Shown here: positions 1 to 64,000 of the stretch, in pieces | Position numbering within the stretch: the stretch's first letter is position 1 | Layout of the letters: each line of letters starts with the position of its first letter | Virus record (IMG/VR): IMGVR_UViG_3300044819_000016 | Coordinates: 1 to 64,000 of that record | Length of the DNA stretch: 64,000 nt | Reading direction: 5' to 3' (one strand) | From: a virus | Notes under the pieces: model-generated | Database searches by the model: none | What the model was told of the DNA's origin: nothing | Seen by the model: only the letters and a program-made list of their open reading frames with translations | Position numbers and translations under genes: made by a program

Positions 1-2
1 GG

Positions 3-161
3 CCCGGGCTGGAAGACGACGGTTCCGACGTGCAACCAACGCTTGCAGGATCAGGGATTTTGACCCGCGAGTTCTGCCTGCGCGCGTTCGACCTGTGCAG
101 GTTCGTCGCGGGCGTGTGCCTGGTGTGGATTGTGATCGACCCAACCGAAAAAGGAGACTGA
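3..161 (+). CDS. C-terminal end of an unknown protein, cut by the window edge
   Basis: Reading from base 3, an open frame of 52 codons runs to a TGA at 159-161, immediately before the ATG at 163. The last part is hydrophobic and ends in IDPTEKGD. The final stretch from base 110 is repeated before the next gene copy at 438-489, so this coding end lies inside the tandem duplication. I do not recognise the protein, and since its start is outside the window its reality is uncertain. Confidence 0.3.
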   Translation, partial: PGLEDDGSDVQPTLAGSGILTREFCLRAFDLCRFVAGVCLVWIVIDPTEKGD

Positions 162-162
162 C

Positions 163-200
163 ATGGCAACCAAGATCGAGGCCGTGAAGGACTGGGCGCC

Positions 201-204
<4 letters not shown>
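163..204 (+). pseudogene. Deleted copy of the DUF6948-like gene (13 codons left)
   Basis: The frame reads MATKIEAVKDWAP and stop. The first four codons match the start of the intact gene at 491 and the rest matches its last nine codons. Exactly 261 nt (87 codons, in frame) are missing relative to the intact copy. The junction falls at an AAG triplet present at both ends of the lost segment, consistent with slippage or recombination between short direct repeats. The stop still overlaps the start of the following Gly-X frame, as in the intact copy. Confidence 0.7.
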
Positions 205-416
<212 letters not shown>

Positions 417-490
417 TGTTTTGATCGACCCGATCGTGGGCGTGTGCCTGGTGTGGATTGTGATCGACCCAACCGAAAAAGGAGACTGAC

Positions 491-789
491 ATGGCAACCA
501 AGAAGACGACGAAGCCCGAGTACGTGATCGTGAGGACCCGCAGCGCCGGTGCGTTCGCGGGCGAGTTGGCGTCGAAGCGCGGAACCGAGGTGACGCTGAA
601 CAGGGCGCGACGGCTCTGGTACTGGGCGGGCGCGTTCACGCTGAGCGGAGTCGCGATCGACGGGGTGGACGTAGAGGGGTCGAAGTTTGGCACCTTGGTC
701 TCGGGTCACTATCTGACCGATGTGATCGAAGTCATCCCGGCCACCGCCGAGGCTCGCGCGAAGATCGAGGCCGTGAAGGACTGGGCGCC

Positions 790-793
<4 letters not shown>
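491..793 (+). CDS. DUF6948-like phage protein, intact copy
   Basis: This 100-residue protein starts at ATG 491 after a GGAGA Shine-Dalgarno at 481-485. The segment with VIVRTRSAGAFAGEL, then RRLWYWAGAFTLS, then a C-terminal region ending in IEAVKDWAP matches my memory of the small phage family DUF6948, whose function is unknown to me. Its TGA overlaps the GTG of the following Gly-X frame. The upstream copy at 163 is a deleted duplicate of this gene. Family assignment is from memory of the conserved Arg-Ser-Ala-Gly and RR-x-WYWAGA motifs. Confidence 0.7.
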
Positions 794-1059
<266 letters not shown>

Positions 1060-1123
1060 TGTTTTGATCGACCCGATTCCCGGGCCGGTCGAAGAGCGAA
1101 CGAACGACTGATGGAGGTTACCA

Positions 1124-1819
1124 ATGTTCAAGAAAGCACTGATTCTGATTCTGGCAGGCGCGGCGCTGGCCGCATGCGGCGGCGAGCAGCCTTCAGACAC
1201 TGGGACGGCGAAGGAAGATCTGGCGGGAACGTTCCTGCGCGGATTCGTGGTGACCACGGGCCAGATCACGGGCCAGACCTCGGTCTGCTACGACGAGGTC
1301 GTATCCGTTGCCGACAACATCAAAGCGCCGGCCGGGACGGGGAAGGGGACGATCAACAATTGCCACGTCTCCATCGTCACGGGTGCGAACTACAGCCTTA
1401 TGCCTCTGAACGGTACGTCGGACGTCATCCGCGGGTCCTTCTATGGCGGAGCATGGACCTGCGACATGGGCAATCTGATCGCCTCGACGCCACCGTCTTC
1501 GACTCCGAACTACAACAGCTTCGTTAACTACATGGACGGGATTCTCCCGTATGCGCCTACCGATTTCTCGACCTTCGTCGGGTACCAGGGAGAAGCGTTC
1601 GGTGGAACCGGGGTGTGTACGTTCACCGGAGATCCGACCCGCTACAAAATCTTCAGCGTCAAGTTGCTGAACGGACATGGGGACGGCTCGAATCTCCTGT
1701 CCGCTCCGACCGCCACCACGAACTATGCGTACTTCGAGATTTCGATCGACGACGGCCCCGGTGGCATGAGTCAGCCGCACGATCGCCTCTACTTCTTGAG
1801 CAACACGCACAGTCCGTAG
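1124..1819 (+). CDS. Predicted secreted lipoprotein of unknown function
   Basis: The 231-residue protein has a classic lipoprotein signal: positive MFKK, a hydrophobic core, and a lipobox Leu15-Ala16-Ala17-Cys18, so the mature protein would be lipid-anchored at Cys18. The mature part is rich in Thr, Ser and Gly and has four further cysteines, which could form two disulfides in the periplasm or at the surface. The start is supported by GGAGG at 1112-1116. Phage lipoproteins sometimes block superinfection, but nothing in this sequence shows that; the role here is unknown. It stands between the repeat block and a structured non-coding region. Confidence 0.75.
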   Translation: MFKKALILILAGAALAACGGEQPSDTGTAKEDLAGTFLRGFVVTTGQITGQTSVCYDEVVSVADNIKAPAGTGKGTINNCHVSIVTGANYSLMPLNGTSDVIRGSFYGGAWTCDMGNLIASTPPSSTPNYNSFVNYMDGILPYAPTDFSTFVGYQGEAFGGTGVCTFTGDPTRYKIFSVKLLNGHGDGSNLLSAPTATTNYAYFEISIDDGPGGMSQPHDRLYFLSNTHSP

Positions 1820-1874
1820 CTAGAACAGAGCATGCGCGGCTGCTGAGGCGCGCTGCTGGCGGGTAAGCCGCTGA

Positions 1875-1946
1875 ACCACGAGGACGAATGGCAAGTCACC
1901 GAGGAGCGCATCCCGGTGGACCAGGGTTCGATTCCCTGGCGTGGTC
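1875..1946 (+). ncRNA. Degenerate tRNA-like element
   Basis: The stretch has tRNA length. It shows six acceptor pairs (ACCACG with CGTGGT), a D-arm-like GAC...GTC closing a loop with GG, and a perfect T arm at 1922-1938 (CAGGG, TTCGATT, CCCTG). The anticodon arm does not pair well and lacks the usual T33, so it is probably not a working tRNA. An alternative hairpin, TGGACCA at 1917-1923 with TGGTCCA at 1942-1948, competes with the tRNA fold. It could be a decayed tRNA, a tRNA mimic or a captured tRNA end. Confidence 0.3.
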
Positions 1947-1950
1947 CAAA

Positions 1951-2031
1951 GGGTCCGCATGCGAGCGCCGGCAATTATGCCGACCAGTCTAGGGTCGTGG
2001 TGGCACCTAGGAGCATGCGGGCCCCCTTTTT
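1951..2031 (+). terminator. Three-way-junction hairpin ending in a T run
   Basis: A 12-bp stem pairs 1951-1962 with 2013-2024 (one G-T pair). It encloses two further hairpins: CGGCA/TGCCG at 1969-1973/1978-1982 with loop ATTA, and CTAGG/CCTAG at 1989-1993/2006-2010. A run of five T follows at 2027-2031. The T run suggests an intrinsic terminator, but the branched structure is more elaborate than a usual terminator and could be a small structured RNA. Confidence 0.5.
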
Positions 2032-2045
2032 GTCTGGAGGGATCG

Positions 2046-2558
2046 ATGGCGAAAACAGTGAAGGGCGAGCGCAAGGCCGAGAATCAGATCGTCGTGACAC
2101 CGCGTCCGTTCCTGGATGCGATAGAGAAGCGGTTCGGGCCGATCGTGTTCGACCTTGCCGCGACCGCCGAGAACCGCGTCGGCCCGCTCTACTTCGGACC
2201 AGGGAGCCCAATCGGAGAGGATTCTCTGCTCAAGGATTGGCGGATCGGTAACCCAGGTGTTCGGTTTTTGAACCCGCCCTATTCCGACCGGGACCAGCCC
2301 ATCTCGCTGTGGGCTCAACGCTGCGCCGAGATGCGCCGGCCGGCCAGTGGTCCGATCCTCCTGCTCTGCCCCGCCGCCGTCTGCACCGTGTGGTTTAGGA
2401 CCTGGGTTGCCCCCCACGCCTACGTCCTGGAGTTGTACCCGCGGGTGTTCGGCAGGGAGATCAGGGACTGCATCCTCGCCGTCTACGCCCCCGAGGGCTA
2501 CCTCGGACGGACGACGTGGGACTGGCAGGATGACTTCGCCGGCAAAATGCCGGGCTAA
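2046..2558 (+). CDS. Phage Dam-type DNA N6-adenine methyltransferase
   Basis: The 170-residue protein starts at ATG 2046 with GGAGGG just upstream. It fits the short phage Dam family (PF05869): an early FDLAATAENR segment that would contact S-adenosylmethionine, and the catalytic motif FLNPPYS around residues 75-81 (NPPY class of amino-methyltransferases). A C-terminal part with FGREIRDCILAVYAP follows. It probably methylates adenine in phage DNA, either to protect it from restriction or to mark sites. GATC is a plausible target from the family, not shown by the sequence. The gene ends in the GGGCTAACTT motif shared with three replication-region genes. Confidence 0.8.
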   Translation: MAKTVKGERKAENQIVVTPRPFLDAIEKRFGPIVFDLAATAENRVGPLYFGPGSPIGEDSLLKDWRIGNPGVRFLNPPYSDRDQPISLWAQRCAEMRRPASGPILLLCPAAVCTVWFRTWVAPHAYVLELYPRVFGREIRDCILAVYAPEGYLGRTTWDWQDDFAGKMPG

Positions 2559-2579
2559 CTTTCAAGTCAGGAGGAACGA

Positions 2580-2810
2580 ATGAGAAACGACATCATCGAA
2601 CAGGTCGAGAAGGCACGGGTACTCTGGCGCGCGTACATGGAAGCCGACCAGGCCGAGGAGCGCGCCTTTGAATCCAAGAAGCGCGCCGGGGAGTCCATCC
2701 AAACGGCCAGAGACGCCAAGTGTCGGGCATACACCGACTGGAGAGCGGCGATGAACGCCATTTGCCAGGGCATCGCTGACGAGGAGAAAAATGCCGTACC
2801 GCGACGGTGA
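2580..2810 (+). CDS. Small charged helical protein, unknown function
   Basis: 76 residues, starting at ATG 2580 after a strong AGGAGG at 2570-2575. The protein is rich in Glu, Lys, Arg and Ala and looks all-helical (for example a long EKARVLWRAYMEADQAEE stretch). I do not recognise a family. It overlaps the next gene by 20 nt. Confidence 0.6.
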   Translation: MRNDIIEQVEKARVLWRAYMEADQAEERAFESKKRAGESIQTARDAKCRAYTDWRAAMNAICQGIADEEKNAVPRR

Positions 2811-3396
2811 CGAGGTCGAGACTTTCCGCAACGTGGTGGTGGTGGACAACCGCCCCGCTGAGAAGCAGAAGGTCAGCGTCAAGTGCCGCTTCGCCGACGG
2901 CGTGGAGCGGTTCGTCTCTCGGCAGTGGGTCCCGAGTTACCAGGAGTTCCCGGACGACGGCTCGAACTTCGAGCTGGAGGTCTCCAGCTTCATGGTGGGC
3001 CTTTGGGTCAAGAACGACTCCGAGCCGAAGCAAAGCGTCAAGATCGCTGATGTCGTCTGCCTCCGGGAGAGCCGGGAGACGATCGAGGTCCCGAACCCCC
3101 CGAAGGGTACCGTCACCCGCCCCAAGGCACTCCAGGTCAGGCTCCCCACGGGCGAGGAAGCCTGGTGCCCCGGGAAGGGCATCCTCCCGGACTCCCCAGT
3201 CCGAGCGGACGGCGACCGTGGGGAGCTTTGGCTTGAGCCCTGGTGCGCGAAGATGAAGAACTGGGGCGCTGGGGTTCAGGCGGCGGCAAACGGGGCACCA
3301 GCGCGAAGCCAGGACGCCCAGCGCGAAGCCAGGGGCATCGCGGACGACCTCCGGGATGCCGTGGAGTCACTCGATCTCGACAAATTGCCATTTTGA
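2791..3396 (+). CDS. Hypothetical phage protein, 201 residues
   Basis: Starts at ATG 2791 with GGAG at 2782-2785, inside the end of the previous gene. The first two thirds look beta-rich with many valines (VETFRNVVVVDNRP and following). The C-terminal part contains a duplicated short phrase (ARSQDAQREAR), encoded by a direct repeat near 3300-3325. No known domain was recognised. The stop TGA shares its A with the ATG of the next gene. Confidence 0.6.
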   Translation: MPYRDGDEVETFRNVVVVDNRPAEKQKVSVKCRFADGVERFVSRQWVPSYQEFPDDGSNFELEVSSFMVGLWVKNDSEPKQSVKIADVVCLRESRETIEVPNPPKGTVTRPKALQVRLPTGEEAWCPGKGILPDSPVRADGDRGELWLEPWCAKMKNWGAGVQAAANGAPARSQDAQREARGIADDLRDAVESLDLDKLPF

Positions 3397-3587
3397 TGGG
3401 CTCGCCGCTGAAGGCCGTCTGCCTGTACGGCCACCCGTTCATTCCCGAGAACATCCTGTGGCAGTGGAAGCGGTACTACGCGAAGGGCATCGGCGAGTGG
3501 ACCCGGTATAGGCGCCGGATCTGCCGCCGATGCTTCCGGCTCCGCAAGCGCCTGTCAGCCGAGCGCCGCCGCCGTCAGCGCGCCTGA
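3396..3587 (+). CDS. Mini zinc-binding protein, CxxGH/CxxC type
   Basis: This 63-residue basic protein starts at ATG 3396 in a TGATG overlap. It contains CLYGHPFIPEN early on and CRRCF later, followed by an Arg-rich tail. The order Cys-x2-Gly-His ... Cys-x2-Cys resembles the zinc half of small phage HNH-type proteins, but the catalytic His-Asn-His core is not evident. It may bind DNA. It converges with the - strand gene at 3575, overlapping by 13 nt. Confidence 0.55.
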   Translation: MGSPLKAVCLYGHPFIPENILWQWKRYYAKGIGEWTRYRRRICRRCFRLRKRLSAERRRRQRA

Positions 3588-3862
3588 CGCTTCACCCGCC
3601 GCGCTTCCCACTGTCTGACGCCGGACACCCGTCGCTCCTGCCAGCCAGCGGCCAGAAGGTACTGCCTGATCTCGCGCCTGAACGCCGTGGACGTTGGGCG
3701 CTCCCCGAGGACCTTGGCAACCGCATCCGTGACGAGCTGGGCCTGGATCCACTCGTCCTTTCCGCGCTCGAACCCTGCCGCCAGGACGGCTCCCTTCCAT
3801 TGAACCCGGCGCTTGAATTCTGAGAGCAGGAGCGCGGCGACCTCCTCCGGTGAGAGCGTCAC
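3575..3862 (-). CDS. Small - strand protein, unknown function
   Basis: 95 residues, starting with GTG at 3862-3860, which overlaps the stop of the - strand gene upstream (GTGA coupling). The first half reads LSPEEVAALLLSEFKRRVQWKGAVLAAGF, likely helical. The second half, with TSTAFRREIRQYLLAAGW, looks like a small helical DNA- or protein-binding fold, but I cannot name a family. It forms a two-gene operon with the gene at 3859-4185, against the direction of all its neighbours. Confidence 0.55.
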   Translation of the reverse strand: MTLSPEEVAALLLSEFKRRVQWKGAVLAAGFERGKDEWIQAQLVTDAVAKVLGERPTSTAFRREIRQYLLAAGWQERRVSGVRQWEARRVKRQAR

Positions 3863-4185
3863 TCGCCGGCCGCCGCTTTCTTTCGTGCGATGTCGGCGTC
3901 CGCGGCTGCCTTCCACTGTAGGTAGGGGACTATCGAGATGGGGGCGATCTGGAAGTTCCCCCGGTCCCACATCTCGTAGGGCTTCAGAGCAGACGGGTAG
4001 GCGTAGCTGCCGGCGAGGACCACCTCGACGACCATGTCCGCGTCCGTTGGAACCTCGGTTGATCCTGGAAGTTGAGATGACAGCCACTCCCGACTGGGAG
4101 CTTTGCGAAAAACCAGCATCCCTCCGATCTCCTCGGCTGGAAGTGGACCATCGACAAAGGTTCGAGCAGGGGCGCGTGGGTTCAT
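3859..4185 (-). CDS. Small - strand protein, unknown function
   Basis: 108 residues starting at ATG 4185 (reverse) with GGAGG shortly before it on that strand. The sequence is mixed alpha/beta, with an acidic middle (TDADMVVEVVLAGSYAYPS) and an Ala-Lys-rich end. No family recognised. It is the first gene of the two-gene - strand operon. The intergenic region 4186-4272 between it and the divergent + strand gene carries inverted and direct repeats suitable for an operator. Confidence 0.55.
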   Translation of the reverse strand: MNPRAPARTFVDGPLPAEEIGGMLVFRKAPSREWLSSQLPGSTEVPTDADMVVEVVLAGSYAYPSALKPYEMWDRGNFQIAPISIVPYLQWKAAADADIARKKAAAGE

Positions 4186-4211
4186 CCAGGTTTCCTCCGT
4201 GCGGGGCGTTA

Positions 4212-4262
4212 GTAGTTCGTGTAGTTACAAGAATTGCACAACTACGATTCTCTTTGTACCCT
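4212..4262. promoter_or_regulatory. Divergent intergenic region with GTAGTT repeats
   Basis: GTAGTT occurs at 4212-4217 and 4221-4226 (9-bp spacing), and its complement AACTAC at 4240-4245, forming an inverted repeat with a 13-bp spacer. A weak + strand promoter candidate overlaps it: TTGCAC at 4234-4239, 17 bp, TACCCT at 4257-4262. The region separates divergent genes and is AT-richer than its surroundings. An operator function is an inference. Confidence 0.35.
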
Positions 4263-4272
4263 GAATTACACG

Positions 4273-4494
4273 ATGCCTTCGTCGTTTCATGACTGGCTGG
4301 CTCCGCGCTGCTCCTGCTTCGAGTGCGCCGCGAAGCGTGCCAACGACGGCGTCGAGGTCCGCATCCGTTCCTTCATAACCCTCGAAGCCGCTCCTCCCCG
4401 GGCGATTATCCAGTTCGGTGACACCGCATTCTTCGAAGGCGACACTGACCCGAGCGCGATGCCCACCCGCCGAAAGCGGTCTCCTCGCAAGTGA
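4273..4494 (+). CDS. Small protein carrying a capsid C-terminus-like segment
   Basis: 73 residues from ATG 4273. The middle part, DGVEVRIRSF followed by ITLEAAPPRAIIQF, closely parallels the extreme C-terminus of the major capsid protein (DGVEVRIRSF, ETLTLEGAASWATIQLA). At DNA level 4343-4374 and 15053-15084 are identical over 32 bp. Upstream residues include CSCFECAAK, a possible metal site not found in the capsid. Whether this is a working protein, a decoy of the capsid end or a scar of recombination is unknown. Its stop overlaps the GTG of the next gene. Confidence 0.5.
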   Translation: MPSSFHDWLAPRCSCFECAAKRANDGVEVRIRSFITLEAAPPRAIIQFGDTAFFEGDTDPSAMPTRRKRSPRK

Positions 4495-5054
4495 AAGCGC
4501 CGTCGGCAAAGCTGACTGCAGCGTGGGCTAAGCGCCTTGCGCAATCAGGCTTTGACGATCTGGAGGGCTCCGATCGCGACGCGCCGTTGTCCAACCGCGG
4601 CAAGCTTCACTCTGCCGGCGGCCAGGGCTTTCGGCAGAACGCCACCCCCAAGACCGCAGACTCGGCGGTAGGGGACGTCGGCGAGGACATGGTGGCTCTA
4701 TCCCTGCGCGTCGAGCACGGCTCCGCGTGGACGACGTGGGCCCTCGGGGTCCACCGCTCGCTCTCCCGGTCCTCGGCTCGCCAGCGGCTTGCCCGGCGCA
4801 TCTGGGGACGCTGGGCGAATGGCGAGTCTATGAAAGCCATTTCCCGGACGCCGGGGTTCACGTTCCACCAGGTTCGGGAATCGATCATTGAAACGACAGA
4901 GAAGGAGAAGCGCAGATGCGACCAGGACAGAAACCACCTTCAAGCAATCCGCCAGATGCCCGACCAACAGCTGACGGCGCTTCTGAGGGCGGCGCTGGCA
5001 GTCCTCTCTCGACGCTCGGGCCCCAGCCGCTCCGTCAGCATGAATCAGACGTAG
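4491..5054 (+). CDS. Putative helix-turn-helix DNA-binding protein
   Basis: 187 residues from GTG 4491 (GTGA overlap). The middle region, ARQRLARRIWGRWANGESMKAISRT and on to VRESIIETTEKEKRR, reads like a helix-turn-helix of the kind found in phage regulators. The first 65 residues are polar and low-complexity. The last 45 residues overlap the next gene in another frame by 139 nt, an unusually long overlap here, so the C-terminal end may be poorly conserved. A regulatory role is inferred from the HTH only. Confidence 0.5.
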   Translation: MKAPSAKLTAAWAKRLAQSGFDDLEGSDRDAPLSNRGKLHSAGGQGFRQNATPKTADSAVGDVGEDMVALSLRVEHGSAWTTWALGVHRSLSRSSARQRLARRIWGRWANGESMKAISRTPGFTFHQVRESIIETTEKEKRRCDQDRNHLQAIRQMPDQQLTALLRAALAVLSRRSGPSRSVSMNQT

Positions 5055-5317
5055 CGATGGCCCTGGCGCTCGGGATCGTTCTTGAGCACCTGACAGCCGT
5101 CAAGACCGGGAAGAAAGAAGGGCGGTACCAGCCGCCCCACGACTTGAAGGCGACACTTGGCGTGGTCAAGGTAATGGGCTCGCTCCCGGGCGTCCGAGGC
5201 CAAAGCGCACGGGAAGTGAAGCGCCGGGTTCGCGAGGCGACGACGGAGGAGTTGCTCGAAGAAGCCTCGAAGCATCCCGAGCTGGCGGACGCCCTGGCCT
5301 CTTTGGAGGAGCCATGA
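4916..5317 (+). CDS. Hypothetical protein, possible small packaging or DNA-binding protein
   Basis: 133 residues from ATG 4916, with AAGGAG at 4902-4907. The first 40 residues are Pro/Ser/Gly-rich; from about residue 45 it is helical and charged, ending in a strongly acidic helix (TTEELLEEASKHPELADALASLEEP). It lies upstream of the terminase cluster, where small terminase subunits are often found, but I see no diagnostic motif. The stop overlaps the next ATG (ATGA). Confidence 0.5.
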   Translation: MRPGQKPPSSNPPDARPTADGASEGGAGSPLSTLGPQPLRQHESDVAMALALGIVLEHLTAVKTGKKEGRYQPPHDLKATLGVVKVMGSLPGVRGQSAREVKRRVREATTEELLEEASKHPELADALASLEEP

Positions 5318-5559
5318 AGAGGATCGTCGTCCTTTCGAGCGACAAGGAGAAGTGCGCGGGCGGCGAGCGCGGGACCTTGGAATACACGATCGTTCGCGCG
5401 GGCGGCCCTGATTTTGCCGCCGAAGGGCGGCTCATCAACGGCGAGTTGTGGATCTACGACAGGTTCGCACCCGCGGATGGATTCCGCTTCGAGTTCCCGC
5501 CGAAAACCATGAAAGCGGCGGCGCTCATGGCCGTTACGTTGGTCAGGAAAAACCCATGA
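5314..5559 (+). CDS. Small hypothetical protein
   Basis: 81 residues from ATG 5314 (ATGA overlap). Mixed strands and turns with several aromatic residues (LWIYDRFAPADGFRFEFPP). No family recognised. It is part of a run of tightly overlapping small genes between 4273 and 7805 that leads into the terminase gene. Confidence 0.55.
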   Translation: MKRIVVLSSDKEKCAGGERGTLEYTIVRAGGPDFAAEGRLINGELWIYDRFAPADGFRFEFPPKTMKAAALMAVTLVRKNP

Positions 5560-5864
5560 CCGACTTCGAGATAGTCATGAATGATTTCCGTCCTCACCGT
5601 TGGGACTCCCACTCCCTGCGAGACCACGGCAAGATGTTCCAGTGCGCCGGCTGCAAGGGGTTCGTCTTTATGCTCACCGGCGAGACTGACCTGCCGCATG
5701 GATGGTGCGGCGTTCCCGAGCTTGGCAGTCAGTGGAAGGTTGGCGACAAGGTCGGAACTGTCATCATGATCGACTGGGTGCACAAGAGTTTTCGGCTCAT
5801 GACGATGGACGGGCCACGCCGGGTTCAATTGACGTTCAACTTTGGCGAGGGGAAGTTGGCATGA
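5556..5864 (+). CDS. Small protein with a CxxC pair
   Basis: 102 residues from ATG 5556 (ATGA overlap). It has a DHGKMFQCAGCKGFVF segment with Cys-x2-Cys, and a third Cys later (HGWCGVP), a possible zinc site. The C-terminal half is beta-rich. The N-terminal HRWDSHSLRDHG and CAGC pattern recalls small phage zinc proteins; no precise family can be given. Confidence 0.55.
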   Translation: MTDFEIVMNDFRPHRWDSHSLRDHGKMFQCAGCKGFVFMLTGETDLPHGWCGVPELGSQWKVGDKVGTVIMIDWVHKSFRLMTMDGPRRVQLTFNFGEGKLA

Positions 5865-6514
5865 CCCCGCGCTATCTGACGGCGACGGACGCCGGAATCG
5901 TGGTCGGCCTGCTGATCATGGGGTTTGGCTTGATCCTCGCCGCCGCCCTGAAGTTCTTCGCGAACAAGTCACGCGAGGAGTACAGGCTCGACGCCGAGGC
6001 AATGGAGGAGGGGCGCTTCCTCGAAGCCATCGAGAACGAACGGCGCCTGTACCTGCCGGCGGCTGAGGCCGAGGTCGAGCTGTTCCTGGATCCGCACTGG
6101 AAGCCTGCGAAGGCATCGGCGCAGCCGTCCTTCGTGGAGGAGCGTCCATTTGGGCAGGCAGTCATTGATTATCGTCGAATGCGCCGCGAGGAGGTCATCA
6201 AGGCCCGTGCCGAGGAGTACCGGCGCAACGACGGCGCTGACCTTGAAGCCCACGATCCTGCGCGAGAGAACTACGCCGCTGCCAGTGCGGTCGAGCGATC
6301 TGACGAGGACAACCTCGCGTTCATGGAGCAGCAGGCGAACGACCTCGACGTGAGGCGCCGCGCGCAAGCCGCGCTCGCAAACCAACGGAACGTCGATGCG
6401 TTGGCTACCGCCCGGATGTACCAAAACCAAACCCCGTACATGCCGGGATATTGCACCTACAGCAAGATGAATTGCCCGATGAGGTCTTTCTGCCAGTTGA
6501 GGCACACCTGGTGA
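5861..6514 (+). CDS. Membrane-anchored coiled-coil protein
   Basis: 217 residues from ATG 5861 (ATGA overlap). One transmembrane helix is clear near residues 11-30 (AGIVVGLLIMGFGLILAAALKF), followed by a long charged helical region. A Cys-rich end (YCTYSKMNCPMRSFCQLRH) could bind metal or form disulfides. Topology would place most of the protein on one side of the inner membrane. Function unknown. Confidence 0.6.
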   Translation: MTPRYLTATDAGIVVGLLIMGFGLILAAALKFFANKSREEYRLDAEAMEEGRFLEAIENERRLYLPAAEAEVELFLDPHWKPAKASAQPSFVEERPFGQAVIDYRRMRREEVIKARAEEYRRNDGADLEAHDPARENYAAASAVERSDEDNLAFMEQQANDLDVRRRAQAALANQRNVDALATARMYQNQTPYMPGYCTYSKMNCPMRSFCQLRHTW

Positions 6515-7008
6515 GCGATCTGCTGCTCTTTGGGCTCCGGATGGGCGAGGAGACAGACCGCGCGTTCATCTACGACTCGTGGCTTCGCTCCTACGAGTTC
6601 CAGGTCGGGGACATCGCCGCCGACGCGAAGACCTGCAAGACGTGTGGGCGCACCCGTCGGCGTGACGTGTCCGGGGGCCACGCCAATTCAGAGATCGCAT
6701 CCCGCGACTACTGGTCATTCCAGCGCGGCAGGATCAACAGGCTCCTCGACACGACGGCGGCGGTCATCGTCGCCTATCCCGAGGGGACGCCGTCGGTGAT
6801 CGCTGGCTGGGCGTGCGTGGACAACGATCCCGAGGTCGTCCACTACGTCTACGTGCGCGAGTTCTACCGGCAGAAGGGGATCGCCAGGCGCCTGATCGAA
6901 GGTCGCAAGATTTGCACGCATTTAACCGACAGCCGGCGCCCGGATAGCGCCACGGCGTGGAAGCGGAGGATGGGGATGCGGTATCTGCCGTACCTGTTTG
7001 ATTTATGA
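6511..7008 (+). CDS. GNAT-family acetyltransferase-like protein
   Basis: 165 residues, taking GTG 6511, which overlaps the previous stop (GTGA); longer starts upstream lie inside the preceding gene. The segment VHYVYVREFYRQKGIARRLIEG matches GNAT motif A, with the Q/R-x2-G-x-A loop that binds the acetyl-CoA pyrophosphate. A preceding strand (VIVAYPEGTPSVIAGWACVD) fits the GNAT sheet. A Cys-x2-Cys (CKTCGR) lies in an insertion near residue 47. The substrate is unknown; phage GNATs can modify host proteins or DNA-linked groups. Confidence 0.65.
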   Translation: MSDLLLFGLRMGEETDRAFIYDSWLRSYEFQVGDIAADAKTCKTCGRTRRRDVSGGHANSEIASRDYWSFQRGRINRLLDTTAAVIVAYPEGTPSVIAGWACVDNDPEVVHYVYVREFYRQKGIARRLIEGRKICTHLTDSRRPDSATAWKRRMGMRYLPYLFDL

Positions 7009-7169
7009 CTGTCTGGTACGCGCAGCCGAAGGGGATCATCGAGATGCGCCGGATCGGCTGGCTGTTCGTACTGGCCTATTCGTTCGATGAAGAGCCCGAT
7101 GTCCTGTTGAGTTGGGCCGAAAAATGGAGAAGGAGCTGGACATGGCAAACGGACGAAAGACCGAACTGA
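7005..7169 (+). CDS. Small Trp-rich protein, 54 residues
   Basis: Starts at ATG 7005 in an ATGA overlap with the GNAT gene. Contains several tryptophans (VWYAQPKG, IGWLFVLAY, LLSWAEKWRRSWTW). It overlaps the next gene start at 7142. Short, but the coupled start fits the pattern of the surrounding genes. Function unknown. Confidence 0.4.
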   Translation: MTVWYAQPKGIIEMRRIGWLFVLAYSFDEEPDVLLSWAEKWRRSWTWQTDERPN

Positions 7170-7336
7170 AAATGCCGGTGGGCGAGAACTGGGACAGCAA
7201 ATCAGCGGGCGTCAGGGACCAGATCGTGAGCAAGCTCAGCAAGTCGAAACTCGACAAGGAACTGGCGGCGCTGAACGAAGAGTTGAAGGGCGCGAGGCTG
7301 AGGAAGGTCCTGAAGCGCCTGGAGAAGAAGAAATGA
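7142..7336 (+). CDS. Small basic helical protein
   Basis: 64 residues from ATG 7142, with AAGGAG at 7130-7135. Highly charged and helical, with Lys-rich ends (SKLSKSKLDKELAALNEELKG and KRLEKKK), possibly nucleic-acid binding. Stop overlaps the next ATG. Confidence 0.55.
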   Translation: MANGRKTELKMPVGENWDSKSAGVRDQIVSKLSKSKLDKELAALNEELKGARLRKVLKRLEKKK

Positions 7337-7662
7337 AGTACGTACTGGCCATACCCCTCATCTACTTCGGCATTTGGTTCATCGGCGACTGCGCGATCGT
7401 TTCCTGGTACGAGGGGAAAATCTTTCTTCGAAGCATCCGGTTCCATGCCACGGTGGCCATGAATTACCTGCGAGGTTTGAAATGGAAGTTAACAAGTACC
7501 TGCGCGACTGTCCGTACTCCAAGGTGGACGTCTACCGCGTCCTGGAGATTTTCCAGGTCACGAGCCCGGCGATCCAGCACGCCGTCAAAAAGCTTCTCTG
7601 CACCGGCATCCGCGGCGGCAAGGACTTCGACCAGGACCTGGAAGAGGCCATCCAGGCGCTGA
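7333..7662 (+). CDS. Small membrane protein
   Basis: 109 residues from ATG 7333 (ATGA overlap). The first 30 residues are strongly hydrophobic (MKYVLAIPLIYFGIWFIGDCAIV), a likely membrane segment or signal anchor. From about residue 50 the sequence becomes Ser/Arg/Thr-rich while overlapping the next gene in another frame for 180 nt, so the second half may carry no selected function. Role unknown. Confidence 0.45.
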   Translation: MKYVLAIPLIYFGIWFIGDCAIVSWYEGKIFLRSIRFHATVAMNYLRGLKWKLTSTCATVRTPRWTSTASWRFSRSRARRSSTPSKSFSAPASAAARTSTRTWKRPSRR

Positions 7663-7805
7663 CCAGGCTCCAGGGGATGCGCAAGGAGGACGTCGACCGC
7701 GCGATTTTCGAACGTCAACAGCCGCCGTCCGCTCGCTCTGATCCGTCACCCGCTCAGATAGCCGAATTGCAGTATCGGACCACCGCGCTCATCAACACCA
7801 AGTGA
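7482..7805 (+). CDS. Small protein upstream of the large terminase; candidate small terminase
   Basis: 107 residues from ATG 7482. The sequence has a helical DNA-binding flavour (KVDVYRVLEIFQVTSPAIQHAVKKLL, then a charged RGGKDFDQDLEEAIQALTRLQG). Its position directly before the terminase, with a GTGA overlap, is typical of a small terminase subunit, but at 107 residues it is short and no HTH can be assigned with certainty. Confidence 0.5.
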   Translation: MEVNKYLRDCPYSKVDVYRVLEIFQVTSPAIQHAVKKLLCTGIRGGKDFDQDLEEAIQALTRLQGMRKEDVDRAIFERQQPPSARSDPSPAQIAELQYRTTALINTK

Positions 7806-9478
7806 TCGCTCTCCCGTCCATCCCGCCGACCACCGCCGCCGGCATCGCGACGCTGATGGCGCAGACGCGCGTGGTCTCGCGCGCCTCTGCCGTGAAGCAG
7901 ACGGTGACGCTGGCCCAAATCGCCGATGGACACGGGCCCCAACTTGAGCTGATGGAGCGGTGCGCAGAGCTTGCCGAGGATGGCACGTTCAAGCACCGCA
8001 ACGTCATCGCCATCGCCTCCCGTCGCGCCGCCAAGTCGACATCGATCTGCGGAATCCTGGCGACCGACGGCTCACAGTACGACGGCGTCCAAATCTACTT
8101 CGGCAAGAACAAACCGGCTGTTCGCCTCAGCATCTGGACGAAGGTCTGGAAGCCGTTCCTCCGGAAGCACTTCGGCCCCCCGGGCGGCAACTACAGCCTG
8201 AACGAAACGTCGATGGTGACGACGTTCCTGTCGGGCGGCATCGTGGCGTTCACGGGAACTGACGACGTCTCACACATCGAGAACTACCTCGGTAACAAGC
8301 TGCGCCGGGCCATCCTCGACGAGGTCCAGAGCCAGCCGTCTCGCGTCCTGAATCCCCTGATCGACCGCATCCTTCCGCCCGCTCTTTCGGATGTCGGCGG
8401 TCAGATGATCCTGGCCGGCACGATCCCCGATGTCCCTGCCGGCGAGTTCTACGAAATCTGGATGACGGGCGAGGGCTGGCTCAAGCGGAATTGGAGCCGC
8501 TTCGAGAACCCGCACCTCGGGACCGTCGAGCACCAGATGAAGGAACTGGGCATGTACCTCCGGGCCTCCAAGCGCAAGATCGACGACCCCCTTGTCCAGC
8601 GCGACTGGTTCGGGAAATTCGTCTTCGATTCGAGCGCGACCGCCTATCAGTATGATCCCTCGAAGAACGCCTATCTGCCGGTCGAGCCGCCGTGGTTCGA
8701 CGAGTGGCTTCGCCAGTTCGAGGGCGATCTTGCCTTCCCGAATATCCACCGGACGATCGAGCCCGACGACGGGACCGCGCGGCACGGCATCATGGCGGCC
8801 ACGCCGCTCCCCGGGATCGAGGTCTTCGCCTGCGCCATTGACCCGGGCGCCGGTGACAGGTTCTCGGTTGTCGTCACCGGCTGGGGAACAGGGACTCAGT
8901 CAGTCCAACAGGTGTTCGAGTTCTCGGGCCCGCGGAATGCGAACTTCTCGTGGTCGATGATCGATCCCATCCGCCGGGCGATCCAGGCCCACTACGCGCC
9001 GTCCTGGTGGTTCTATGACGCCGGTGGCTCGAAGGTCGTCCTCGACACGTTCGTTGGGGATACCCAACTCCCGGCCCTCCAGCCGGCGAAGAAGGCTACC
9101 GCCGTCCGGCACCAGGTGGCCCGCGTCTCGGACATCGCCCGGAAGGGCTGGCTCCAGATCATGAGCGGATCGGCGCTGGAGGAGGACCTCCAAAAGTGCC
9201 GATGGGACCCGGGCGCCCGCGCCAAGATGGAATGGAAGATGTCCACGACCTGGCACCCCGATCCGGCCGACAGCTTCAGGTACACCCTGGAGGCGTACTT
9301 CGACATCTACGACGCGCCCGAGAAGGAGAAGACCGACGAGGAGCGCGACCGCGAGAAGCACGACAAGGACGTGCGGCGCGCGTCCGCCCGGCGGATGGCC
9401 AACATGCTCCCCGAGGACGCCGACGAGATGTACGCCCGCCAGGACGAAGCCGAGGGAGATGGAAGTGGGCAATGGTAG
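7802..9478 (+). CDS. terL: Terminase large subunit (packaging ATPase and nuclease)
   Basis: 558 residues from GTG 7802. The N-terminal ATPase has a Walker A-like IASRRAAKST at residues 71-80 and a Walker B RAILDEVQ around 169-176 with catalytic Glu174. The C-terminal RNase H-fold nuclease shows an acidic residue in CAIDPGAGDRFSV, then WWFYDAGGSK, and DPADSFRYTLEAYFD. It would power DNA translocation through the portal and cut packaged DNA. The last 60 residues are a charged tail. Length is usual for the family. The stop overlaps the start of a 62-residue frame. Confidence 0.9.
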   Translation: MIALPSIPPTTAAGIATLMAQTRVVSRASAVKQTVTLAQIADGHGPQLELMERCAELAEDGTFKHRNVIAIASRRAAKSTSICGILATDGSQYDGVQIYFGKNKPAVRLSIWTKVWKPFLRKHFGPPGGNYSLNETSMVTTFLSGGIVAFTGTDDVSHIENYLGNKLRRAILDEVQSQPSRVLNPLIDRILPPALSDVGGQMILAGTIPDVPAGEFYEIWMTGEGWLKRNWSRFENPHLGTVEHQMKELGMYLRASKRKIDDPLVQRDWFGKFVFDSSATAYQYDPSKNAYLPVEPPWFDEWLRQFEGDLAFPNIHRTIEPDDGTARHGIMAATPLPGIEVFACAIDPGAGDRFSVVVTGWGTGTQSVQQVFEFSGPRNANFSWSMIDPIRRAIQAHYAPSWWFYDAGGSKVVLDTFVGDTQLPALQPAKKATAVRHQVARVSDIARKGWLQIMSGSALEEDLQKCRWDPGARAKMEWKMSTTWHPDPADSFRYTLEAYFDIYDAPEKEKTDEERDREKHDKDVRRASARRMANMLPEDADEMYARQDEAEGDGSGQW

Positions 9479-9660
9479 GGATCCTCGGGATGCTCCCCGG
9501 GTACCGCGCGGTGCCATGGGGGGCGCCGGCCAGCCAGATGTCGGGGACCATCGTGATCGGGTGGCTCCGTTGGCGCTGGAAGACGAAGCGGTGCCTCCGT
9601 CGGGGCGTGGCATGCCACGGGATTACGCGGGCGGTTGATCGCCTCGTCGGCAAGGAGTGA
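9472..9660 (+). CDS. Small basic protein between terminase and portal
   Basis: 62 residues from ATG 9472, overlapping the terminase stop (ATGGTAG). Trp- and Arg-rich (GWLRWRWKTKRCLRRG). A GGGAGA-like Shine-Dalgarno lies at 9456-9461. No family recognised; moderate doubt because it is short. Confidence 0.4.
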   Translation: MVGILGMLPGYRAVPWGAPASQMSGTIVIGWLRWRWKTKRCLRRGVACHGITRAVDRLVGKE

Positions 9661-9663
9661 TCC

Positions 9664-9681
9664 AATCGGTCTGGCCCAGGT
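9664..9681 (+). promoter_or_regulatory. Late-gene start motif, copy 1
   Basis: AATCGGTCTGGCCCAGGT lies directly before ATG 9682. It matches the block GATCGG-N-CTGGCC-N2-GGT found 18 nt upstream of four other structural genes (first base differs here). No conventional Shine-Dalgarno is present in the spacing. Confidence 0.55.
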
Positions 9682-9903
9682 ATGGATTCGAAACGGCTGA
9701 AGCCGATCCTGAAGGCCCTGCGGGAGGCAAACGTCGCGAAGTTCACGCTTGGCGACATGATCATCGAGTTTCAGCCACCGATCCCGCCTGAATTCGTCGT
9801 TTCCGGTGAGGAGACCACCCCGAACCAGGACATGATCCTGCCGGACGGGATGTTCGACCCCCGGGCCAAGCTCGCTGAAATCAACCGCAAGGTCAGCCAG
9901 TGA
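9682..9903 (+). CDS. Small head-region protein
   Basis: 73 residues from ATG 9682, preceded by the GATCGG-type start motif rather than a clear Shine-Dalgarno. Sequence: a basic helical start (MDSKRLKPILKALREANV), then FTLGDMIIEFQPPIPPEF and an acidic end. It overlaps the portal gene by GTGA, so it may be made together with the portal. Function unknown. Confidence 0.6.
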   Translation: MDSKRLKPILKALREANVAKFTLGDMIIEFQPPIPPEFVVSGEETTPNQDMILPDGMFDPRAKLAEINRKVSQ

Positions 9904-12035
9904 GCAAGGTGACCAAGACGGCTCGGGGCTCCAAGCCGATTGGTCTTGGCCAGTCGAACGAGATCAAGACCTTCGACTTCTCGGGCGACGCCCTCAACCA
10001 GGGCCCGGGCCCGCGCCGCTGGTGGGACATCGACGAGATGTCAGGTGGCCTCGGGAGCGCCCCGAGCGGTTCGAACAAGACCGACCAGGACTCGGTCGAG
10101 AATTCGATGGCCGCCGCCATGGTGAACGCCGCCCGGTTCATCGAGAAGAGTCCCAGCGAACAGCTGCGCTACGACCTGAACCTGCTGTACGGCTCGCTCT
10201 ACGAGGGGCGCGAGCTTACGAACCTCTACCAGTACGGGGGCCAGTCGATGGTCACCGGCGGCGGCGCGAACGTGGGGCCTGGAGCCGTCGGCCAGATCAC
10301 CTGGAACGTGATCCGCTCTGTCGTGCAGACGGTGGCCTCCCAGGTATCGCGCAGCCGCCCGCGCGCCCGGTTCATTACCAGCGGCGGCTCGGGCAAGCAG
10401 AAGCGCCGGGCCAAGAAGCTGACGACGTTCTGCGATGGGCTTTTCACGGAGGCTCGGGTCTACGAGAAGACCCAGCAGGCGTTCATCTGCGCCGGGGCCT
10501 TCGACATCGCCGGGATCCAGGTCTTCCGCGAGCACGACCGGGTCGCCGTCGAGCTGGTCCGAGCCGCCGAGATCATGATCGGCGCGAACGACGGCATCGA
10601 CGCCAAGCCACGGGCCATGTACCGGCGCAAGTTCGTGGACCGCGGCGTCCTGATCAACAAGTTCGCGAAGGGGAAGGCAAACGAGGAGCGGCGCAACGCG
10701 ATCATGTCGGCGCACAAGGCCGACCCTGTCGGTGACCAGTCAGGCTCCAACCTGGTCGAGGTCTACGAGGCGTGGCACTTGCCAAGCGGACCGGACGCGA
10801 ACGACGGGTGGCACATCATGGCCATCGACGCCTCGGCGACCGGAAGCGGCGGCCGGCTGATGGTCGAGCCGTACAAGAAGAAGTACTTCCCGATCATCCT
10901 GTTCTGCTTGGATCCGGCGCTCTCGGGCCCCTACGGTGTCTCTGCCGCCGCGACGTTGCTCCCGATCCAGCTTGCGGTGAACGTGGCGCTCGACCGCATC
11001 GCACGGGCCCAGCACCTGGCCTGCCGCCCCGGCGTCTGGGTCCCTCTCGCATCGAAGGTCGCGAAGGGGCAGATCACAAGCGCGGTCGGCGCGGTGAACT
11101 ACTACGCCGGGCAGACGCCGCCGACGTTCTACACGCCCCAGGCGATGAGCCCCGAGGTCTACCAGCAGCTGGAGCGTCATTTCGAAAAGGCGTTCTCCCT
11201 GTACGGCGTGAACACCTCGGTGGCCTCCGGAACCAAGGAGGCTGGAACCACGTCAGCCGTCGCCATTCGCGAGTCCCTCGACGTGCAGACGGCGCGCTTT
11301 GCGGTGCTCTCCCAGCGGTGGGAACAGCTTCACCTCGACATCGCCAAGCTTGCGATCGACGTGGCGCGCGACATCTACCTCGACAACAAGGAGATGATGG
11401 TCTCGGCGCCTGGGACGGCTCTCCTCGAATCGATCGACTGGAAGGACGTCAACCTCGAAGAGGACGAGTACGTGATCCAGGCGTACCCGACCTCGCTCTT
11501 GCCGACGACCCCCCAGGGGCGAATCGACCGCGTCAACGAGCTGGTGACCTCGGGAATCTGGAGCCCGAAGCGCGGCGAGGCGGCGCTCGACGATCTCGAC
11601 ATCGAGACGGCAATGTCGGCCGACCGCGCGGCCGAGAAGAACGCCGAGCGGATGTGTGAGGCGATGCTCTACGACGGCGAGTATGAGGGGCCCGACCCGA
11701 CGAACGATCTGGTGGCCTGCCTGAAGATCGGGAGCCAGTACCTGGACGAGGGGCGCGGCGACAAGACGACCCCGCCGAAGAACCTCGACCTGCTCTACCG
11801 CTTTCTGGACGACGTGGCTGCACTGCAAGCGGCTCTCAATGCACCGCCGCCGGCCCCGGGCGCTCCTGCCCCCGGTGGACCTCCCCCGGGTCCTGGCGGC
11901 CCTCCTGGTGCGCCGCCGCCGATGCCACACCCTGCGCCCCCCCCGGGGTCACCACCCGGGCCTCCTCCCGCTCCGCCACCGGGGCCACCGGGGCCCCCGC
12001 CGCCCCCGCCGGCAGCCGCGCCGCCCCCGGCCTGA
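9900..12035 (+). CDS. Portal protein with a long proline-rich tail
   Basis: 711 residues from GTG 9900. Position after the terminase, length and composition fit a podovirus-type portal, the dodecameric ring through which DNA enters and leaves the head. The body (about residues 40-640) mixes helical and beta segments, including GGPSGPYGVSAAATLLPIQLAVN-like features in the wing/crown region. From about residue 645 to the end the sequence is almost only Pro, Gly and Ala (PPPAPGAP and similar), a disordered tail not usual in portals. Assignment rests on synteny more than on a single motif. Confidence 0.75.
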   Translation: MSKVTKTARGSKPIGLGQSNEIKTFDFSGDALNQGPGPRRWWDIDEMSGGLGSAPSGSNKTDQDSVENSMAAAMVNAARFIEKSPSEQLRYDLNLLYGSLYEGRELTNLYQYGGQSMVTGGGANVGPGAVGQITWNVIRSVVQTVASQVSRSRPRARFITSGGSGKQKRRAKKLTTFCDGLFTEARVYEKTQQAFICAGAFDIAGIQVFREHDRVAVELVRAAEIMIGANDGIDAKPRAMYRRKFVDRGVLINKFAKGKANEERRNAIMSAHKADPVGDQSGSNLVEVYEAWHLPSGPDANDGWHIMAIDASATGSGGRLMVEPYKKKYFPIILFCLDPALSGPYGVSAAATLLPIQLAVNVALDRIARAQHLACRPGVWVPLASKVAKGQITSAVGAVNYYAGQTPPTFYTPQAMSPEVYQQLERHFEKAFSLYGVNTSVASGTKEAGTTSAVAIRESLDVQTARFAVLSQRWEQLHLDIAKLAIDVARDIYLDNKEMMVSAPGTALLESIDWKDVNLEEDEYVIQAYPTSLLPTTPQGRIDRVNELVTSGIWSPKRGEAALDDLDIETAMSADRAAEKNAERMCEAMLYDGEYEGPDPTNDLVACLKIGSQYLDEGRGDKTTPPKNLDLLYRFLDDVAALQAALNAPPPAPGAPAPGGPPPGPGGPPGAPPPMPHPAPPPGSPPGPPPAPPPGPPGPPPPPPAAAPPPA

Positions 12036-12055
12036 TCGAACTGGCCCCGGTAGCA
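12034..12055 (+). promoter_or_regulatory. Orphan copy of the late-gene motif
   Basis: GATCGAACTGGCCCCGGTAG follows the portal stop but is not followed by ATG at the usual distance. It shows that the block exists without a start codon and is therefore not simply a conserved gene start. Confidence 0.45.
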
Positions 12056-12129
12056 CCGGCGCCAATCCTCGGTGTCTTGGCCATGGCGGGGCGCCCCGAC
12101 TCAGGGTCGGTGCGACGGGGTAGGTTTAG

Positions 12130-12159
12130 GGCCCGATCGGACGTCTCCCCGATCGGGCC
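12130..12159 (+). terminator. Hairpin after the portal gene
   Basis: Perfect 11-bp inverted repeat GGCCCGATCGG (12130-12140) and CCGATCGGGCC (12149-12159) with an 8-nt loop, followed by TTT at 12160-12162. Probably a weak intrinsic terminator or an mRNA-stabilising hairpin. The 160-bp gap 12036-12194 otherwise holds two copies of the late-gene motif. Confidence 0.6.
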
Positions 12160-12176
12160 TTTGATCTGTCCGTTGC

Positions 12177-12194
12177 GATCGGGCTGGCCCCGGT
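12177..12194 (+). promoter_or_regulatory. Late-gene start motif, copy 2
   Basis: GATCGGGCTGGCCCCGGT ends directly at ATG 12195, 18 nt from the G of GATC to the A of ATG. No Shine-Dalgarno is visible. Confidence 0.6.
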
Positions 12195-12503
12195 ATGGCC
12201 AACCCACAAAATCAGCCCACACCGGCCGCGCCCGAATCGGCGCCGGCCAAAGTCCCCCTCACCCTCGAAGCCCTCATGGAGCGCATCGAGCGCGCCGAGG
12301 CCGAGAACGCCGCCCTCAAGGAGAAACTCGAAGCCGTCCCGAGCGGCCTTCCCCTGACGCCTGAGCAGATCGCCGCCCTCCAGGCTGACGCCTTGGCGGC
12401 CGGTCTCCCCGGCAACCAGGTCCGCCCGACCATGGGCCAACTCCATAAGGCCACTGGCAAGGAGATCTTCAACGGCTCTCGCCCCACCGGAAGGGCTGGC
12501 TGA
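12195..12503 (+). CDS. Small coiled-coil head protein
   Basis: 102 residues from ATG 12195. After a Pro/Ala-rich start there is a clear heptad-like helix (LTLEALMERIERAEAENAALKEKLEAV), then a mixed C-terminus. Located between portal and scaffold, it may be a minor scaffold or head-completion factor; this is inferred from position only. Confidence 0.6.
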   Translation: MANPQNQPTPAAPESAPAKVPLTLEALMERIERAEAENAALKEKLEAVPSGLPLTPEQIAALQADALAAGLPGNQVRPTMGQLHKATGKEIFNGSRPTGRAG

Positions 12504-12506
12504 CCC

Positions 12507-12743
12507 ATGGCCGACGAGAGCGTCACGCCAGTCCCCGAGGTCATCCCGGTTGGTCCGGGCCGCAGCGACAACCCGGTGCAGTTCCCGGGCGGCTTGCAGC
12601 CGGTGCCCGCGCACGTCGAGGTCGATCCGCCCGTCGCCGACATCCCTCCGGCCTCTCCGCCGCCCGTGACGGTGCCGCCCGAGTCCGATCCTGAGCCGGC
12701 GCCGTTCTTCGACCGACAGTATCCGACAGGGGCGCCTCAGTGA
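12507..12743 (+). CDS. Proline/valine-rich small head-region protein
   Basis: 78 residues from ATG 12507, three bases after the previous stop. About a quarter of residues are Pro (for example PPASPPPVTVPPESDPEPAP); it is acidic and likely disordered. It overlaps the scaffold gene by GTGA. Function unknown. Confidence 0.55.
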   Translation: MADESVTPVPEVIPVGPGRSDNPVQFPGGLQPVPAHVEVDPPVADIPPASPPPVTVPPESDPEPAPFFDRQYPTGAPQ

Positions 12744-13825
12744 GCGCCGCCGCTGGTGCAGCGGCAGTCCAGGCTCCGACCCCGGATGCCGGCGCCGTCC
12801 CCGACGTCGACGCAGCCGGCATCGAGTCAGGCGATGGGCCGTCCCTGGAAGACATGGCCGCGATTATGGACGAGTCTGGCGGCGAGACGCCGGCCGCGCC
12901 CGCTCCAGTCGCCCCTCCGGTTAAGGGACCGGCCACCCCCCCAGCCGTCGCCGCCGCGCCCAAGGCTCCCGAGGAGCTTCCCGGTGAGGAGCCGCCCGCG
13001 CCCGCGGTGGACGTGGCCAAGGAGGCCGACAAGCTCCGCAAGGGCTGGGCGGCGCTGGCTCGCGACAAGGAGCAACTCGTCGCGAAGGCCCAGCAGTTGA
13101 CGTCCGAGATCGAGCGCGTCAAGGCGTACGAGAACAAGGCGAAGTTCCTCGACACGCTGCCGGAGAAGATCGCCGCCAATCCCATCGCGTTCCTCGAAGC
13201 GAACGGGGTCAGCGTCGACGATCTCCTGAACCGCGTGATCGAGGCCGAGAAGTCCCCGGTCGAGCGCGAGATCGCCCAGCTCAGGGCCGAGCGCGAAGCC
13301 GAGAAGAAGCGCGCCGCCGATGAGCAGAAGAACGCCGCCGCGCGCGCCGAGCAGGAGAAGAACCAGCGGATCATCCAGGAATGGCAGCAGCGGAACACGT
13401 CGTTCGCGAGCACCAATCCCGACCGCTACGACATGATCGTGGCGCTTGAACAGGGCGAAGCCGTCCATCAGACGTGTCTCGCCTACCACGCGAAGCACGG
13501 CGTGATCCTCGACCCGGCGACCGCCGCCGACTACGTCGAGAAGGGTCTCCGCGCGGGGATTCAAAAATCCAAGTACCTCAAGGGTCTTCTGGCGTCGAGC
13601 CAGCCGAAGGCTCCTGTTCCCGCTCCAAAACCGGCTCAACCCAGCAGCACACCCAAAGTCGCCCCCAAGCAAACGGGCAGTACTGTCACGCTTTCGAGCG
13701 TGGCGACCGGAGACTCGGCGCCATCGGCGAACGATCTTCCGGCTGATTCCGATGCACGAATGGAAGCGGTCCTCCGCGAGATGCACGCTGCCGGCGAACT
13801 GCCGGATCAGTGGCGCGTCGGCTGA
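12740..13825 (+). CDS. Scaffolding protein
   Basis: 361 residues from GTG 12740. It has the expected build of a phage scaffold: an Ala/Pro-rich acidic N-terminus (about 1-95), a long central coiled coil (about 95-220, including EREIAQLRAEREAEKKRAADEQ), and a mixed C-terminal part that would touch the capsid. It lies directly before the major capsid gene, where it would guide procapsid assembly and then leave or be degraded. Family assignment is by architecture and position. Confidence 0.7.
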   Translation: MSAAAGAAAVQAPTPDAGAVPDVDAAGIESGDGPSLEDMAAIMDESGGETPAAPAPVAPPVKGPATPPAVAAAPKAPEELPGEEPPAPAVDVAKEADKLRKGWAALARDKEQLVAKAQQLTSEIERVKAYENKAKFLDTLPEKIAANPIAFLEANGVSVDDLLNRVIEAEKSPVEREIAQLRAEREAEKKRAADEQKNAAARAEQEKNQRIIQEWQQRNTSFASTNPDRYDMIVALEQGEAVHQTCLAYHAKHGVILDPATAADYVEKGLRAGIQKSKYLKGLLASSQPKAPVPAPKPAQPSSTPKVAPKQTGSTVTLSSVATGDSAPSANDLPADSDARMEAVLREMHAAGELPDQWRVG

Positions 13826-13857
13826 ACCCTTCCACCTGACCCAAGGGGAAATCGACC

Positions 13858-15138
13858 ATGACTACCGGCGCAAATAGCACCACCGGCGTGAACTTTCTGA
13901 AGAAGTTCTACACGCCGAACTTCATCGTGAACACCGTCTCCGGGAAGGCTTCCCGCCTTTTCAATCTGATCACCCACAAGACCAACGGATCGGGGAAGGA
14001 CTACAACTTCCTGTCCGTGGTCGGCGACAACCCCTCGGGTTCGGCCGTCATGTCGAACAGCCAGAGCACCGGCACCGCGAGCATGCAGCAGGGCGTCCAG
14101 TTCGTGGTCCCGTGGTTCAACGACTACGAGACCCCGACCGTCGCTGGCGACTTGATCGCCAAGACCCGTAACGACCAGGGAGGTTGGCTCCCGGCCCTCA
14201 AGGCCGAAATGGATTCCTCGCTCCGGTACGCCGGGCACCGGAAGTCCATCGCCCTCTTCACCTCGGGTTGGGGCGAGTTGGGGCAGATCAGCGCCGCGCA
14301 GAACCTGACCCTCGCCGTCCTGACCCTGGCCGACCCGAGCGCGATCTACCGCTTCATTCCCGGGCAGCAGATCGTGTTCTCCGGAACGCTCAACTCCTCG
14401 CTGCTCCGCGGGAACGGCGACTTCCTGACGATCACCGGCGTGAACTACTCGACCGGCACGCTCCAGCTCTCTGCCGCGATCAACTCGATCGCAGCCGGCG
14501 CGGGTGGCGTGGTGGCCGTGTCGGACATCATTTTCATCAACGGCGACCGCCAGAACAGCGCCACTCCTTCTCTCCGTCGTCCGGTGGGCCTCGGCTCTCC
14601 TCTCGGTGGCGGGTGGGCTCCCATCGTCCAGCCGACCCCCGGTGAGTCGTTCTTCGGCCAGGATCGCACCCTGAACAGCTTCCTGACGAGCTTCTACATC
14701 GACGGGCGCTCTCAGCCCCTGCCGATGAGCTTCGTGCAGGCCGCGCAGACGACCTCCAGCATCGGCAACGCCGACACGCTGGTCGGTGTCTGCTCGCCGC
14801 GCCAGTTCTCGGTCCTCGCCAACTCGATGCAGGGACAGGTCCAGTACACCCAGATCACCGGCCGCGGTGGCGTGGCGTTCAAGACCATCATGGTCTACGC
14901 CGACGGCATCGAGCTGCCGGTCATCTCGGACAAGTACTGCGTGGACGGCGTCGCCTACGTGGGCGACCCGAAGACCCTCAAGCACACCTCGATCGGCGAG
15001 GCGCCGCACATCAACCACGACGACGGGCAGCAGATGGTCCGTCAGACCGGCGACGACGGCGTCGAGGTCCGCATCCGTTCCTTCGAGACGTTGACTCTCG
15101 AAGGCGCGGCTTCCTGGGCCACCATCCAGCTGGCCTAA
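13858..15138 (+). CDS. Major capsid protein
   Basis: 426 residues from ATG 13858, with AAGGGGA at 13841-13847. Position after the scaffold, length and a globular composition fit the main head protein, probably HK97-like fold (inferred). Early residues include NFLKKFYTPNFIVNTVSG, later a YDYETPTVAGDLIAK-like stretch typical of capsid N-arms and E-loops. The extreme C-terminus (DGVEVRIRSFETLTLEGAASWATIQL) is partly duplicated in the accessory gene at 4273. A stable hairpin follows the gene. Confidence 0.8.
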   Translation: MTTGANSTTGVNFLKKFYTPNFIVNTVSGKASRLFNLITHKTNGSGKDYNFLSVVGDNPSGSAVMSNSQSTGTASMQQGVQFVVPWFNDYETPTVAGDLIAKTRNDQGGWLPALKAEMDSSLRYAGHRKSIALFTSGWGELGQISAAQNLTLAVLTLADPSAIYRFIPGQQIVFSGTLNSSLLRGNGDFLTITGVNYSTGTLQLSAAINSIAAGAGGVVAVSDIIFINGDRQNSATPSLRRPVGLGSPLGGGWAPIVQPTPGESFFGQDRTLNSFLTSFYIDGRSQPLPMSFVQAAQTTSSIGNADTLVGVCSPRQFSVLANSMQGQVQYTQITGRGGVAFKTIMVYADGIELPVISDKYCVDGVAYVGDPKTLKHTSIGEAPHINHDDGQQMVRQTGDDGVEVRIRSFETLTLEGAASWATIQLA

Positions 15139-15152
15139 CCGGCTGACCTGAC

Positions 15153-15182
15153 GGCGAGGGCTTGAGCAATCGAGCCCTCGCC
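15153..15182 (+). terminator. Hairpin after the capsid gene
   Basis: Perfect 10-bp inverted repeat GGCGAGGGCT (15153-15162) and AGCCCTCGCC (15173-15182) with a 10-nt loop, without a T run. It could act as an mRNA 3'-end stabiliser or a weak terminator, adjusting expression after the highly expressed capsid gene. Confidence 0.55.
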
Positions 15183-15231
15183 TGACGGTCAACCATCCTC
15201 GAAATCGCCTCTCTGAAAGAAGGATCTTCAC

Positions 15232-15663
15232 ATGGCCGATCTTCCCAAGTACAAGCCCGACGGCGTCACGCAGACTCGCGTGTCTCGCCTCACCGGGTGG
15301 CTCGCAATCGGAGCGACCGGGGCCATTACGGGCCAGTCCGGCGTCTCCACCTCGACCTCCGGTGGTCAACTGTGCGGCGTCACCTGGAGCCGCAATGCCA
15401 CCGGCGACTACCGCGCAACGCTCCACCGCGGCTACAAGCGGGCCATCCGTGGCGACGCCCAGATCATCGGGCCGACCATCGGAACCGCTCCCACGGGCTG
15501 CGTCGACGCAAGCCTGATCATCCCGCCCGGCTGCTTCATCGGCTCGACCCCGGTGGCGGCGACCGGACAGGTCGGGATCACGACCATGTCCGCCGCGGGG
15601 GCCCTCGCTGACCCACAGAGCGGATCCATCGTCAGCTACGACATCGAACTGGCGGACATCTAA
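15232..15663 (+). CDS. Putative head decoration or small virion protein
   Basis: 143 residues from ATG 15232, with AAGGA at 15220-15224. Beta-rich, small and neutral (Gly, Thr, Ile, Ala), with TGWLAIGATGAITGQSG and a C-terminal ADPQSGSIVSYDIELADI. The location just after the capsid gene and the composition resemble capsid decoration proteins, but no motif proves this. Confidence 0.55.
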   Translation: MADLPKYKPDGVTQTRVSRLTGWLAIGATGAITGQSGVSTSTSGGQLCGVTWSRNATGDYRATLHRGYKRAIRGDAQIIGPTIGTAPTGCVDASLIIPPGCFIGSTPVAATGQVGITTMSAAGALADPQSGSIVSYDIELADI

Positions 15664-15666
15664 GCC

Positions 15667-15993
15667 ATGGGCATGGACAGCAAAAAGCTCGCGCTCGTGA
15701 TCGCGGGCGGCATGCCGCCGCCTAACAGGCTGAGGCCAGGTGGGAGCATGAAGTTCGGCGAGGACGGTGGCGGAGACGATCCCGGCTCCGACGATGCGAC
15801 CGAGTCACCGCAGGAGGACCAGGACGAGTCCGAGAGCGGCGAGACCGGCGGCGGGAAAGCGGCTCTCAAGGCTGCCTTCGACGCCATGAAGACCGGCGAC
15901 ATGAGTGCGGCGTGGGATTCGTTCTGCGACGCCATCGACATCGCCAAGAACCGCTCGAAGCCGAGCGGCAACGAAAAGGGCGGCCCGTACTGA
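15667..15993 (+). CDS. Acidic protein of the head region
   Basis: 108 residues from ATG 15667 (an alternative ATG lies two codons later at 15673). The middle is strongly acidic and disordered (EDGGGDDPGSDDATESPQEDQDESESG). The C-terminal part is helical (AALKAAFDAMKTGDMSAAWDSFCDAIDIAKN). A terminator follows. Function unknown. Confidence 0.55.
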   Translation: MGMDSKKLALVIAGGMPPPNRLRPGGSMKFGEDGGGDDPGSDDATESPQEDQDESESGETGGGKAALKAAFDAMKTGDMSAAWDSFCDAIDIAKNRSKPSGNEKGGPY

Positions 15994-16003
15994 TTGACCT
16001 TGC

Positions 16004-16039
16004 CCGCTCTCCTGGCTGACCCCGGGAGAGCGGCTTTTT
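16004..16039 (+). terminator. Intrinsic terminator
   Basis: A 9-bp stem CCGCTCTCC (16004-16012) and GGAGAGCGG (16025-16033), then CTTTTT ending at 16039. It closes the head transcription unit. Confidence 0.8.
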
Positions 16040-16054
16040 ACGTTCGGAGGCACC

Positions 16055-16711
16055 TTGACAGTCACCCTGGCTCAGATTCGCGGACAGGCCCAGGACATCT
16101 GCGACTTCGTGAACAACCCGCAGGTAGGGACCCCGACCTGGACCCAGTGGACGAACGACGGCATCGAGAAGCTGTACCGCATCGTCATCAAGCTCTCGAC
16201 CGGCGCATTCGAGACGTCGGCTGACGTGACCCTCTCCTCCGCGACGAACCTGATTCCGAAGCCTGCTGGGTTTCGACGTCTCCTCGGCTTGACCCTGGAT
16301 CCGACGTCCCCGGGCATGCGCCGCAGCCTTCCGAAATACAACAAGGGGAACCGCGACGCCTACGGGACGCTCGGCCCCCGCCGATACCGCGTCCTCGGCG
16401 ACTCGATCTCCGTCGAGCCCTTCCAGCTCGCCGCCGGCAACTACCGGATCTATTACGTCGCCGGCCCGAACAAACTCGTCGCCGACAGCGACACCATGGA
16501 TCCCGTCCTCGCCGACTACGTTGACTACGTCGTGACCTGGATGTGCATCAAGGCGCTCGGCAAGGAAGAGAGCGACAATCGCGATCTGTACGTCGAGCTT
16601 GCGAAGATCGAACAGGACGTGATGGAAGCCTTCGCGATGATCGACGGCGACGATTCCGACACCATCGTCGATGACGACGACCGCGGGCCAAGCGTCTGGA
16701 CTGTGCCGTAG
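16055..16711 (+). CDS. Head-to-tail adaptor (tail-tubular-A-like) protein
   Basis: 218 residues from TTG 16055, chosen because GGAGG lies just upstream at 16046-16050 and no ATG fits. The sequence (QIRGQAQDICDFVNNPQVGTPTWTQWTNDGIEKLYRIVIKLS) and the later YRIYYVAGPNKL and DYVDYVVTWMCIKALGKEE resemble gp11/gp6-type adaptors that dock below the portal. Length fits. The C-terminus is acidic (GDDSDTIVDDDD). Assignment is by similarity of build and position; not certain. Confidence 0.6.
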   Translation: MTVTLAQIRGQAQDICDFVNNPQVGTPTWTQWTNDGIEKLYRIVIKLSTGAFETSADVTLSSATNLIPKPAGFRRLLGLTLDPTSPGMRRSLPKYNKGNRDAYGTLGPRRYRVLGDSISVEPFQLAAGNYRIYYVAGPNKLVADSDTMDPVLADYVDYVVTWMCIKALGKEESDNRDLYVELAKIEQDVMEAFAMIDGDDSDTIVDDDDRGPSVWTVP

Positions 16712-16774
16712 CATTTTTCCATTTGTCCGCTATCGTCATCGCCCAGTACGAAGGCGCCGCGGTCCCGTAGTCCC

Positions 16775-16792
16775 GATCCCCTTGGCCAGGGT
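16775..16792 (+). promoter_or_regulatory. Late-gene start motif, copy 3
   Basis: GATCCCCTTGGCCAGGGT ends directly at the ATG of the 8-codon leader frame at 16793. The GATC-to-ATG distance is again 18 nt; GATCCC replaces GATCGG. Confidence 0.5.
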
Positions 16793-16819
16793 ATGGCCAG
16801 CATCGGGGCTCGCGCGTAA
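16793..16819 (+). CDS. Eight-residue leader frame before the collagen-like fibre gene
   Basis: ATG 16793 reads MASIGARA and stops with TAA at 16817-16819. The very next base begins the ATG of the fibre gene (TAAATG). The late-gene motif precedes this leader, not the fibre gene, so ribosomes may enter here and re-start on the fibre. It may be a relic start. Confidence 0.35.
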   Translation: MASIGARA

Positions 16820-18037
16820 ATGGCTCGCAAGGGCATCTACAACCGCGTCCAGGTCCCAAACGACTCCGATCTGTCGCGAGTCCAGGACGCGATCGCGAAA
16901 GCCTTCAGCCAGCTCTCCGTCGACGACGATCTGGTCAAGGCCCCGATCACCCCGGTCGCTTCGACCGCGAAGCTGGCCAACGGCAGCACGATCATCGTGT
17001 TCACCGGGAACACGGCTCAGATCATCACGCTCCCGCTCGCCAACTCACAGGGACAGGGCGTCGGGCAGGTCGCAATCTTCTCGAACGAGTCGGCGGCCAC
17101 CACGACCCTCGCCGCGCCGGGCAGCAACACGATCAACGGGGCCACGACCCTCGGGGTAGCCCCAGGGACCACGGTCCTCGCCACGAGCGACGGGCGCTCG
17201 AAGTGGCTCGCCATCTCTGGCCCGGGCGGCACGGGCGGCGGCGTCGGCCCGACCGGACCACAGGGCAACCAGGGCCCTCCGGGGTTCGGCCAGGACGCCG
17301 ACGAGCCCGAGGGCCCTTGGCTGGTGCCTGGGCGAACCGGGAACACCGGGGCTACAGGGAACACCGGACCACAGGGCAACCAGGGCCCTCCGGGGTTCGG
17401 CCAGGACGCCGACGAGCCCGAGGGCCCTTGGCTGGTGCCTGGGCGAACCGGGAACACCGGACCACAGGGCAACCAGGGCCCTCCGGGGTTCGGCCAGGAC
17501 GCCGACGATCCCGAGTTCCCCATGATGATCCCGGGTCCCCAGGGGCTTGTGGGCCCGACCGGCCCCTCCGGCCCCATCGGACTCCAGGGGTTCGGCCTCC
17601 CGGGCCAGGACGGCGAGGACGGGGCGGACGCCATTCCGATCCCCGGGACGCCCGGCGCCCCCGGCCTGATGGGCCCCGCAGGGCCCCAGGGAGCGCAAGG
17701 GACGCCCGCGCAGGACCCGGACGACCCAGAGGCCCCAATGTTCATCCCCGGGCCTCCTGGCGCAAATGGCGCGCCCGGGGCCATCGGCCAGACCGGCCTC
17801 GGGGTCTACATCCCCTCCCCCGACCCGGACGAGCCCGAGGCCCCTTGGCCGGTTCCCGGGCCCATCGGGGCGGTTGGGCCGGTTGGGCCGGTTGGCCCCA
17901 TCGGCGGCCCTGGCCTGCCTGCCGCCGATCCTGACGAGCCCGAGATGCCTTGGCTGGTCCCAGGCCCCCAGGGCCCGGGCGGCGGCGGCACCGTGACCAT
18001 CGACCAGGTCAAGATGATCGTGGGTCTCCGCGGGTGA
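16820..18037 (+). CDS. Collagen-like fibre protein
   Basis: 405 residues from ATG 16820. An N-terminal domain of about 130 residues (possible virion attachment) is followed by Gly-X-Y collagen-like repeats to the end. These are broken at regular intervals by an acidic insert of the type GFGQDADEPEGPWLVPG, with variants DDPEFPMMIPG, DPDDPEAPMFIPG, PDPDEPEAPWPVPG and ADPDEPEMPWLVPG. Such repeats form trimeric stalks in phage fibres. At DNA level the first units are near-identical copies (17252, 17363, 17456). The stop overlaps the next gene by GTGA. Confidence 0.75.
   Translation: MARKGIYNRVQVPNDSDLSRVQDAIAKAFSQLSVDDDLVKAPITPVASTAKLANGSTIIVFTGNTAQIITLPLANSQGQGVGQVAIFSNESAATTTLAAPGSNTINGATTLGVAPGTTVLATSDGRSKWLAISGPGGTGGGVGPTGPQGNQGPPGFGQDADEPEGPWLVPGRTGNTGATGNTGPQGNQGPPGFGQDADEPEGPWLVPGRTGNTGPQGNQGPPGFGQDADDPEFPMMIPGPQGLVGPTGPSGPIGLQGFGLPGQDGEDGADAIPIPGTPGAPGLMGPAGPQGAQGTPAQDPDDPEAPMFIPGPPGANGAPGAIGQTGLGVYIPSPDPDEPEAPWPVPGPIGAVGPVGPVGPIGGPGLPAADPDEPEMPWLVPGPQGPGGGGTVTIDQVKMIVGLRG
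17252..17510 (+). repeat. Near-identical collagen-module repeats
   Basis: The stretch ACCGGACCACAGGGCAACC and what follows recurs at 17252, 17363 and 17456 (offsets 111 and 93 bp). The first two copies continue through the DADEPEGPWLVPG insert and GRTGNTG. The near identity indicates recent in-frame duplication of a fibre module. Confidence 0.8.
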
Positions 18038-19806
18038 TCGTCCTCAACACCACCTCGGACGTCATCCGGGTCATCACGGGCTCAGCCGCCGCCGTCGACG
18101 TCCATGTGACCTACGTGGACAACGTGGCGTCGGTGCCCTACCTCGCCGCTCGCCAGAACACCGCGATCTCGGTCGCGGCGACGACCACGATTCTGTCCTC
18201 CCCGGGAGCATCGACCCAGCGGCAGATCAAGGTCGTGACCATCGTCGCCAAGGGCGGCACGAACACCATCACGATCCAGTTCTTCGATGGGACGACGGCC
18301 TACCTGCTGTTCGGCAATGGCCTCGCGCTCGGGACTGGCGAGACCATCGAGTACGAGGACGTGACCGGCTGGCGGGTGTTCGACGTGAACGGCCAGATGA
18401 AACAGTCGAATTTCTCGCCTGTTCAGCTGACCGGGAACGTGATCGGTGGCCCGTCGTCCGGGACGGTGGCGACGACCGTTGTCTCCCTACCGAACGATAC
18501 GGAGTGTCTCGGCGACCTGTTGGTCGACGCCATCCCAGCCCCGGCGTCACCGGCGGCCAGCAAGCTTCGCAAATACTACGACTCGTCGACGTTGGCCCCG
18601 AATGCCAAGGACTCAGGCGGCAACGTCTTCGTCATGCCGGCGGCGCTCTCCGCGGCTCTGACATCGCAGTGGGTGACTTTCATCAGCTCGGACGGCCACC
18701 AGCACACCCTTCAGCCGTCGTTCTCAGACATCTTTGGCGTGGCAGCGAATTCTCAGATCCCGGCGTTCACTGGCGACGTCACGAAGCCGTCTGGATCGGG
18801 AACGACGACCCTGGTCAACATCCCGGATGGAACGACCCAGGCCGGCAACATCAACGCCACCCTCGTCGCTGGGTATGCCCCTGCCTCTGGTGTCAACCTC
18901 TACGCCGACTCTGGATTCGGAGGATTCGCCGTCTGGCCAGCTGGAGGCGCATCGTTCACGCAGATCACGGTCTCCATAAACCAGTTCGCCGCCGCTCACC
19001 AGTTCATGAACGGGTTCGGGAACAACAGCACATTCAACTTCGCGCAACCAGACTTCTCAGACCTCACCGGCACCGCGGCGCTCGCCCAACTTCCTGCCGT
19101 CCTGATCAATGTCCAGGTCCTGACGTCGGGCGTTGGCGCGACGTACACCCCGACCTCGGGGACAAAGGTACAGATCGTGGAAGGTGTCGGCGGCGGCGGC
19201 GGCGGCGGAGGCACATCAAGCACTGCCGGTGGCGCAGGCATTTCGATCTACGCCGGAGGCGGCGGAGGCGGCGGCGGCGGCTATTTTCGTCGGCGCTACA
19301 CGATCACGACAACCGGAACCTACACAATAGGCGCTGCTGGAAGTGCAGGCGCTGCTGGAGGCAACGGTGGCAACGGTGGCAACACGACATTCACAGACGG
19401 ATCGAATCTTTGCACGGGAAGTGGCGGCAGCGGCGGCGGCGGAATGGCGAGCGCCGCATTGATCACGGCTGGCGTAGCCAGTGGCGGCAACGGCGGAGGT
19501 TCGAGCGGCGGAAATGTGAATATCGGAGGACAGGGCGGCGGCGCCGGAGTCCGCCTTGGAGCTGGACTTGGCACTACATCAGGGACGCCGATCGGCGGAC
19601 ACAGTGGAGTCGGCGGGGCCTCCATCCTCGGAGGCAGTACGCAAGCTGCCATAAACGCAAACCTCTCCACCGTGAACATTGGGGGAACCACTGGATTCGG
19701 AGCCGGCTGCTCCGGCAATAGCCAGTGCTCAAATGTCAACACGGCATCGAGCACCGCCGCCGCCGCTGGTGGCGCGGGCGGAATCATCGTCTGGGAGTTC
19801 GCATGA
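18034..19806 (+). CDS. Fibre protein with glycine-rich adhesin-like C-terminus (copy A)
   Basis: 590 residues from GTG 18034. The first 110 residues (MIVLNTTSDVIRVITGSAAAVDVHVTYVDNV...) are closely related to the start of the next gene and probably form the shared virion-binding or trimer domain. A Ser/Thr/Ala-rich middle follows. From about residue 380 there are long Gly runs and a YFRRRYTITTTGTYTIGAAGSAG block typical of glycine-rich tips; in some T4-like adhesins such Gly-rich motifs pack as polyglycine helices. Receptor binding is inferred. Confidence 0.65.
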   Translation: MIVLNTTSDVIRVITGSAAAVDVHVTYVDNVASVPYLAARQNTAISVAATTTILSSPGASTQRQIKVVTIVAKGGTNTITIQFFDGTTAYLLFGNGLALGTGETIEYEDVTGWRVFDVNGQMKQSNFSPVQLTGNVIGGPSSGTVATTVVSLPNDTECLGDLLVDAIPAPASPAASKLRKYYDSSTLAPNAKDSGGNVFVMPAALSAALTSQWVTFISSDGHQHTLQPSFSDIFGVAANSQIPAFTGDVTKPSGSGTTTLVNIPDGTTQAGNINATLVAGYAPASGVNLYADSGFGGFAVWPAGGASFTQITVSINQFAAAHQFMNGFGNNSTFNFAQPDFSDLTGTAALAQLPAVLINVQVLTSGVGATYTPTSGTKVQIVEGVGGGGGGGGTSSTAGGAGISIYAGGGGGGGGGYFRRRYTITTTGTYTIGAAGSAGAAGGNGGNGGNTTFTDGSNLCTGSGGSGGGGMASAALITAGVASGGNGGGSSGGNVNIGGQGGGAGVRLGAGLGTTSGTPIGGHSGVGGASILGGSTQAAINANLSTVNIGGTTGFGAGCSGNSQCSNVNTASSTAAAAGGAGGIIVWEFA

Positions 19807-21464
19807 TCGTCCTCAACACCACGTCGGACATCGTCCAGATCACGACGACGACGGCGAACGCCATCGACGTACACGTCACCTACGTCGACAACGTCACCGC
19901 CGCTCCGTACACCTCGGCTCGCCAGAACACCGCGATCGCATCGTCCACGACGACCACCGTCCTCTCATCGCCTGCCGCGTCCACACAGCGCCAGTTGAAG
20001 GTCCTGACCGCCGTGGCGAAGGGCGGTGCGAACGCCGTCACGCCCAAGCTGTTTGACGGGACGACGACCTTCAACCTGTTCGGCAACGGAATTTCCCTCC
20101 TGCCGAATGAGACCCTCTCCTACGAGGACGCGCGCGGCTGGTTCGTGCTCGATGCCCTCGGCCAGGTAAAGCAGGTTGGCGCCACGGGCCCGACTGGCCC
20201 GACTGGCTCTCAGGGACTGACGGGGCCCGCTGGCTTCGCCTACGAGCCCGAGGAGCCGCAGGAGCCTCTCCTCCTGCGCGGGATCCAGGGCCCGGTCGGT
20301 GGCCAAGGTCCCCAGGGCGTGAACGGACCCCCGGGCGGGTTCGGCTCTGACGGCGACGACGGAGCCGACCCGATGATGATCCCGGGCGTCCAGGGATTGC
20401 AGGGTATCCAGGGGCCGACCGGAATCACCGGGTCCCAGGGCGCGCCAGGGTTCGCGGTCCCTGGTGCCGACCCAGAGGAGCCCGAGGCCCCGTGGGTGTT
20501 CGGCTCTGGGTTCACCCAACTGACTGGCCCGGTCACCGCTGGTCCAGGGGCTGGCCCCCAGCAAACGGCTATCTCCACGAACGCCGTGGCGCTGACGAAC
20601 CTCGCACAGATCGCGACGCTGACGCTCCTCGGGAACAACACGGGCGGCACGGCGAACGTTCTGGCGCTGACGGCGGCTCAGGTGAAGACGCTCCTGGCAA
20701 TCGCGTTCGGAGATGTCTCAGGGACGCTCGCCGCTACCCAGTTCCCGGCGCTCACTGGAGCTGTCACGTCTGTCGCGGGCGGCCTTGCGACGTCGGTTGG
20801 CACGATTCCAGGGCGGTACGTGGCAACCCAGGTGTTGACCTCTGGCACGACCTACACCCCGACAAACGGCACAGTGAACAAGCAGATCGTGAGGGGATGG
20901 GCCGGCGGCGGCGGCGGCGGCGGTGTGACGACGGTGGGCACGACGAACGCATTCGGCGGAGGCGGCGCGAGTGGGGGTTACTTCCAGCGCGTTTACAACA
21001 TCACGACCACTGGCACCTATGCCATCGGGGGCGGAGGGAGCGCGGGGGCGAACACCGGCGGCACCGGCGGCACCGGCGGCAACACCACATTCACGGACGG
21101 AACGACCCTCTGCACCGCCAATGGTGGCCACGGAGGCGTCGGTATGACAGCCGCGAACACGAACTTGGTTGCGCTTGGTGGGGCGGCTCCATCTGCGAGC
21201 ACCAACGGCAACGTCAATGGCACGGGCTCCCCGGGTGGCTACGGTTTCCGGCTTGTCGGCGCCGTCGCAGGCGATGGCGTCTCGGGCTTCGGGGCGAGTT
21301 CCGGGTTTGGCGGAGGCGGCACGGCGAAGAACGCCGGAGGCGCCGGGGCCAACGCGACGGGGTTCGCCTCCGGAGGGGGCGGCGCTGCGCAAGTAGCCAA
21401 TTCAGGGGCTGCGGTCGGCGGCACAGGCTCGGCAGGCATAATCATCGTGGACGAATTCACGTAA
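19803..21464 (+). CDS. Fibre protein with collagen-like middle and glycine-rich C-terminus (copy B)
   Basis: 553 residues from ATG 19803 (ATGA overlap). The N-terminal 110 residues and the Gly-rich C-terminal domain (GGYFQRVYNITTTGTYAIGGGGSAG, then NTTFTDGTTLC) match those of the preceding fibre. Between them lie collagen-like modules with acidic inserts like those of the 16820 fibre (YEPEEPQEPLLLRGIQG, DDGADPMMIPG, DPEEPEAPWVFG). The gene thus combines parts of both neighbours, pointing to module shuffling within the fibre cluster. Confidence 0.65.
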   Translation: MIVLNTTSDIVQITTTTANAIDVHVTYVDNVTAAPYTSARQNTAIASSTTTTVLSSPAASTQRQLKVLTAVAKGGANAVTPKLFDGTTTFNLFGNGISLLPNETLSYEDARGWFVLDALGQVKQVGATGPTGPTGSQGLTGPAGFAYEPEEPQEPLLLRGIQGPVGGQGPQGVNGPPGGFGSDGDDGADPMMIPGVQGLQGIQGPTGITGSQGAPGFAVPGADPEEPEAPWVFGSGFTQLTGPVTAGPGAGPQQTAISTNAVALTNLAQIATLTLLGNNTGGTANVLALTAAQVKTLLAIAFGDVSGTLAATQFPALTGAVTSVAGGLATSVGTIPGRYVATQVLTSGTTYTPTNGTVNKQIVRGWAGGGGGGGVTTVGTTNAFGGGGASGGYFQRVYNITTTGTYAIGGGGSAGANTGGTGGTGGNTTFTDGTTLCTANGGHGGVGMTAANTNLVALGGAAPSASTNGNVNGTGSPGGYGFRLVGAVAGDGVSGFGASSGFGGGGTAKNAGGAGANATGFASGGGGAAQVANSGAAVGGTGSAGIIIVDEFT

Positions 21465-21478
21465 GAACAGGAGACCCC

Positions 21479-21691
21479 ATGGACCCCACTGTCACGATCC
21501 CAATCACCGAGTATGAGACCCTGATCGCCATCGTCTCGCGCCTGCGCTCCCTCCGGAAGCTTGGGCTAAAACACCGCTTCAACGCCGAGGGCAATCCTGA
21601 GTCGTATCCCGACACCGAAACCACCCCCCTCCAGCACGCCCAGGTGAACCTCGATCAGGTCATCGAGGCGGCCATGAGAGCCGGGTTCTGA
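21479..21691 (+). CDS. Small protein after the fibre genes
   Basis: 70 residues from ATG 21479, with AGGAG at 21468-21472. Mixed composition (MDPTVTIPITEYETLIAIVSRLRSLRKLG, then acidic and polar, ending HAQVNLDQVIEAAMRAGF). No family recognised. It could be a fibre chaperone or a virion component, given its place. Confidence 0.55.
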   Translation: MDPTVTIPITEYETLIAIVSRLRSLRKLGLKHRFNAEGNPESYPDTETTPLQHAQVNLDQVIEAAMRAGF

Positions 21692-21707
21692 TCGGTCTGG
21701 CCAGGAC
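21690..21707 (+). promoter_or_regulatory. Late-gene start motif, copy 4
   Basis: GATCGGTCTGGCCAGGAC ends directly at ATG 21708, 18 nt from GATC to ATG. It overlaps the stop codon of the preceding gene. Confidence 0.6.
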
Positions 21708-22046
21708 ATGGCAACAGCAAAATCCCGACTCGTAGGCCCGACCCAGGTGGCCACCGGCCCCACGACCGTCTTGACGGCTGGTGCCCTTGAACAGTGTGTC
21801 ATTCAGATGATCATGGTCTCGAATCCGAGCGCCTCGGCCATCAACTTCTCGCTCTCGATCGGCGCCGACGCCGCCGCGACCCGGATCATCGGGACGAACG
21901 CGACGGTAGGCAATATCGCCGCGAACAGCGTCCAGCAGTTCTACGGGTCCTGGCCCGTCCAGCCGACTGAGATCGTGACCATCTCGGCGTCCACCGGCGC
22001 CGTCCTGGTCTGCGTGATCACCGGCGAGCGACGCACCCTCGGGTAA
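21708..22046 (+). CDS. Small beta-rich virion protein
   Basis: 112 residues from ATG 21708. Hydrophobic-polar alternation and many Thr/Val/Ala/Ile (TGPTTVLTAGALEQCVIQMIMVSNPSASAINFSLSIGADAA) suggest a beta-sandwich. The theme resembles the four paralogues at 38387-39971 in size and style, although I see no clear sequence match. Function unknown. Confidence 0.6.
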   Translation: MATAKSRLVGPTQVATGPTTVLTAGALEQCVIQMIMVSNPSASAINFSLSIGADAAATRIIGTNATVGNIAANSVQQFYGSWPVQPTEIVTISASTGAVLVCVITGERRTLG

Positions 22047-22060
22047 ACTAGGGGCCAATT

Positions 22061-22249
22061 GTGGACCCTCACGACTCCCATTCCTCGCCGCCGGGGAACT
22101 TCCAGCAGATCCTGGAGGTGTTCCCGGTGGCGACCCCGACCGGCCTCAATGATCTCGTCACGGCGTGCATCGGGGCGACGTTTGCCGACCAACTCCTCGC
22201 CGTCGAGGTCTACATGGGGGGCGCCGGACTGATGCCTCCGGTGTCGTAA
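22061..22249 (+). CDS. Small hypothetical protein
   Basis: 62 residues from GTG 22061. Starts DPHDSHSSPPGNFQQILEVFPVATPTGLNDLV, followed by a short hydrophobic region. It ends just before the large nozzle-like gene. No Shine-Dalgarno is obvious, so the start is uncertain. Confidence 0.4.
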   Translation: MDPHDSHSSPPGNFQQILEVFPVATPTGLNDLVTACIGATFADQLLAVEVYMGGAGLMPPVS

Positions 22250-22254
22250 GCCAG

Positions 22255-25200
22255 TTGGGGGCGGGCCTCACAAAGCAGCTGATCCCGCTGTTCGTTGGCG
22301 GCGGTGTCGACACCAAGACGGATCCCCGTCTCGTCGGAACCGCTTCGAACGCCGTCGGTACCTCGACGCCGAACGGGGCCCTCCTCCAACTCGACAACAT
22401 GTTCATGGCTCGCACCGGCGAGCTTCGGCTCCGGAGCGGGTTCAACAACTTCTCCGGGAGTGCCTACTCGTCTGGTGTCGGCGGATCCATCTACGGGATT
22501 TTCCCTGCCGGACAGGGAAAACTCGGCTGCTATTACCAGCAGTCAGGCGTTCGCCGTGGCGCCCAGTTTCACATAGGCGCCCTTCCGTGGGACTCGACCA
22601 GCCTTAGCTCCGTTTCGTCGGCCCTCAACCAGAACGGGATCATCGCTCCGCAAGGCGGAGTCTTCCCGATCGGACCTTCGAGCCCTGCTGACGTCAACGT
22701 TCGCGCCGTCGATTGCGCCTATGCCAACGGCTGGGTCATCTACGGCTGGCGGAACAACAACAACGACAATTTTTGGGCGGTCAACAAGCTGTCAGATGGG
22801 CTGTCACTCAATGGCGCGACGGTAGGATTCAGCCCACCATGGTCGGTCTCCACTGCGACGAACGCCAAAAGCACCGTCACCTCAGCCAACAATAAATACC
22901 TCGTCTATATCGCCCCGGAAGCCACGACCAACAAGGTCAAACTCCTGGTGACAGACGTGGTCGGGAATACCGTCTCCTCTGCCGTCGACGTCTCGACGTC
23001 GATCAGCGCCCCGATTGGCGGCGCGAACATCATCTGCGCGCGGGCCCGCGCCTCCGGCAGCAATTCCATCATCATCGCGTGGACGCTCGCTGCCGCGAAC
23101 AGCGTGAAGGTGATCGAGTTCGACTGCTCGACGCTCTCCATCGTCACCTCGAACACGGTCACGGCGGACGCCTCCCAGACCATAGGCTGGATCGGCGACC
23201 CAACCGGACAGACGAGCTACTACCTCGCAGCCGCCGGAGCGACAAGTGGCGTCGTCGTCCGCCAGATCAATTCATCGCTCGCGGTCACGTCGATCGTCAC
23301 CATTGACGCGACGGTTTCTGTCACCGTCGCGAACATCTGCGGGTACGTCACGGGCGCAAACTCCTATCGCTGTGTCTGGGATCGAATCGCATCCGGGACG
23401 CTCCCGGCTATCGGATGGAGCGACAGGATCATGTCCGGCACTGTGGCATCCGGTACGCTGACTCAAGCGGCGACCCAGTCAGGTCTTGGGTTCTCCATCG
23501 TCTCCGACGTCTTTGGGATCACGACAGCATCGGGCGACACGAATCAGTACATCGTCGCTGCGTTCACCTCTCCGACCCAGTCGACTTACGTTGTCCTGTG
23601 GATCGGGATGTCGACAGTCAACAACGACTCCGACCACGAATTCCGATTCGTCTCGTCCTTCTGCCAGGGAACCGCGAGCCAGGTCCGCCGCGGGACTGGT
23701 GCAAAAGCCTCGATCGCGATGATCAATGCGAATAGGAAAATGATCGTCCTGGAGCAGGTGACTCGGATTCCAGGCATCGGCGGGACCGGGGGGTATGCCT
23801 TCCAGCAGACGTCTGGACACCCGGTGAATTTCTTCGAGATCAATGGATATGCGAATGGCTTAGCCAACGTCCAGAACGGCCTTTACAATCCCGTCGAGAT
23901 TGGCGGCACGACGTATCTCCCGGGCGGCTTCATGATGCAGGGTACGTCCGGGGCAAATCTAATTGCCGCTCAGCACGTGGTTTCGCCGGAGCCTGTTCAG
24001 TCGCTTATCGTAAACTCTGGGTCCGGCAATCTAACGCCGTCGGCGACCTACCAATATTGCTACGTCTACGTGTTCACGAATGCCGACGGATCGATCATCC
24101 GCTCCGCGCCCTCCGTCCCTGTGAGCGTCTCAACCGGAGTCGCCGCCAACTGGACGGCCAACGGAAACCTGATCTGCGAACGTTGGAACGGTCAATTCCA
24201 GGGCGATGGGGTCGCTACGATCGAGGTATATCGCGCCGGTGGAACTGCCGGATCTGTCACTTTCAACAAGGTTCTCACGCTCCCGAATCCGTCTGGGAAT
24301 GACACGGTGAATTTCAATGACGCCGTCGCCGATACCGTCGCGGCAACGGGCGAGATTCTCTACACGACCGGCGGTGTCCTCGATAACCTGCCGGCTCCGC
24401 CATGCAAGCTGATGGTCGCTAACAACGGGCGTGGCTGGGTAGTCAATTCCGAGAACCCGACCGAGCTTTGGTTCTCGAAGCAGCGGAAGGTCGGCGAGGG
24501 GCTCTACTTCCATCCCCTTCTCCGCATCCTGATCACCGGCGACGGGTTCGGCGCGATCACTGGGCTATCCGCGATGGATGGCCGCGTGGTGGTCTTCAAG
24601 TCCAATGCGATCTACGTGATCTCGGGTGATGGCCCGGACGACACGGGGGCGGGCTCGTTCAACGTTCCCCAAGCCGTCAGTTTGTCGATGGGCTGCCAGA
24701 ACCCGGCGAGCATCGTCCTCTCGGACGCCGGGATCTTGTTCCAGAACGAACAGGGGATTTTTCTCCTCGATCGCGGCTTGAACCTGACGTATATCGGCTC
24801 CCCGGTTGAGGCGTACACGTTCGCCGAGTGGATCGTCGGTGCATCTCTCGTCGATGCCTACACCCAGGTCAGGTTTGTGACCCCGAGCGGACGCTGCCTC
24901 GTCTACGACTACTTCCAAAAGCGGTGGTACTCGTGGCTCCTCCGGTCGGACACCAACGGGGTCATCTCTCCGGTTGTCGGCTGCGCCCAGGTCCCCTACA
25001 GGAACTGGGTCTATGCGCTGGCGGACGGGTCGATCTTCGAGGAGACGCCCGGTATCTGGCAGGACGTCAACGTCATCACGACGGCCATAATCCCGGTCAT
25101 CCTGTTCCCCCAGGTCAACACCGGAGGGATCAATGGCTTCCAGCGCGTCTACTGCATGCAACTCGAAGGCGCCTACCTCGGGGATCACACGCTCCAGGTG

Positions 25201-25431
25201 TCGGCGGTCTACGACCTCGGGGCGAACACGGAGCCGACCAGGTCCCTGGCGATCACCAGCGGCCCGTTCCAGTACGAGGTGTTCTTCGCGAACCCGAAGT
25301 GCTCGACCATCCAGGTCCAGCTGACGTCGAACCACGCCGCCGGCTCCGGGGCGTTCATACTCACTGCGGCATCCCTCTGGGTCGGAGTGAAGCGCGGGAG
25401 CCAGTTCGCCGCGTCGAAGAGACTCGTCTGA
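22255..25431 (+). CDS. Tail nozzle (tail-tubular-B-like) protein
   Basis: About 1058 residues. I take TTG 22255 as start because the conserved-looking region begins with LIPLFVGGGVDTKTDPRLVG soon after; a GTG at 22165 would extend it into the preceding gene. The pattern 'large, beta-rich, starting with a statement of loci and gains of turns' (LLQLDNMFMARTGELRLRSGFNNFSG) resembles the large nozzle proteins of short-tailed phages. Later parts contain many beta strands and VVVFKSNAIYVISGDGPDDTG, DRGLNLTYIGSPVEAYTF. It would form the end of the tail tube. The assignment is by position, size and style. Confidence 0.55.
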   Translation: MGAGLTKQLIPLFVGGGVDTKTDPRLVGTASNAVGTSTPNGALLQLDNMFMARTGELRLRSGFNNFSGSAYSSGVGGSIYGIFPAGQGKLGCYYQQSGVRRGAQFHIGALPWDSTSLSSVSSALNQNGIIAPQGGVFPIGPSSPADVNVRAVDCAYANGWVIYGWRNNNNDNFWAVNKLSDGLSLNGATVGFSPPWSVSTATNAKSTVTSANNKYLVYIAPEATTNKVKLLVTDVVGNTVSSAVDVSTSISAPIGGANIICARARASGSNSIIIAWTLAAANSVKVIEFDCSTLSIVTSNTVTADASQTIGWIGDPTGQTSYYLAAAGATSGVVVRQINSSLAVTSIVTIDATVSVTVANICGYVTGANSYRCVWDRIASGTLPAIGWSDRIMSGTVASGTLTQAATQSGLGFSIVSDVFGITTASGDTNQYIVAAFTSPTQSTYVVLWIGMSTVNNDSDHEFRFVSSFCQGTASQVRRGTGAKASIAMINANRKMIVLEQVTRIPGIGGTGGYAFQQTSGHPVNFFEINGYANGLANVQNGLYNPVEIGGTTYLPGGFMMQGTSGANLIAAQHVVSPEPVQSLIVNSGSGNLTPSATYQYCYVYVFTNADGSIIRSAPSVPVSVSTGVAANWTANGNLICERWNGQFQGDGVATIEVYRAGGTAGSVTFNKVLTLPNPSGNDTVNFNDAVADTVAATGEILYTTGGVLDNLPAPPCKLMVANNGRGWVVNSENPTELWFSKQRKVGEGLYFHPLLRILITGDGFGAITGLSAMDGRVVVFKSNAIYVISGDGPDDTGAGSFNVPQAVSLSMGCQNPASIVLSDAGILFQNEQGIFLLDRGLNLTYIGSPVEAYTFAEWIVGASLVDAYTQVRFVTPSGRCLVYDYFQKRWYSWLLRSDTNGVISPVVGCAQVPYRNWVYALADGSIFEETPGIWQDVNVITTAIIPVILFPQVNTGGINGFQRVYCMQLEGAYLGDHTLQVSAVYDLGANTEPTRSLAITSGPFQYEVFFANPKCSTIQVQLTSNHAAGSGAFILTAASLWVGVKRGSQFAASKRLV

Positions 25432-25586
25432 TGCCTATCGACTACGGTGATTCCCCCGAGGCGTTCAAGCGCAACATTCACACGCTTTCGAACGACAAGA
25501 AGCCCGACGGATCCCCTAAGTTCAGCCGGGCACAGATCGTGGCGATCGCCTATCGGGCGCGGCGCTCCAAGCGACCCAAGAAGTAG
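25431..25586 (+). CDS. Small conserved-type phage protein, 51 residues
   Basis: ATG 25431 overlaps the previous stop (TGATG). The pattern PEAFKRNIHTLSNDKKPDGSPKFSRAQIVAIAYRARRSKR resembles a small basic phage protein seen in many genomes (a helix with Phe-Asn-Ile, then a Gln/Ile-Ala-Ile-Ala-Tyr helix with Lys/Arg). Function unknown to me. Confidence 0.6.
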   Translation: MPIDYGDSPEAFKRNIHTLSNDKKPDGSPKFSRAQIVAIAYRARRSKRPKK

Positions 25587-25592
25587 GGGCCT

Positions 25593-25610
25593 GATCGGGC
25601 TGGCCACGGT
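25593..25610 (+). promoter_or_regulatory. Late-gene start motif, copy 5
   Basis: GATCGGGCTGGCCACGGT ends directly at ATG 25611; again 18 nt from GATC to ATG and no Shine-Dalgarno. Confidence 0.6.
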
Positions 25611-28565
25611 ATGGCCGTCAACCAACCGCCGGTGAAGTCGCTACCCCGCACCGTCGCGTCCCCGCAGCCGATTTTTCCTTCAGGTACCTCCGGCGGAGGA
25701 ACACCTGCGGCCACGTCTATGCCGCAGTCTACGGCCACATCTGGGGCCTATCCTGTCGGGTCAAAGTACACCCCCGGAAGCTTTACCTACACCTCCGGAA
25801 CCGGAACGGCATACGGGCTCACCAAAGCAGATGCTGGGAACGGGAATTCATATTACGAATACCCGGACGGAAGTCGGACTCTCGTCGGACCCGACGGCAC
25901 TGTGCTCGGCAACCAGGCGCCGAGCAGTCCGACACCTGGAGGAACGCCAAGTTCCACCGGGGGGCCCGTTCAGTACCCGCCGGGGTGGGACCCAACCAAG
26001 GGAACATCGGTCAACTCTGACGGGACCGTCAGGAATGCTGATTATGGAACCAACCCGGATGGGACAGTTTCGGCAAGCACCGCGCAGGGCGTGCAGCAGG
26101 CGCTGGCAGCTGGCTACCCGCTCAACAAGATCCAGGTCCCCGTCGTTTCCGATGGCTTCAACGGTGGGCCTCCGACGACGACCTACACCACCGCCGACAA
26201 AGGCGGAATCCTCGATCCGAACGACGGCAAGACCCACACCCTGAGTTCCACCGGAGTCGAAGGCGGAACGCCGGCACCGAAGAACCTCCTCGATGCACTT
26301 GGATCCGGCGTCCCCTTCGTAAGCCCTGTTCTCGCCGCCGGTACTGGACTCGTTACCGACGTCGCCAACAAAGTCGCCGGCCTGCTTCCCCCAACTTCCG
26401 GTGGATCTGGAGGCGCCGCTCCGACGGTGGCGAATGGACCGGCAATCTCTGCCGCGATCACGGCAGCCCAGAACCAGGCGGACGCCGCGCAGAACGCCGC
26501 CAACAACTATCAGCCGATCTCGTCGCCGACCATCGGCTACGTCCCCGCGACTCAGGCCGGTCACGCCACGGCTGGCGTCTCCCAGGGCTATGGCGCCACC
26601 GGCGGAGTCTCCCAGGGCTATGCCGCCGCCGCCGGCCAGGTCGGCGCCTATCAGGCTGCCCCCTACACCGCGCCGATCCAGGCTGGTCACGCGACCGCTG
26701 GAGTCGCCACGGCGGGGCAGATCGCCTCGACGGCCCTCGCCGCCAAGCAACAGGCGATCGTCGCGCAGCAGATCCAGGCGGCCCTCGTCGCCCAGCAGCC
26801 TGCCATCCAGGCCCAGCAGGTCACGGCGGCCCAGGCCGGGCGGACCATCGTCGGCCCCACCGCGCTCGCCGACCAGTCCCAGATCGCTCCGGTGGATCTG
26901 GCCGGCAACACGACCATCGACCAGGGCGAATCCGAGCAGGCCCGCGCCGCTCAGACCGACCTGATTGGCCAACTCCAGGGCACGATCGCGGGCACTTCTC
27001 CGTCCGTCGCCGCCATCATGCTCCGCCAGGAGACGGAGCGGAACATCGCGAGCCAGTACGCCCTCGGCGCCGCCGCCAGCGCACAGAACAGCGGGCTCGC
27101 CCAGCGGACGGCGATGATCAATGCCGCGAACCTGAACCAGCAGGCGATCGGCCAGCAGGCCCTTCTTCGCGCCCAGGAGATCGCGACCGCCCAGGGACTT
27201 CTCGGGACGACTGCCGGCGCCGAGCGGACCTCGGACATCAACGTGGCCACGTCCCAGGCTGACCTCAGCCAGCAGGTCATCCTCGCGAACGCCGGGTTCA
27301 CGAACACCCAGAACATGACCCAAGCCCAACTCGACCAGGCGGTCAAGTTGGCGAACGCTGGGTTCAAGAACACCGCGACCACGACCCAGGCCCAGCTCGA
27401 TCAGGCAACCGCGGCCCTGAACGTCACGCAGGCGAACACCGTCAACCTCGCGAACGCGAAGAACGCCCTCGACGCCGCGACCACGAACGTCACCCTCGCC
27501 CAGCAGGCGATGCTCGCGAACCAGTCGGCCGAAAATGCGGCGCGCCTCGCGAACGCGCAGAACGCCCTCGCCGCCGCGACGACCAACGCCCAGCTTGCCC
27601 AGCAGGTCGAGCTTCAGAACGCAGCGGCCATCAACCAGACGAACACCACGAACGCGACGCTGTCGACGAACACGTCGATCGCGAACGCCGGGTACGCGAC
27701 CCAGGCGTCCATCACGAACGCCAACAACATCACCTCGGCGAACACGGCGTCTGCTCAGCTTGCGAACGCGATCTCAATCGCGAACGCGAACAACCAGAGC
27801 CAGATGCAGGTCGCCCAGGCCGCTGACACTACGAACGCGAACATCGCGACCGCCGGCAACTTCACTCAGTCCTCGGTCGCGAACGCCAAGAACGCGACCG
27901 ACGCGAGCATCGCATCGGCCCAAAACTACACCTCGTCCTCGGAGAACAACGCGACCAACGCGACGAACGCCTCCGAGAACAACGCGACGAACGAAACGAA
28001 TGCCTCGATCAACACGGCGACGCTTGCGAACGCCGTGAACATCAACAACGCATCGAACGCCGTGACGACCGCGGGCCAGAACATCACCGCGAAGCAGAAC
28101 GCAGCCGGGAACGCAATCACTGCCGAGGGCAACGTCATCTCGGGTCAGGTCGGGATGGCGAACGCAGCCAACGGAGCGGTCTCGGCCGCCGCCGCTATGA
28201 AGGCCGCCAACAACAACGATCCGTCAAATCCGTTCAACATCATAAAAAACATCCCGGTCCCAGGTTCCGATCGTCGCGGCAAAAAGGATATCAAAGATGC
28301 CGAGATGGACGTGAAGAAGCTGGTTGCTTCTCTCTCGGCAAAGAGCTTTGCCTACAAGGACACCTCGAAGCCAGGAACGGCTCCGGGTAGGCGTTGGGGA
28401 GTCATGGCACAGGATCTGGAAAAGACCTCTGCTGGAAAGTCCCTGGTCATGGAAACCCCAACCGGAAAGATGATCGATGCCTCTCAAGCTGTCATGACGG
28501 CGCTCGCTGCTCTCGGCCACGTCGCCAAGCGGCTCGACAAGGTCGAAAAGCGGGTGTCGCGATGA
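25611..28565 (+). CDS. Large fibre/virion protein with C-terminal S74-type chaperone domain
   Basis: 984 residues from ATG 25611. After a Pro/Gly/Ser-rich start and a middle domain, residues about 280-870 are made almost only of Ala, Asn, Thr, Gln and Ser, in repeating helical patterns (NANNITSANTASAQLANAIS). Near residue 886 the sequence changes to SDRRGKKDIKDAEMDV ... FAYKDTSKPGTAPGRRWGVMAQDLEKTSAGKSLV, the pattern of intramolecular chaperone (peptidase S74/endosialidase tip) domains, where the Ser of the SD-x-R motif is the self-cleavage residue. Such domains drive trimer folding and then cut themselves off. Confidence 0.65.
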   Translation: MAVNQPPVKSLPRTVASPQPIFPSGTSGGGTPAATSMPQSTATSGAYPVGSKYTPGSFTYTSGTGTAYGLTKADAGNGNSYYEYPDGSRTLVGPDGTVLGNQAPSSPTPGGTPSSTGGPVQYPPGWDPTKGTSVNSDGTVRNADYGTNPDGTVSASTAQGVQQALAAGYPLNKIQVPVVSDGFNGGPPTTTYTTADKGGILDPNDGKTHTLSSTGVEGGTPAPKNLLDALGSGVPFVSPVLAAGTGLVTDVANKVAGLLPPTSGGSGGAAPTVANGPAISAAITAAQNQADAAQNAANNYQPISSPTIGYVPATQAGHATAGVSQGYGATGGVSQGYAAAAGQVGAYQAAPYTAPIQAGHATAGVATAGQIASTALAAKQQAIVAQQIQAALVAQQPAIQAQQVTAAQAGRTIVGPTALADQSQIAPVDLAGNTTIDQGESEQARAAQTDLIGQLQGTIAGTSPSVAAIMLRQETERNIASQYALGAAASAQNSGLAQRTAMINAANLNQQAIGQQALLRAQEIATAQGLLGTTAGAERTSDINVATSQADLSQQVILANAGFTNTQNMTQAQLDQAVKLANAGFKNTATTTQAQLDQATAALNVTQANTVNLANAKNALDAATTNVTLAQQAMLANQSAENAARLANAQNALAAATTNAQLAQQVELQNAAAINQTNTTNATLSTNTSIANAGYATQASITNANNITSANTASAQLANAISIANANNQSQMQVAQAADTTNANIATAGNFTQSSVANAKNATDASIASAQNYTSSSENNATNATNASENNATNETNASINTATLANAVNINNASNAVTTAGQNITAKQNAAGNAITAEGNVISGQVGMANAANGAVSAAAAMKAANNNDPSNPFNIIKNIPVPGSDRRGKKDIKDAEMDVKKLVASLSAKSFAYKDTSKPGTAPGRRWGVMAQDLEKTSAGKSLVMETPTGKMIDASQAVMTALAALGHVAKRLDKVEKRVSR

Positions 28566-29104
28566 GGACCGGCTACCTCGATCGGGCGAGCGGCCAGTGG
28601 GTGGACACCGCGCCACCCGACCAACTCCCCGATCCGCCGCCCGAGCCGGTGGCGAATACGGCCCCGGCGATGAAAGCCGGTCCGAGCGGATCGACGCTCG
28701 CCCAGCGCGCCGCCGCGATCAAGGTCCTCCGGCACCCGGACGCCACCCCGAAGGACATCGCCGCCGCCCGGACGACCCTCCTAGGGTTCACCCCACGCGA
28801 GGTCCAGGTCGGCGAGGATGGGCTCGTGCGGCCGATGCCGGGGCCAGTTGGCGGTCTCCCGGCGACGGCGCCCCCCGTCGCGCCGCCGCCCGCGCCGGGC
28901 GCCCCCGACATCAACGCCCAGCAGATGCCCCCGCCCGATGCCCCTGTGGATCTCCCCGGGATGCCGACCGTGAACGTCGGCGACGATGATCTCGTGCATC
29001 CGGCGCCCCCCGCAGCCGCCGCCCCCGATCCGACCACCATGACCAAGGCGCAAAAGGCGCGAATGATCCAGGCCAACCGCCAGAAGAACATCGGAGCCCT
29101 CTAA
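28562..29104 (+). CDS. Pro/Ala-rich virion-region protein
   Basis: 180 residues from ATG 28562 (ATGA overlap). Starts YLDRASGQWVDTAPP, a motif shared with the start of the 800-residue protein at 31371 (YLDPATGNWINDDG). The middle is helical and the rest is Pro/Ala-rich (PPVAPPPAPGAPDINAQQMPPPDAPVD). It ends in a basic helix (KAQKARMIQANRQKNIG). Possibly part of the ejection apparatus; unknown. Confidence 0.55.
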   Translation: MRTGYLDRASGQWVDTAPPDQLPDPPPEPVANTAPAMKAGPSGSTLAQRAAAIKVLRHPDATPKDIAAARTTLLGFTPREVQVGEDGLVRPMPGPVGGLPATAPPVAPPPAPGAPDINAQQMPPPDAPVDLPGMPTVNVGDDDLVHPAPPAAAAPDPTTMTKAQKARMIQANRQKNIGAL

Positions 29105-31371
29105 TGCCGACCCCGAATCTCGCTGCCCGCGCCCGGATGATCCAGAGCTTCCGCGCCAACTCCGCCAATCACGCCGACTGGATCCGTCGGCGGGACGCCA
29201 TGCACCGTGGCGACCAGGACAAGTCCACGCCCGAGCGGAACGCCCCGGCTCACTTCAACGCCCCCGGGAAGGCGTCGGTTGATGAGAAGGCGTCCGGGAA
29301 GGTCACATCCCGCGACGCCGCCCCGAAGGTCACCAACTCGGGCTCCCAGCAGGCTTCGTCCAAGACGACTGCCAAGGTCGCCGCGCCGTCCAAGTCTGTG
29401 CAGGAGAAGGCCGACCCGGAGCGGGCGACCGAAGCGGCTCGCCATGACCCGGTGGCGCATACCGCCGACACGGCGCAGCCGTCACGTCCGGCGCCGGCCA
29501 AGTCCCCCGAGCGCGCCCCCGAGCCGGCGGCACGCCCCGCGGCCACCCCGGCCAAGGCCCCTGCGCCCTCGCAGGCGCCCCGCGCCGCCGTCCAGGCTGC
29601 GCCGGCCCCCTCGGCCAAGCCGAACGCCGTGGCGGCGAAGCCAGCGGCCCCCGGCGCCACGTCCGGGGCCGCCGTCCCGAACACCAAGATGGCTCTGAAC
29701 CCGAAGGCTGTACCCGCTGCCACCCCTGCCGCCGCCGCGCCGCCCGCGGCCGGCTCCTCCCGGCTCCTCCCGGCGACCAAGGGCCAGATGCCGCTCTCTC
29801 GCCTGCCGCCCGCGACGGGCCCGGGATCGCCCCAGAGTTTCCTCCCACTCGCTCAGTCGATTGTCGCGAAAGGTGGGCTCCCTGGTCTGCCCCTCGCACC
29901 TCCTCGGATCGGCCCGGACGGCAAGCCGACGTCGCCCCTCTCGACGACCACCCTGACCCCGGCGACCCTCCAGGCCGTCGCGCAGCACGTCGCCGCCACG
30001 GGCCCGGGGGCATCTCACCTCACCCAGAGCGTCCAGAACGGCGTCCAGCCGCCGCTGTTCGGGCCCGGGAACAAGATCCTGCCGGCCAAGATCCTGAGCC
30101 CGGCAGAGCGCGCCCAGGCCATCCAGGCGTTCCAGAAGGGCGGACCCAACCGGGACGTCGACTGGCTCCGTGACCGCGCGCGCCTCGCGCAGACCGTTCA
30201 GACCGGCGCGCCGCCGGCCCAGGCTGCCGCTGCCGCCGTCAAGGCCGCCATCCCGGCGTCCGTTGCCGCCGCCGCGCCGGTCACCGCAACGAGCGCCGCC
30301 CCTGTGACGGCCGCTGCTGCGCCCGCGCCCGTGGTGCCTCCGGTTCCCGCCGCCGCGCCGATCGCCCCTCCGGTGGCGGCCGCTGCCCCCGCGCCGTCCG
30401 ATCTCACGATCCCGGCCGCCGCGCCGGCCCCGGTCGCGCCCCCCTCGGACCTCACGATCCCCGCGGTCGCGGCTCCAGACGTCGCCCCCACCCCGCCCGC
30501 GGTGGCCCTGCCGCCCGTGGTCGCCGCCCCGGCGGCCCCGGACGCATCCCAGATCGCGCCACCCGTGGCCGCGCCCGATCAGTCCGCCCTCACCATCCCG
30601 ACGGACAACTCGGTCGCCCCGGCGCCGGTGGACGCCTCGGCCCCGGTGGCGCCGCCCGTGCCGGTCCCGGCCCAGGATGATCAGACGCTCCTGGCCCAAG
30701 CCATCGCCGCCTCGCCGCCGCCCCCGCCGGCAGTCGAGCCCTACGCCTACGTCGCGCCGGTGCAGGATCAGAGCATCGCACCGGACGCGGTGGCGCCGGT
30801 TCCCGTGGAAGCACCGGCTCCCACGGTGGCACCGGACGTCACGGTGCCGGCCCCCGCGGCGCCCGCGGCGGCTCCTCCCGCGCCTGCCACCCCTGCCGGC
30901 CCCTCGGACGCCGACATCCAGGCCGCGCTCCAGGCGTCCCAGGCTGTCCAGCCCACTACCACGCCGCCGGCCGACACCAGCACCCCGGCTGTTCCAGCTC
31001 CCGACACGTCCACCCCGGCGACGCCCGCGCCGGCTCCCGACACGTCGGCGCCCCCGGCCGCCCCGGCGCCGGCCCCCGCGGCGTCCCCTTCGGACGACTC
31101 CTCCAACCTCGCCGCCGCGATCCAGGCGGCAGCCGCTCCCCAGCCGGCCCCGGCTCCTCAGCCGTCGGCAGGCGCTGCCGCCCCCGCGGCCACCCCGGCG
31201 TCACCCGACACCAGCACCCCGCCGCCGGCTCCCGCCGCCCCGAAGTTCGACGTCGAGCACCCGACCGGGTACTCGGATGACGATCTCCAGGCGGCTCTCC
31301 GCGCCCAGCGCGCCGCGATGTACGGGCCCGGGACGACCTCGGGCACCTCCAACCAGGGGCTCGCCTACTGA
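29104..31371 (+). CDS. 755-residue Ala/Pro-rich low-complexity protein
   Basis: Starts at ATG 29104 (TAATG overlap). The first 40 residues are basic and helical (LAARARMIQSFRANSANHADWIRRRDAMHRG), a possible functional or docking segment. Most of the rest is Ala, Pro, Thr, Val and Asp in short repeats (for example APAPVAPPSDLTIPA), strongly disordered. The C-terminal end YSDDDLQAALRAQRAAMYGPG is again structured. Position among large virion genes suggests an internal or ejected protein, but low complexity hides homology. Confidence 0.5.
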   Translation: MPTPNLAARARMIQSFRANSANHADWIRRRDAMHRGDQDKSTPERNAPAHFNAPGKASVDEKASGKVTSRDAAPKVTNSGSQQASSKTTAKVAAPSKSVQEKADPERATEAARHDPVAHTADTAQPSRPAPAKSPERAPEPAARPAATPAKAPAPSQAPRAAVQAAPAPSAKPNAVAAKPAAPGATSGAAVPNTKMALNPKAVPAATPAAAAPPAAGSSRLLPATKGQMPLSRLPPATGPGSPQSFLPLAQSIVAKGGLPGLPLAPPRIGPDGKPTSPLSTTTLTPATLQAVAQHVAATGPGASHLTQSVQNGVQPPLFGPGNKILPAKILSPAERAQAIQAFQKGGPNRDVDWLRDRARLAQTVQTGAPPAQAAAAAVKAAIPASVAAAAPVTATSAAPVTAAAAPAPVVPPVPAAAPIAPPVAAAAPAPSDLTIPAAAPAPVAPPSDLTIPAVAAPDVAPTPPAVALPPVVAAPAAPDASQIAPPVAAPDQSALTIPTDNSVAPAPVDASAPVAPPVPVPAQDDQTLLAQAIAASPPPPPAVEPYAYVAPVQDQSIAPDAVAPVPVEAPAPTVAPDVTVPAPAAPAAAPPAPATPAGPSDADIQAALQASQAVQPTTTPPADTSTPAVPAPDTSTPATPAPAPDTSAPPAAPAPAPAASPSDDSSNLAAAIQAAAAPQPAPAPQPSAGAAAPAATPASPDTSTPPPAPAAPKFDVEHPTGYSDDDLQAALRAQRAAMYGPGTTSGTSNQGLAY

Positions 31372-33773
31372 TGGCCTACCTCGACCCAGCTACCGGCAAC
31401 TGGATCAATGACGATGGGACCGTTGCGCCCGGCGGAATGGTCAACCAGCAGCAGGCGGACAACACGCCGCCGCTGATCCCGCCGCCGCCCGATCCGAACG
31501 TGCCCCCCGCGCCCACCTTCGGGCCCGAGGAGCAGACCGGGGATCGGGCACCATCGCTGACGTTCAATCCTCAGCCGGGCCCGAATGACGTCCTCCCCCC
31601 GGGCTACGGGCAGACCGGCGCGAACGGGATGCCCCTCGTCGACATCCCCGGGACGGACATCCCCGAGCCCGGGCAGGGCCCCGCAGTGCCGCCACCTCCG
31701 ATGGCGACCGGCGAGGAGGGCCCGACGGCGACGCCAGGCGATCCGACCCTGAAATTCGGGAGCGACATGGTCCCCCCGGACGCTGGCCCGACCGCCATCC
31801 CCGGCGAGCCCAGCCCTCCGAAATTCGGGACCGACATCCTTCCGGGCGAGCCGACGGCGACGCCGGGCGAGCCCGTGGTCAAGACGGGCGCCGACATGGC
31901 TCCGATGTCCCCGGACGACATGGTTCCCCAGGAGACCGGCGGCGATCTCCAGCCGTCGGCGAGCATGCAACTCCCCGAGCCGGCGCTCGGCGGCGCTCCG
32001 CCCGCTGGCCCGAGCCTTGGGCTGCCGCCCCTCTCCGGGCCTGGCGTGCCGCCTGCCGATCTGCAACTGACGCCCCCGGGCGCCCCCACCATCGCGGGCG
32101 CCCCGAGCCCGGAGAGTCCCATCGGCGCCCCCGAGGGCGGACCCGTCCAGCCCGGCACCAAGGAGGATCTCCTCGGAGAAGCCGTCACGAACCGCCAGGC
32201 GCAGGAGAAACTCGACGAGGATAAGGCGCGGACGACCGCCGCCTCGGCGAACAAGATCGCCGAGATTCGATCTCAAGCGGCGAAGGCCGCCCAGCTGATC
32301 ATCAACCAGGGACAGAGCGATCTCGCGACCGCCCGCCAGCAGCAGAAGGACGACTACGACAAGTATCGCGAGATGGGCGAGAAATCCGTGTGGGGCGACA
32401 ACCCGACGCGGAACATGGTCCTCGCCGGGATCGCGGCCATCGTCGGGGCTCGCCTTGGCCTCGGATACAAGCTGGCCGGCGCCATCGTCATCACCGCAGT
32501 CAACCGGCTGGAGGAGGAGAAGAAGATCGCGATCGCTCAGCAGGGGAAGCTGCTGGAGCAGGACGGAAAGAACGTCGAGCAGGTCCAGGCCATCGCCGAC
32601 AAGAAACTCGCCAACTGGCAGGTCCAGAAGGCCGCGGGGCTCGACGCCACCGTTGCGCGCGCCGAGGCAGAGATGGCGGCGAAGGGGATCCCCCAGGCCC
32701 AGATCGACGCGAACAAGGACATCATCCTCCTGAAGCAGGCCGCCGAGGACGCGAAAGAAAAGGCCGACATCCAGGCGCACAAGGTCGCCGAGGACAAGAT
32801 CAAGGACGAGCTTGCGGCGCGCAAGGCGCAGGCCCAGATCGATCTCGACGAGGCCAACGCGCGGAAGGCCGACCGCTGGCCGAACAAGAAGGCCGGTGGC
32901 GGCGGTGGCGGCGGTGGCCCGTCGATGGACGATGCGGTGATCAAGTGGAAGAAGATCGTCCAGGACGGCGTCGCCGATCCGACCACCGAGAGTGGGCGCC
33001 GCCCGTTGACGCCGGCCGAGAAGGATCAGGCGGCGAAGGATCTTCACATCCCGCTCATGGGGAAGCCGAACACCATCAACGCGGCGGCTCTCGACAAGGA
33101 AGTCGCGTTCGATGCGAGCCAGAAGCGCCAGGAGAGCCGAGCGGGCCTCCAGAATGAGAAGCAGCTTTCGAAGGAAGCTGAATCCTGGGCGCGGACCAAC
33201 GACGTCAAGAAGATCACGGAGGCACAGGCCGAGCTTGGGAAGCTTCACAAGGTGCTCCAGGACAACCCGCACAATCCCGAGGCCCAGGCCCTTGGGCTCG
33301 AAAGCGCCGTCGCGGCGGCACGTCACGGCGTCGCATCGAAGCAGGCCCTGAACCTCGCGCTGCAACACCTCGGCGGCACACTGGACACCGCCGGAGGCAT
33401 CATCGCCGGAGTCAGGTCGGGCGAAATCGGCCCCGGCCAGATGAAGAACTTCAACGACTTCCTCAACGGCCAGATCAGCGCCGTGCAGGCCGAAGGGCGC
33501 GCAAAGTACGATGCCTTCAACAAGTACGCTGACTCTCAGTCGCCGGCACTGCGCCAGTCCCTGATCTCCCAGCGCGGCCGCCTGTTCTCCGGGATGGACG
33601 GATTCGGCGGCCAAACCGGAAACGCAATGAACGCCGCCGCCGCACCGAAGACAATCCCGATCCGCACGCTCAAAGACGAACTGCTCAGGAAGAAGGCGCT
33701 CGCGACGCTGCCGAATGACCCGTTCTATGCGACCGCGCAGCAGTGGCTCGCCACCCATGGTGTCGCGCAATGA
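31371..33773 (+). CDS. 800-residue putative ejection (internal virion) protein
   Basis: ATG 31371 (TGATG overlap). N-terminus YLDPATGNWINDDGTVAPGG parallels the 28562 protein. Residues about 30-270 are Pro/Gly-rich and disordered. A hydrophobic segment around residues 349-378 (MVLAGIAAIVGARLGLGYKLAGAIVITAV) could cross a membrane, followed by a long charged coiled coil (EEEKKIAIAQQGKLLEQDGKN and on). A Gly-rich linker follows, then a helical C-terminus. A large helical protein with a membrane segment in the late region fits proteins injected with DNA, as an inference. Confidence 0.5.
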   Translation: MAYLDPATGNWINDDGTVAPGGMVNQQQADNTPPLIPPPPDPNVPPAPTFGPEEQTGDRAPSLTFNPQPGPNDVLPPGYGQTGANGMPLVDIPGTDIPEPGQGPAVPPPPMATGEEGPTATPGDPTLKFGSDMVPPDAGPTAIPGEPSPPKFGTDILPGEPTATPGEPVVKTGADMAPMSPDDMVPQETGGDLQPSASMQLPEPALGGAPPAGPSLGLPPLSGPGVPPADLQLTPPGAPTIAGAPSPESPIGAPEGGPVQPGTKEDLLGEAVTNRQAQEKLDEDKARTTAASANKIAEIRSQAAKAAQLIINQGQSDLATARQQQKDDYDKYREMGEKSVWGDNPTRNMVLAGIAAIVGARLGLGYKLAGAIVITAVNRLEEEKKIAIAQQGKLLEQDGKNVEQVQAIADKKLANWQVQKAAGLDATVARAEAEMAAKGIPQAQIDANKDIILLKQAAEDAKEKADIQAHKVAEDKIKDELAARKAQAQIDLDEANARKADRWPNKKAGGGGGGGGPSMDDAVIKWKKIVQDGVADPTTESGRRPLTPAEKDQAAKDLHIPLMGKPNTINAAALDKEVAFDASQKRQESRAGLQNEKQLSKEAESWARTNDVKKITEAQAELGKLHKVLQDNPHNPEAQALGLESAVAAARHGVASKQALNLALQHLGGTLDTAGGIIAGVRSGEIGPGQMKNFNDFLNGQISAVQAEGRAKYDAFNKYADSQSPALRQSLISQRGRLFSGMDGFGGQTGNAMNAAAAPKTIPIRTLKDELLRKKALATLPNDPFYATAQQWLATHGVAQ

Positions 33774-36532
33774 CCGACCCGTTCGCCGCTGACCTGGCGG
33801 CCAAGGGAATCGGCGGCGCGGACGACGACGTCGATCCCGAAACCCCCTGGCTCAAGAAGGGCTACAAGCCCGATCCCTTCGCCGCTGACCTGGCGGCCAA
33901 GGGCGTCGGCCTTGCGCCCGACGACACCTCGCGGAAGTTCCCGAACAACACTGGGCCCGACGTCGATCTGCGTCTAAAGGAGGAGGCCGCAGCCGCCGCG
34001 CCGCCGTCCATTGCGCATGACATCGGGCAGAGCTTCGCGAACTTCGGGTCAACTGTCGCGAAGGGCGCGGGCGCCGCCGCGCGCCTGGCATCGCCGCTCG
34101 GCACGGACGACAAGGGGGGCATCGGGCTCCACATCCCGTTCTCCGATCTGAGTCAGGCCCCCTACCGCCGAGAAGCCGAGCGTGGCGTCTCCGACGTCGT
34201 CACCGGCGGACTGGCGGAGCGCGTCGCCAACTCGCTGGATCCTGCCTTCGCCGCGTCCGGCGAGTCCGACAAAGCCGCCGCCCCGGGTGTCCGTGAAGCC
34301 GCGCAACTTGGCGGCTCGGTCCTCCCAAGCCCATTCCGCTGGCTCGGGGAGCAGGCCGCACCCGTCGCAGGGGCCCTGGCAGAGCGCGCAGGGGCCGGGA
34401 ACGTCGTCCAAGCCGCTACCCGCGGGGCGGCCGCCTACGAGGGGCAGGCGGTTCCCCTGGCGGTTGTAGCGGCACCTGACGGTCGTCGCATGGACGCCGC
34501 GGAGCGCGCGGCTCTAGATCCTGCCGGGCTCGCCCTGGCCGCCGGGGCCCCCGCCGCCACCGAGGCAGCCACGAGCACTGATGCCATCGCCGCCGCCAAG
34601 GCTCGGATGATCCAGGCGGCGCGCCGGTACGCCGTGAAGGATCTGGGTACGGACATCACAAGCGCCGACGGCGTCCGGGCCCGCGTCACGGACCAGAAGC
34701 GGATCGCCGAGGTCAACGACCGCCTGTTCAACACCGTCTCGCAACTCGACAAGGAGCAGCCTGGGTTCCGGAATGTGTTCCGAAAGCCGGCCTCCAAGGC
34801 GATCCCGAGGGTCGAGCAGGTCCTCCAGGACACGATGGCCCCCCGCGACGGGCTCTACCAGGAACTGGACGCGGCGTCAGTCGCCCCAAAGCCGATCCGC
34901 CGCGCGAACGAAGGGGCCATCCCGGAAACCATCGAGAACGAAGCCCCGACTGGCCGCATCGAGGACCCGAATTTCTCCCCGCCGGCAACCACGCTGAACA
35001 GCGGCGAGGACCATTTCGTCGAGGGCGCCAACGCCGACCGCCCCGAATCCCCATCGAGCCTCCGAACGACAGCAACCCACAACGCCGTGATCGACTATCC
35101 CGGGCGCCGCGCTGCCGGCGAGACCGGGTACGTACCGGTCGGCGACGAGGTCCTCCCGCATCGCGCCGAGGACGCTGTTCCTGTCTATCCGTACGAGGTA
35201 GCGCCTGGAGACATCATCTCGGAAGCTGCCGCGAAGGGCGGCGCTATGCGGCTTGTCGATCCGTATGAGGTAGCGCCTGGAGACATCATCTCGGAAGCCG
35301 ACGCGCCCAAGGGTGGCGTCCGTCACCGCCAGGCCGCGCGCGCTGTTCCTGTAGCGCCTGGAGACATCATCTCGGAAGCTGACGCGCCCAAGGCCGCGCG
35401 CGCTGTTCCTGTCGATCCGTACGAGGTAGCGCCTGGAGACATCATCTCGGAAGCCGACGCGCCCAAGGGTGGCGTCCTCCTGAAGGACATCATCGAGGGT
35501 CACCGCCAGGCCGCGCGCGATGCCGTCACTGCCGCGAAGGGCGGCGGCACGTTCGGCGAGCCCGACGCTTCCAGGTTCAACTATCGCGCCGACCAGTTCG
35601 ACCGGATCTATGGCAAGGACCTCCCGCCGAAGGTCGATCCTGACTTCGTGATCGACAAGAAGAGTGGGATGACGGCAGGCAAGATGCTGGAGATCCTGAA
35701 TCGTCGTCCTGACGCCCCTGGCATCCCGGAGGAAATTCAGAGGATCGAGAAGCTGGCGACGGTCCCCGGCGGACGAGACCCCGATGTCAGGGTCCCCGCG
35801 CTTCACTTCCGCAAGGAGGTCACGGAGAGCGGTAAGGCTGCCGAGTCTGTCCTTGGTGGCCTCGAAGGAACGCCGCGATTCGAGGCCCTCTCAAAGCTTC
35901 ACGAGGTCGGTCAGAACATCCTCAACAAGCACATCGACGAGTCGGGCATGGATCCCAACCGGATCGCCCAGCTTCGCGCGATGAACGACCGCTATTTCCT
36001 GCTGAAGCGTGCGCAGAACGCCATGGAGTCGCGCGGCTGGAAAGAAGCGAACCGACCAGGTTGGAGGCTCCCACACACGATCCGCTCCGCCGAGGCTGGT
36101 GGGCTCGCCAGCATTGCCACCTACGGTGGGTTTCATCCACACGCCATCGCACCCCTGCTTGCGACCTACGGAATCGCCCACACACTCCCGGCGATCGCGA
36201 ACCGTGTGAACTGGAGGATCGCCAACATGGAACCATCTGTTCCAGGGATGCTCCCACCGGAGCCGCGAGGTCCTGTCGACGGGCGCCTGCTGCTTGGACT
36301 CCCGAACCGGCTGGCGCGCACCGCGAGCGACACCTCGATGGCCAATGTCGCCGCCGCCGACCGCGTGCCTCAGATTGTCGGCCAGGAGGACAAGGAGAAC
36401 GATCCGAACCTGGGCGCCGGCCCGTTCGCCTCCCCGGACGATCTTCAGGACCTGGCGAAGCAGGCGATTGGCGATCCCGACGCCACGCCCGCCGAGAAGG
36501 CCCGAGCCCTCCAGATCCTCCGGGGGCAATAA
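33770..36532 (+). CDS. 920-residue putative virion/ejection protein with internal repeats
   Basis: ATG 33770 (ATGA overlap). The N-terminus has a repeated DPFAADLAAKG phrase (residues about 3 and 36). Residues about 475-570 contain four copies of an APGDIISEA phrase, mostly as PYEVAPGDIISEADAPKGG. The C-terminal half is helical and includes a hydrophobic SAEAGGLASIATYGGFHPHAIAPLLATYGIAHTLPAIAN. Size and location suggest an internal virion protein or one exported with the DNA. No enzymatic motif was recognised. Confidence 0.5.
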   Translation: MTDPFAADLAAKGIGGADDDVDPETPWLKKGYKPDPFAADLAAKGVGLAPDDTSRKFPNNTGPDVDLRLKEEAAAAAPPSIAHDIGQSFANFGSTVAKGAGAAARLASPLGTDDKGGIGLHIPFSDLSQAPYRREAERGVSDVVTGGLAERVANSLDPAFAASGESDKAAAPGVREAAQLGGSVLPSPFRWLGEQAAPVAGALAERAGAGNVVQAATRGAAAYEGQAVPLAVVAAPDGRRMDAAERAALDPAGLALAAGAPAATEAATSTDAIAAAKARMIQAARRYAVKDLGTDITSADGVRARVTDQKRIAEVNDRLFNTVSQLDKEQPGFRNVFRKPASKAIPRVEQVLQDTMAPRDGLYQELDAASVAPKPIRRANEGAIPETIENEAPTGRIEDPNFSPPATTLNSGEDHFVEGANADRPESPSSLRTTATHNAVIDYPGRRAAGETGYVPVGDEVLPHRAEDAVPVYPYEVAPGDIISEAAAKGGAMRLVDPYEVAPGDIISEADAPKGGVRHRQAARAVPVAPGDIISEADAPKAARAVPVDPYEVAPGDIISEADAPKGGVLLKDIIEGHRQAARDAVTAAKGGGTFGEPDASRFNYRADQFDRIYGKDLPPKVDPDFVIDKKSGMTAGKMLEILNRRPDAPGIPEEIQRIEKLATVPGGRDPDVRVPALHFRKEVTESGKAAESVLGGLEGTPRFEALSKLHEVGQNILNKHIDESGMDPNRIAQLRAMNDRYFLLKRAQNAMESRGWKEANRPGWRLPHTIRSAEAGGLASIATYGGFHPHAIAPLLATYGIAHTLPAIANRVNWRIANMEPSVPGMLPPEPRGPVDGRLLLGLPNRLARTASDTSMANVAAADRVPQIVGQEDKENDPNLGAGPFASPDDLQDLAKQAIGDPDATPAEKARALQILRGQ
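35198..35480 (+). repeat. In-frame tandem repeats in the 920-residue protein gene
   Basis: The 20-nt core GTAGCGCCTGGAGACATCAT recurs at 35198, 35270, 35351 and 35426 (spacing 72, 81, 75 bp, all multiples of 3). It encodes VAPGDIISEA. The units keep frame while their linkers vary (KGGAMRLVD, KGGVRHRQAARAVP, KAARAVPVD). Confidence 0.85.
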
Positions 36533-37386
36533 TGGGCAAGTACGCAGCCCTGTTCGCGGCCCCTCCCGATGACAGCCTGAAACTCCCCACCTACGCCCCG
36601 CCAGAAGACCAGGCCGGCCCGGTGAGCCCCGAAAGCCAAGCCTGGGCCATGTCCCCCCCAGTGCAGACCGCGAACGCCCAGGCGCGCCTGGAGGGCGGCC
36701 AGGGGACATGGGAGGATCGCAAACTCCTCGGGAAGTCAGTCCCGACCGATCAGGACGAAGGCCGGGAATTCGCCAAGTTCGCCGCCCGCGCCGCTGCGGG
36801 TGAACTGGCGGCCCCGCTCATCGGCAAAGGAGTCTCGGCCATCGCCGCGAGGGTCAGGGCCATCCAGGCCGCCCGCGCTGGAGCCGGCGCCATGCCCCCG
36901 ATCGAGGAGGCCGCCGAGCCCATGGTCGCCCTCAACGCCCAGGGATCGAAGGGCGGCGCCGTTGACTTGGCCTCGCGACTGGCGGCGAAGCAAGCCGCCG
37001 AGGACTGGGCGAAAGAGCAGGCCACCGGCCAACTCGACTATGAGCCGGCGCCAGCCCAGCCCGATGGACTCGCCGAGCATGGTCTCCAGATGCACACGTG
37101 GCAGCCGTTCAAGGACGACGAGGTTTTCAGCAAGTGGAAGGCGACGCCAGAATTCAACGGTGTCGGTCTCGTGCAGAAGGACGATCCATCGAAGTTCGTC
37201 GCCATCCATCGCTCGACGAAGGAGCCCGGGAAGTGGCAGGCATCAAGCTTCGACGATCAAGGCGCCGTGGGCGACAGCATCCGCGACAATCCAGACGAGC
37301 TACTTCAGGACTACAGCCACAAGTGGTACAACCCGGTCGCGCTGAAGACAGTTGGCGCCCCGGTCGATCCCGAAGAACAGCCCTAG
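36532..37386 (+). CDS. Hypothetical protein after the large virion genes
   Basis: 284 residues from ATG 36532 (TAATG overlap). The first 70 residues are Pro-rich; residues about 75-170 are Ala-rich and helical (FAKFAARAAAGELAAPLIGKGVSAIAARVRAIQ); the rest is mixed alpha/beta (HTWQPFKDDEVFSKWKATPEF...). The stop TAG overlaps the - strand gene's stop (bases CTAG), so two transcription units meet here. No family recognised. Confidence 0.55.
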   Translation: MGKYAALFAAPPDDSLKLPTYAPPEDQAGPVSPESQAWAMSPPVQTANAQARLEGGQGTWEDRKLLGKSVPTDQDEGREFAKFAARAAAGELAAPLIGKGVSAIAARVRAIQAARAGAGAMPPIEEAAEPMVALNAQGSKGGAVDLASRLAAKQAAEDWAKEQATGQLDYEPAPAQPDGLAEHGLQMHTWQPFKDDEVFSKWKATPEFNGVGLVQKDDPSKFVAIHRSTKEPGKWQASSFDDQGAVGDSIRDNPDELLQDYSHKWYNPVALKTVGAPVDPEEQP

Positions 37387-38348
37387 TCGCCGGCCATGAT
37401 CCGGTCGGTCTCGGTGCTCTCGGTCGATGCAGATCCAGGCGTCTTGGGCTTCGGAGGCTTGGGCGCCAAGGAGACCATGTCCTTCTTGAACATCGCTTGA
37501 AGTGCGACCCCAAGCGCCCGGGATGTGACGTCCTCCTGCTGCTTCAGGATTCGAAGGACCTGTTCCTTCCGAATGGAGAGCCTGAATTTCGGCTCGACGC
37601 CGTTTTTGCGGGCCAACTGAGTCTCGATTCCCTGCTGGCAGCGCGCGTAGGTGAGCGGGTACATGTCGGCGAACGCCCGCACCATGTCGCGGCTGAGAGC
37701 GTATTCGCCGACTGCTTCCATGATGACTCCGACCGGGTCGCAGGCCACGGACCAGAGGCGCCGAAAGCGTGCGACGTCGCTGTGCGCCGGCATCTCGTCC
37801 ACCGGGCCCTGGATTCCCTCGTGCGTCCGCTTGGGGACCTTGCCGAGGAGGTACGTCTGGATCTTATCGGCGATCTCGTTGGCGGCGAACGCCGTGTCGG
37901 CGTGCTCCCCGAACGCGCCCATGATCGCGGCGGTGTGCTTCGGCAGCGGCGGCGTCTTGAGATCCTCGACGACCTTCTGGAAGTCGAACGGCTGGAGCTT
38001 GGCCACCGGCAACGGCTCGTCGCTGCCGATGAACTTGTACAACTCCCGGTCAATCTCGGCGCCCAGCTTGGCGGCCCGGTCGAGATGGTAGAGGTGGACC
38101 CGTTTCAGGGTCTTGTCGGCGAACGGCTCGATGCCGAGGACCGCGACCATCGCCTCGACTGCGGCAGGATCGGCGGCCGGCGGCGGCGGCTTGGTCGGAT
38201 CGGGGGGCGGCGGAATCTCACCGGGCCCGAGGTCATCCGGGGGCGCCGCATCTGGCGGCAGAGCATCGGCCAGCGGCGCGGGCGGCTCTTCGGGCGCCGC
38301 GTCAGGTGCAGGCAATTCAGCGGGAATCGGGGGCGGTGCAACGCTCAT
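37383..38348 (-). CDS. - strand protein with Pro-rich N-terminus
   Basis: 321 residues from ATG 38348 on the - strand. Residues 1-60 are almost only Pro, Ala, Asp and Glu (PPDDLGPGEIPPPPDPTKPPPP). The remainder is helical and well mixed, without an obvious motif (EAMVAVLGIEPFADKTLKRVHLYHLDRAAKLGAEIDRELYKF and onward). It is the only large gene on the - strand in this late region; its stop shares bases with the stop of the + strand gene at 36532. The opposite strand open frame is less protein-like. Function unknown. Confidence 0.6.
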   Translation of the reverse strand: MSVAPPPIPAELPAPDAAPEEPPAPLADALPPDAAPPDDLGPGEIPPPPDPTKPPPPAADPAAVEAMVAVLGIEPFADKTLKRVHLYHLDRAAKLGAEIDRELYKFIGSDEPLPVAKLQPFDFQKVVEDLKTPPLPKHTAAIMGAFGEHADTAFAANEIADKIQTYLLGKVPKRTHEGIQGPVDEMPAHSDVARFRRLWSVACDPVGVIMEAVGEYALSRDMVRAFADMYPLTYARCQQGIETQLARKNGVEPKFRLSIRKEQVLRILKQQEDVTSRALGVALQAMFKKDMVSLAPKPPKPKTPGSASTESTETDRIMAGD

Positions 38349-38362
38349 GAATGGGCCATCGC

Positions 38363-38380
38363 GATCGGACTGGCCCAACC
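38363..38380 (+). promoter_or_regulatory. Variant late-gene motif before the four-paralogue cluster
   Basis: GATCGGACTGGCCCAACC matches the motif, but here the ATG (38387) is 24 nt from GATC instead of 18. It lies upstream of the - strand gene as well and could serve either direction. Confidence 0.4.
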
Positions 38381-38386
38381 GAGCCC

Positions 38387-38767
38387 ATGAGCAAACCCCG
38401 GGTCACAACCCAGATTGTCACCAATGCGAACCTCGGTGCTCAGCCGATCGTGTCCTCGATCATCGACACCTGGCAGGTTGACGCCGGTAGCCTTGAGATT
38501 CAAGCCTCCGGCTCTGGGATCACCGGCACCCTGACCATCGAAGCGTCGAATCAGTACGATCCGAAGACGAACCCAACGCCGACCTTCGTCCCTCTGACAA
38601 CCACACCTGTCACTCCCGCATTCTCTGCACTCGGTGGGACAGGAGGAAGCTTCATCTACAGCTTCCTGCCGCCCGCTCTCGCGCCCAGGTTCATCCGGCT
38701 CCGCTTCGCTGGCGGTGGTGGCTCCGGGACGCTCAACGTCTTCGCCAACGTGACCGGGGCCGCCTGA
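38387..38767 (+). CDS. Paralogue 1 of a four-member beta-sandwich-like family
   Basis: 126 residues from ATG 38387. Conserved core shared with the three following genes: an E-[FI]-Q-[AI]-x-G segment, TIEASNQYDPKTNPTPTFVPL, and RFIRLRFAGGGGSGTLNVFANVTGAA at the end. All have a Trp/Tyr/Val/Ile-rich beta pattern with about 130 residues, as in small beta-sandwich domains. Late location suggests a surface or tail-tip component. Specific role unknown. Confidence 0.7.
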   Translation: MSKPRVTTQIVTNANLGAQPIVSSIIDTWQVDAGSLEIQASGSGITGTLTIEASNQYDPKTNPTPTFVPLTTTPVTPAFSALGGTGGSFIYSFLPPALAPRFIRLRFAGGGGSGTLNVFANVTGAA

Positions 38768-39189
38768 TGTCGAGGCTCCTGCTCTACCAGCCCGTGATCC
38801 AGTCGTTCGGGACGAACAACGCCAACGGCACCGTGGCGTTGCTGTCGCCGGTGATCGAGGTCTGGCCCTACTACTTCCTGTCGGCCGAGGCGAAATGGAC
38901 GGGGACCCCCTCGGGAACGTTCTCCTGGGAGGCGTCGAACCAGTACCACCCGATCACGAACCCGAACGCGACGTTCGTTACGATCGATTCTTCCTTCGTC
39001 CAGTTCATCGGAAGGATCGGCGGATCGACGTCGCCAGCCGGATCGGCCGGATCGAGCTTCACGTCCGTCAACCTGTTCGGCTCGCAGACCATCGCCGCGC
39101 TCGGGACCAGGTGGCTTCGGCTCCGCTACACCAATGCATCTGGCGCCGGCCCACTCGACGTCTGGTTCTCAGCAGAAGGGTACGACTAA
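38767..39189 (+). CDS. Paralogue 2 of the four-member family
   Basis: 140 residues from ATG 38767 (TGATG overlap). Same core: FSWEASNQYHPITNPNATFVTI and RWLRLRYTNASGAGPLDVWFSAEG. It has an extra loop (RIGGSTSPAGSAGSSFTS) not present in the other members. N-terminus more hydrophobic (LLLYQPVIQSFG). Confidence 0.7.
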   Translation: MSRLLLYQPVIQSFGTNNANGTVALLSPVIEVWPYYFLSAEAKWTGTPSGTFSWEASNQYHPITNPNATFVTIDSSFVQFIGRIGGSTSPAGSAGSSFTSVNLFGSQTIAALGTRWLRLRYTNASGAGPLDVWFSAEGYD

Positions 39190-39582
39190 ATGAGCAAGCC
39201 GCATGCAACATACAAAATCTTCTCCGGCGCAGTGATGTCGGGGACGAACACGATCGTGTCAGTCGCGATCGAGACGTCAATGATCGACGTCGCCGCTGGC
39301 GTCGAGTTTCAGATCACAGGCAACCCTACTGCTGGCGCCGGATTTACGTTGGAGGGTTCGAACCAGTACGATCCGTTCAATAATCCGAACGCGACGTTTA
39401 TTCCACTGGCTGTTGCTATGACCCCTGCACTCACGAGCCCTACAGCGGGAGCGCCGGCTTCGCAGTTGTGCGCATTCAGCCCCACGTCGCATCTACCATT
39501 TCGTTGGCTCCGGTTCCGATATGTAAACGCATCCGGATCCGGTACCATAGATGCCTGGGTCAATCACACGGGAGCCGCGTAG
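39190..39582 (+). CDS. Paralogue 3 of the four-member family
   Basis: 130 residues from ATG 39190, directly after the previous stop. Core: GVEFQITGNPTAGAGFTLEGSNQYDPFNNPNATFIPL and RWLRFRYVNASGSGTIDAWVNHTGAA. One cysteine (QLCAF). Same size and pattern as its neighbours. Confidence 0.7.
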   Translation: MSKPHATYKIFSGAVMSGTNTIVSVAIETSMIDVAAGVEFQITGNPTAGAGFTLEGSNQYDPFNNPNATFIPLAVAMTPALTSPTAGAPASQLCAFSPTSHLPFRWLRFRYVNASGSGTIDAWVNHTGAA

Positions 39583-39584
39583 TC

Positions 39585-39971
39585 GTGCGCCGAATCCTGA
39601 ATACGAAACTCGTCGACCCAGCGGGAACGAACAACATGACCGGAACGGCCACGATCTTGTCGTCCGCCATCGAGACGTTTCCTTATGACAACTCCATTTC
39701 GTTCGAGATCCAGGCGACCGGGACACCGACTGGGACCCTCACGATGGAGGAGTCGAGCCAATACGATCCGGTGAACAACCCGAACGCCGCTTTCGTGCCC
39801 ATGAATCCAATCTTCAATGGAGTCGCTATTCCGACGTTCTCAGGCGCTCCCGTGTCGGCGTTCTGTACTCACACGCGCGCGGCCATGGGGAAATGGCTTC
39901 GACTTCGATACGTCAACTCTTCCGGGTCGGGACAACTCTCGATCTGGGCCTTCGGAAAAGGGAAAAACTGA
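39585..39971 (+). CDS. Paralogue 4 of the four-member family
   Basis: 128 residues from GTG 39585, two bases after the previous stop. Core: SFEIQATGTPTGTLTMEESSQYDPVNNPNAAFVPM and KWLRLRYVNSSGSGQLSIWAFGKG. The QYDP-x2-NPNA motif and the C-terminal LRLRY are as in the others. Confidence 0.7.
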   Translation: MRRILNTKLVDPAGTNNMTGTATILSSAIETFPYDNSISFEIQATGTPTGTLTMEESSQYDPVNNPNAAFVPMNPIFNGVAIPTFSGAPVSAFCTHTRAAMGKWLRLRYVNSSGSGQLSIWAFGKGKN

Positions 39972-39972
39972 A

Positions 39973-40305
39973 ATGGCAATCGATCCGAATCCGCTACGCA
40001 ACCGAATCAAGATCATCCTGACGACAGCCGCTCTCACCATCGCGTCCTTGGCGGCCTCCGAGAAGGTATGGGGGCCACTGATCCCGACGTGGCTGCTCGC
40101 CGACCTCGACAAAGGCATCGGCCTCGCGGAACACCTCGCAGTCCTGGCCGGTGTCCTCGGCGCCAGTCCGCTCGGGCGCCTGATCTGGAAGGGCGATGGC
40201 CCCGATCTGTCGCCGCTGACCCAAGCCAATCACACGCCGTCGGGGACCGACGTCGTGATCACCCAGTCCCTCAAGAAGCCGCCCACGGAAGGATCCAAGT
40301 CATGA
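39973..40305 (+). CDS. Small membrane protein, possible holin
   Basis: 110 residues from ATG 39973. Two hydrophobic segments are visible: IKIILTTAALTIASLAASEKV (about residues 12-32) and GLAEHLAVLAGVLGASPLG (about 48-66). The remaining tail is hydrophilic. Location just before lysis-type genes (protease, endolysin) supports a holin or related role, but sequence alone does not prove it. Confidence 0.5.
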   Translation: MAIDPNPLRNRIKIILTTAALTIASLAASEKVWGPLIPTWLLADLDKGIGLAEHLAVLAGVLGASPLGRLIWKGDGPDLSPLTQANHTPSGTDVVITQSLKKPPTEGSKS

Positions 40306-40673
40306 AACGTCTCACCTCGATCGTTGTCGTCGCGTTCGCTCTCTCCGGTGCTCTGTCGTGCGCCCACCTCCATCCTGGCGCCGTCGTCTCATGCTTGGAG
40401 AACTTCGCTCCCGGCCTCGTGACGAACGCGATGGGCGTCATCTACCAGGCCATCGAGCAGGGCTTGGCATCCGGCAACACCGAGGCCGCGATTCTGATCA
40501 GCCTGGAGAAGCTGGCCGTCGGGTTCGCCCCCGACGTCTGGCAGTGCGCAATGCAGGGAGTGTCCAGCCCCGACAGCGGGCCCTCGGTCTCGACCACGGC
40601 TGACAAGGCGATCGCCGCCGCTATCGCCGCGGACTACATCTCGGCCCACTCTGCCGCCGGCTCCCGGAAGTGA
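40302..40673 (+). CDS. Predicted exported protein, possible spanin-like or lipoprotein
   Basis: 123 residues from ATG 40302 (ATGA overlap). N-terminus MKRLTSIVVVAFALSGALSC is a signal peptide with a Cys at its end, but the residues before it (A-L-S) only weakly fit a lipobox. The mature part is Ala-rich. In a lysis cassette it could be an outer-membrane spanin; uncertain. Confidence 0.45.
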   Translation: MKRLTSIVVVAFALSGALSCAHLHPGAVVSCLENFAPGLVTNAMGVIYQAIEQGLASGNTEAAILISLEKLAVGFAPDVWQCAMQGVSSPDSGPSVSTTADKAIAAAIAADYISAHSAAGSRK

Positions 40674-41428
40674 TCCCGAAGAACGCAAGGCTCGGCAAGC
40701 TGGCTGCGCGGCATGACGGCAGGACATTGCTCCTGGCCAATTATTTGCACACGTCTCAGCTCCCGGCGCCGCCGTTCCATCAGAACTGGGCGGCGCTCGC
40801 CTCGACGAACTGGGGAATGCTCGGGAACGATTCGGCCGGCGACTGCACATGTGCTGCTGCGGCACACGCCATCCAGACCTGGACGGCGAACACCGGCGCC
40901 GAGGTCACGATGTCGACCGACGATGTCCTCGCCACCTACTCGGCGCTGACCGGGTACGACCCTGCCGATCCGGACACCGACAAGGGCGCCGTTGAGCTGG
41001 ACGTCCTGACCCACTGGCGAGCGAACGGCATCGGGCCCTCGAAGCTGGCGGCGTTCATGGCGTGCGAGCCAGGGAACCAGGATCATGTCAAGGCGGCGAT
41101 CGATCTGTTCGGTGGGCTCTACATCGGCGTCCGGCTCCCGAAGTCGGCGCAGACCCAGCGCGTCTGGTCCGTACCGCCCGGCGGCCCCATTGGCGACGCC
41201 GCCCCCGGCTCCTGGGGCGGTCACGCGATCTGGGTCGTCAGCTATGACGCGACCGGCGTCACCTGCGTGACGTGGGGGGCCCTTCAGCGCATGACCTGGG
41301 GCTGGTTCGCCACCTACTGCGACGAAGCCTACGCGTTGCTCTCCGACTCGCTGTGGTCCGCGCCAGGACGTCTGGCGCCATGCGGGTTCGCGTTCGCCGA
41401 TCTGCAATCCGATCTCGCTCTCCTGTGA
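40670..41428 (+). CDS. Papain-like cysteine protease
   Basis: 252 residues from GTG 40670 (GTGA overlap). The first half has a Cys-containing GNDSAGDCTCAAAAHAIQTW, resembling the active-site region of papain-fold peptidases. Later comes SWGGHAIWVVSYDATG, which fits the catalytic His (GGHAI) with the following strand. A final aromatic-rich region is also usual. No signal peptide. It lies between exported protein and endolysin, so it may act in lysis or process virion proteins; substrate unknown. Confidence 0.6.
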   Translation: MIPKNARLGKLAARHDGRTLLLANYLHTSQLPAPPFHQNWAALASTNWGMLGNDSAGDCTCAAAAHAIQTWTANTGAEVTMSTDDVLATYSALTGYDPADPDTDKGAVELDVLTHWRANGIGPSKLAAFMACEPGNQDHVKAAIDLFGGLYIGVRLPKSAQTQRVWSVPPGGPIGDAAPGSWGGHAIWVVSYDATGVTCVTWGALQRMTWGWFATYCDEAYALLSDSLWSAPGRLAPCGFAFADLQSDLALL

Positions 41429-41435
41429 GGTAACC

Positions 41436-41942
41436 ATGCCGACCGACTTCGTCTCGAAGATGCTCGAATTCGCCTACGCCGAGGTCGGCGCGCGGGAGAC
41501 CCCGGGCCAGCGGAACCGCGGCCCCCAGGTGGATCAATACTGCCGGGACATCGGACACGACCCGACGAAGGGCGATCCATGGTGCGTCATCTTCGTCGCC
41601 GCCATGGCCAAGCGCGCCGCCGACTTCCTCGGGATCAAGTGCCCGGTGCCGCTCGTCGCCGGCTGCTGGACGGTGGATCAGGATTCCCCGCCCATCGTCC
41701 GAACCATGACTCCGACCTCGGGCTCCATCTTTCTGACCCTCCTGCACAAGCACTGCGGACTCGTCACCGACGTCTGGGACGACGGCACGCTTAGTTCAGT
41801 TGAAGGAAATACGGACCCCGCCGGCTCCGCTGAAGGTGACGGCGTCTACCTCAGAACCACGCGAAAGAAGACCGACATGGCCATCTTCCTGGACTTCAAT
41901 CTGCTCGGCAATCTCAGCAACCAAAGGCCCCTTGTCGGATGA
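41436..41942 (+). CDS. CHAP-domain endolysin
   Basis: 168 residues from ATG 41436. The CHAP (amidase/peptidase) triad is visible: Cys50 in GDPWCVIFVAAMA, His106 in LLHKHCGLVTDVW, and Glu123 in LSSVEGN. It would cut peptide or amide bonds in host peptidoglycan. No cell-wall-binding domain or signal is visible, so export would depend on a holin, as usual. Length fits single-domain phage CHAP endolysins. Shine-Dalgarno GAGGT at 41427-41431. Confidence 0.75.
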   Translation: MPTDFVSKMLEFAYAEVGARETPGQRNRGPQVDQYCRDIGHDPTKGDPWCVIFVAAMAKRAADFLGIKCPVPLVAGCWTVDQDSPPIVRTMTPTSGSIFLTLLHKHCGLVTDVWDDGTLSSVEGNTDPAGSAEGDGVYLRTTRKKTDMAIFLDFNLLGNLSNQRPLVG

Positions 41943-42285
41943 GCGTCGCAACAGTGGAGGCCCTGGGGGCGGAAGCGGAGGGAATGGTCCGGTCACAGCC
42001 CGTGTCGACATCTCACGAACCGTCGCACATGAGCTTGGCCGCGCAGTATCGCGCGCTGGCTATCTGGCGGTCGAGACTGGAGACAACCTCACGATCCTTG
42101 GAGACACGATCGAGGGCCATACGACGGCTCGGAAACGAGCTATTGTCCTTGCCCTCCTCAGGGAGCTAGAGGACGCCAAGGGCGATCTCGCCGCCGTCAT
42201 CGAGCGATGCGAGGACGCTACCGAGATGGTCCGCCGGGTGGCCGAGGACATGACCCTGGAGATGGCAAATGCCAACCGAAGGTGA
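41932..42285 (+). CDS. Small helical protein after the endolysin
   Basis: 117 residues from TTG 41932, overlapping the endolysin end. After a Gly-rich stretch it is helical and charged (AVSRAGYLAVETGDNLTILGDTIEGHTTARKRAIVLALLRELEDAKG...). I prefer this frame to the 76-residue alternative (41939) because its composition is more protein-like. The start choice is uncertain. Confidence 0.4.
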   Translation: MSDERRNSGGPGGGSGGNGPVTARVDISRTVAHELGRAVSRAGYLAVETGDNLTILGDTIEGHTTARKRAIVLALLRELEDAKGDLAAVIERCEDATEMVRRVAEDMTLEMANANRR

Positions 42286-42676
42286 CGTTTCCGGTGAGCA
42301 CCAGTCCATCGGGCCAGCGACCCGTACCAAGCTGAGCCTGGCCCAGTTCGTCACGATCGTCGGCGCCGTCGTCGCCATGACCGCGACTGCCCTGGCGACG
42401 TTCTACGCCCTGCGGGCCCGCGACGATCTCCAGGACGCGAAGCAGGGCGCCCTCGAAGGGGCGTTCGCCCGGCACCTTGCCGATCTGAACGCCCACATGC
42501 CCGAGAACTTCCAGCGGGCCCACGGCGAGCCGGTCGGTTCCTTCGACTTCCGCGTGACGATCGACCGGCTGGAGAAGAACCTCGAAGAGATCCAGAAGCG
42601 CCCATTCGTGCTCGACGGCGACACCTGCCGCCCGGTCCACGGCGGCACTCTCTGTCAGCAGAAGTACCCGCCATGA
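42269..42676 (+). CDS. Membrane-anchored protein, possible inner-membrane spanin or holin partner
   Basis: 135 residues from ATG 42269. One transmembrane segment near residues 26-48 (FVTIVGAVVAMTATALATFYAL), then a hydrophilic, helical region (DFRVTIDRLEKNLEEIQKR). A single N-terminal membrane helix followed by a coiled coil is the build of inner-membrane spanins. Two Cys near the end. Role inferred. Confidence 0.5.
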   Translation: MPTEGDVSGEHQSIGPATRTKLSLAQFVTIVGAVVAMTATALATFYALRARDDLQDAKQGALEGAFARHLADLNAHMPENFQRAHGEPVGSFDFRVTIDRLEKNLEEIQKRPFVLDGDTCRPVHGGTLCQQKYPP

Positions 42677-43362
42677 TCCTGTCGGCGGCCGAGCAGAAGA
42701 AGCTCGTTGCCGCCCATCTGAAGCTGGCCCAGGCCGCCGCCGCCAAGGCCCGCGCCACGATGCCCGACACGGTCGAGCTTGCTGATCTGATCCAGGAGGC
42801 GACGATCGGTCTGATTGGAGCCGCCAGGCGGTTCGACCCAGCCAAGGGCGAGGACTTCGCCTCCTACGCCTACTCGCGCTGTCTCGGCGCCGCGAAGGAC
42901 TACGTCCGGAGCCTCGATCCTATCTCGCGTGACGCGCGCCGCTACCAGCGCAAGATCAGGTCAACGGCTCACGCCCTCGAACTGGAGCCCGAGGGCGTGA
43001 GCCAGGAGGCCATCGCCGCGCGCATGGGCGTGAGCCTGGAGCGTTTCCATGCCATGGTCCTGTGGGGGGCGCCCGGCGGCTCCTCCATCGGCCTGGATGA
43101 GCCTGGCGTCATCCCGTTGATGCGCTCGAAGGATCCATCCCCCGAGGACCAGGTCGAGCGGTCACAACTCCTGGAGCGACTGGCCGGCGCCATCTCCAGG
43201 CTTCCCCATCGTCTCCAGGTAATCACCCTAGCGTGGCTCGACGGCTGGCTGATGGCGGATATCGGCGTGGCAATCGAGCGCACCGAGTCGCGCGTCTGCC
43301 AGCTACTGCAAACCGCGGTCGAGATGATCCGAGACGACATCGGGCCAACTTCGAATGGATGA
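42673..43362 (+). CDS. Sigma-70-family (FliA-like) sigma factor
   Basis: 229 residues from ATG 42673 (ATGA overlap). Region 2 is clear at about residues 35-85: ELADLIQEATIGLIGAARRFDPAKGEDFASYAYSRCLGAAKDYVRSLDPISR. A region 3-like part (GVSQEAIAARMGVSLERF) follows, and region 4 ends the protein (RLPHRLQVITLAWLDGWLMADIGVAIERTESRVCQLLQ, a helix-turn-helix). This pattern matches alternative sigma factors of the FliA/WhiG type. It probably directs host RNA polymerase to late phage promoters. Confidence 0.8.
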   Translation: MILSAAEQKKLVAAHLKLAQAAAAKARATMPDTVELADLIQEATIGLIGAARRFDPAKGEDFASYAYSRCLGAAKDYVRSLDPISRDARRYQRKIRSTAHALELEPEGVSQEAIAARMGVSLERFHAMVLWGAPGGSSIGLDEPGVIPLMRSKDPSPEDQVERSQLLERLAGAISRLPHRLQVITLAWLDGWLMADIGVAIERTESRVCQLLQTAVEMIRDDIGPTSNG

Positions 43363-43892
43363 GCACACTTTATGGAGGAATCGATCCAGGCAAAGACGGA
43401 TGCCTGGCAACCATCGACAAGGATGACGGCTCCGTCGTGTTCTTCGACACCCCGACGGCCGAGACGGTCAAGGCGGGAAAAACCAAGCTCGGCAACGAGC
43501 GCCACAAGCGCATCTACCTGGCCCACGAGATGGCGGACTTCCTCCGACAGCTGAAGCCTCACCTGGTCAGCGTGACCATCGAGGAAGCCCTCGCGATGCC
43601 CGGGAAGGCCGGGCGCCCGATGCCGGCTCAATCAGCGCTGGAGACCGGGCTCGGGTTCGGCATCTGGCTTGGGATCCTCGTGGCGCTCGAAATCCCCTTC
43701 AGGCGCGTTCATCCCGCGACGTGGAAGGCCGCTCTCCTGGCAGGCCAGCCGAAGGTCAAAGAGGCGGTCGTCCCGTTCGTCTGCAACCTCTACCCGCAGG
43801 CGGCGCCCTATCTCCGTGGTCCCAAGGGGGGATTGCTGGTGGACCGAGCGGACGCGACCCTCATCGCTCACTGGGGGAAGACCCAGGGCTGA
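43359..43892 (+). CDS. RuvC-like Holliday-junction resolvase
   Basis: 177 residues from ATG 43359 (ATGA overlap). Acidic residues in the RuvC order are present: GGIDPGKDGCLATI (first Asp), LVSVTIEEAL (Glu), and LLVDRADATLIAHW (late Asp residues). The fold is RNase H-like, with Mg-dependent cleavage of branched DNA; it could resolve recombination intermediates before packaging. The position after a sigma factor is unusual but fits the recombination genes elsewhere. Confidence 0.75.
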   Translation: MSTLYGGIDPGKDGCLATIDKDDGSVVFFDTPTAETVKAGKTKLGNERHKRIYLAHEMADFLRQLKPHLVSVTIEEALAMPGKAGRPMPAQSALETGLGFGIWLGILVALEIPFRRVHPATWKAALLAGQPKVKEAVVPFVCNLYPQAAPYLRGPKGGLLVDRADATLIAHWGKTQG

Positions 43893-43914
43893 GCACCAAA
43901 TAGTCACCAACTTG

Positions 43915-43948
43915 GCCCCGCCATCCCACGTGGATCGCGGGGCTTTTT
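43915..43948 (+). terminator. Intrinsic terminator after the sigma/RuvC unit
   Basis: GCCCCGC (43915-43921) pairs with GCGGGGC (43937-43943), followed by TTTTT at 43944-43948. It separates this unit from the promoter at 43967. Confidence 0.85.
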
Positions 43949-43966
43949 CGTGCCTGTACGATTCTG

Positions 43967-43995
43967 TTTGCAAAGTTTTTCAGTTACGGTAGTGT
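43967..43995 (+). promoter_or_regulatory. Sigma70-type promoter with extended -10
   Basis: -35 TTTGCA (43967-43972), 17 bp, -10 TAGTGT (43990-43995). The spacer contains AAGTTTTTCAGTTACGG, near-identical in position to the promoter at 62642 (AAGTTTCTTAGTTACGG). It sits just after a terminator and before the 44037 gene, which has AAGGA in its leader. Confidence 0.75.
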
Positions 43996-44036
43996 TCATT
44001 TCGTCGGCAGCAACCAACTTCGAAAGGACCACCACC

Positions 44037-44177
44037 ATGACCAATCCCATCAAGCCCGGCCAGACCTTCTACCGCTACCGCGTCAACTCCTCCCGCGACT
44101 CTGCGCGTGTCGAGGTCGCCGAGGTCACGAGCGTCACGGACAAGGTGGCGTTCGCCCGAGCCGGAGGGGAGCGATGA
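44037..44177 (+). CDS. Small early-type protein, 46 residues
   Basis: ATG 44037, AAGGA at 44024-44028. Sequence MTNPIKPGQTFYRYRVNSSRDSARVEVAEV..., beta-rich, basic then acidic. First gene behind the promoter at 43967. The stop overlaps the next ATG. Function unknown. Confidence 0.55.
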   Translation: MTNPIKPGQTFYRYRVNSSRDSARVEVAEVTSVTDKVAFARAGGER

Positions 44178-44884
44178 ATCCCACCACGCTCGAACACATC
44201 AAGGACCAGTCCCACTGGGTCGCCACCAGGCTCGGCAAGTTCTTCCATGGCTTCGAGCAGGACATCGAGCAGGAGGCATGGGTCGCTTGCCTGGAGGCCG
44301 CCAAACATCACGACCCGACGAAGCCGGGGGCGAAGGGACACTTCTACCGCTGCGCCCTGCTCCAGGTGACGCCACGGGCAAATCGCTGGATGGCCGTGAC
44401 GTCCCTGTCGAAGGTTGCCAGCCGCGCCGGCAACGTCGGATCGAGGCAGAGGAACATGACCGTCGATGTCAAGCCCGGTTTAATCCGGCTCAAGAGCTAC
44501 CGAGCCTTTGGAAGGTCGTCCTCGATCGGCGCGGGCGCCGAGCAGGCGGAGGAGTTCGACGTCTTCCCGCCCGTTCCGTTCGCGGAGGAGTCGCTCGAAT
44601 CCGTCGTGCTCCTCGCCCAGCGCGAGGTGACGCGACTCAGGGCCAAGCGCCGCCGGATCATCGACCGCCTGACCCGGAACGACACCGAGGTCTGCGACAT
44701 CGGATGCTTGCTGCTGGGGATCGACCGAGCCCCGGTGAGCGTAGTGGTGGCGGCGAAGCGCCTCGGTATCGACCTGGACGACGCCAAGAAGCTTGCAGCA
44801 CGGTGGAGGAAGTTGCTCAAGGGGGATCCGCGAGTGGCGGAGTTGACCAAACACATCGAAGACATCGAGGAGAATCTCCCATGA
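44174..44884 (+). CDS. Divergent sigma-70-like protein
   Basis: 236 residues from ATG 44174 (ATGA overlap). Region 2-like N-terminus: KFFHGFEQDIEQEAWVACLEAAKHHDPTKPGAKGHFYRCALLQV, with the D-x-x-Q-E-x-W pattern followed by the conserved x-Asp-Pro-x-K-Gly. Region 4 is only weakly seen; a late helical stretch (VAAKRLGIDLDDAKKLAARWRKLLKG) could be a helix-turn-helix. It may be a second regulator of phage transcription, or a sigma-like protein that lost promoter binding. Confidence 0.55.
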   Translation: MNPTTLEHIKDQSHWVATRLGKFFHGFEQDIEQEAWVACLEAAKHHDPTKPGAKGHFYRCALLQVTPRANRWMAVTSLSKVASRAGNVGSRQRNMTVDVKPGLIRLKSYRAFGRSSSIGAGAEQAEEFDVFPPVPFAEESLESVVLLAQREVTRLRAKRRRIIDRLTRNDTEVCDIGCLLLGIDRAPVSVVVAAKRLGIDLDDAKKLAARWRKLLKGDPRVAELTKHIEDIEENLP

Positions 44885-45348
44885 AGCGATCAGAGGAAAG
44901 TCAGCGTCTTTACGACGAGCGGCTCAAGCGGGCCCGAGCGACGGGGTTCATCCCTGTCGACGAAGCCGCCGAGCTGGTGGTGATGCCGCGGTCGAACATC
45001 TACCACTGGATCAGGAGCGGCGAGATCCGGACCCAGAACTGGGCCGGCGCCAACACGCGCCCCGTCCTGGTGTCGATCGCCGATCTGAAGTCCAAGGTCC
45101 CAACCGCGTTCGGAGGTGGAGACGTGCCTCCGAGGACCACCCCGCAGACCAGGCTCCATCGGGTCCACCAGTTGATCCCTCGGCACGCCCGGGCGCTGCC
45201 CGGTGTCGACGTGACGGCGTGCGGGATCAGGGACGGAGGGCCGAGCGTGAAATTCGGCGCGAACATCCGCGCCATCACCTGCCCGAAGTGCAAGGTGCTT
45301 CGGAAGGTCAGGGGACACCGAGCGAAGAAGGGAGGGAAGGCGTCATGA
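44881..45348 (+). CDS. MerR/excisionase-type HTH protein with a zinc end
   Basis: 155 residues from ATG 44881 (ATGA overlap). Residues about 20-70, GFIPVDEAAELVVMPRSNIYHWIRSGEIRTQ with ... RPVLVSIADLKSKV, match the small winged-helix HTH used by excisionases and MerR-like proteins. The C-terminal half ends in VTACGIRDG and ITCPKCKVLRKVRG, a likely zinc site. Probably a DNA-binding regulator. Confidence 0.6.
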   Translation: MKRSEESQRLYDERLKRARATGFIPVDEAAELVVMPRSNIYHWIRSGEIRTQNWAGANTRPVLVSIADLKSKVPTAFGGGDVPPRTTPQTRLHRVHQLIPRHARALPGVDVTACGIRDGGPSVKFGANIRAITCPKCKVLRKVRGHRAKKGGKAS

Positions 45349-45632
45349 TCAAGTTCGAGAAGATCAAGCCAGGGATGGTCCTGTACGACGTCCACACCTA
45401 CCAGATAGGGAACACCACGCTGCGGTCGTATGGGGAGTGGGAGGTGCAGATCATCGAGGTCTATCCCGAAACCCGCTCCGCCAGCGTGTCGTGGAACGGC
45501 AACCGACCAGAGGTTTGGCGGGAGAAGCAACTGAAGGGGCTGCGCGCGAAGCCGACTGAAATGGTTCGCGGTTTCCTCGGGAGCCGGCGACCCGCGAAGA
45601 AGCACGAGAAGAAGGGAGCAAAGGCACCATGA
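45345..45632 (+). CDS. Small hypothetical protein
   Basis: 95 residues from ATG 45345 (ATGA overlap). Beta-rich first half (GMVLYDVHTYQIGNTTLRSYGEWEVQIIEVYPETRSASVSWNGN), then a basic tail (KKHEKKGAKAP). Could be a small nucleic-acid-binding domain; no family recognised. Confidence 0.55.
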   Translation: MIKFEKIKPGMVLYDVHTYQIGNTTLRSYGEWEVQIIEVYPETRSASVSWNGNRPEVWREKQLKGLRAKPTEMVRGFLGSRRPAKKHEKKGAKAP

Positions 45633-45844
45633 GCGTCACGCGCGTCGTACCAGAGACCGACGGAGAACAGGCTATCCGTTGGTGCAAACTGGCGGGTGAT
45701 CGGCTGAAAAAAATTTGGCGTCTGGAGGCTCGCATCCGCGAGCAGGATGCCGCCCTGAATGAGAAGGATCGTCTCCTGAAAGTCGCTGAGGAGAACGCGG
45801 CGGCTCTGAGGATTGCGGTTGCCGCATTGTGGGAACGACGATGA
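45629..45844 (+). CDS. Small coiled-coil protein
   Basis: 71 residues from ATG 45629 (ATGA overlap). A heptad-like helix covers most of it (RLEARIREQDAALNEKDRLLKVAEENAAALRIAVAAL). Unknown function; its stop overlaps the helicase start. Confidence 0.55.
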   Translation: MSVTRVVPETDGEQAIRWCKLAGDRLKKIWRLEARIREQDAALNEKDRLLKVAEENAAALRIAVAALWERR

Positions 45845-47247
45845 AGATCACAGCCGACAACCTGTGGGCGCACGTCGAGGGGACACAAGCGGAGCGCGAC
45901 TTGCTCCGCCTGTACCTGACGGTCCAGGTCAAGAACGCGGAGCACACGGAGTCGTACCAGAGCGGGCATTGGGATGGGACGGTGAAGTTGTTCGACGGTC
46001 GGCGGGAGCGGTTCGCGACTGGGCTCGTCCGCATGGTTGTCGGCTACTGCCGCGAGAAGGGTGTACCGGCCGAGGTCGTGGATGCGAGGGCTCCGCACGA
46101 GACGCGCATCCTTCCCGGCGGGGGATGGCTCCGTCAGTACCAGGCGGAGGCGGTGGAGGCGATGGTCCGCCGGGGACGAGGGATCCTGATGGCTCCGACC
46201 GGCGCGGGGAAGACGGAGATCGCCGCCCGGCTCACCCAGGCCATCCCTTGCCGCTGGCTGATCCTGGTGGACACCCGCGACCTGATGCACCAGATGGCCG
46301 AACGGATTGCCCTGAGGACAGGAGAGCCCGGCGGCCTGGCTGGGGACGGTGAGTGGTCGCCGCGTAGGGTGACCGTGGCGACCCTCCAGACCCTGCTCCA
46401 GGGGATAGGCCAAGGCGGCCCCGTGGATCGCCTCCTGGAGGGAGCCCAGGGGCTCATAGCGGACGAGGTACAGGTCCTCGCCGCCGACGAGTTCAGGAAG
46501 GTCGCGATGGCCACCCCGAACGCCTGGTGGAGGTTCGGAATCTCGGCCACGCCGCTCGAACGCGAGGACGAGGCGGACTACCGGGCCATCGAGGCGCTTG
46601 GGCCATTGATCCACGAGATTCCGGTGGAGACCCTGTTCGAACTGGGGCACCTGGCTCGCCCCGAGATCCTGATGGTCGAGTTCCCGCAGCCCAGGATGAC
46701 CGGCAGCTACCCGGAGATCTACGAAGCCGGGGTGGTCTTGTCGGACGCCCGCAACGCCCTGGTGGCCAAACTCGCCGCTCGATACCACGCTCCGCGCCCG
46801 ACGCTGGTGTTCTTCAAGTCCATCTATCACGGGAAGGTCCTGGCTCGGGAGATCGGCAAGACCGCGGAGGTCGAGGTGGTCTCTGGCGTCCACGGGACGA
46901 AACAGCGCGACAAAGCACGGGGCAGACTCACCCGTGGCCACACCGAGGTTCTGATCACGAGTCGAATCTTCAACAAGGGGATCGACATCCCTGAAGCCCG
47001 CTCCGGCATCAACGCCGCGGGGGGCGCCAGTCGGATCGACGCCCTCCAGAAGGTCGGGCGCGGGATGCGGGTGGTACCCGGCAAAACGACCTTCAGGTAC
47101 TGGGACATCTTGGACACCGGGAATTACAACCTGGAGGGCCACGCCAGGAAGCGCATCGAAGCGTACCGAAGCCGAAACTACAACGTGCGAGTCGTCCGCC
47201 AGCGGGAGCTGGACGCCGTGCTCGCCCAGATGGAGAACACACCATGA
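45841..47247 (+). CDS. Superfamily 2 helicase, UvsW-like
   Basis: 468 residues from ATG 45841 (ATGA overlap). Helicase motifs in order: Walker A APTGAGKTE (about 118-126), motif II ADEVQ (about 206-210, in place of DEAH), motif III ISATP, motif IV-like LVFFKSIYHGKVLA, V (ITSRIFNKGIDIPEA) and VI (QKVGRGMRVV). The N-terminal 90 residues resemble the UvsW-type accessory domain. UvsW drives branch migration and helps recombination-dependent replication in T4-like phages; this fits the RecA and SbcCD genes further downstream. Confidence 0.8.
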   Translation: MKITADNLWAHVEGTQAERDLLRLYLTVQVKNAEHTESYQSGHWDGTVKLFDGRRERFATGLVRMVVGYCREKGVPAEVVDARAPHETRILPGGGWLRQYQAEAVEAMVRRGRGILMAPTGAGKTEIAARLTQAIPCRWLILVDTRDLMHQMAERIALRTGEPGGLAGDGEWSPRRVTVATLQTLLQGIGQGGPVDRLLEGAQGLIADEVQVLAADEFRKVAMATPNAWWRFGISATPLEREDEADYRAIEALGPLIHEIPVETLFELGHLARPEILMVEFPQPRMTGSYPEIYEAGVVLSDARNALVAKLAARYHAPRPTLVFFKSIYHGKVLAREIGKTAEVEVVSGVHGTKQRDKARGRLTRGHTEVLITSRIFNKGIDIPEARSGINAAGGASRIDALQKVGRGMRVVPGKTTFRYWDILDTGNYNLEGHARKRIEAYRSRNYNVRVVRQRELDAVLAQMENTP

Positions 47248-47492
47248 CCACGCCATTCCGAGTTGAAAAAGGTGTCCCAATCCCAGAGCCCTCCCTGAAG
47301 TATCCATTCGCCGAAATGCAGGTTGGCGATTCGTTCTTCGTCCCTGGGGGAGACGTCAGGAGCCGCCTGTCTGTTGCGATCTCCGCATGGAAAAAGAGTC
47401 ACCCCGGAGACGACTTCACGATGCGGAAAGGAGCCATCGCAGGGGACCGGACGGAGTTGGTCCATGGGTTCCGCGTCTGGAGGACAAAGTGA
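47244..47492 (+). CDS. Small conserved-type phage protein
   Basis: 82 residues from ATG 47244 (ATGA overlap). PSLKYPFAEMQVGDSFFVPGGDVRSRLSVAISAWKKSHPGDDFTMRKGAI ... GFRVWRTK matches a small family I remember in many phages (often beside replication genes), with a Y/F-P-F-x-x-M-x-V-G-x-S-F motif. Function unknown. Confidence 0.65.
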   Translation: MTTPFRVEKGVPIPEPSLKYPFAEMQVGDSFFVPGGDVRSRLSVAISAWKKSHPGDDFTMRKGAIAGDRTELVHGFRVWRTK

Positions 47493-48268
47493 CCACGATT
47501 GAGTTCCCGAAGTACACCGGGGTCCGCTGCCTGATGATGCCCTACATCCAGGGCGAGCCCGATTCCCTGCCGGCGGATTACGATGCCTATCGCGACATCG
47601 TCTCGACGGTGTTCCTGCGCAAGGGAGAGGTCGGCTTCCTGACCATCGACGAGTCGCTGGCCAAGGCCGGGACGCCGCACCGTGGGGCCCGGGCGCACTA
47701 CCCTCGGGCGCTGCACACGGAAGCTGGGATCGTGCGCGAGGTCTATTGCTGGGGCAGCAGCGCCCCGACCTACGGGTGGGGAAGCCCGCCGGCCCCCACC
47801 TACGGATGGGGTGGGGCCCCGACGCCGGTCCCGAGTTGGGGTGGCCGGCGCGCGGTCACGCTGGACCGTGACGTCCGGATCCTGATCGCCTCCAACCTGG
47901 CGGACACCTGCGCCGTCTGGGACGCGGAGCATGAGGACACCTCGGACGACGGCGACATCGGGCACCTGGCCGACGAGTATCCATACCGAGACGCGGTCCT
48001 CCTGGCGGCAGGCGAGGTTCGAGAGATCGGGATCTTGACGCCACACGAAAGCCTGCCGGTGCAGCGCGATGTCCGTCGCCAGTTCCTGCGCATCGTCGGG
48101 GCCGGCGTGCATGGCCGAGAACCCTACTTCACCGAGAACCCGCTGGGTGACACCATAGAGTGCGCCTGTGGCTGCGGGAGATCGTTTCTGCGTTTCGATC
48201 CCAGCGGACGCCCGCGCAAATTCATCTCTGGGCACAACGGCTTCAAGGGACTGGTGACCCATGTCTAA
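47489..48268 (+). CDS. Hypothetical protein with C-terminal CxCGCG zinc motif
   Basis: 259 residues from GTG 47489 (GTGA overlap). The middle contains a repeated APTYGWG phrase (twice) and a related PSWGG. The C-terminus, CACGCGRSFLRFDPSGRPRKFISGHNGF, matches a small zinc-binding end seen in various phage proteins (C-x-C-G-C-G ... R-F-I-S-G-H-N). Enzymatic role unclear; it ends inside the DUF5131 start. Confidence 0.5.
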   Translation: MTTIEFPKYTGVRCLMMPYIQGEPDSLPADYDAYRDIVSTVFLRKGEVGFLTIDESLAKAGTPHRGARAHYPRALHTEAGIVREVYCWGSSAPTYGWGSPPAPTYGWGGAPTPVPSWGGRRAVTLDRDVRILIASNLADTCAVWDAEHEDTSDDGDIGHLADEYPYRDAVLLAAGEVREIGILTPHESLPVQRDVRRQFLRIVGAGVHGREPYFTENPLGDTIECACGCGRSFLRFDPSGRPRKFISGHNGFKGLVTHV

Positions 48269-49157
48269 TACCTCCATCGAATGGACCTCGAAGGTGTGGA
48301 ATGTCACGCGCGGTTGTGCCCGTGTGTCCGCCGGGTGCGGAACCGGCGTTGCCGGCGGTTGCTATGCTGAGCGCCAGGCGCATCGTTTCAGCGGCCCGGG
48401 TATGCCATACGAGGGGCTCACGAAGATGGGGAAGCACGGCCCACAGTGGACAGGTCGATGCATCTTCGTTCCCGAGAAACTCGACGAGCCGCTCCATTGG
48501 AAAAAGCCGGCGCGAATCTTCGTCAACTCAATGAGCGATCTCTTTCACGATGACATCACCAATGAGCAGATCTCAACCGTCTTCAGCGTCATGGCGGATT
48601 GCCCGCAGCACACGTTCCAGATCCTGACAAAGCGGCCAGCGCGAATGCTGGAGGCTCTCGAATGGATCGAGGAACACTCCGGCGGTCACCACGGCAATTG
48701 GCCACTCCAGAACGTGCATCTCGGCGTCTCATGCGAGAATCAGGAGACGGCAAACGAGCGGATCCCGATCCTCCTGAAGTGCCCGGCCGGGGTCAGGTTC
48801 GTCTCGGCCGAGCCCTTGCTGGGCGCCATCGCCTTCGGCGAGAAGCATCTCGGCCAGGGCTCTGACTGCCCGGAATGCGGGTGGGGAGTTCTCGTCGACG
48901 AGGAAGGATGCTGCGCCACCTGCGGCGAGTACTCGATGTGGTACGGGCTCGACTGGGTGATCGTCGGCGGCGAGAGCGGGCCCCGCCGTCGTGATTGCGA
49001 AGTCGAGTGGATCCACTCCATCGTCGAGCAGTGCGAGGGCGTCGGGGTCCCGTGCTTCGTGAAGCAGGACAGCGGCGCGCGCTCGGGAGGACAGGGACGG
49101 TTGTCTGACGAACTGTGGTCCATCAAGCAATTCCCCGTGACAGGAGAGACACCATGA
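48261..49157 (+). CDS. DUF5131 (phage Gp37/Gp68-type) protein
   Basis: 298 residues from ATG 48261. Starts with SIEWTSKVWNVTRGCARVSAGC, then CYAERQAHRF, the Cys-containing entry of the DUF5131 family; further matches are MSDLFHDDI, FQILTKRP, LGVSCENQ, RFVSAEPLLG and VIVGGESGP. In members I remember the entry is Cys-x6-Cys-x2-Cys; here five extra residues (GTGVAGG in total between the last two Cys) give Cys-x6-Cys-x7-Cys. An inserted CPEC ... CCATC looks like a zinc ribbon. The enzymatic activity of the family is not settled to my knowledge. Confidence 0.8.
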   Translation: MSNTSIEWTSKVWNVTRGCARVSAGCGTGVAGGCYAERQAHRFSGPGMPYEGLTKMGKHGPQWTGRCIFVPEKLDEPLHWKKPARIFVNSMSDLFHDDITNEQISTVFSVMADCPQHTFQILTKRPARMLEALEWIEEHSGGHHGNWPLQNVHLGVSCENQETANERIPILLKCPAGVRFVSAEPLLGAIAFGEKHLGQGSDCPECGWGVLVDEEGCCATCGEYSMWYGLDWVIVGGESGPRRRDCEVEWIHSIVEQCEGVGVPCFVKQDSGARSGGQGRLSDELWSIKQFPVTGETP

Positions 49158-49696
49158 GCCTCGCCGAGCGGATCTTGTCCCGACTCCTGCACCGCCGCGT
49201 GATCATGGACCGCGAAGGGGGAACCAAGTACCTCAGCCGGTGGTACATCCTTGGCACGAGGTTCGACTCCAACGGCAAGAAGCTGTCCCACTCCCGGCTC
49301 CCCTTCAGCCTGTTCGTGCACCGCTTCCACCGCTCGGACGACGATGGTTGCCTTCACAGTCATCCCTGGGCTTGGAGCGTGGCCCTGATCTTGCGCGGCG
49401 GGTACTCGGAGGAGCGCCGGGTGGGCGACGAGGTCATCCGCCGGCTGGTGAAGCCCTGGCGCCTGAACTTCATCCGAGGGACCGACTACCATCGGGTGGA
49501 CCTGGTAGGGCATGACGCCTGGAGCTTGTTCCTGGCCGGACCTAAGGTGTCCACCTGGTACTTCTGGGACCGGGAGACCAAGCGCCGGATGGAATGGCGG
49601 TCGTTCATTGCCATGAAGAGGGGCCTGGGAGCGCCTGGGAACGCCTGGGAGGCCGATTCGAGGGCGGCAAGCCCTGAGGTACTCACCAGGCGATGA
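49154..49696 (+). CDS. Cupin-like phage protein
   Basis: 180 residues from ATG 49154 (ATGA overlap). The core SLFVHRFHRSDDDGCLHSHPWAWSVALILRGGYSEERR has the His-x-His ... strand ... Gly-Gly-Tyr-x-Glu layout of a cupin metal site, followed by a second motif with FIRGTDYHRVDLV. It is a family often seen beside DUF5131 genes in phages. Substrate and role unknown. Confidence 0.6.
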   Translation: MSLAERILSRLLHRRVIMDREGGTKYLSRWYILGTRFDSNGKKLSHSRLPFSLFVHRFHRSDDDGCLHSHPWAWSVALILRGGYSEERRVGDEVIRRLVKPWRLNFIRGTDYHRVDLVGHDAWSLFLAGPKVSTWYFWDRETKRRMEWRSFIAMKRGLGAPGNAWEADSRAASPEVLTRR

Positions 49697-49717
49697 ACGG
49701 GGCTCCTGGAGCATCCT

Positions 49718-49778
49718 GTGCGTTCTGGGGCCCAGACGCACGAAGGGCCCGGAGTGTTAGTCCGAGCCCTGTTCGTGC
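49718..49778 (+). terminator. Two adjacent hairpins between transcription units
   Basis: Hairpin 1: GTGCG at 49718-49722 with CGCAC at 49737-49741 and TCTGG/CCAGA inside. Hairpin 2: GCACGAA at 49738-49744 with TTCGTGC at 49772-49778, AGGGC with GCCCT and CGGA with TCCG inside. The arms overlap, so the two folds compete. Neither ends directly in a long T run, but TTTTG follows 6 nt later. Probably a termination region before the 49787 promoter. Confidence 0.45.
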
Positions 49779-49786
49779 AACCCGTT

Positions 49787-49814
49787 TTGCTTTTTCAAGC
49801 CAGTGGGTTAATCT
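49787..49814 (+). promoter_or_regulatory. Putative promoter for the HNH and replication genes
   Basis: -35 TTGCTT (49787-49792), 16 bp, -10 TAATCT (49809-49814). It lies after a hairpin region and about 85 bp before the 49899 gene. It lacks the TTACG spacer element of the other three promoters. Confidence 0.5.
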
Positions 49815-49898
49815 GGGGGTTGTCCAGACCCGCGTTCGGGGGAAAAGATCCCACGGATGCGGGCGGTTGTCAAACCCCTATCCGATGGAGACTTTCGA

Positions 49899-50465
49899 AT
49901 GAGCGCAAGCGGCGGTAGTGCGTGGTATTCGGAGATACTGAAGGACCCGAGGTGGCAGAAGAAGCGACTGGAGATCATGAGTCGCGACGGGTTCAAATGC
50001 GTGAACTGCGAAGCGTCAGATAAGACGCTTCACGTTCACCACCTGCGATACCTCAAGGGCAAGAAACCATGGGAGCATGGCGACGAGAACCTCCAGACGC
50101 TCTGCGTGGATTGCCACGCAACCGAATCAGTGGTTGACGAGAGACTGAAGGAGGCGATTTTCGCCTATGCCATTTTCTGCGGTGGCAAAGAGGGTCTGCT
50201 CGGGTACCTGGAGGCGGCGGCCGCTTATTGGCATTTTGGCAAAGATGGCGATCACGCCCCGTTGTCAGTGAAAATAATAAGTACTGCCCACGCATGCGGA
50301 ATAGCCAAGTGGCTCAGGGAGCAGGACGCCGGGGTCGACATCGATGGCGCTGGCGTAGTAGCCTTGGCAACCATCGATGAGGAGTCATCGCTGGCCATCG
50401 TCGACATCCAGGGTTTGCTGTTCAGTCTTCTGCCGGCGGGTGACCCGAGGCTTCCTCGCCCATGA
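49899..50465 (+). CDS. HNH endonuclease-like protein
   Basis: 188 residues from ATG 49899. SEILKDPRWQKKRLEIMSRDGFKCVNCEASDKTLHVHHLRYLKGKKPWEHGDENLQTLCVDCHATE contains the HNH elements: CVNC zinc pair, HVHH, Asn in ENLQTLC and CVDCH. The catalytic beta-beta-alpha-metal fold is plausible. The C-terminal 120 residues are helical and Ala-rich and may be a separate domain. It may nick or cut DNA during recombination or packaging, or be a free-standing homing-type gene. Confidence 0.65.
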   Translation: MSASGGSAWYSEILKDPRWQKKRLEIMSRDGFKCVNCEASDKTLHVHHLRYLKGKKPWEHGDENLQTLCVDCHATESVVDERLKEAIFAYAIFCGGKEGLLGYLEAAAAYWHFGKDGDHAPLSVKIISTAHACGIAKWLREQDAGVDIDGAGVVALATIDEESSLAIVDIQGLLFSLLPAGDPRLPRP

Positions 50466-51202
50466 GCTGCGCGTGCCATGTCCAACCTTCCGTCAGAAGG
50501 ACCATCCGAATCAGCAAGGAGGAGACCGTTCGGTCCATGGTTTGCCCTTGCTGCCATGCGACCTGGAAAACGCGTGAACTGGACATCGTGGGGAGCCATA
50601 TGGAGGCAGTTAACGGGTGGCATATGGCCACTAATAGCCAGATCACAGATGTGATCGAAGATGATCCGATACCAAGAAGATCCAATGAAATTGCGGTGAT
50701 CACGAAGTTGTCGGGCATTTCTACGCCTCGCGTTAAGGGGGGAGGGGGGGTTTCCGTGATCCACTCTCCAGAAAGTGATCAGCCTCTAAGTGATGATCAT
50801 CAGGGATTGATCCTCCAACTTCCCAGTAAACCTACCGCGCGCGCGCCCGCGACCCCTGCGCCCGCGACCCCAGGGGCATTCGATCGATTCTGGGCCGCCT
50901 ACCCGAGGAAGGTGGCCAAGGCCAGGGCCCTTGCGACGTGGAAAAAGAAACGCCCAATCCTCTCCGTCGTCCTGGACGCCCTGGAGTGGCAGAAGGTCGA
51001 ATGGGCCAAGGGGGATCTGAAGTTCATCCCTCATCCGGCATCTTGGATCCACGACGGTAGATGGGAGGACGAGCGCCCGAAGCCAGGCGCCAACGCCCCC
51101 GTCCGCGACGTCGCCATTGGCTGGGCACCGGCCCCTCGTCGCTCCGAGAACTTCGTGGAAGGCGTCGGCGGATACGCCAGCGTGAAGGGGGCGAACGAAT
51201 GA
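50462..51202 (+). CDS. Replication initiator/organiser-like protein
   Basis: 246 residues from ATG 50462 (ATGA overlap). An N-terminal zinc site (VCPCCHATWK) is followed by a long polar linker. The C-terminal AFDRFWAAYPRKVAKARALATWKK ... EWAKGDLKFIPHPASWIHDGRWEDE matches the FW-x-A-Y-P-R-K region found at the end of many phage replication proteins that recruit the helicase loader. The gene overlaps loader and helicase genes. The origin-like cluster lies in the linker-coding part, as in lambda gene O. Confidence 0.65.
   Translation: MSCACHVQPSVRRTIRISKEETVRSMVCPCCHATWKTRELDIVGSHMEAVNGWHMATNSQITDVIEDDPIPRRSNEIAVITKLSGISTPRVKGGGGVSVIHSPESDQPLSDDHQGLILQLPSKPTARAPATPAPATPGAFDRFWAAYPRKVAKARALATWKKKRPILSVVLDALEWQKVEWAKGDLKFIPHPASWIHDGRWEDERPKPGANAPVRDVAIGWAPAPRRSENFVEGVGGYASVKGANE
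50641..50812 (+). other. Origin-like cluster of GATC/GTGATC motifs inside the initiator gene
   Basis: In about 170 bp there are nine GATC sites: 50641, 50653, 50663, 50679, 50698, 50758, 50777, 50795 and 50809. They include the inverted repeat GATCAC-AGAT-GTGATC (50641-50656), GTGATCAC (50696-50703) and the palindrome TGATGATCATCA (50790-50801). A G-run (50736-50750) lies between. The region is AT-richer than its surroundings and sits in the linker between two protein domains. Background GATC is frequent in this genome, so enrichment needs testing. Confidence 0.4.
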
Positions 51203-51849
51203 AACTTCCAGAGCGCACCGCTGGTGAAGACCTGGAGGCGTGGATCGCTCGCCTGTACGAATTGGAGATGTCTCCAGCCGGGAAGGCGGCTCGGCGCGAC
51301 GAGGTCGCCGCCGGGATCGTCAAGGCCCGTGGCGAGCAGCGGGCGCAATTGGTGGCGATGGGCGCCCCTCTCGTGGCGGTCACCGCCCTTGAACACTTGA
51401 AGAAATCTCCCCTCATCGCCGCCGTCCGGGAGAATCCACCGCGTGTTCTCCTGGCCCTATCTGCTGGCGTAGGAGCTGGAAAGACGGTCGCAGCATGCGC
51501 GGCGATGCTCGACGTTCTTCAGTCAGGCTGGGAGTCGCTGTTCGTCCGGGCCATCCCATTCGCCCGGTGGGATCGATACGATGATGACGAGATGGGTCGG
51601 CTATTGGAAACTCGACTCCTGATCATCGATGATCTCGGACAGGAATTCATGGACGCGAAGGGGAATTTCGCCGTCCTCCTGGACGAAGTCACGGCAACGC
51701 GATCGGAGAATAACCTGCGAACGATCCTGACGACGAACCTGAGTGTCGGCGACTTCCGGACTCGATACGGTGAGCGCATCGCCAGCCGCATCTCTGGCCT
51801 CGGGGGATTCTTCGAATACTCGGGCCGCGATCTCCGGGTGAAGCCATGA
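51199..51849 (+). CDS. DnaC-like helicase loader (AAA+)
   Basis: 216 residues from ATG 51199 (ATGA overlap). Walker A SAGVGAGKT (about 88-96), Walker B LLIIDDLG, a sensor strand TILTTNL, and an arginine-finger-like ERIASRI. The C-terminal end is short. It lies between the initiator and the helicase and would load the DnaB-type ring onto single strands. All key AAA+ elements are present. Confidence 0.8.
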   Translation: MKLPERTAGEDLEAWIARLYELEMSPAGKAARRDEVAAGIVKARGEQRAQLVAMGAPLVAVTALEHLKKSPLIAAVRENPPRVLLALSAGVGAGKTVAACAAMLDVLQSGWESLFVRAIPFARWDRYDDDEMGRLLETRLLIIDDLGQEFMDAKGNFAVLLDEVTATRSENNLRTILTTNLSVGDFRTRYGERIASRISGLGGFFEYSGRDLRVKP

Positions 51850-53222
51850 ACGCGCCGCCGTTCTCCATGGAATCCGAGAAGGCAGCGCTCGGGTCAGTCC
51901 TGATCCGGAACACAGCCTACGACGAGGTGTCATCGCTCGTCGTCGCGGAGGACTTCGTCGGCCTTGGGCACGATGCGATCTTCCGAGCGATGGGCGTCCT
52001 CGTGGCTGCTGGCAAGCCGCCGGGGGACGTGATGCTGCTGATCGAAGAGGTCCGTCGCTCGGGCAGTCTCGGCAAACTCGACGGCGGCGAGATGTACATG
52101 CTCACGTTGAGCGGGGCTGTCCCCACAGCCGAAAATGCTGTTCACTACGCACGGATCATCCGGGACAAAGCCGTCTTGCGCCGGGTCATGGCCGCTTGTG
52201 CAGAGACGATTGCACGAGCCAGTTCCAACGAGGCGGTTGGCGCATCCGCCGTACTGGCGGATCACATGGCTGGATTCGAAGCCATTACGATTCGCGGCGA
52301 TCGCGGCTCCGAGTCATACTCCGATCTCGGTAGTCGCGTGCTCGATGTCGTCGAGGCGAAGTGCAAGGCACCTGACGGCTACCAGATCCCGATCGGCATC
52401 AAGGAGTTCGACGAGGAATACGGCGGCTTCAGAGCTGGGCAATTCGTCCTGATCGGTGGGCGCCCAGGGAACTTCAAGACGACGTTTGCCGTCAACACCG
52501 CCGTCCGGATGGCGATGACGAGCAACATCTCGTCGCTGATCTTCTCGCTCGAAATGTCGAAACAGGAATTGTTCGAGAAGATGCTGGCCCAGATTTCCGA
52601 AGTGGACTCGAAGAAGATCACACGCGGGACGCTCGACGTCGCGGAATGGAAGTCAATCCACGGGGCACACAAGGTTCTGTCTAAGCTCCCGATCCTGATC
52701 GACGACCGCGAAGATATCGCCGCCGAGGATCTGTGCTCCGCGGCTCGGATGTGGTCGCGCTCGGTAGATGCCGGCGGACCACCGAAGATGAAAGCGATTT
52801 GGATCGACTCCATGTCTCAACTCTCGCTGCGAAAGGAAGGTCGGCGGTTCGATGACGTCTCGAAGATTTCGCGGATGCTGAAGCGCCTGGCGCGGTCCCT
52901 AGGCTGCCCGGTGTTCCTGGTGGCGCACGTCAACCGCGAGGTCGAAAAGTCAGTGCGACCGCGCAAGCCGAGGCTCTCCGATCTCCGTGAGTCTGGAAGC
53001 CTTGAGCAAGACGCCGACGTCGTCCTGTTCCCATGGATCACTCCGGGCCAGTCGGCAGACGTCCTCGACGCTCACCTGCTGATGGTCAAAGTCCGCGACG
53101 GCGTGCCGTCCGAGGTTCCAGTCTCGATCCATCGGCGGTGCGGGGCCTTCAAAAGCCGCGAAGACTCAACGTTCGTGAGCACACTCGCCTCTGCCCCCGA
53201 CCATTGGGGCAACCCGGAATGA
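51846..53222 (+). CDS. DnaB-like replicative helicase with altered Walker A
   Basis: 458 residues from ATG 51846. The N-terminal helical domain (residues 1-120, AALGSVLIRNTAYDEVSS ... HDAIFRAM) and the RecA-like core are recognisable. The P-loop reads GGRPGNFKTTF (204-214): where DnaB has Gly before the Lys (GKT), this has Phe210. Other motifs are present: FSLEMSKQELFEKMLAQ, IWIDSMSQL, and HVNREVEKSV ... LRESGSLEQDADVV. It may still be active, as phage helicases with such loops exist, but the residue deserves a look. Confidence 0.8.
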   Translation: MNAPPFSMESEKAALGSVLIRNTAYDEVSSLVVAEDFVGLGHDAIFRAMGVLVAAGKPPGDVMLLIEEVRRSGSLGKLDGGEMYMLTLSGAVPTAENAVHYARIIRDKAVLRRVMAACAETIARASSNEAVGASAVLADHMAGFEAITIRGDRGSESYSDLGSRVLDVVEAKCKAPDGYQIPIGIKEFDEEYGGFRAGQFVLIGGRPGNFKTTFAVNTAVRMAMTSNISSLIFSLEMSKQELFEKMLAQISEVDSKKITRGTLDVAEWKSIHGAHKVLSKLPILIDDREDIAAEDLCSAARMWSRSVDAGGPPKMKAIWIDSMSQLSLRKEGRRFDDVSKISRMLKRLARSLGCPVFLVAHVNREVEKSVRPRKPRLSDLRESGSLEQDADVVLFPWITPGQSADVLDAHLLMVKVRDGVPSEVPVSIHRRCGAFKSREDSTFVSTLASAPDHWGNPE

Positions 53223-53527
53223 AGACCAAGAACATCGATATGTTTGCCGCCCCGGCTGCTCCAGTCGCTCCCAGTGCCCCGCTCAGGGCCTCCAAGGCCC
53301 CGGCGCCCCAGCCGACAGAGAACGCCCCGCCAGCGCGAAGCCAGAGGCCCTGGGTGACGGCTCCGCCGGCCAGGACGCCTGTGTACTACATCACATCGGG
53401 CATCTCGACCTACGTCTGGCTGTGCCCCAGGCACGTCGTCGCCCGGAAGAAGGCCGGTTGGACGGTCAAGGGAACCGGGACCTACGCTGACTGGGGCTGC
53501 GACGATTGCCCTCGCGAGACGGGCTAA
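53219..53527 (+). CDS. Small protein with Pro/Ala-rich start and two CxxC-like sites
   Basis: 102 residues from ATG 53219 (ATGA overlap). Residues 10-50 are Ala/Pro-rich; then YYITSGISTYVWLCPRHVVARKKAGWTVKGTGTYADWGCDDCPRETG gives one Cys and a CDDC pair, a possible zinc site. It ends in the GGGCTAACTT gene-end motif. Unknown function. Confidence 0.55.
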   Translation: MKTKNIDMFAAPAAPVAPSAPLRASKAPAPQPTENAPPARSQRPWVTAPPARTPVYYITSGISTYVWLCPRHVVARKKAGWTVKGTGTYADWGCDDCPRETG

Positions 53528-53549
53528 CTTCCCTCGTACGGAGGGAACG

Positions 53550-54110
53550 ATGAGCGAAAGAAAAGTCAGCACCGATGCCTTGGAGACCCTTGGCACGATT
53601 CACACGAAGGACGAGAAGCGCGATGCCATTCACCTGGCGGTCGTTCAGGTGAGTGCCAAGATGCTCCTTAATCCAGGGGAGTCGATCGCGATCAGGAACG
53701 GCTGGGCACACATCCCAAGAGGCGACGAGGAATCCCTGGCCATCGTCGACCCGTTCCTCACGGCCAAGGTGCGCTATGGCGATCGGTTCTGGGCTGTCCT
53801 GCGCCCGCGCTTGGTGACGTCACTGCGCCACGTCTGGACGCATACCGCGTTCCCTGACACCGAGGCCCACCAGGATGGCCGCACGGCATCCGAGGTGTGG
53901 ATGGACGACTTCTCCAAGTCCCTCGGGATAACCACGGAGACGCTCATGGAGGGCGCGAAGAGGTACCTGAAATATGACGACCGCCTGTATTGCGGGGAGT
54001 TGTTCGACGGCAAGGAAATTCCCAAAGAGTTTTGGAGGCACTTCGAGGAGATCGAGAAGACCACCGTCCCCCAGGAGAAGCGGCACGACTTCTTGAGCTG
54101 CTCATGCTGA
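53550..54110 (+). CDS. Hypothetical phage protein
   Basis: 186 residues from ATG 53550 with GGAGGGAA at 53540-53547. Mixed alpha/beta (SIAIRNGWAHIPRGDEESLAIVDPFLTAKVRYGDRFWAVLRP..., GRTASEVWMDDFSKSLGITTETLMEGAKRYLKYDDRLYCGELFDGKEIPKEFWRHF). I recognise no domain. It lies in the replication block. Confidence 0.55.
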   Translation: MSERKVSTDALETLGTIHTKDEKRDAIHLAVVQVSAKMLLNPGESIAIRNGWAHIPRGDEESLAIVDPFLTAKVRYGDRFWAVLRPRLVTSLRHVWTHTAFPDTEAHQDGRTASEVWMDDFSKSLGITTETLMEGAKRYLKYDDRLYCGELFDGKEIPKEFWRHFEEIEKTTVPQEKRHDFLSCSC

Positions 54111-54595
54111 AGCCAACGACGAAGCAGATCGCCGATGCCATGCCGCTGACCGAGAGCCACACGGCGCCGCACGGTCCATTCCCGCTGGAGCAGTTCATGT
54201 GCGGCATCTGCGGCCAGGGCTCCGGCTCCCTCGCGCTCTACCGCGAGTGCGACGTCGTCGACAAGCCGTATCCCGGCGACGAAGCCTTGATCTTCATCGG
54301 TAGGGACCACGCCGGGTGCATGCGTGCGATGGACGCCCATCCTCGGCTCTACATCGAGGAGTCCGGGAATCCGGGCAGCTTCCCGGCGCTCTGCGGGGAG
54401 TGCACCTGGCGCGTCGATTTGCGCTGCGAACACCCTGATCAGTTCGTCAAAAGCGGTCCCGGTCTGAAGGTGGATCTGACAGACCCACTCCGCGGCGCAA
54501 TCGTCTGCGGGACTGACAGACAGGGGCGCCGCGCGCGAATCAGGATGGTCAACCGCGCCGTCTCGTGCGCTGGCCAAGAAATCAAAGGAGGGTGA
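54104..54595 (+). CDS. Small Cys-containing hypothetical protein
   Basis: 163 residues from ATG 54104 (overlap of 7 nt). Several Cys pairs: MCGICGQGSGS and ALCGECTWRVDLRC, possible zinc sites. Mid-part VDKPYPGDEALIFIGRDHAGC. Unknown family. Confidence 0.5.
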   Translation: MLKPTTKQIADAMPLTESHTAPHGPFPLEQFMCGICGQGSGSLALYRECDVVDKPYPGDEALIFIGRDHAGCMRAMDAHPRLYIEESGNPGSFPALCGECTWRVDLRCEHPDQFVKSGPGLKVDLTDPLRGAIVCGTDRQGRRARIRMVNRAVSCAGQEIKGG

Positions 54596-54596
54596 G

Positions 54597-55253
54597 ATGA
54601 ACGAATCGAAGCCAGAGCATCCGACGGGTGACACGGTGGCCACGGACCTGAATGTCGAGATCGATGCCATGCGCAAGGTCTACATGGCGGTACTCGCCGT
54701 GCCGCCCGAGCGCCGCGCCGAGGTCTTGGCGTGGGTCAGCAAGCGCCTCGAACCCCAGCGCGCGAAGCAGTTCGTCCGCGACCCGCAGGCCGCTCAGGCG
54801 AACCCGGTGATCCTGCACGTCGGCGACCCGACTCCGCATGAGGTGGCATTCACGAACGACCCGAGGAAGTACGCGCATCTCATGGATCCCCAGGACGTCC
54901 AGTCGGCGACGGAGAAGATTCAGCAGCTGCGCCCCAGCCTCGGCCTAGTGAACCCTGGTGGCGGCCTCACCATCGCAATAGGAGGCGGCGGCACGTCGGG
55001 AGCCGGCGAACCGACCGCGACCATCAAAGACATCCGTGGCCACCACTCGCCATACGCCGAACTGGGGACTTTGCGACAGGTGATCACCGAGGTGGTACGT
55101 CACAAGTTCGGAGGTGTCACACCTGCCCCCGTGGCGATGGTGGAGTTCATCCGGGAGCTTCGAGATGGACCGAACGGCCCGACGAGGGGATTTCTGAACG
55201 TGATCCCGGACGACACGCTGGAGGAGCGGATCACCCAGCTCCTGGAGGGCTAA
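54597..55253 (+). CDS. Hypothetical protein of the replication block
   Basis: 218 residues from ATG 54597 with GGAGG at 54588-54592. Helical and acidic first part, a Gly-rich loop (GGGLTIAIGGGGTSGAG), then HHSPYAELGTLRQVITEVVRHKFGG and a helical C-terminus ending in ERITQLLEG. Ends in the GGGCTAACTT motif. No family recognised. Confidence 0.55.
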   Translation: MNESKPEHPTGDTVATDLNVEIDAMRKVYMAVLAVPPERRAEVLAWVSKRLEPQRAKQFVRDPQAAQANPVILHVGDPTPHEVAFTNDPRKYAHLMDPQDVQSATEKIQQLRPSLGLVNPGGGLTIAIGGGGTSGAGEPTATIKDIRGHHSPYAELGTLRQVITEVVRHKFGGVTPAPVAMVEFIRELRDGPNGPTRGFLNVIPDDTLEERITQLLEG

Positions 55254-55290
55254 CTTAGACCCTGTCACCCCACCCCGAACGGAGACCAGA

Positions 55291-55746
55291 ATGGCCCCAC
55301 CGACCAAGCCCCTTCCGGAAGTCATCGACGAGAAGACGATTCGCCTCGCCATCTCGATCAACGCCGATGCGATTCAGCAGGAGTACATCGAGCTTCCATC
55401 GACTCGCTACAAGTTCACCCGCCGGCACATTGCCTCCGCCAAGGCTCATCGGCTCGCCGAGTTGGAGGACGAGATCGAGGAGCAGAAGATTCGAGCCGAT
55501 CTGAAGCGCATCGCCGACGAAGCCAACCCGCCGAAGAAGCTGACGGTCGCCGACATGGAGCAGATCGTGATCCTCGATCCCCGCTACCGCCAGTCGAAGG
55601 AACGTGTCATCAACGCCCGCGAGGCGATGGACCAGGCCGCCGCCATCGTCGCGAGCATCTCTGATAAAAAGGAGATGCTCGTCTCCCTGGGCGCCGACCT
55701 GCGCACCGAAAAAGAAGCCGACCCAAGCATCCGCACCCGCCGCTGA
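55291..55746 (+). CDS. Helical protein, possibly UvsY-like recombination mediator
   Basis: 151 residues from ATG 55291 with GGAGA upstream. Almost all-helical and charged (HRLAELEDEIEEQKIRADLKRIADEA ... LDPRYRQSKERVINAREAMDQAAAIVASISDKKEMLVSLGADLR). Size, helicity and a place between replication genes and the SSB and RecA-like genes recall UvsY-type mediators, but the match is not specific. Confidence 0.4.
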   Translation: MAPPTKPLPEVIDEKTIRLAISINADAIQQEYIELPSTRYKFTRRHIASAKAHRLAELEDEIEEQKIRADLKRIADEANPPKKLTVADMEQIVILDPRYRQSKERVINAREAMDQAAAIVASISDKKEMLVSLGADLRTEKEADPSIRTRR

Positions 55747-55769
55747 CACCAATAAAGGACCCATCCACA

Positions 55770-56132
55770 ATGGCACTCAAGGACATGGAAACCCTGCATC
55801 AGCTGTACCGCGATCTCCAGGTCGCAAAGCAACTCGGCTACAAGCGTCTCGCCGCTGCTCTCGCCACGACGCTTCTCACCTTGGCTCATGGGCTCATCGG
55901 CGAGTGCATGGGCGCCGAGTTGATCGCGAAGGCGGCGAGCGCGGCGAAGGAGGACATGCCGCCCGACGAGGTCAGGCTTCTGTTGCTGATCGTCACCGCC
56001 CCGAATGAATCGTTCGAGACCGTGACGAAGGTTCTCCAGAGGGATCTGGATGCCAAACTCGCCAAGGAGCGCGAGGCGTCCCAGGAGCCGGCCCAGACGA
56101 CGACGGAGGAGCGCGAAACGACGGCGGGCTAA
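55770..56132 (+). CDS. Small helical protein before the SSB gene
   Basis: 120 residues from ATG 55770. Mostly helical (QLYRDLQVAKQLGYKRLAAALATTLLTLAHGLIGEC ... PPDEVRLLLLIVTAPNESFETVTKVLQRDLDAKLAKE) with a Thr/Glu-rich end. Ends in the GGGCTAACTT motif just before the SSB gene. Unknown function. Confidence 0.5.
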   Translation: MALKDMETLHQLYRDLQVAKQLGYKRLAAALATTLLTLAHGLIGECMGAELIAKAASAAKEDMPPDEVRLLLLIVTAPNESFETVTKVLQRDLDAKLAKEREASQEPAQTTTEERETTAG

Positions 56133-56180
56133 CTTCCATCCCAACCACCAACCAACCCAAACCCAAAGGAACAAACGCAC

Positions 56181-57233
56181 ATGGCAACAACGACCGACAC
56201 TTTCGTGGAAACCGAGTGGGAGCGATCTTCGCCCGAGGAGATGCGCGAAGACTTCGACGCGTACAAGCGTGACGAAGCCGAGCGCAAGGCACGCGGCGCC
56301 GTGGTCAAACCCGAGGTGGGCAAGACCGTTTGGCGCATCATGCCCAAGATCAAGGGGAAGCGCCTGACGAAGCGGACCTGGACGCACAACGTGAACAACA
56401 AGGTCCTCGCGCAGGCGATGGACCTACTTGCTGGGCTCCCGGACGAGCCGCGTCTGAAGGCAGCCGCCGCGCTCGGGATCATGGACATCCCGGCCCCCAC
56501 GTTCTCCGATGGGTTCTCCGCGACCGTCTGTGCCTCCAAGGTGGAGGACAAGCCGTGCTTCTACTGCACGCTGAACAGCATCCTTCGCGGCATCGGCAAC
56601 GCAGCGCCGGCCCTGGCCGAGACGACCAAGTACCTATCTGGCGAGATCAGTTCGAGCCAGGAGTATTTCGTGGGCGCCGTGAACCTCAGCGACAAGGCCG
56701 AGATGGCGCGTGGACCGCGGATCTTGAAGCTGACAAAGGGGCAGTTCGAGGACCTCGATCGGATCTACTGGGACAAGGAGGCCGGCGGCGACTTCTCCGA
56801 TCCAGACAAGGGGTTCAACCTGATCATCGATCGCATCGAGGACCCGAACACGACGATGGAGATCAACGGTAAGTCGATGCCCAAGACGACCTACAAGATG
56901 TCGGCGGCGCGGACCTCGACCCCGATCCCGAACAGGGACTGGCTGAAGCACCTTCACGATCTCGACACCGCACGCCCCGTGCTGGACGTCGGCGAGGTGC
57001 GAAGGCTCATCGAGGGCACGCCGAAGGGCCCCCAGGCGCCCGCAGCGCCGCAGGGACGTCAACTCACCTCCGTTCCCCCGCCGGCAGCCGTTGCTCCCGC
57101 TGGCGTCGCTCCTGGTGACGCTGGCGAAGACGATGGCGATCCCGACGAGGTCCTCCAGAATCCGAAGGACAGTTCGGACTTCGACAGCCGAGCGAACTTC
57201 AAGAAGCGCGGGATCCGCGGCATCCCAATCTGA
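56181..57233 (+). CDS. gp32-like single-stranded DNA-binding protein
   Basis: 350 residues from ATG 56181. An N-terminal charged part (residues 1-45) is followed by KTVWRIMPKIKGKRLTKRTWTHNVNNK; KPCFYCTLNSI gives Cys residues as in the zinc site of T4 gp32-type proteins, and the core has EYFVGAVNLSDKAEMARGPRILKLTKGQF. The C-terminal third is Pro/Ala-rich, with an acidic GEDDGDPDEVLQNPKDSSDFDS stretch, as SSBs use for partner binding. A strong terminator follows. The assignment rests on these features and on the RecA-like gene next door. Confidence 0.65.
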   Translation: MATTTDTFVETEWERSSPEEMREDFDAYKRDEAERKARGAVVKPEVGKTVWRIMPKIKGKRLTKRTWTHNVNNKVLAQAMDLLAGLPDEPRLKAAAALGIMDIPAPTFSDGFSATVCASKVEDKPCFYCTLNSILRGIGNAAPALAETTKYLSGEISSSQEYFVGAVNLSDKAEMARGPRILKLTKGQFEDLDRIYWDKEAGGDFSDPDKGFNLIIDRIEDPNTTMEINGKSMPKTTYKMSAARTSTPIPNRDWLKHLHDLDTARPVLDVGEVRRLIEGTPKGPQAPAAPQGRQLTSVPPPAAVAPAGVAPGDAGEDDGDPDEVLQNPKDSSDFDSRANFKKRGIRGIPI

Positions 57234-57243
57234 TTCACCGATG

Positions 57244-57286
57244 GGGGAACGCCTGGTACTGGGGAGTCCAGGCGTTCCCCTAATTT
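57244..57286 (+). terminator. Intrinsic terminator between SSB and RecA genes
   Basis: Perfect 13-bp stem GGGGAACGCCTGG (57244-57256) and CCAGGCGTTCCCC (57268-57280) with an 11-nt loop, then TAATTT. A Shine-Dalgarno AGGAGGAA follows for the next gene. Confidence 0.8.
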
Positions 57287-57301
57287 GTCAGGAGGAATCA
57301 G

Positions 57302-58303
57302 ATGGCTCGACCGAAGAAGATCAAGACCGAGAAGGAACCGAAGGCGAAGGCGACCGAGAAGACGTTCGCCGAGCGCGCCGCCGAGATGCTCCGCGCCGAG
57401 TTCGGAGAGGAGTCAGCGGATACCCTGGCGGACGGCGGCTACTCCAAGGTCCACGCCGTGCTGCCAACCGGCCTCGAAGTCCTGGACCGCTGGGTCATCG
57501 GGATCGGTGGCCTGCCCTACGGAAGGATCATCGAGATCAGCGGCCCCGAGGACGTTGGGAAGTCGAGCCTGATTAATGCTCTGATGGCCGCTGCACAGCG
57601 CGATGGCGCGGTGGCTTGCTTGGGGGATGCTGAGCGCAAGGTGCAGCCAGAATGGGTCGATACGTTCGGCGTGAACCGCAAGGAGATCATCCTCCTGCCG
57701 GCGGAGACGGTGGAACAGTTCCTCAGCCAAATCCGCATGATGCTTCGGAAGTACGGCAAGACAAAGAAGATGGTTTTCATCCTCGACTCGGTGGCTACCT
57801 GCATGCCGAAGAAGGCACTTGAGTCCGACCTGAACGAGGCGGAGATCCCTGGTGCGATGGGAGCCGCCTGGAGCCGTGGTCTCCGGGCCCTGCACAAAGC
57901 CCTCTCATCGAGCAATTCGATGCTTGTCTTAACGAACCAGCAGAGATCAAAGATCGGGGTCCTTTTCGGTCCAACCGAGGACACTCCAGGAGGCCGCGCG
58001 ATCAAGCACTATGCCTCGTTGCGGCTTGGAATGTTTCATGGAAAATCGGTCAAGGATGGTGACCGCCACGTAGCGAAGTGGGCGAACGTTCGCGTGCTGA
58101 AGAACCACCTCGGGCCCGGGGCGAACCACCGCAAGGCGGCCATCCTCCTCGATTTCAAAGCTGGATGGGACGACGGCAAATCGACGCTCTATCACGCGCG
58201 CGAGGTCGGCTGCGCGGACGCGAACACGCGGTCTGTCGAGGAGGCGAGGAAGAACCTCGGGTGGTCAGTCGTCGAGGACGCCGGTCTCCCCGGGGCGGCC
58301 TGA
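57302..58303 (+). CDS. RecA/UvsX-like recombinase
   Basis: 333 residues from ATG 57302 with GTCAGGAGGAA just upstream. A charged N-terminus is followed by the RecA core: Walker A ISGPEDVGKSS (about 79-89), Walker B-type FILDSVATCMPK, the loop LTNQQRSKIGVLFGPTEDTPGG, and later KWANVRVLKNHLGPG. A shorter C-terminus than host RecA fits phage UvsX-type proteins. It would drive strand exchange in recombination-dependent replication and repair, with the SSB and SbcCD genes next to it. Confidence 0.85.
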   Translation: MARPKKIKTEKEPKAKATEKTFAERAAEMLRAEFGEESADTLADGGYSKVHAVLPTGLEVLDRWVIGIGGLPYGRIIEISGPEDVGKSSLINALMAAAQRDGAVACLGDAERKVQPEWVDTFGVNRKEIILLPAETVEQFLSQIRMMLRKYGKTKKMVFILDSVATCMPKKALESDLNEAEIPGAMGAAWSRGLRALHKALSSSNSMLVLTNQQRSKIGVLFGPTEDTPGGRAIKHYASLRLGMFHGKSVKDGDRHVAKWANVRVLKNHLGPGANHRKAAILLDFKAGWDDGKSTLYHAREVGCADANTRSVEEARKNLGWSVVEDAGLPGAA

Positions 58304-58450
58304 GCCGTCGGCGTCCTGGGCCTGCACCAAACTCCAGCCGGTTCGCGTCTGCAAGAAGAAATGATCGCCCCAGCGAACGATCGTGAGCCGGTCTGGATTG
58401 TAGGTCCCGTCCACTGATTCGCGGCTGAGTGGCGGCGCGGTGTTTTCCAT
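58265..58450 (-). CDS. Small - strand protein overlapping the recA-like gene end
   Basis: 61 residues from ATG 58450 on the - strand. YNPDRLTIVRWGDHFFLQTRTGWSLVQAQD reads like a folded beta-rich fragment. The final 12 codons lie antisense to the end of the RecA-like gene. No Shine-Dalgarno is obvious. I list it because the gap 58304-58586 is otherwise empty and the composition is protein-like. Confidence 0.4.
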   Translation of the reverse strand: MENTAPPLSRESVDGTYNPDRLTIVRWGDHFFLQTRTGWSLVQAQDADGSGRPGETGVLDD

Positions 58451-58586
58451 GGGCGCCCGTCACTGCGAACGCCGTGCCAGCTGGAATAGCGTAGATCCGC
58501 CTACATCGCGTTACGCAATGCACCCGATGTCCGAGGGATGGATCGGCGAGCGGGCCAACTTCGAAACTATGGGCAAGGAGAAACAA

Positions 58587-58847
58587 GTGGCCAAGCAACC
58601 ATCCAAGATGCCGAATCCGTGCGACCAGTGCGGCGGCGAAGAGTGGCACGCCCCGGGGTCCAGGATCTGTAAACAGAACCGGGCCCGCAACGAGCAAGAC
58701 CGAACGGCCATCGAGGCGACGGTTCGCGAACAATCGCGGTGCATCGCCTGGATCCAGGAGTACCGGCGCCGCTCCTTGAATGCCTTCGATCCTGAGTTCC
58801 TGATCCTCGACATCGAGAGCGGACTGAACGCCGAGGACGAAGTATGA
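58587..58847 (+). CDS. Small zinc-type protein before the sbcD gene
   Basis: 86 residues from GTG 58587, chosen for its AAGGAG at 58575-58580 with 6-nt spacing. CDQCGGEEWHAPGSRIC (Cys-x2-Cys ... Cys) suggests a zinc site. The remainder is helical and charged. The stop overlaps the sbcD ATG. Unknown function. Confidence 0.5.
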   Translation: MAKQPSKMPNPCDQCGGEEWHAPGSRICKQNRARNEQDRTAIEATVREQSRCIAWIQEYRRRSLNAFDPEFLILDIESGLNAEDEV

Positions 58848-59986
58848 CCACCACGGCGAAGTCCAAGAAACCGAAGTACGATGTTGCCATCGTCGCCGAC
58901 GTTCACCTCGGGAACCACCGAGGATGGGGTGGCCCCGTGGGTACCGATGGGCTGAACCAAGCCGCGAGGCTCGGGATCGAGAGCCTGGTGGAAGCCATCG
59001 AGATCGCGAAGTCTGCCGGCTGCTCCGTCCTGATCGTGGCTGGTGATCTGTTCCAGACAGCGCGCCCCGAGCCGGCTCTCATCGCCGCCGTCCAGCACGC
59101 GATCACGGCAGGCGAGCTTCCCGTGGCCCTGATCCCTGGGAACCACGACATGCCTGACGCCACCGCCGAGAACGGCAACACGGCGCTTGCCCCGCTTTGG
59201 GACTGCGCCCAGATCGTTGGCAGTCCGGAGCGCATGGTGCTGAACACGTTCGCCATCGTCGCGGTACCGTTCGACGCCCGCGCCCCGATGCGCAATGTCC
59301 TGGACGAGTGCCCGCTCCTGGAGAAGCCAAACGCCGACGAGAGCCGGCGGACCATCCTTGTCACGCACGTTGGGGTCTACGATGACTTGGACGCCAAGTT
59401 GTCGCCCTGGGTTCGCCTGGCCAAGGACGGAATCTCGGACACGGAGATGTTCGCGATCATGAAGCGCGCCGGCATCCGCCTGGCGTTCGTGGGGAACTTC
59501 CACGAGCATCGGCAGTGGACGGACCCGGACGGCCGCACCATCATCCAGTGCGGCACGCTGGCGCCGCACAGCTTCTCGGACGCCGGGACTCACCAGCGCG
59601 GGCTCGTCATCCTGACGGACGGCGAGATGTTCAAGACGAGTGAGGCGCGCGGCGTCCGGTTCGTGAACCTTCGGGGAAATGACCCGAACCACCTCGCCAG
59701 CCTCACCCAGGGGATCAGCAAGGGCAATCGCTACGTGGTTCGGCAGACGGGCGGCGCGCGCTGGGAGGAGTCGGAGATCAAGGAGCTTCTGGCCTACGAG
59801 TGGGTCCCCCAGAAGGCGCCGACCGAGAAGGCCAGCGGGGGCCCGGCGCCGACGTCCGCCCCCGATCCGATGGCCGCGCTGACGGCGCACCTCGCTGCCG
59901 CCCCGATGCCGCCTGGACTGGACTCGACCGTGGCGCGCGCCAGCGTGCTCGCGCTGGTCAAAGACTTTTGGAAACGCTCCGCCTGA
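58844..59986 (+). CDS. SbcD/Mre11-like exonuclease subunit (gp47-like)
   Basis: 380 residues from ATG 58844 (ATGA overlap). Metallophosphatase motifs in order: ADVHLGNH (19-25), AGDLF (66-70), IPGNHD (97-102), THVGVY and GNFHEH. A Pro/Ala-rich linker (about 335-350) precedes a helical end. It forms a complex with the SbcC-like ATPase at 60437 to trim DNA ends and create single-strand tails for the RecA-like protein. Two small genes separate the pair. Confidence 0.85.
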   Translation: MTTTAKSKKPKYDVAIVADVHLGNHRGWGGPVGTDGLNQAARLGIESLVEAIEIAKSAGCSVLIVAGDLFQTARPEPALIAAVQHAITAGELPVALIPGNHDMPDATAENGNTALAPLWDCAQIVGSPERMVLNTFAIVAVPFDARAPMRNVLDECPLLEKPNADESRRTILVTHVGVYDDLDAKLSPWVRLAKDGISDTEMFAIMKRAGIRLAFVGNFHEHRQWTDPDGRTIIQCGTLAPHSFSDAGTHQRGLVILTDGEMFKTSEARGVRFVNLRGNDPNHLASLTQGISKGNRYVVRQTGGARWEESEIKELLAYEWVPQKAPTEKASGGPAPTSAPDPMAALTAHLAAAPMPPGLDSTVARASVLALVKDFWKRSA

Positions 59987-60000
59987 AAGGACCACCACCC

Positions 60001-60201
60001 ATGCAAACCCAAGACGTTGAGATCGAAGCCGAGACGGTTGTCGTCAAGATCGAGGTCGAGTCCGTCCTCGTGACCCTCTGGCAGTCGACGGTGACGGTCG
60101 ATGGCTCCGTCCGCTACACGGCGGCATTCGAGAACAGCCCAGCTGCCGCGTTCATCAAGGCCCTCGACTTCGCGCGCGGCGCGAACCTGGTGAGCCAGTG
60201 A
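60001..60201 (+). CDS. Small acidic protein between sbcD and sbcC
   Basis: 66 residues from ATG 60001 with AAGGA upstream. MQTQDVEIEAETVVVKIEVESVLVTLWQSTVTVDGSVRYTAAF is beta-rich and acidic; possibly a DNA mimic or partner of SbcCD, but that is a guess. The stop overlaps the next GTG. Confidence 0.55.
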   Translation: MQTQDVEIEAETVVVKIEVESVLVTLWQSTVTVDGSVRYTAAFENSPAAAFIKALDFARGANLVSQ

Positions 60202-60440
60202 GCAGCGCTGAGAAGGCATGCCTGGAGTTCTATGTCGCCAGCCGGGAGCTTCTCCTGATCGAAGGCGCATGGGCGACCAGGGATCGGGACGTCAACATCG
60301 GGCGTTCACTGAACGAAGCCACCCAGTACCAGGCCGACAAGGAGAAGGCGACCTTGAGGGTCAAGAATGCCGAGTTCGAGATCAAGAACATCGGCGCGTT
60401 TCTCTACGAGAAGGGGCGCCCGAGCGCGGTGCCGCGATGA
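60198..60440 (+). CDS. Small helical protein between sbcD and sbcC
   Basis: 80 residues from GTG 60198 (GTGA overlap). Charged and helical (AEKACLEFYVASRELLLIEGAWATRDRDVN ... YQADKEKATLRVKNAEFEIKNIGAFLYEKG). The stop overlaps the sbcC-like ATG. Function unknown. Confidence 0.55.
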   Translation: MSSAEKACLEFYVASRELLLIEGAWATRDRDVNIGRSLNEATQYQADKEKATLRVKNAEFEIKNIGAFLYEKGRPSAVPR

Positions 60441-62101
60441 TCGTCCGCCGGATCCTCCTGACCGACTTCTTGCGCTACAAGGATGCGACCATCGACCTGC
60501 CCGAGGTCGGGCTCGTGGCGTTCTGTGGCCTGAACGGTAGCGGAAAGAGCAGCTGTCTGGAGGCTATCGCTTGGACGCTCTGGGGTCGCTCCCTCCGCGG
60601 CGCCGACGACCCGGGCCCCGCCGGCTCCGCGACCGCCATGCTTGACGACGGGTTCCATATCGAGCGCCAACGCTCCGGCCGCACGACCAAGGGCCTGACC
60701 CTGTCCACCGCCGCCGAGTCCCTGTCCGGCCAGACCGTGACCCAGACCCAGGTCAAGATCGTGGAGCGCTGGGGGACCTTCGAGCGGTTCGCGGCAACCA
60801 GGGTGTTCGGCCGTGACCTCCTGTCCAGGTTCGGCACGGCGACCAACAGGGAGCGTCAACAGCTCCTGGAGTCCATCCTCGGGTTCGAGCAGTTCTCCCG
60901 GGCAGAGAAGCTGGCCCGGGTCGAGCTTTCGACGCGGCGCTCGGCCCAGGACGGGGCGGACTCGGCCCTCCGGTACGCCGAGAAGGTGCTCCAGGACGCG
61001 CAGGAGCGCGCCCAGGGCTCGGGACCGCCCCCGAACCTCCTGGTGCTCCAGGACGAGATAGACGCGGCCCTACGCGCACGCCAAGCAGCGGAGGAGGCCA
61101 TCGCGAAGGCGCGCGCCGCCCGCGACCGCTCCGCGTCCCTTCTCGACCGCCAGCGCCGGGCCCGGTATGACGCTGGTCACGAAGCCGACCAGGCCAAGGC
61201 CGAGACGATGGTGGCGGCCGGCAAGATCCAGGCGGCCCGCAAACTGCTGGAGTGCCCGGTGTGCCTCCGGGGCGCGTCCGAGGAGGACAGGGGCGTCATC
61301 GTCGCCCACCACCAGGCGACCCTCAACGCCGCCGCCAAGCGCAAGGCGGACGCCATGAACCTCATCGAGGCGCTCGATGCCGACATGGAGGACCTCGGCG
61401 CCCAGGTCGCGATCCACGACAAGGTGATCCGAGCCGCCGACCAAGATCGGAGCGTCGCGTCCATCGCCTACGAGCAAGCCAAGGCAGACCTCAGGGTGGC
61501 CCAAGCCGCCAATGCCCAGGCCATGCGCGCCGCCGACGAGATCGACAAGGCGCAATCCTTGGTCACAGAGACCACCCAGATCGCCACCACGGCACGGGCA
61601 GTCGTCCAGCAGGCCCAGGCAGCCGTCGAGGCCCTTGGGCCCCGTGGCGCGCGTCTCAGGCTGTTCAGCGACGCCCTGCAACGCCTGGAAGCCGAGACCA
61701 ACGCCGTGCTCGACCGCCTAGGAATGGGCCTCGCCGTCGAAATCTCGGCCCGCAAGACCCAGGCCAGCGGCAAGGAAGTGGACGAGGTCTCGATCACGCT
61801 CAAGGGCGCAGGTGCCGGCGAGTACCTCGGGGCGTCGGGCGGAGAGCGCACCCGCGTGGACGTCGCCATGATCCTGGCCCTCGGGCGCCTCTCGGGTGAC
61901 GGCGGCCTCCTGGCGTTCGACGAGGTGTTCGATCCCCTCGACGACGACGGCATCGAGCGCGTCTCTCAGTTGCTGGAGGAGCTTGCCGAGAAGCGCCAGG
62001 TCCTGGTGACGAGCCACAATCCCAGGCTCCTGGCGTCCATCCCAGCCAGTCAGATTCGCCGTGTCTCCCGGAACCCGGAAGGCGGATCGCAAATCACGTA
62101 G
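60437..62101 (+). CDS. SbcC/Rad50-like ATPase (gp46-like)
   Basis: 554 residues from ATG 60437 (ATGA overlap). Features in order: Walker A CGLNGSGKSSC (30-40), long coiled coil, zinc-hook CPVC around residue 273-276, second coiled coil, signature GASGGERTRVD, Walker B LLAFDEVFD and LVTSHNPR. This is the complete Rad50-type layout in the short phage form. It works with the 58844 nuclease to process ends. The 627-residue frame that opens upstream adds unrelated residues inside the preceding gene. Confidence 0.9.
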   Translation: MIVRRILLTDFLRYKDATIDLPEVGLVAFCGLNGSGKSSCLEAIAWTLWGRSLRGADDPGPAGSATAMLDDGFHIERQRSGRTTKGLTLSTAAESLSGQTVTQTQVKIVERWGTFERFAATRVFGRDLLSRFGTATNRERQQLLESILGFEQFSRAEKLARVELSTRRSAQDGADSALRYAEKVLQDAQERAQGSGPPPNLLVLQDEIDAALRARQAAEEAIAKARAARDRSASLLDRQRRARYDAGHEADQAKAETMVAAGKIQAARKLLECPVCLRGASEEDRGVIVAHHQATLNAAAKRKADAMNLIEALDADMEDLGAQVAIHDKVIRAADQDRSVASIAYEQAKADLRVAQAANAQAMRAADEIDKAQSLVTETTQIATTARAVVQQAQAAVEALGPRGARLRLFSDALQRLEAETNAVLDRLGMGLAVEISARKTQASGKEVDEVSITLKGAGAGEYLGASGGERTRVDVAMILALGRLSGDGGLLAFDEVFDPLDDDGIERVSQLLEELAEKRQVLVTSHNPRLLASIPASQIRRVSRNPEGGSQIT

Positions 62102-62114
62102 CCCCGGCTCCCCT

Positions 62115-62425
62115 CGAATTCGAAAGAGGGTCTTCGAATTTTTCATGAGCACCTGAAATTCGAAAGAGGGTCTTCGGTTTTTCCAGGGACTCCCGGAATT
62201 CAAAAGAGGGTCTTCGATTTTTCTGTGAGCACCCGATAGCCCCGCCCGGGGCTTTTTGAATCCCCCCTCCCGGATTCCTAAAGAGGGTCTTCGAATTTTC
62301 CGCACCCGCCAGCCAGCTGCCGCGGAAGGATCCCGCGCGCGCTGCGCTTCCGGGAATCAAAAGAGGGTCTCGGAATTTTCCGACACTCCCGGATTTCTAA
62401 AGAGGGTCTTGGATTTTTTCGTGAG
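62115..62425 (+). repeat. Array of six AAAGAGGGTCT repeats with 40-bp period
   Basis: AAAGAGGGTCT begins at 62123, 62163, 62203, 62280, 62360 and 62399, a spacing of 40, 40, 77, 80 and 39, so close to multiples of 40. Each unit is flanked by a (A)ATTC-like and a T-rich edge. The first unit is a perfect inverted repeat AATTCGAA (62118-62125) with TTCGAATT (62133-62140), followed by T. GAGCAC recurs between several units. The 40-bp period is not a multiple of 3, so this is not a coding repeat. Terminator-like, binding-site or iteron roles are all possible. Confidence 0.7.
62238..62257 (+). terminator. Short intrinsic terminator inside the repeat array
   Basis: AGCCCCG (62238-62244), loop CC, CGGGGCT (62247-62253), then a T run to 62257. 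It would end transcription from the sbcC gene. Confidence 0.75.
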
Positions 62426-62480
62426 CACGGGCCAGCCAGCCCCCGCGCGGAGCCGGTGCACAGTCCGGATTCCGGAAAAA

Positions 62481-62578
62481 AGCACGGAGCACGGAGCACG
62501 GAGCACGGAGCACGGAGCACGGAGCACGGAGCACGGAGCACGGAGCACGGAGCACGGAGCACGGAGCACGGAGCACGG
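62481..62578 (+). repeat. Heptanucleotide array, AGCACGG x 14
   Basis: Fourteen perfect copies of a 7-bp unit, 98 bp, following a GGAAAAA segment. The 7-bp period shifts frame each unit, so it would read as STEHGAR repeats in any frame. Nothing suggests a gene here. It lies about 60 bp before the early-type promoter at 62642. Confidence 0.9.
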
Positions 62579-62641
62579 AGCGATCGCGCATGGGACTCAA
62601 ACCTCCGAAAGAAAAAGATCGGGGAGCTTGAAAATAATTCA

Positions 62642-62670
62642 TTGACGAAGTTTCTTAGTTACGGTATTCC
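62642..62670 (+). promoter_or_regulatory. Sigma70-type promoter with extended -10
   Basis: -35 TTGACG (62642-62647), 17 bp, -10 TATTCC (62665-62670). The spacer ends TTAGTTACGG directly before the -10, as in the promoter at 43967. Its expected start point is only about 3 nt before the ATG at 62680. Confidence 0.75.
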
Positions 62671-62679
62671 TATTTCACC

Positions 62680-62865
62680 ATGACGAATCAAACGAACAAC
62701 GGAATCCACGCAAACGAAGCAATCGAGACGGCGCGTCTGGCGCTGGACCGCGCTCTTAACCGCGCGCTCGATGCACAAACGGACTATCTCGCGAATGCCG
62801 AATGGCACACGCAATCGGCTCTCGGGTGGTTCGACTTCGCGGCAGACATGCTCGCCTGCACCTAA
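62680..62865 (+). CDS. Small early-type protein, possibly leaderless
   Basis: 61 residues from ATG 62680. MTNQTNNGIHANEAIETARLALDRALNRALDAQTDYLANAEW is helical and polar. It has no Shine-Dalgarno, and the promoter upstream would start the transcript almost at the ATG. First gene of the early-type block. Function unknown. Confidence 0.5.
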   Translation: MTNQTNNGIHANEAIETARLALDRALNRALDAQTDYLANAEWHTQSALGWFDFAADMLACT

Positions 62866-62891
62866 CCCACAAACTCGAAAGGACACGCACT

Positions 62892-63317
62892 ATGATCAAT
62901 GCATCACCTGTCAGACTCGGCAATGGTACTTGGGGGGCCCGCGTGGCGGACCCTGTCAACGTTGGCGATCCTGTCCTGATCCGAACCTCTACCGGGAAAC
63001 GCTGGACTGCTTTCGTGACTCGTCTCGTATGGTCGAGCGGGACAGGCTCGATCGTCGAAACCTCGAAGGAACGGCCATCTGTCGCACCCGTCGAGTCATT
63101 CACTGCCGAGTTGGCGCGCGGCATGCGCGAAGGGTCGGAGGCAACGCGCGCCGAACGTGCGCCCGTCAGATTCGCGCCGCGCGTCCAGGTTCCCGCGCAA
63201 GCCCCGATCGAGGTCTCCGAGGTTCCGGCCGTCAAGGTCGAGATCCCGGAGATGCCGGCATGGTTGACGGAGGAGATCCCGGCCGATCCCGACGAATTGA
63301 TTCCCGTCGACGAATAG
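62892..63317 (+). CDS. Hypothetical early-type protein
   Basis: 141 residues from ATG 62892 with GAAAGGA at 62877-62883. The first half is beta-rich (GNGTWGARVADPVNVGDPVLIRTSTGKRWTAFVTRLVW), possibly an SH3- or OB-like fold. The second half is Pro/Glu/Val-rich and acidic (APIEVSEVPAVKVEIPEMPAW). No family recognised. Confidence 0.55.
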   Translation: MINASPVRLGNGTWGARVADPVNVGDPVLIRTSTGKRWTAFVTRLVWSSGTGSIVETSKERPSVAPVESFTAELARGMREGSEATRAERAPVRFAPRVQVPAQAPIEVSEVPAVKVEIPEMPAWLTEEIPADPDELIPVDE

Positions 63318-63323
63318 ACGTTC

Positions 63324-63366
63324 GCCAGCTTGATCCACGAAGCGGTACTTCGTGGATCAAGCTGGC
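63324..63366. repeat. Perfect 19-bp inverted repeat
   Basis: Arms GCCAGCTTGATCCACGAAG (63324-63342) and CTTCGTGGATCAAGCTGGC (63348-63366) with a 5-nt centre CGGTA. No T run follows, so it is not a standard terminator. It is longer than usual operator palindromes; it may be a protein-binding site, an RNA-processing hairpin or a structure of replication. Confidence 0.9.
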
Positions 63367-63429
63367 TAGGGTCTCCGGTCTGACGTCGATGTTTACGAGA
63401 CCCAGTAGACGATTCTCAAGAATAGTTTG

Positions 63430-63457
63430 TTGACACTTTTATTACTTACGATATCTT
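63430..63457 (+). promoter_or_regulatory. Sigma70-type promoter
   Basis: -35 TTGACA (63430-63435), 16 bp, -10 TATCTT (63452-63457) with TTACGA directly before it. Similar to the promoters at 43967 and 62642. It serves the gene at 63499. Confidence 0.7.
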
Positions 63458-63498
63458 GGTCTCTCCGGTTCACACACTCTTTCGAAAGGCAAACCAAC

Positions 63499-64000
63499 AT
63501 GACCCTTCTCGCAACCAATGAATCCCAGCGCCAGACCGCATTGACCCGTCTCAACCGCTACGTCACGGAGGGACAGGCGCGCGCTGTCTCCGTCATGAAG
63601 CGTATCGAGACGGAGATCCCCTCCGATCATATCGTCAAGGCCGAGGTCGTTTCGTTCGGCCAGCACGACGGAGCTTTTCAGATGATCCTTCCGCGTCCTG
63701 GCTCGCAAGGTGCAATCCGCGGCACGATCCATCGCAATGCGCTCGGACAGATCGTCGAGCGTTGCGGAATGCGCGACATGCGCTACGCCGACCACTTGAT
63801 CTCGACCGACTGGGGCCGAAACGTGCTGGCGAACAACCTCCAGCAAGGGATCCGCAACGGCAATTCTGGCTCCAAGTTCCTGGTACGCGGAAACTCGGGA
63901 CAGGTGCGCGGATTCCTGTCCTCAAAGTTCAGACGCATCGACGCGCGGCCGATCGCGGACACCCTGATCACGGAGGCCAAAGCGGCAGGGGCGATCGTGA
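63499..64000 (+). CDS. DUF932-like protein, cut by the window edge
   Basis: At least 167 residues from ATG 63499, with GAAAGG at 63484-63489, open at the right edge. The sequence includes SFGQHDGAFQMILPRPGSQGAIRGTIHRNALGQIVERCGM and ends near SSKFRRIDARPIADTL. The late part recalls the DUF932 (phage/plasmid) family, in which a 'D-x-Y/F-R-R-I-D/N' motif is common. Function unknown. C-terminus not in the window. Confidence 0.5.
   Translation, partial: MTLLATNESQRQTALTRLNRYVTEGQARAVSVMKRIETEIPSDHIVKAEVVSFGQHDGAFQMILPRPGSQGAIRGTIHRNALGQIVERCGMRDMRYADHLISTDWGRNVLANNLQQGIRNGNSGSKFLVRGNSGQVRGFLSSKFRRIDARPIADTLITEAKAAGAIV

Follow-up and report, generated by a model that had tools for sequence, protein, structure and literature searches.

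The small gene and its surroundings

The window, i.e. the whole stretch of 64,000 nucleotides that was analysed (positions 1 to 64,000 of IMG/VR record IMGVR_UViG_3300044819_000016), carries a small gene (4273-4494, plus strand) coding for a protein of 73 amino acids, which is located near the packaging genes and heads the gene run leading to them. It is flanked by a divergently oriented neighbour gene (3859-4185, minus strand) and by a gene coding for a protein of 187 amino acids (4491-5054, plus strand), which overlaps the small gene as GTGA. Promoter-like boxes (TTGCAC-N17-TACCCT; 4234-4262, plus strand) occur 10 bases before the ATG, so that the message from this predicted promoter would be nearly leaderless. 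These boxes were not listed by a stricter consensus promoter scan, and their support comes from their conservation in a relative, the 16.7-kb IMG/VR contig IMGVR_UViG_3300044821_000010 (G001), in which they read TTGCAC-N17-TACCTT (L007:391-419), the spacer being again 17 bases long and the distance to the ATG 7 bases. G001 is collinear with the window from the divergent neighbour gene (counterpart at L007:1-345, minus strand) through the capsid gene, and contains, in the same place and surroundings, a small gene coding for 63 amino acids (L007:427-618). Both small proteins possess an HDWLAPRCxCxxCAxKR amino end (4288-4338 in the window, plus strand), the CxCxxC of which suggests a putative metal-binding site, and a basic carboxyl end (KR-S/T-P). 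The small gene is a real, conserved gene, since these ends, the promoter-like boxes, and the GTGA overlap are common to the window and G001.

No reliable match to the small protein was obtained with Pfam, PHROGs, or NCBIfam, and solved structures gave chance-level matches only. Searches of IMG/VR with the protein, with the alignment, and with the degenerate pattern D-W-L-x-P-R-C-x-C-x2-C retrieved G001 as the only relative of the small gene; the other matches to this pattern were unrelated reading frames. Similarly, bacterial and archaeal genomes queried with the neighbour gene and terminase, as well as plasmids queried with terminase (tblastn), yielded no further contig covering the small gene, and tblastn searches of phage records with the small gene, the neighbour, terminase, portal, and capsid genes yielded no further relative of it. 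A second relative (G002) is collinear, and its contig starts just past the small gene.

Repeats of other kinds were observed elsewhere in the window. Two arrays of a degenerate GGCTCC/GGCTAC/GGCGAC repeat (94-1123) contain an exact 66-bp duplication (110-175 = 438-503), and a collagen-like tail fibre gene (17252-17973) is built with 111-nt repeats, and one of these units is found again at 20467. Four consecutive genes (38351-40305), coding for proteins of about 130-160 amino acids, have a 48-nt repeat in common and are likely a tandem family. In addition, six AATTCGAAAGAGGGTCTTCGAATTTTTC-like units (62103-62432) lie where no gene is obvious and are closely followed by perfect tandem copies of the 7-mer AGCACGG (62481-62581).

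The capsid gene and the segment shared with the small gene

The gene that shares sequence with the small gene codes for a protein of 426 amino acids (13858-15138, plus strand) and follows the genes for terminase (7802-9478) and portal protein (9900-12035). Its product matches the NCBIfam model NF033394, 'phage major capsid protein', over residues 8-394 (E-value of 1.2e-6), with a score of 28 bits against a curated cut-off of 80. This sub-threshold match, combined with the gene order, indicates that it is likely the major capsid protein; none of the solved structures matched it. The capsid protein of G001 is 91% identical to that of the window, and both end with DDGVEVRIRSFET-x-TLEGAASWATIQL.

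The last third of the capsid gene together with its downstream region (14668-15195) looks constrained or recently exchanged relative to G001, as four-fold sites differ in 8 of 76 cases over codons 271-420, compared with 49 of 138 before. The 60 bases from the capsid stop codon onwards are identical in the window and G001 and contain a 13-bp hairpin (GGCGAGGGCUUGA-GCAA-UCGAGCCCUCGCC) without a T run.

As claimed in the preliminary description, positions 4343-4374 of the small gene (codons 24-34, plus strand) equal positions 15053-15084 near the 3' end of the capsid gene (plus strand), the identity being exact over 32 bp with a mismatch at the first base beyond either end. The copies are read in the same frame in both genes. 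This repeat is the sole exact match of at least 20 bp between sites of the window more than 3 kb apart; in 20 sequences simulated with a fifth-order Markov model, the longest distant exact repeat measured 16-20 bp. Similarity goes on to the right in diverged form, for, once a gap of 6 nt is allowed, 29 of the 42 bases at 4375-4416 (plus strand) are identical to 15091-15132. For random in-frame pairs tried at seven shifts, the probability of attaining 29 matches is about 6e-6, and, when the small-gene stretch was compared with 12,480 in-frame coding windows, no other exceeded 23 matches. A chance origin of the repeat was rejected on the basis of both the simulations and this continuation. The identical tract thus occurs at two non-allelic places above chance expectation, as in ectopic gene conversion or short-tract copying. 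The whole related stretch comprises about 74 nt in the small gene and 80 nt in the capsid gene, the first 32 of which are identical; upstream of 4343, no similarity to the capsid gene was seen. At the protein level, the continuing similarity reads VRIRSF..ITLEAAPPRAIIQF in one and VRIRSFETLTLEGAASWATIQL in the other, which bears out the earlier claim that protein similarity continues over diverged DNA. A 14-base exact, in-frame match (DPSA) also exists between 14332-14345 of the capsid gene and the 3' part of the small gene; a second copied piece was envisaged to account for it, but the match is compatible with chance, as another 14-base match occurs on the opposite strand elsewhere.

The record being a metagenomic contig, an assembler might have placed capsid sequence into the small gene, a reading that is scarcely credible given that both flanks are collinear with G001, that the frame of the small gene is open, and that misassembly would not give rise to the 13 differences over the 42-base continuation. 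A further alternative is that the 32 bp constitute a DNA or RNA element, such as a binding or recombination site, held identical by selection. This would fit the abrupt change from no differences in 32 bp to 31% alongside, as well as a short palindrome inside the repeat (CGACG-G-CGTCG). Such an element is nevertheless very improbable, since it does not occur in G001's small gene, has no additional sites in the window or in G001, and gives no match in Rfam.

Direction and age of the copy

The middle of the small protein reads ANDGVEVRIRSFITLEAAPPRAIIQFG in the window and LREGGWIPWDEIPSINRPLAFVLYGG in G001, where the capsid segment is missing and where the middle of the small gene matches the capsid gene not beyond chance. 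The preliminary description had taken a lack of the small gene or of its reading frame in relatives as its refutation; both are present in G001, and it is the capsid-like part that is absent from there. The possibility that the whole small gene derives from the capsid gene was rejected, as G001 has the gene without the segment; most likely, on comparison of the two genomes, the small gene predates its capsid-like segment. Since both capsid genes encode DDGVEVRIRSFET and the small gene of G001 lacks the segment, the simplest reading is that the small gene acquired capsid sequence by copying, rather than the capsid gene receiving it from the small gene, and that this took place in the lineage of the window. 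The segment may instead have been lost in G001, which is the one relative that covers the small gene. The tract is kept in the source gene of this relative and missing from the target, and the window has a complete capsid gene, collinear with its G001 counterpart, so that the source was retained after the event, again as in ectopic gene conversion.

As to the timing, about half of the four-fold sites differ between the window and G001 in the next gene (33 of 61) and in the terminase gene (114 of 227). Against this divergence, the 32 bp are unchanged, and, at the only one of these positions that distinguishes the two capsid genes, the small gene has the base of the window's capsid gene, which speaks for a recent event. 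The differences are, however, unevenly spread, namely 0 of 32 in the repeat and 13 of 42 (31%) in the continuation, whereas a single copy would be expected to diverge uniformly. When 13 differences are placed at random over 74 positions, a run of at least 32 matches arises in about 0.3% of the placements, so that one uniform copy is insufficient. The juxtaposition of 32 identical bp and a stretch that is 31% diverged favours either an older copy that was recently overwritten or a donor whose end was different. Copying followed by divergence, as formerly claimed, is hence supported, with two amendments: the small gene itself is most likely older, and the 32 bp and the 42 nt seem to be of unequal age.

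A donor with a different 3' end might be the capsid gene of a related, co-infecting phage and not the window's own capsid gene. The diverged part need not stem from the latter, since, among its sites that distinguish the two capsid genes, the small gene shares the base of the window's capsid gene once and that of G001's twice; moreover, the 32-bp region is conserved among capsid genes (31 of 32 in G001). We consider this unlikely, as the informative base within the 32 bp is that of the window's own capsid gene, and the 3' end too is conserved between the two known capsid genes. In addition, an exact 25-mer from the repeat was retrieved in IMG/VR only from G001; the record of the window itself would be a further match, if that search includes it.

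Mechanism, possible function, and significance

The finding is, in our judgement, rather probably a scar of intragenomic (ectopic) recombination, whereby a fragment of the capsid 3' end came to lie in frame in the middle of an older small gene. The middle of this gene would have been overwritten by capsid 3'-end sequence in the window's lineage, most likely through strand invasion or template switching at short homologies, the source being kept, and the conserved CxCxxC amino end and basic carboxyl end would have been retained through the replacement. The agent may have been phage machinery of the RecA/SbcCD type, acting during replication or break repair. Indeed, the window encodes, all on the plus strand, a RecA/UvsX-like recombinase (57302-58303), an SbcD-like nuclease subunit (58844-59986), an SbcC-like subunit (60218-62101), and a DNA helicase with a weak match to UvsW (45829-47247), and these candidate agents could, judged by their similarities, make such a copy.

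Known systems resemble this event in part. UvsX of phage T4 joins DNA ends at homologies of 3-13 nt (PMC8262927), and a RecA/UvsX-type recombinase with SbcCD- and UvsW-like partners is encoded here as well; junctions of a few bases suffice in T4. Those T4 events are, however, deletions at nuclease cuts, whereas here a distant segment was apparently copied in and its source retained. Similarly, lambda Red recombines genes that are 22% diverged (PMC2327257), and both lambda Red and Rad52-like recombinases (PMC3945230) join similar, diverged sequences into mosaic genomes. In these cases, diverged versions of related sequences recombine, in nature between phages or with prophages (PMC2327257, PMC3945230), whereas in the window the source gene and the target gene are unrelated and lie in a single genome.

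Most likely, the capsid-derived stretch is no capsid effector, and its substitution for a variable middle part was simply tolerated. The target frame must stay open, because the conserved carboxyl end has to be kept; yet a neutral event does not require the frame to be the same in both genes, which counts against a neutral copy. This equal frame would be explained if the segment had long had a function in the small protein, as a mimic of the capsid toward assembly or a host sensor, and had been lost or changed in G001 while repeated conversion kept it similar to its source. In agreement with that, second codon positions are the best preserved in the diverged part (12 of 14 unchanged, versus 9 at first and 8 at third positions), and a fresh identical part adjoins it. 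Furthermore, capsid homologues able to change capsid size exist (Ccm; PMC8569155), and bacterial immunity can sense capsid protein (PMC9712102). An old functional segment is nonetheless decidedly unlikely, as it is missing from the only orthologue, comprises about 25 residues and no capsid domain, and has no structural support, the AlphaFold2 models being too weak for use (mean pLDDT of 27 for the capsid protein and 55 for the small protein). More doubtful still is that the small protein is a selected capsid-strand mimic, maintained by repeated gene conversion and tuning assembly or blocking host capsid sensors.

Ccm of SaPIbov5 (PMC8569155) also represents capsid-gene-derived sequence outside the phage's capsid gene. 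It is a satellite-encoded protein of 355 residues that adopts an HK97-like fold and has 24% identity with the capsid protein of the helper, unlike the small protein of the window, in which about 25 of the 73 residues are capsid-like, within an otherwise unrelated, phage-encoded protein, and which thus does not contain a whole capsid-protein domain. The suggestion, offered in the preliminary description as speculation, that a capsid-end mimic acts on assembly or capsid size is therefore unsupported, given about 25 residues that are missing from the only orthologue found. Control of capsid size, or a role as immune decoy, is a possible function of the small protein that finds no support here. 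The small gene is probably independent of its capsid-derived middle, because its orthologue in G001 lacks the segment and is intact.

Small genes of unknown origin abound in phages, and their gain of sequence is rarely visible. In the present case, the source, the target, and the frame can be examined alongside a relative that lacks the copy, so that a structural gene can be seen to have given codons, as we infer, to an unrelated gene, and this example could be dated given more relatives. The repeat is a genuine record, clearer than is usual, of DNA having been reshuffled within one viral genome, and it is not in itself the sign of a new system.
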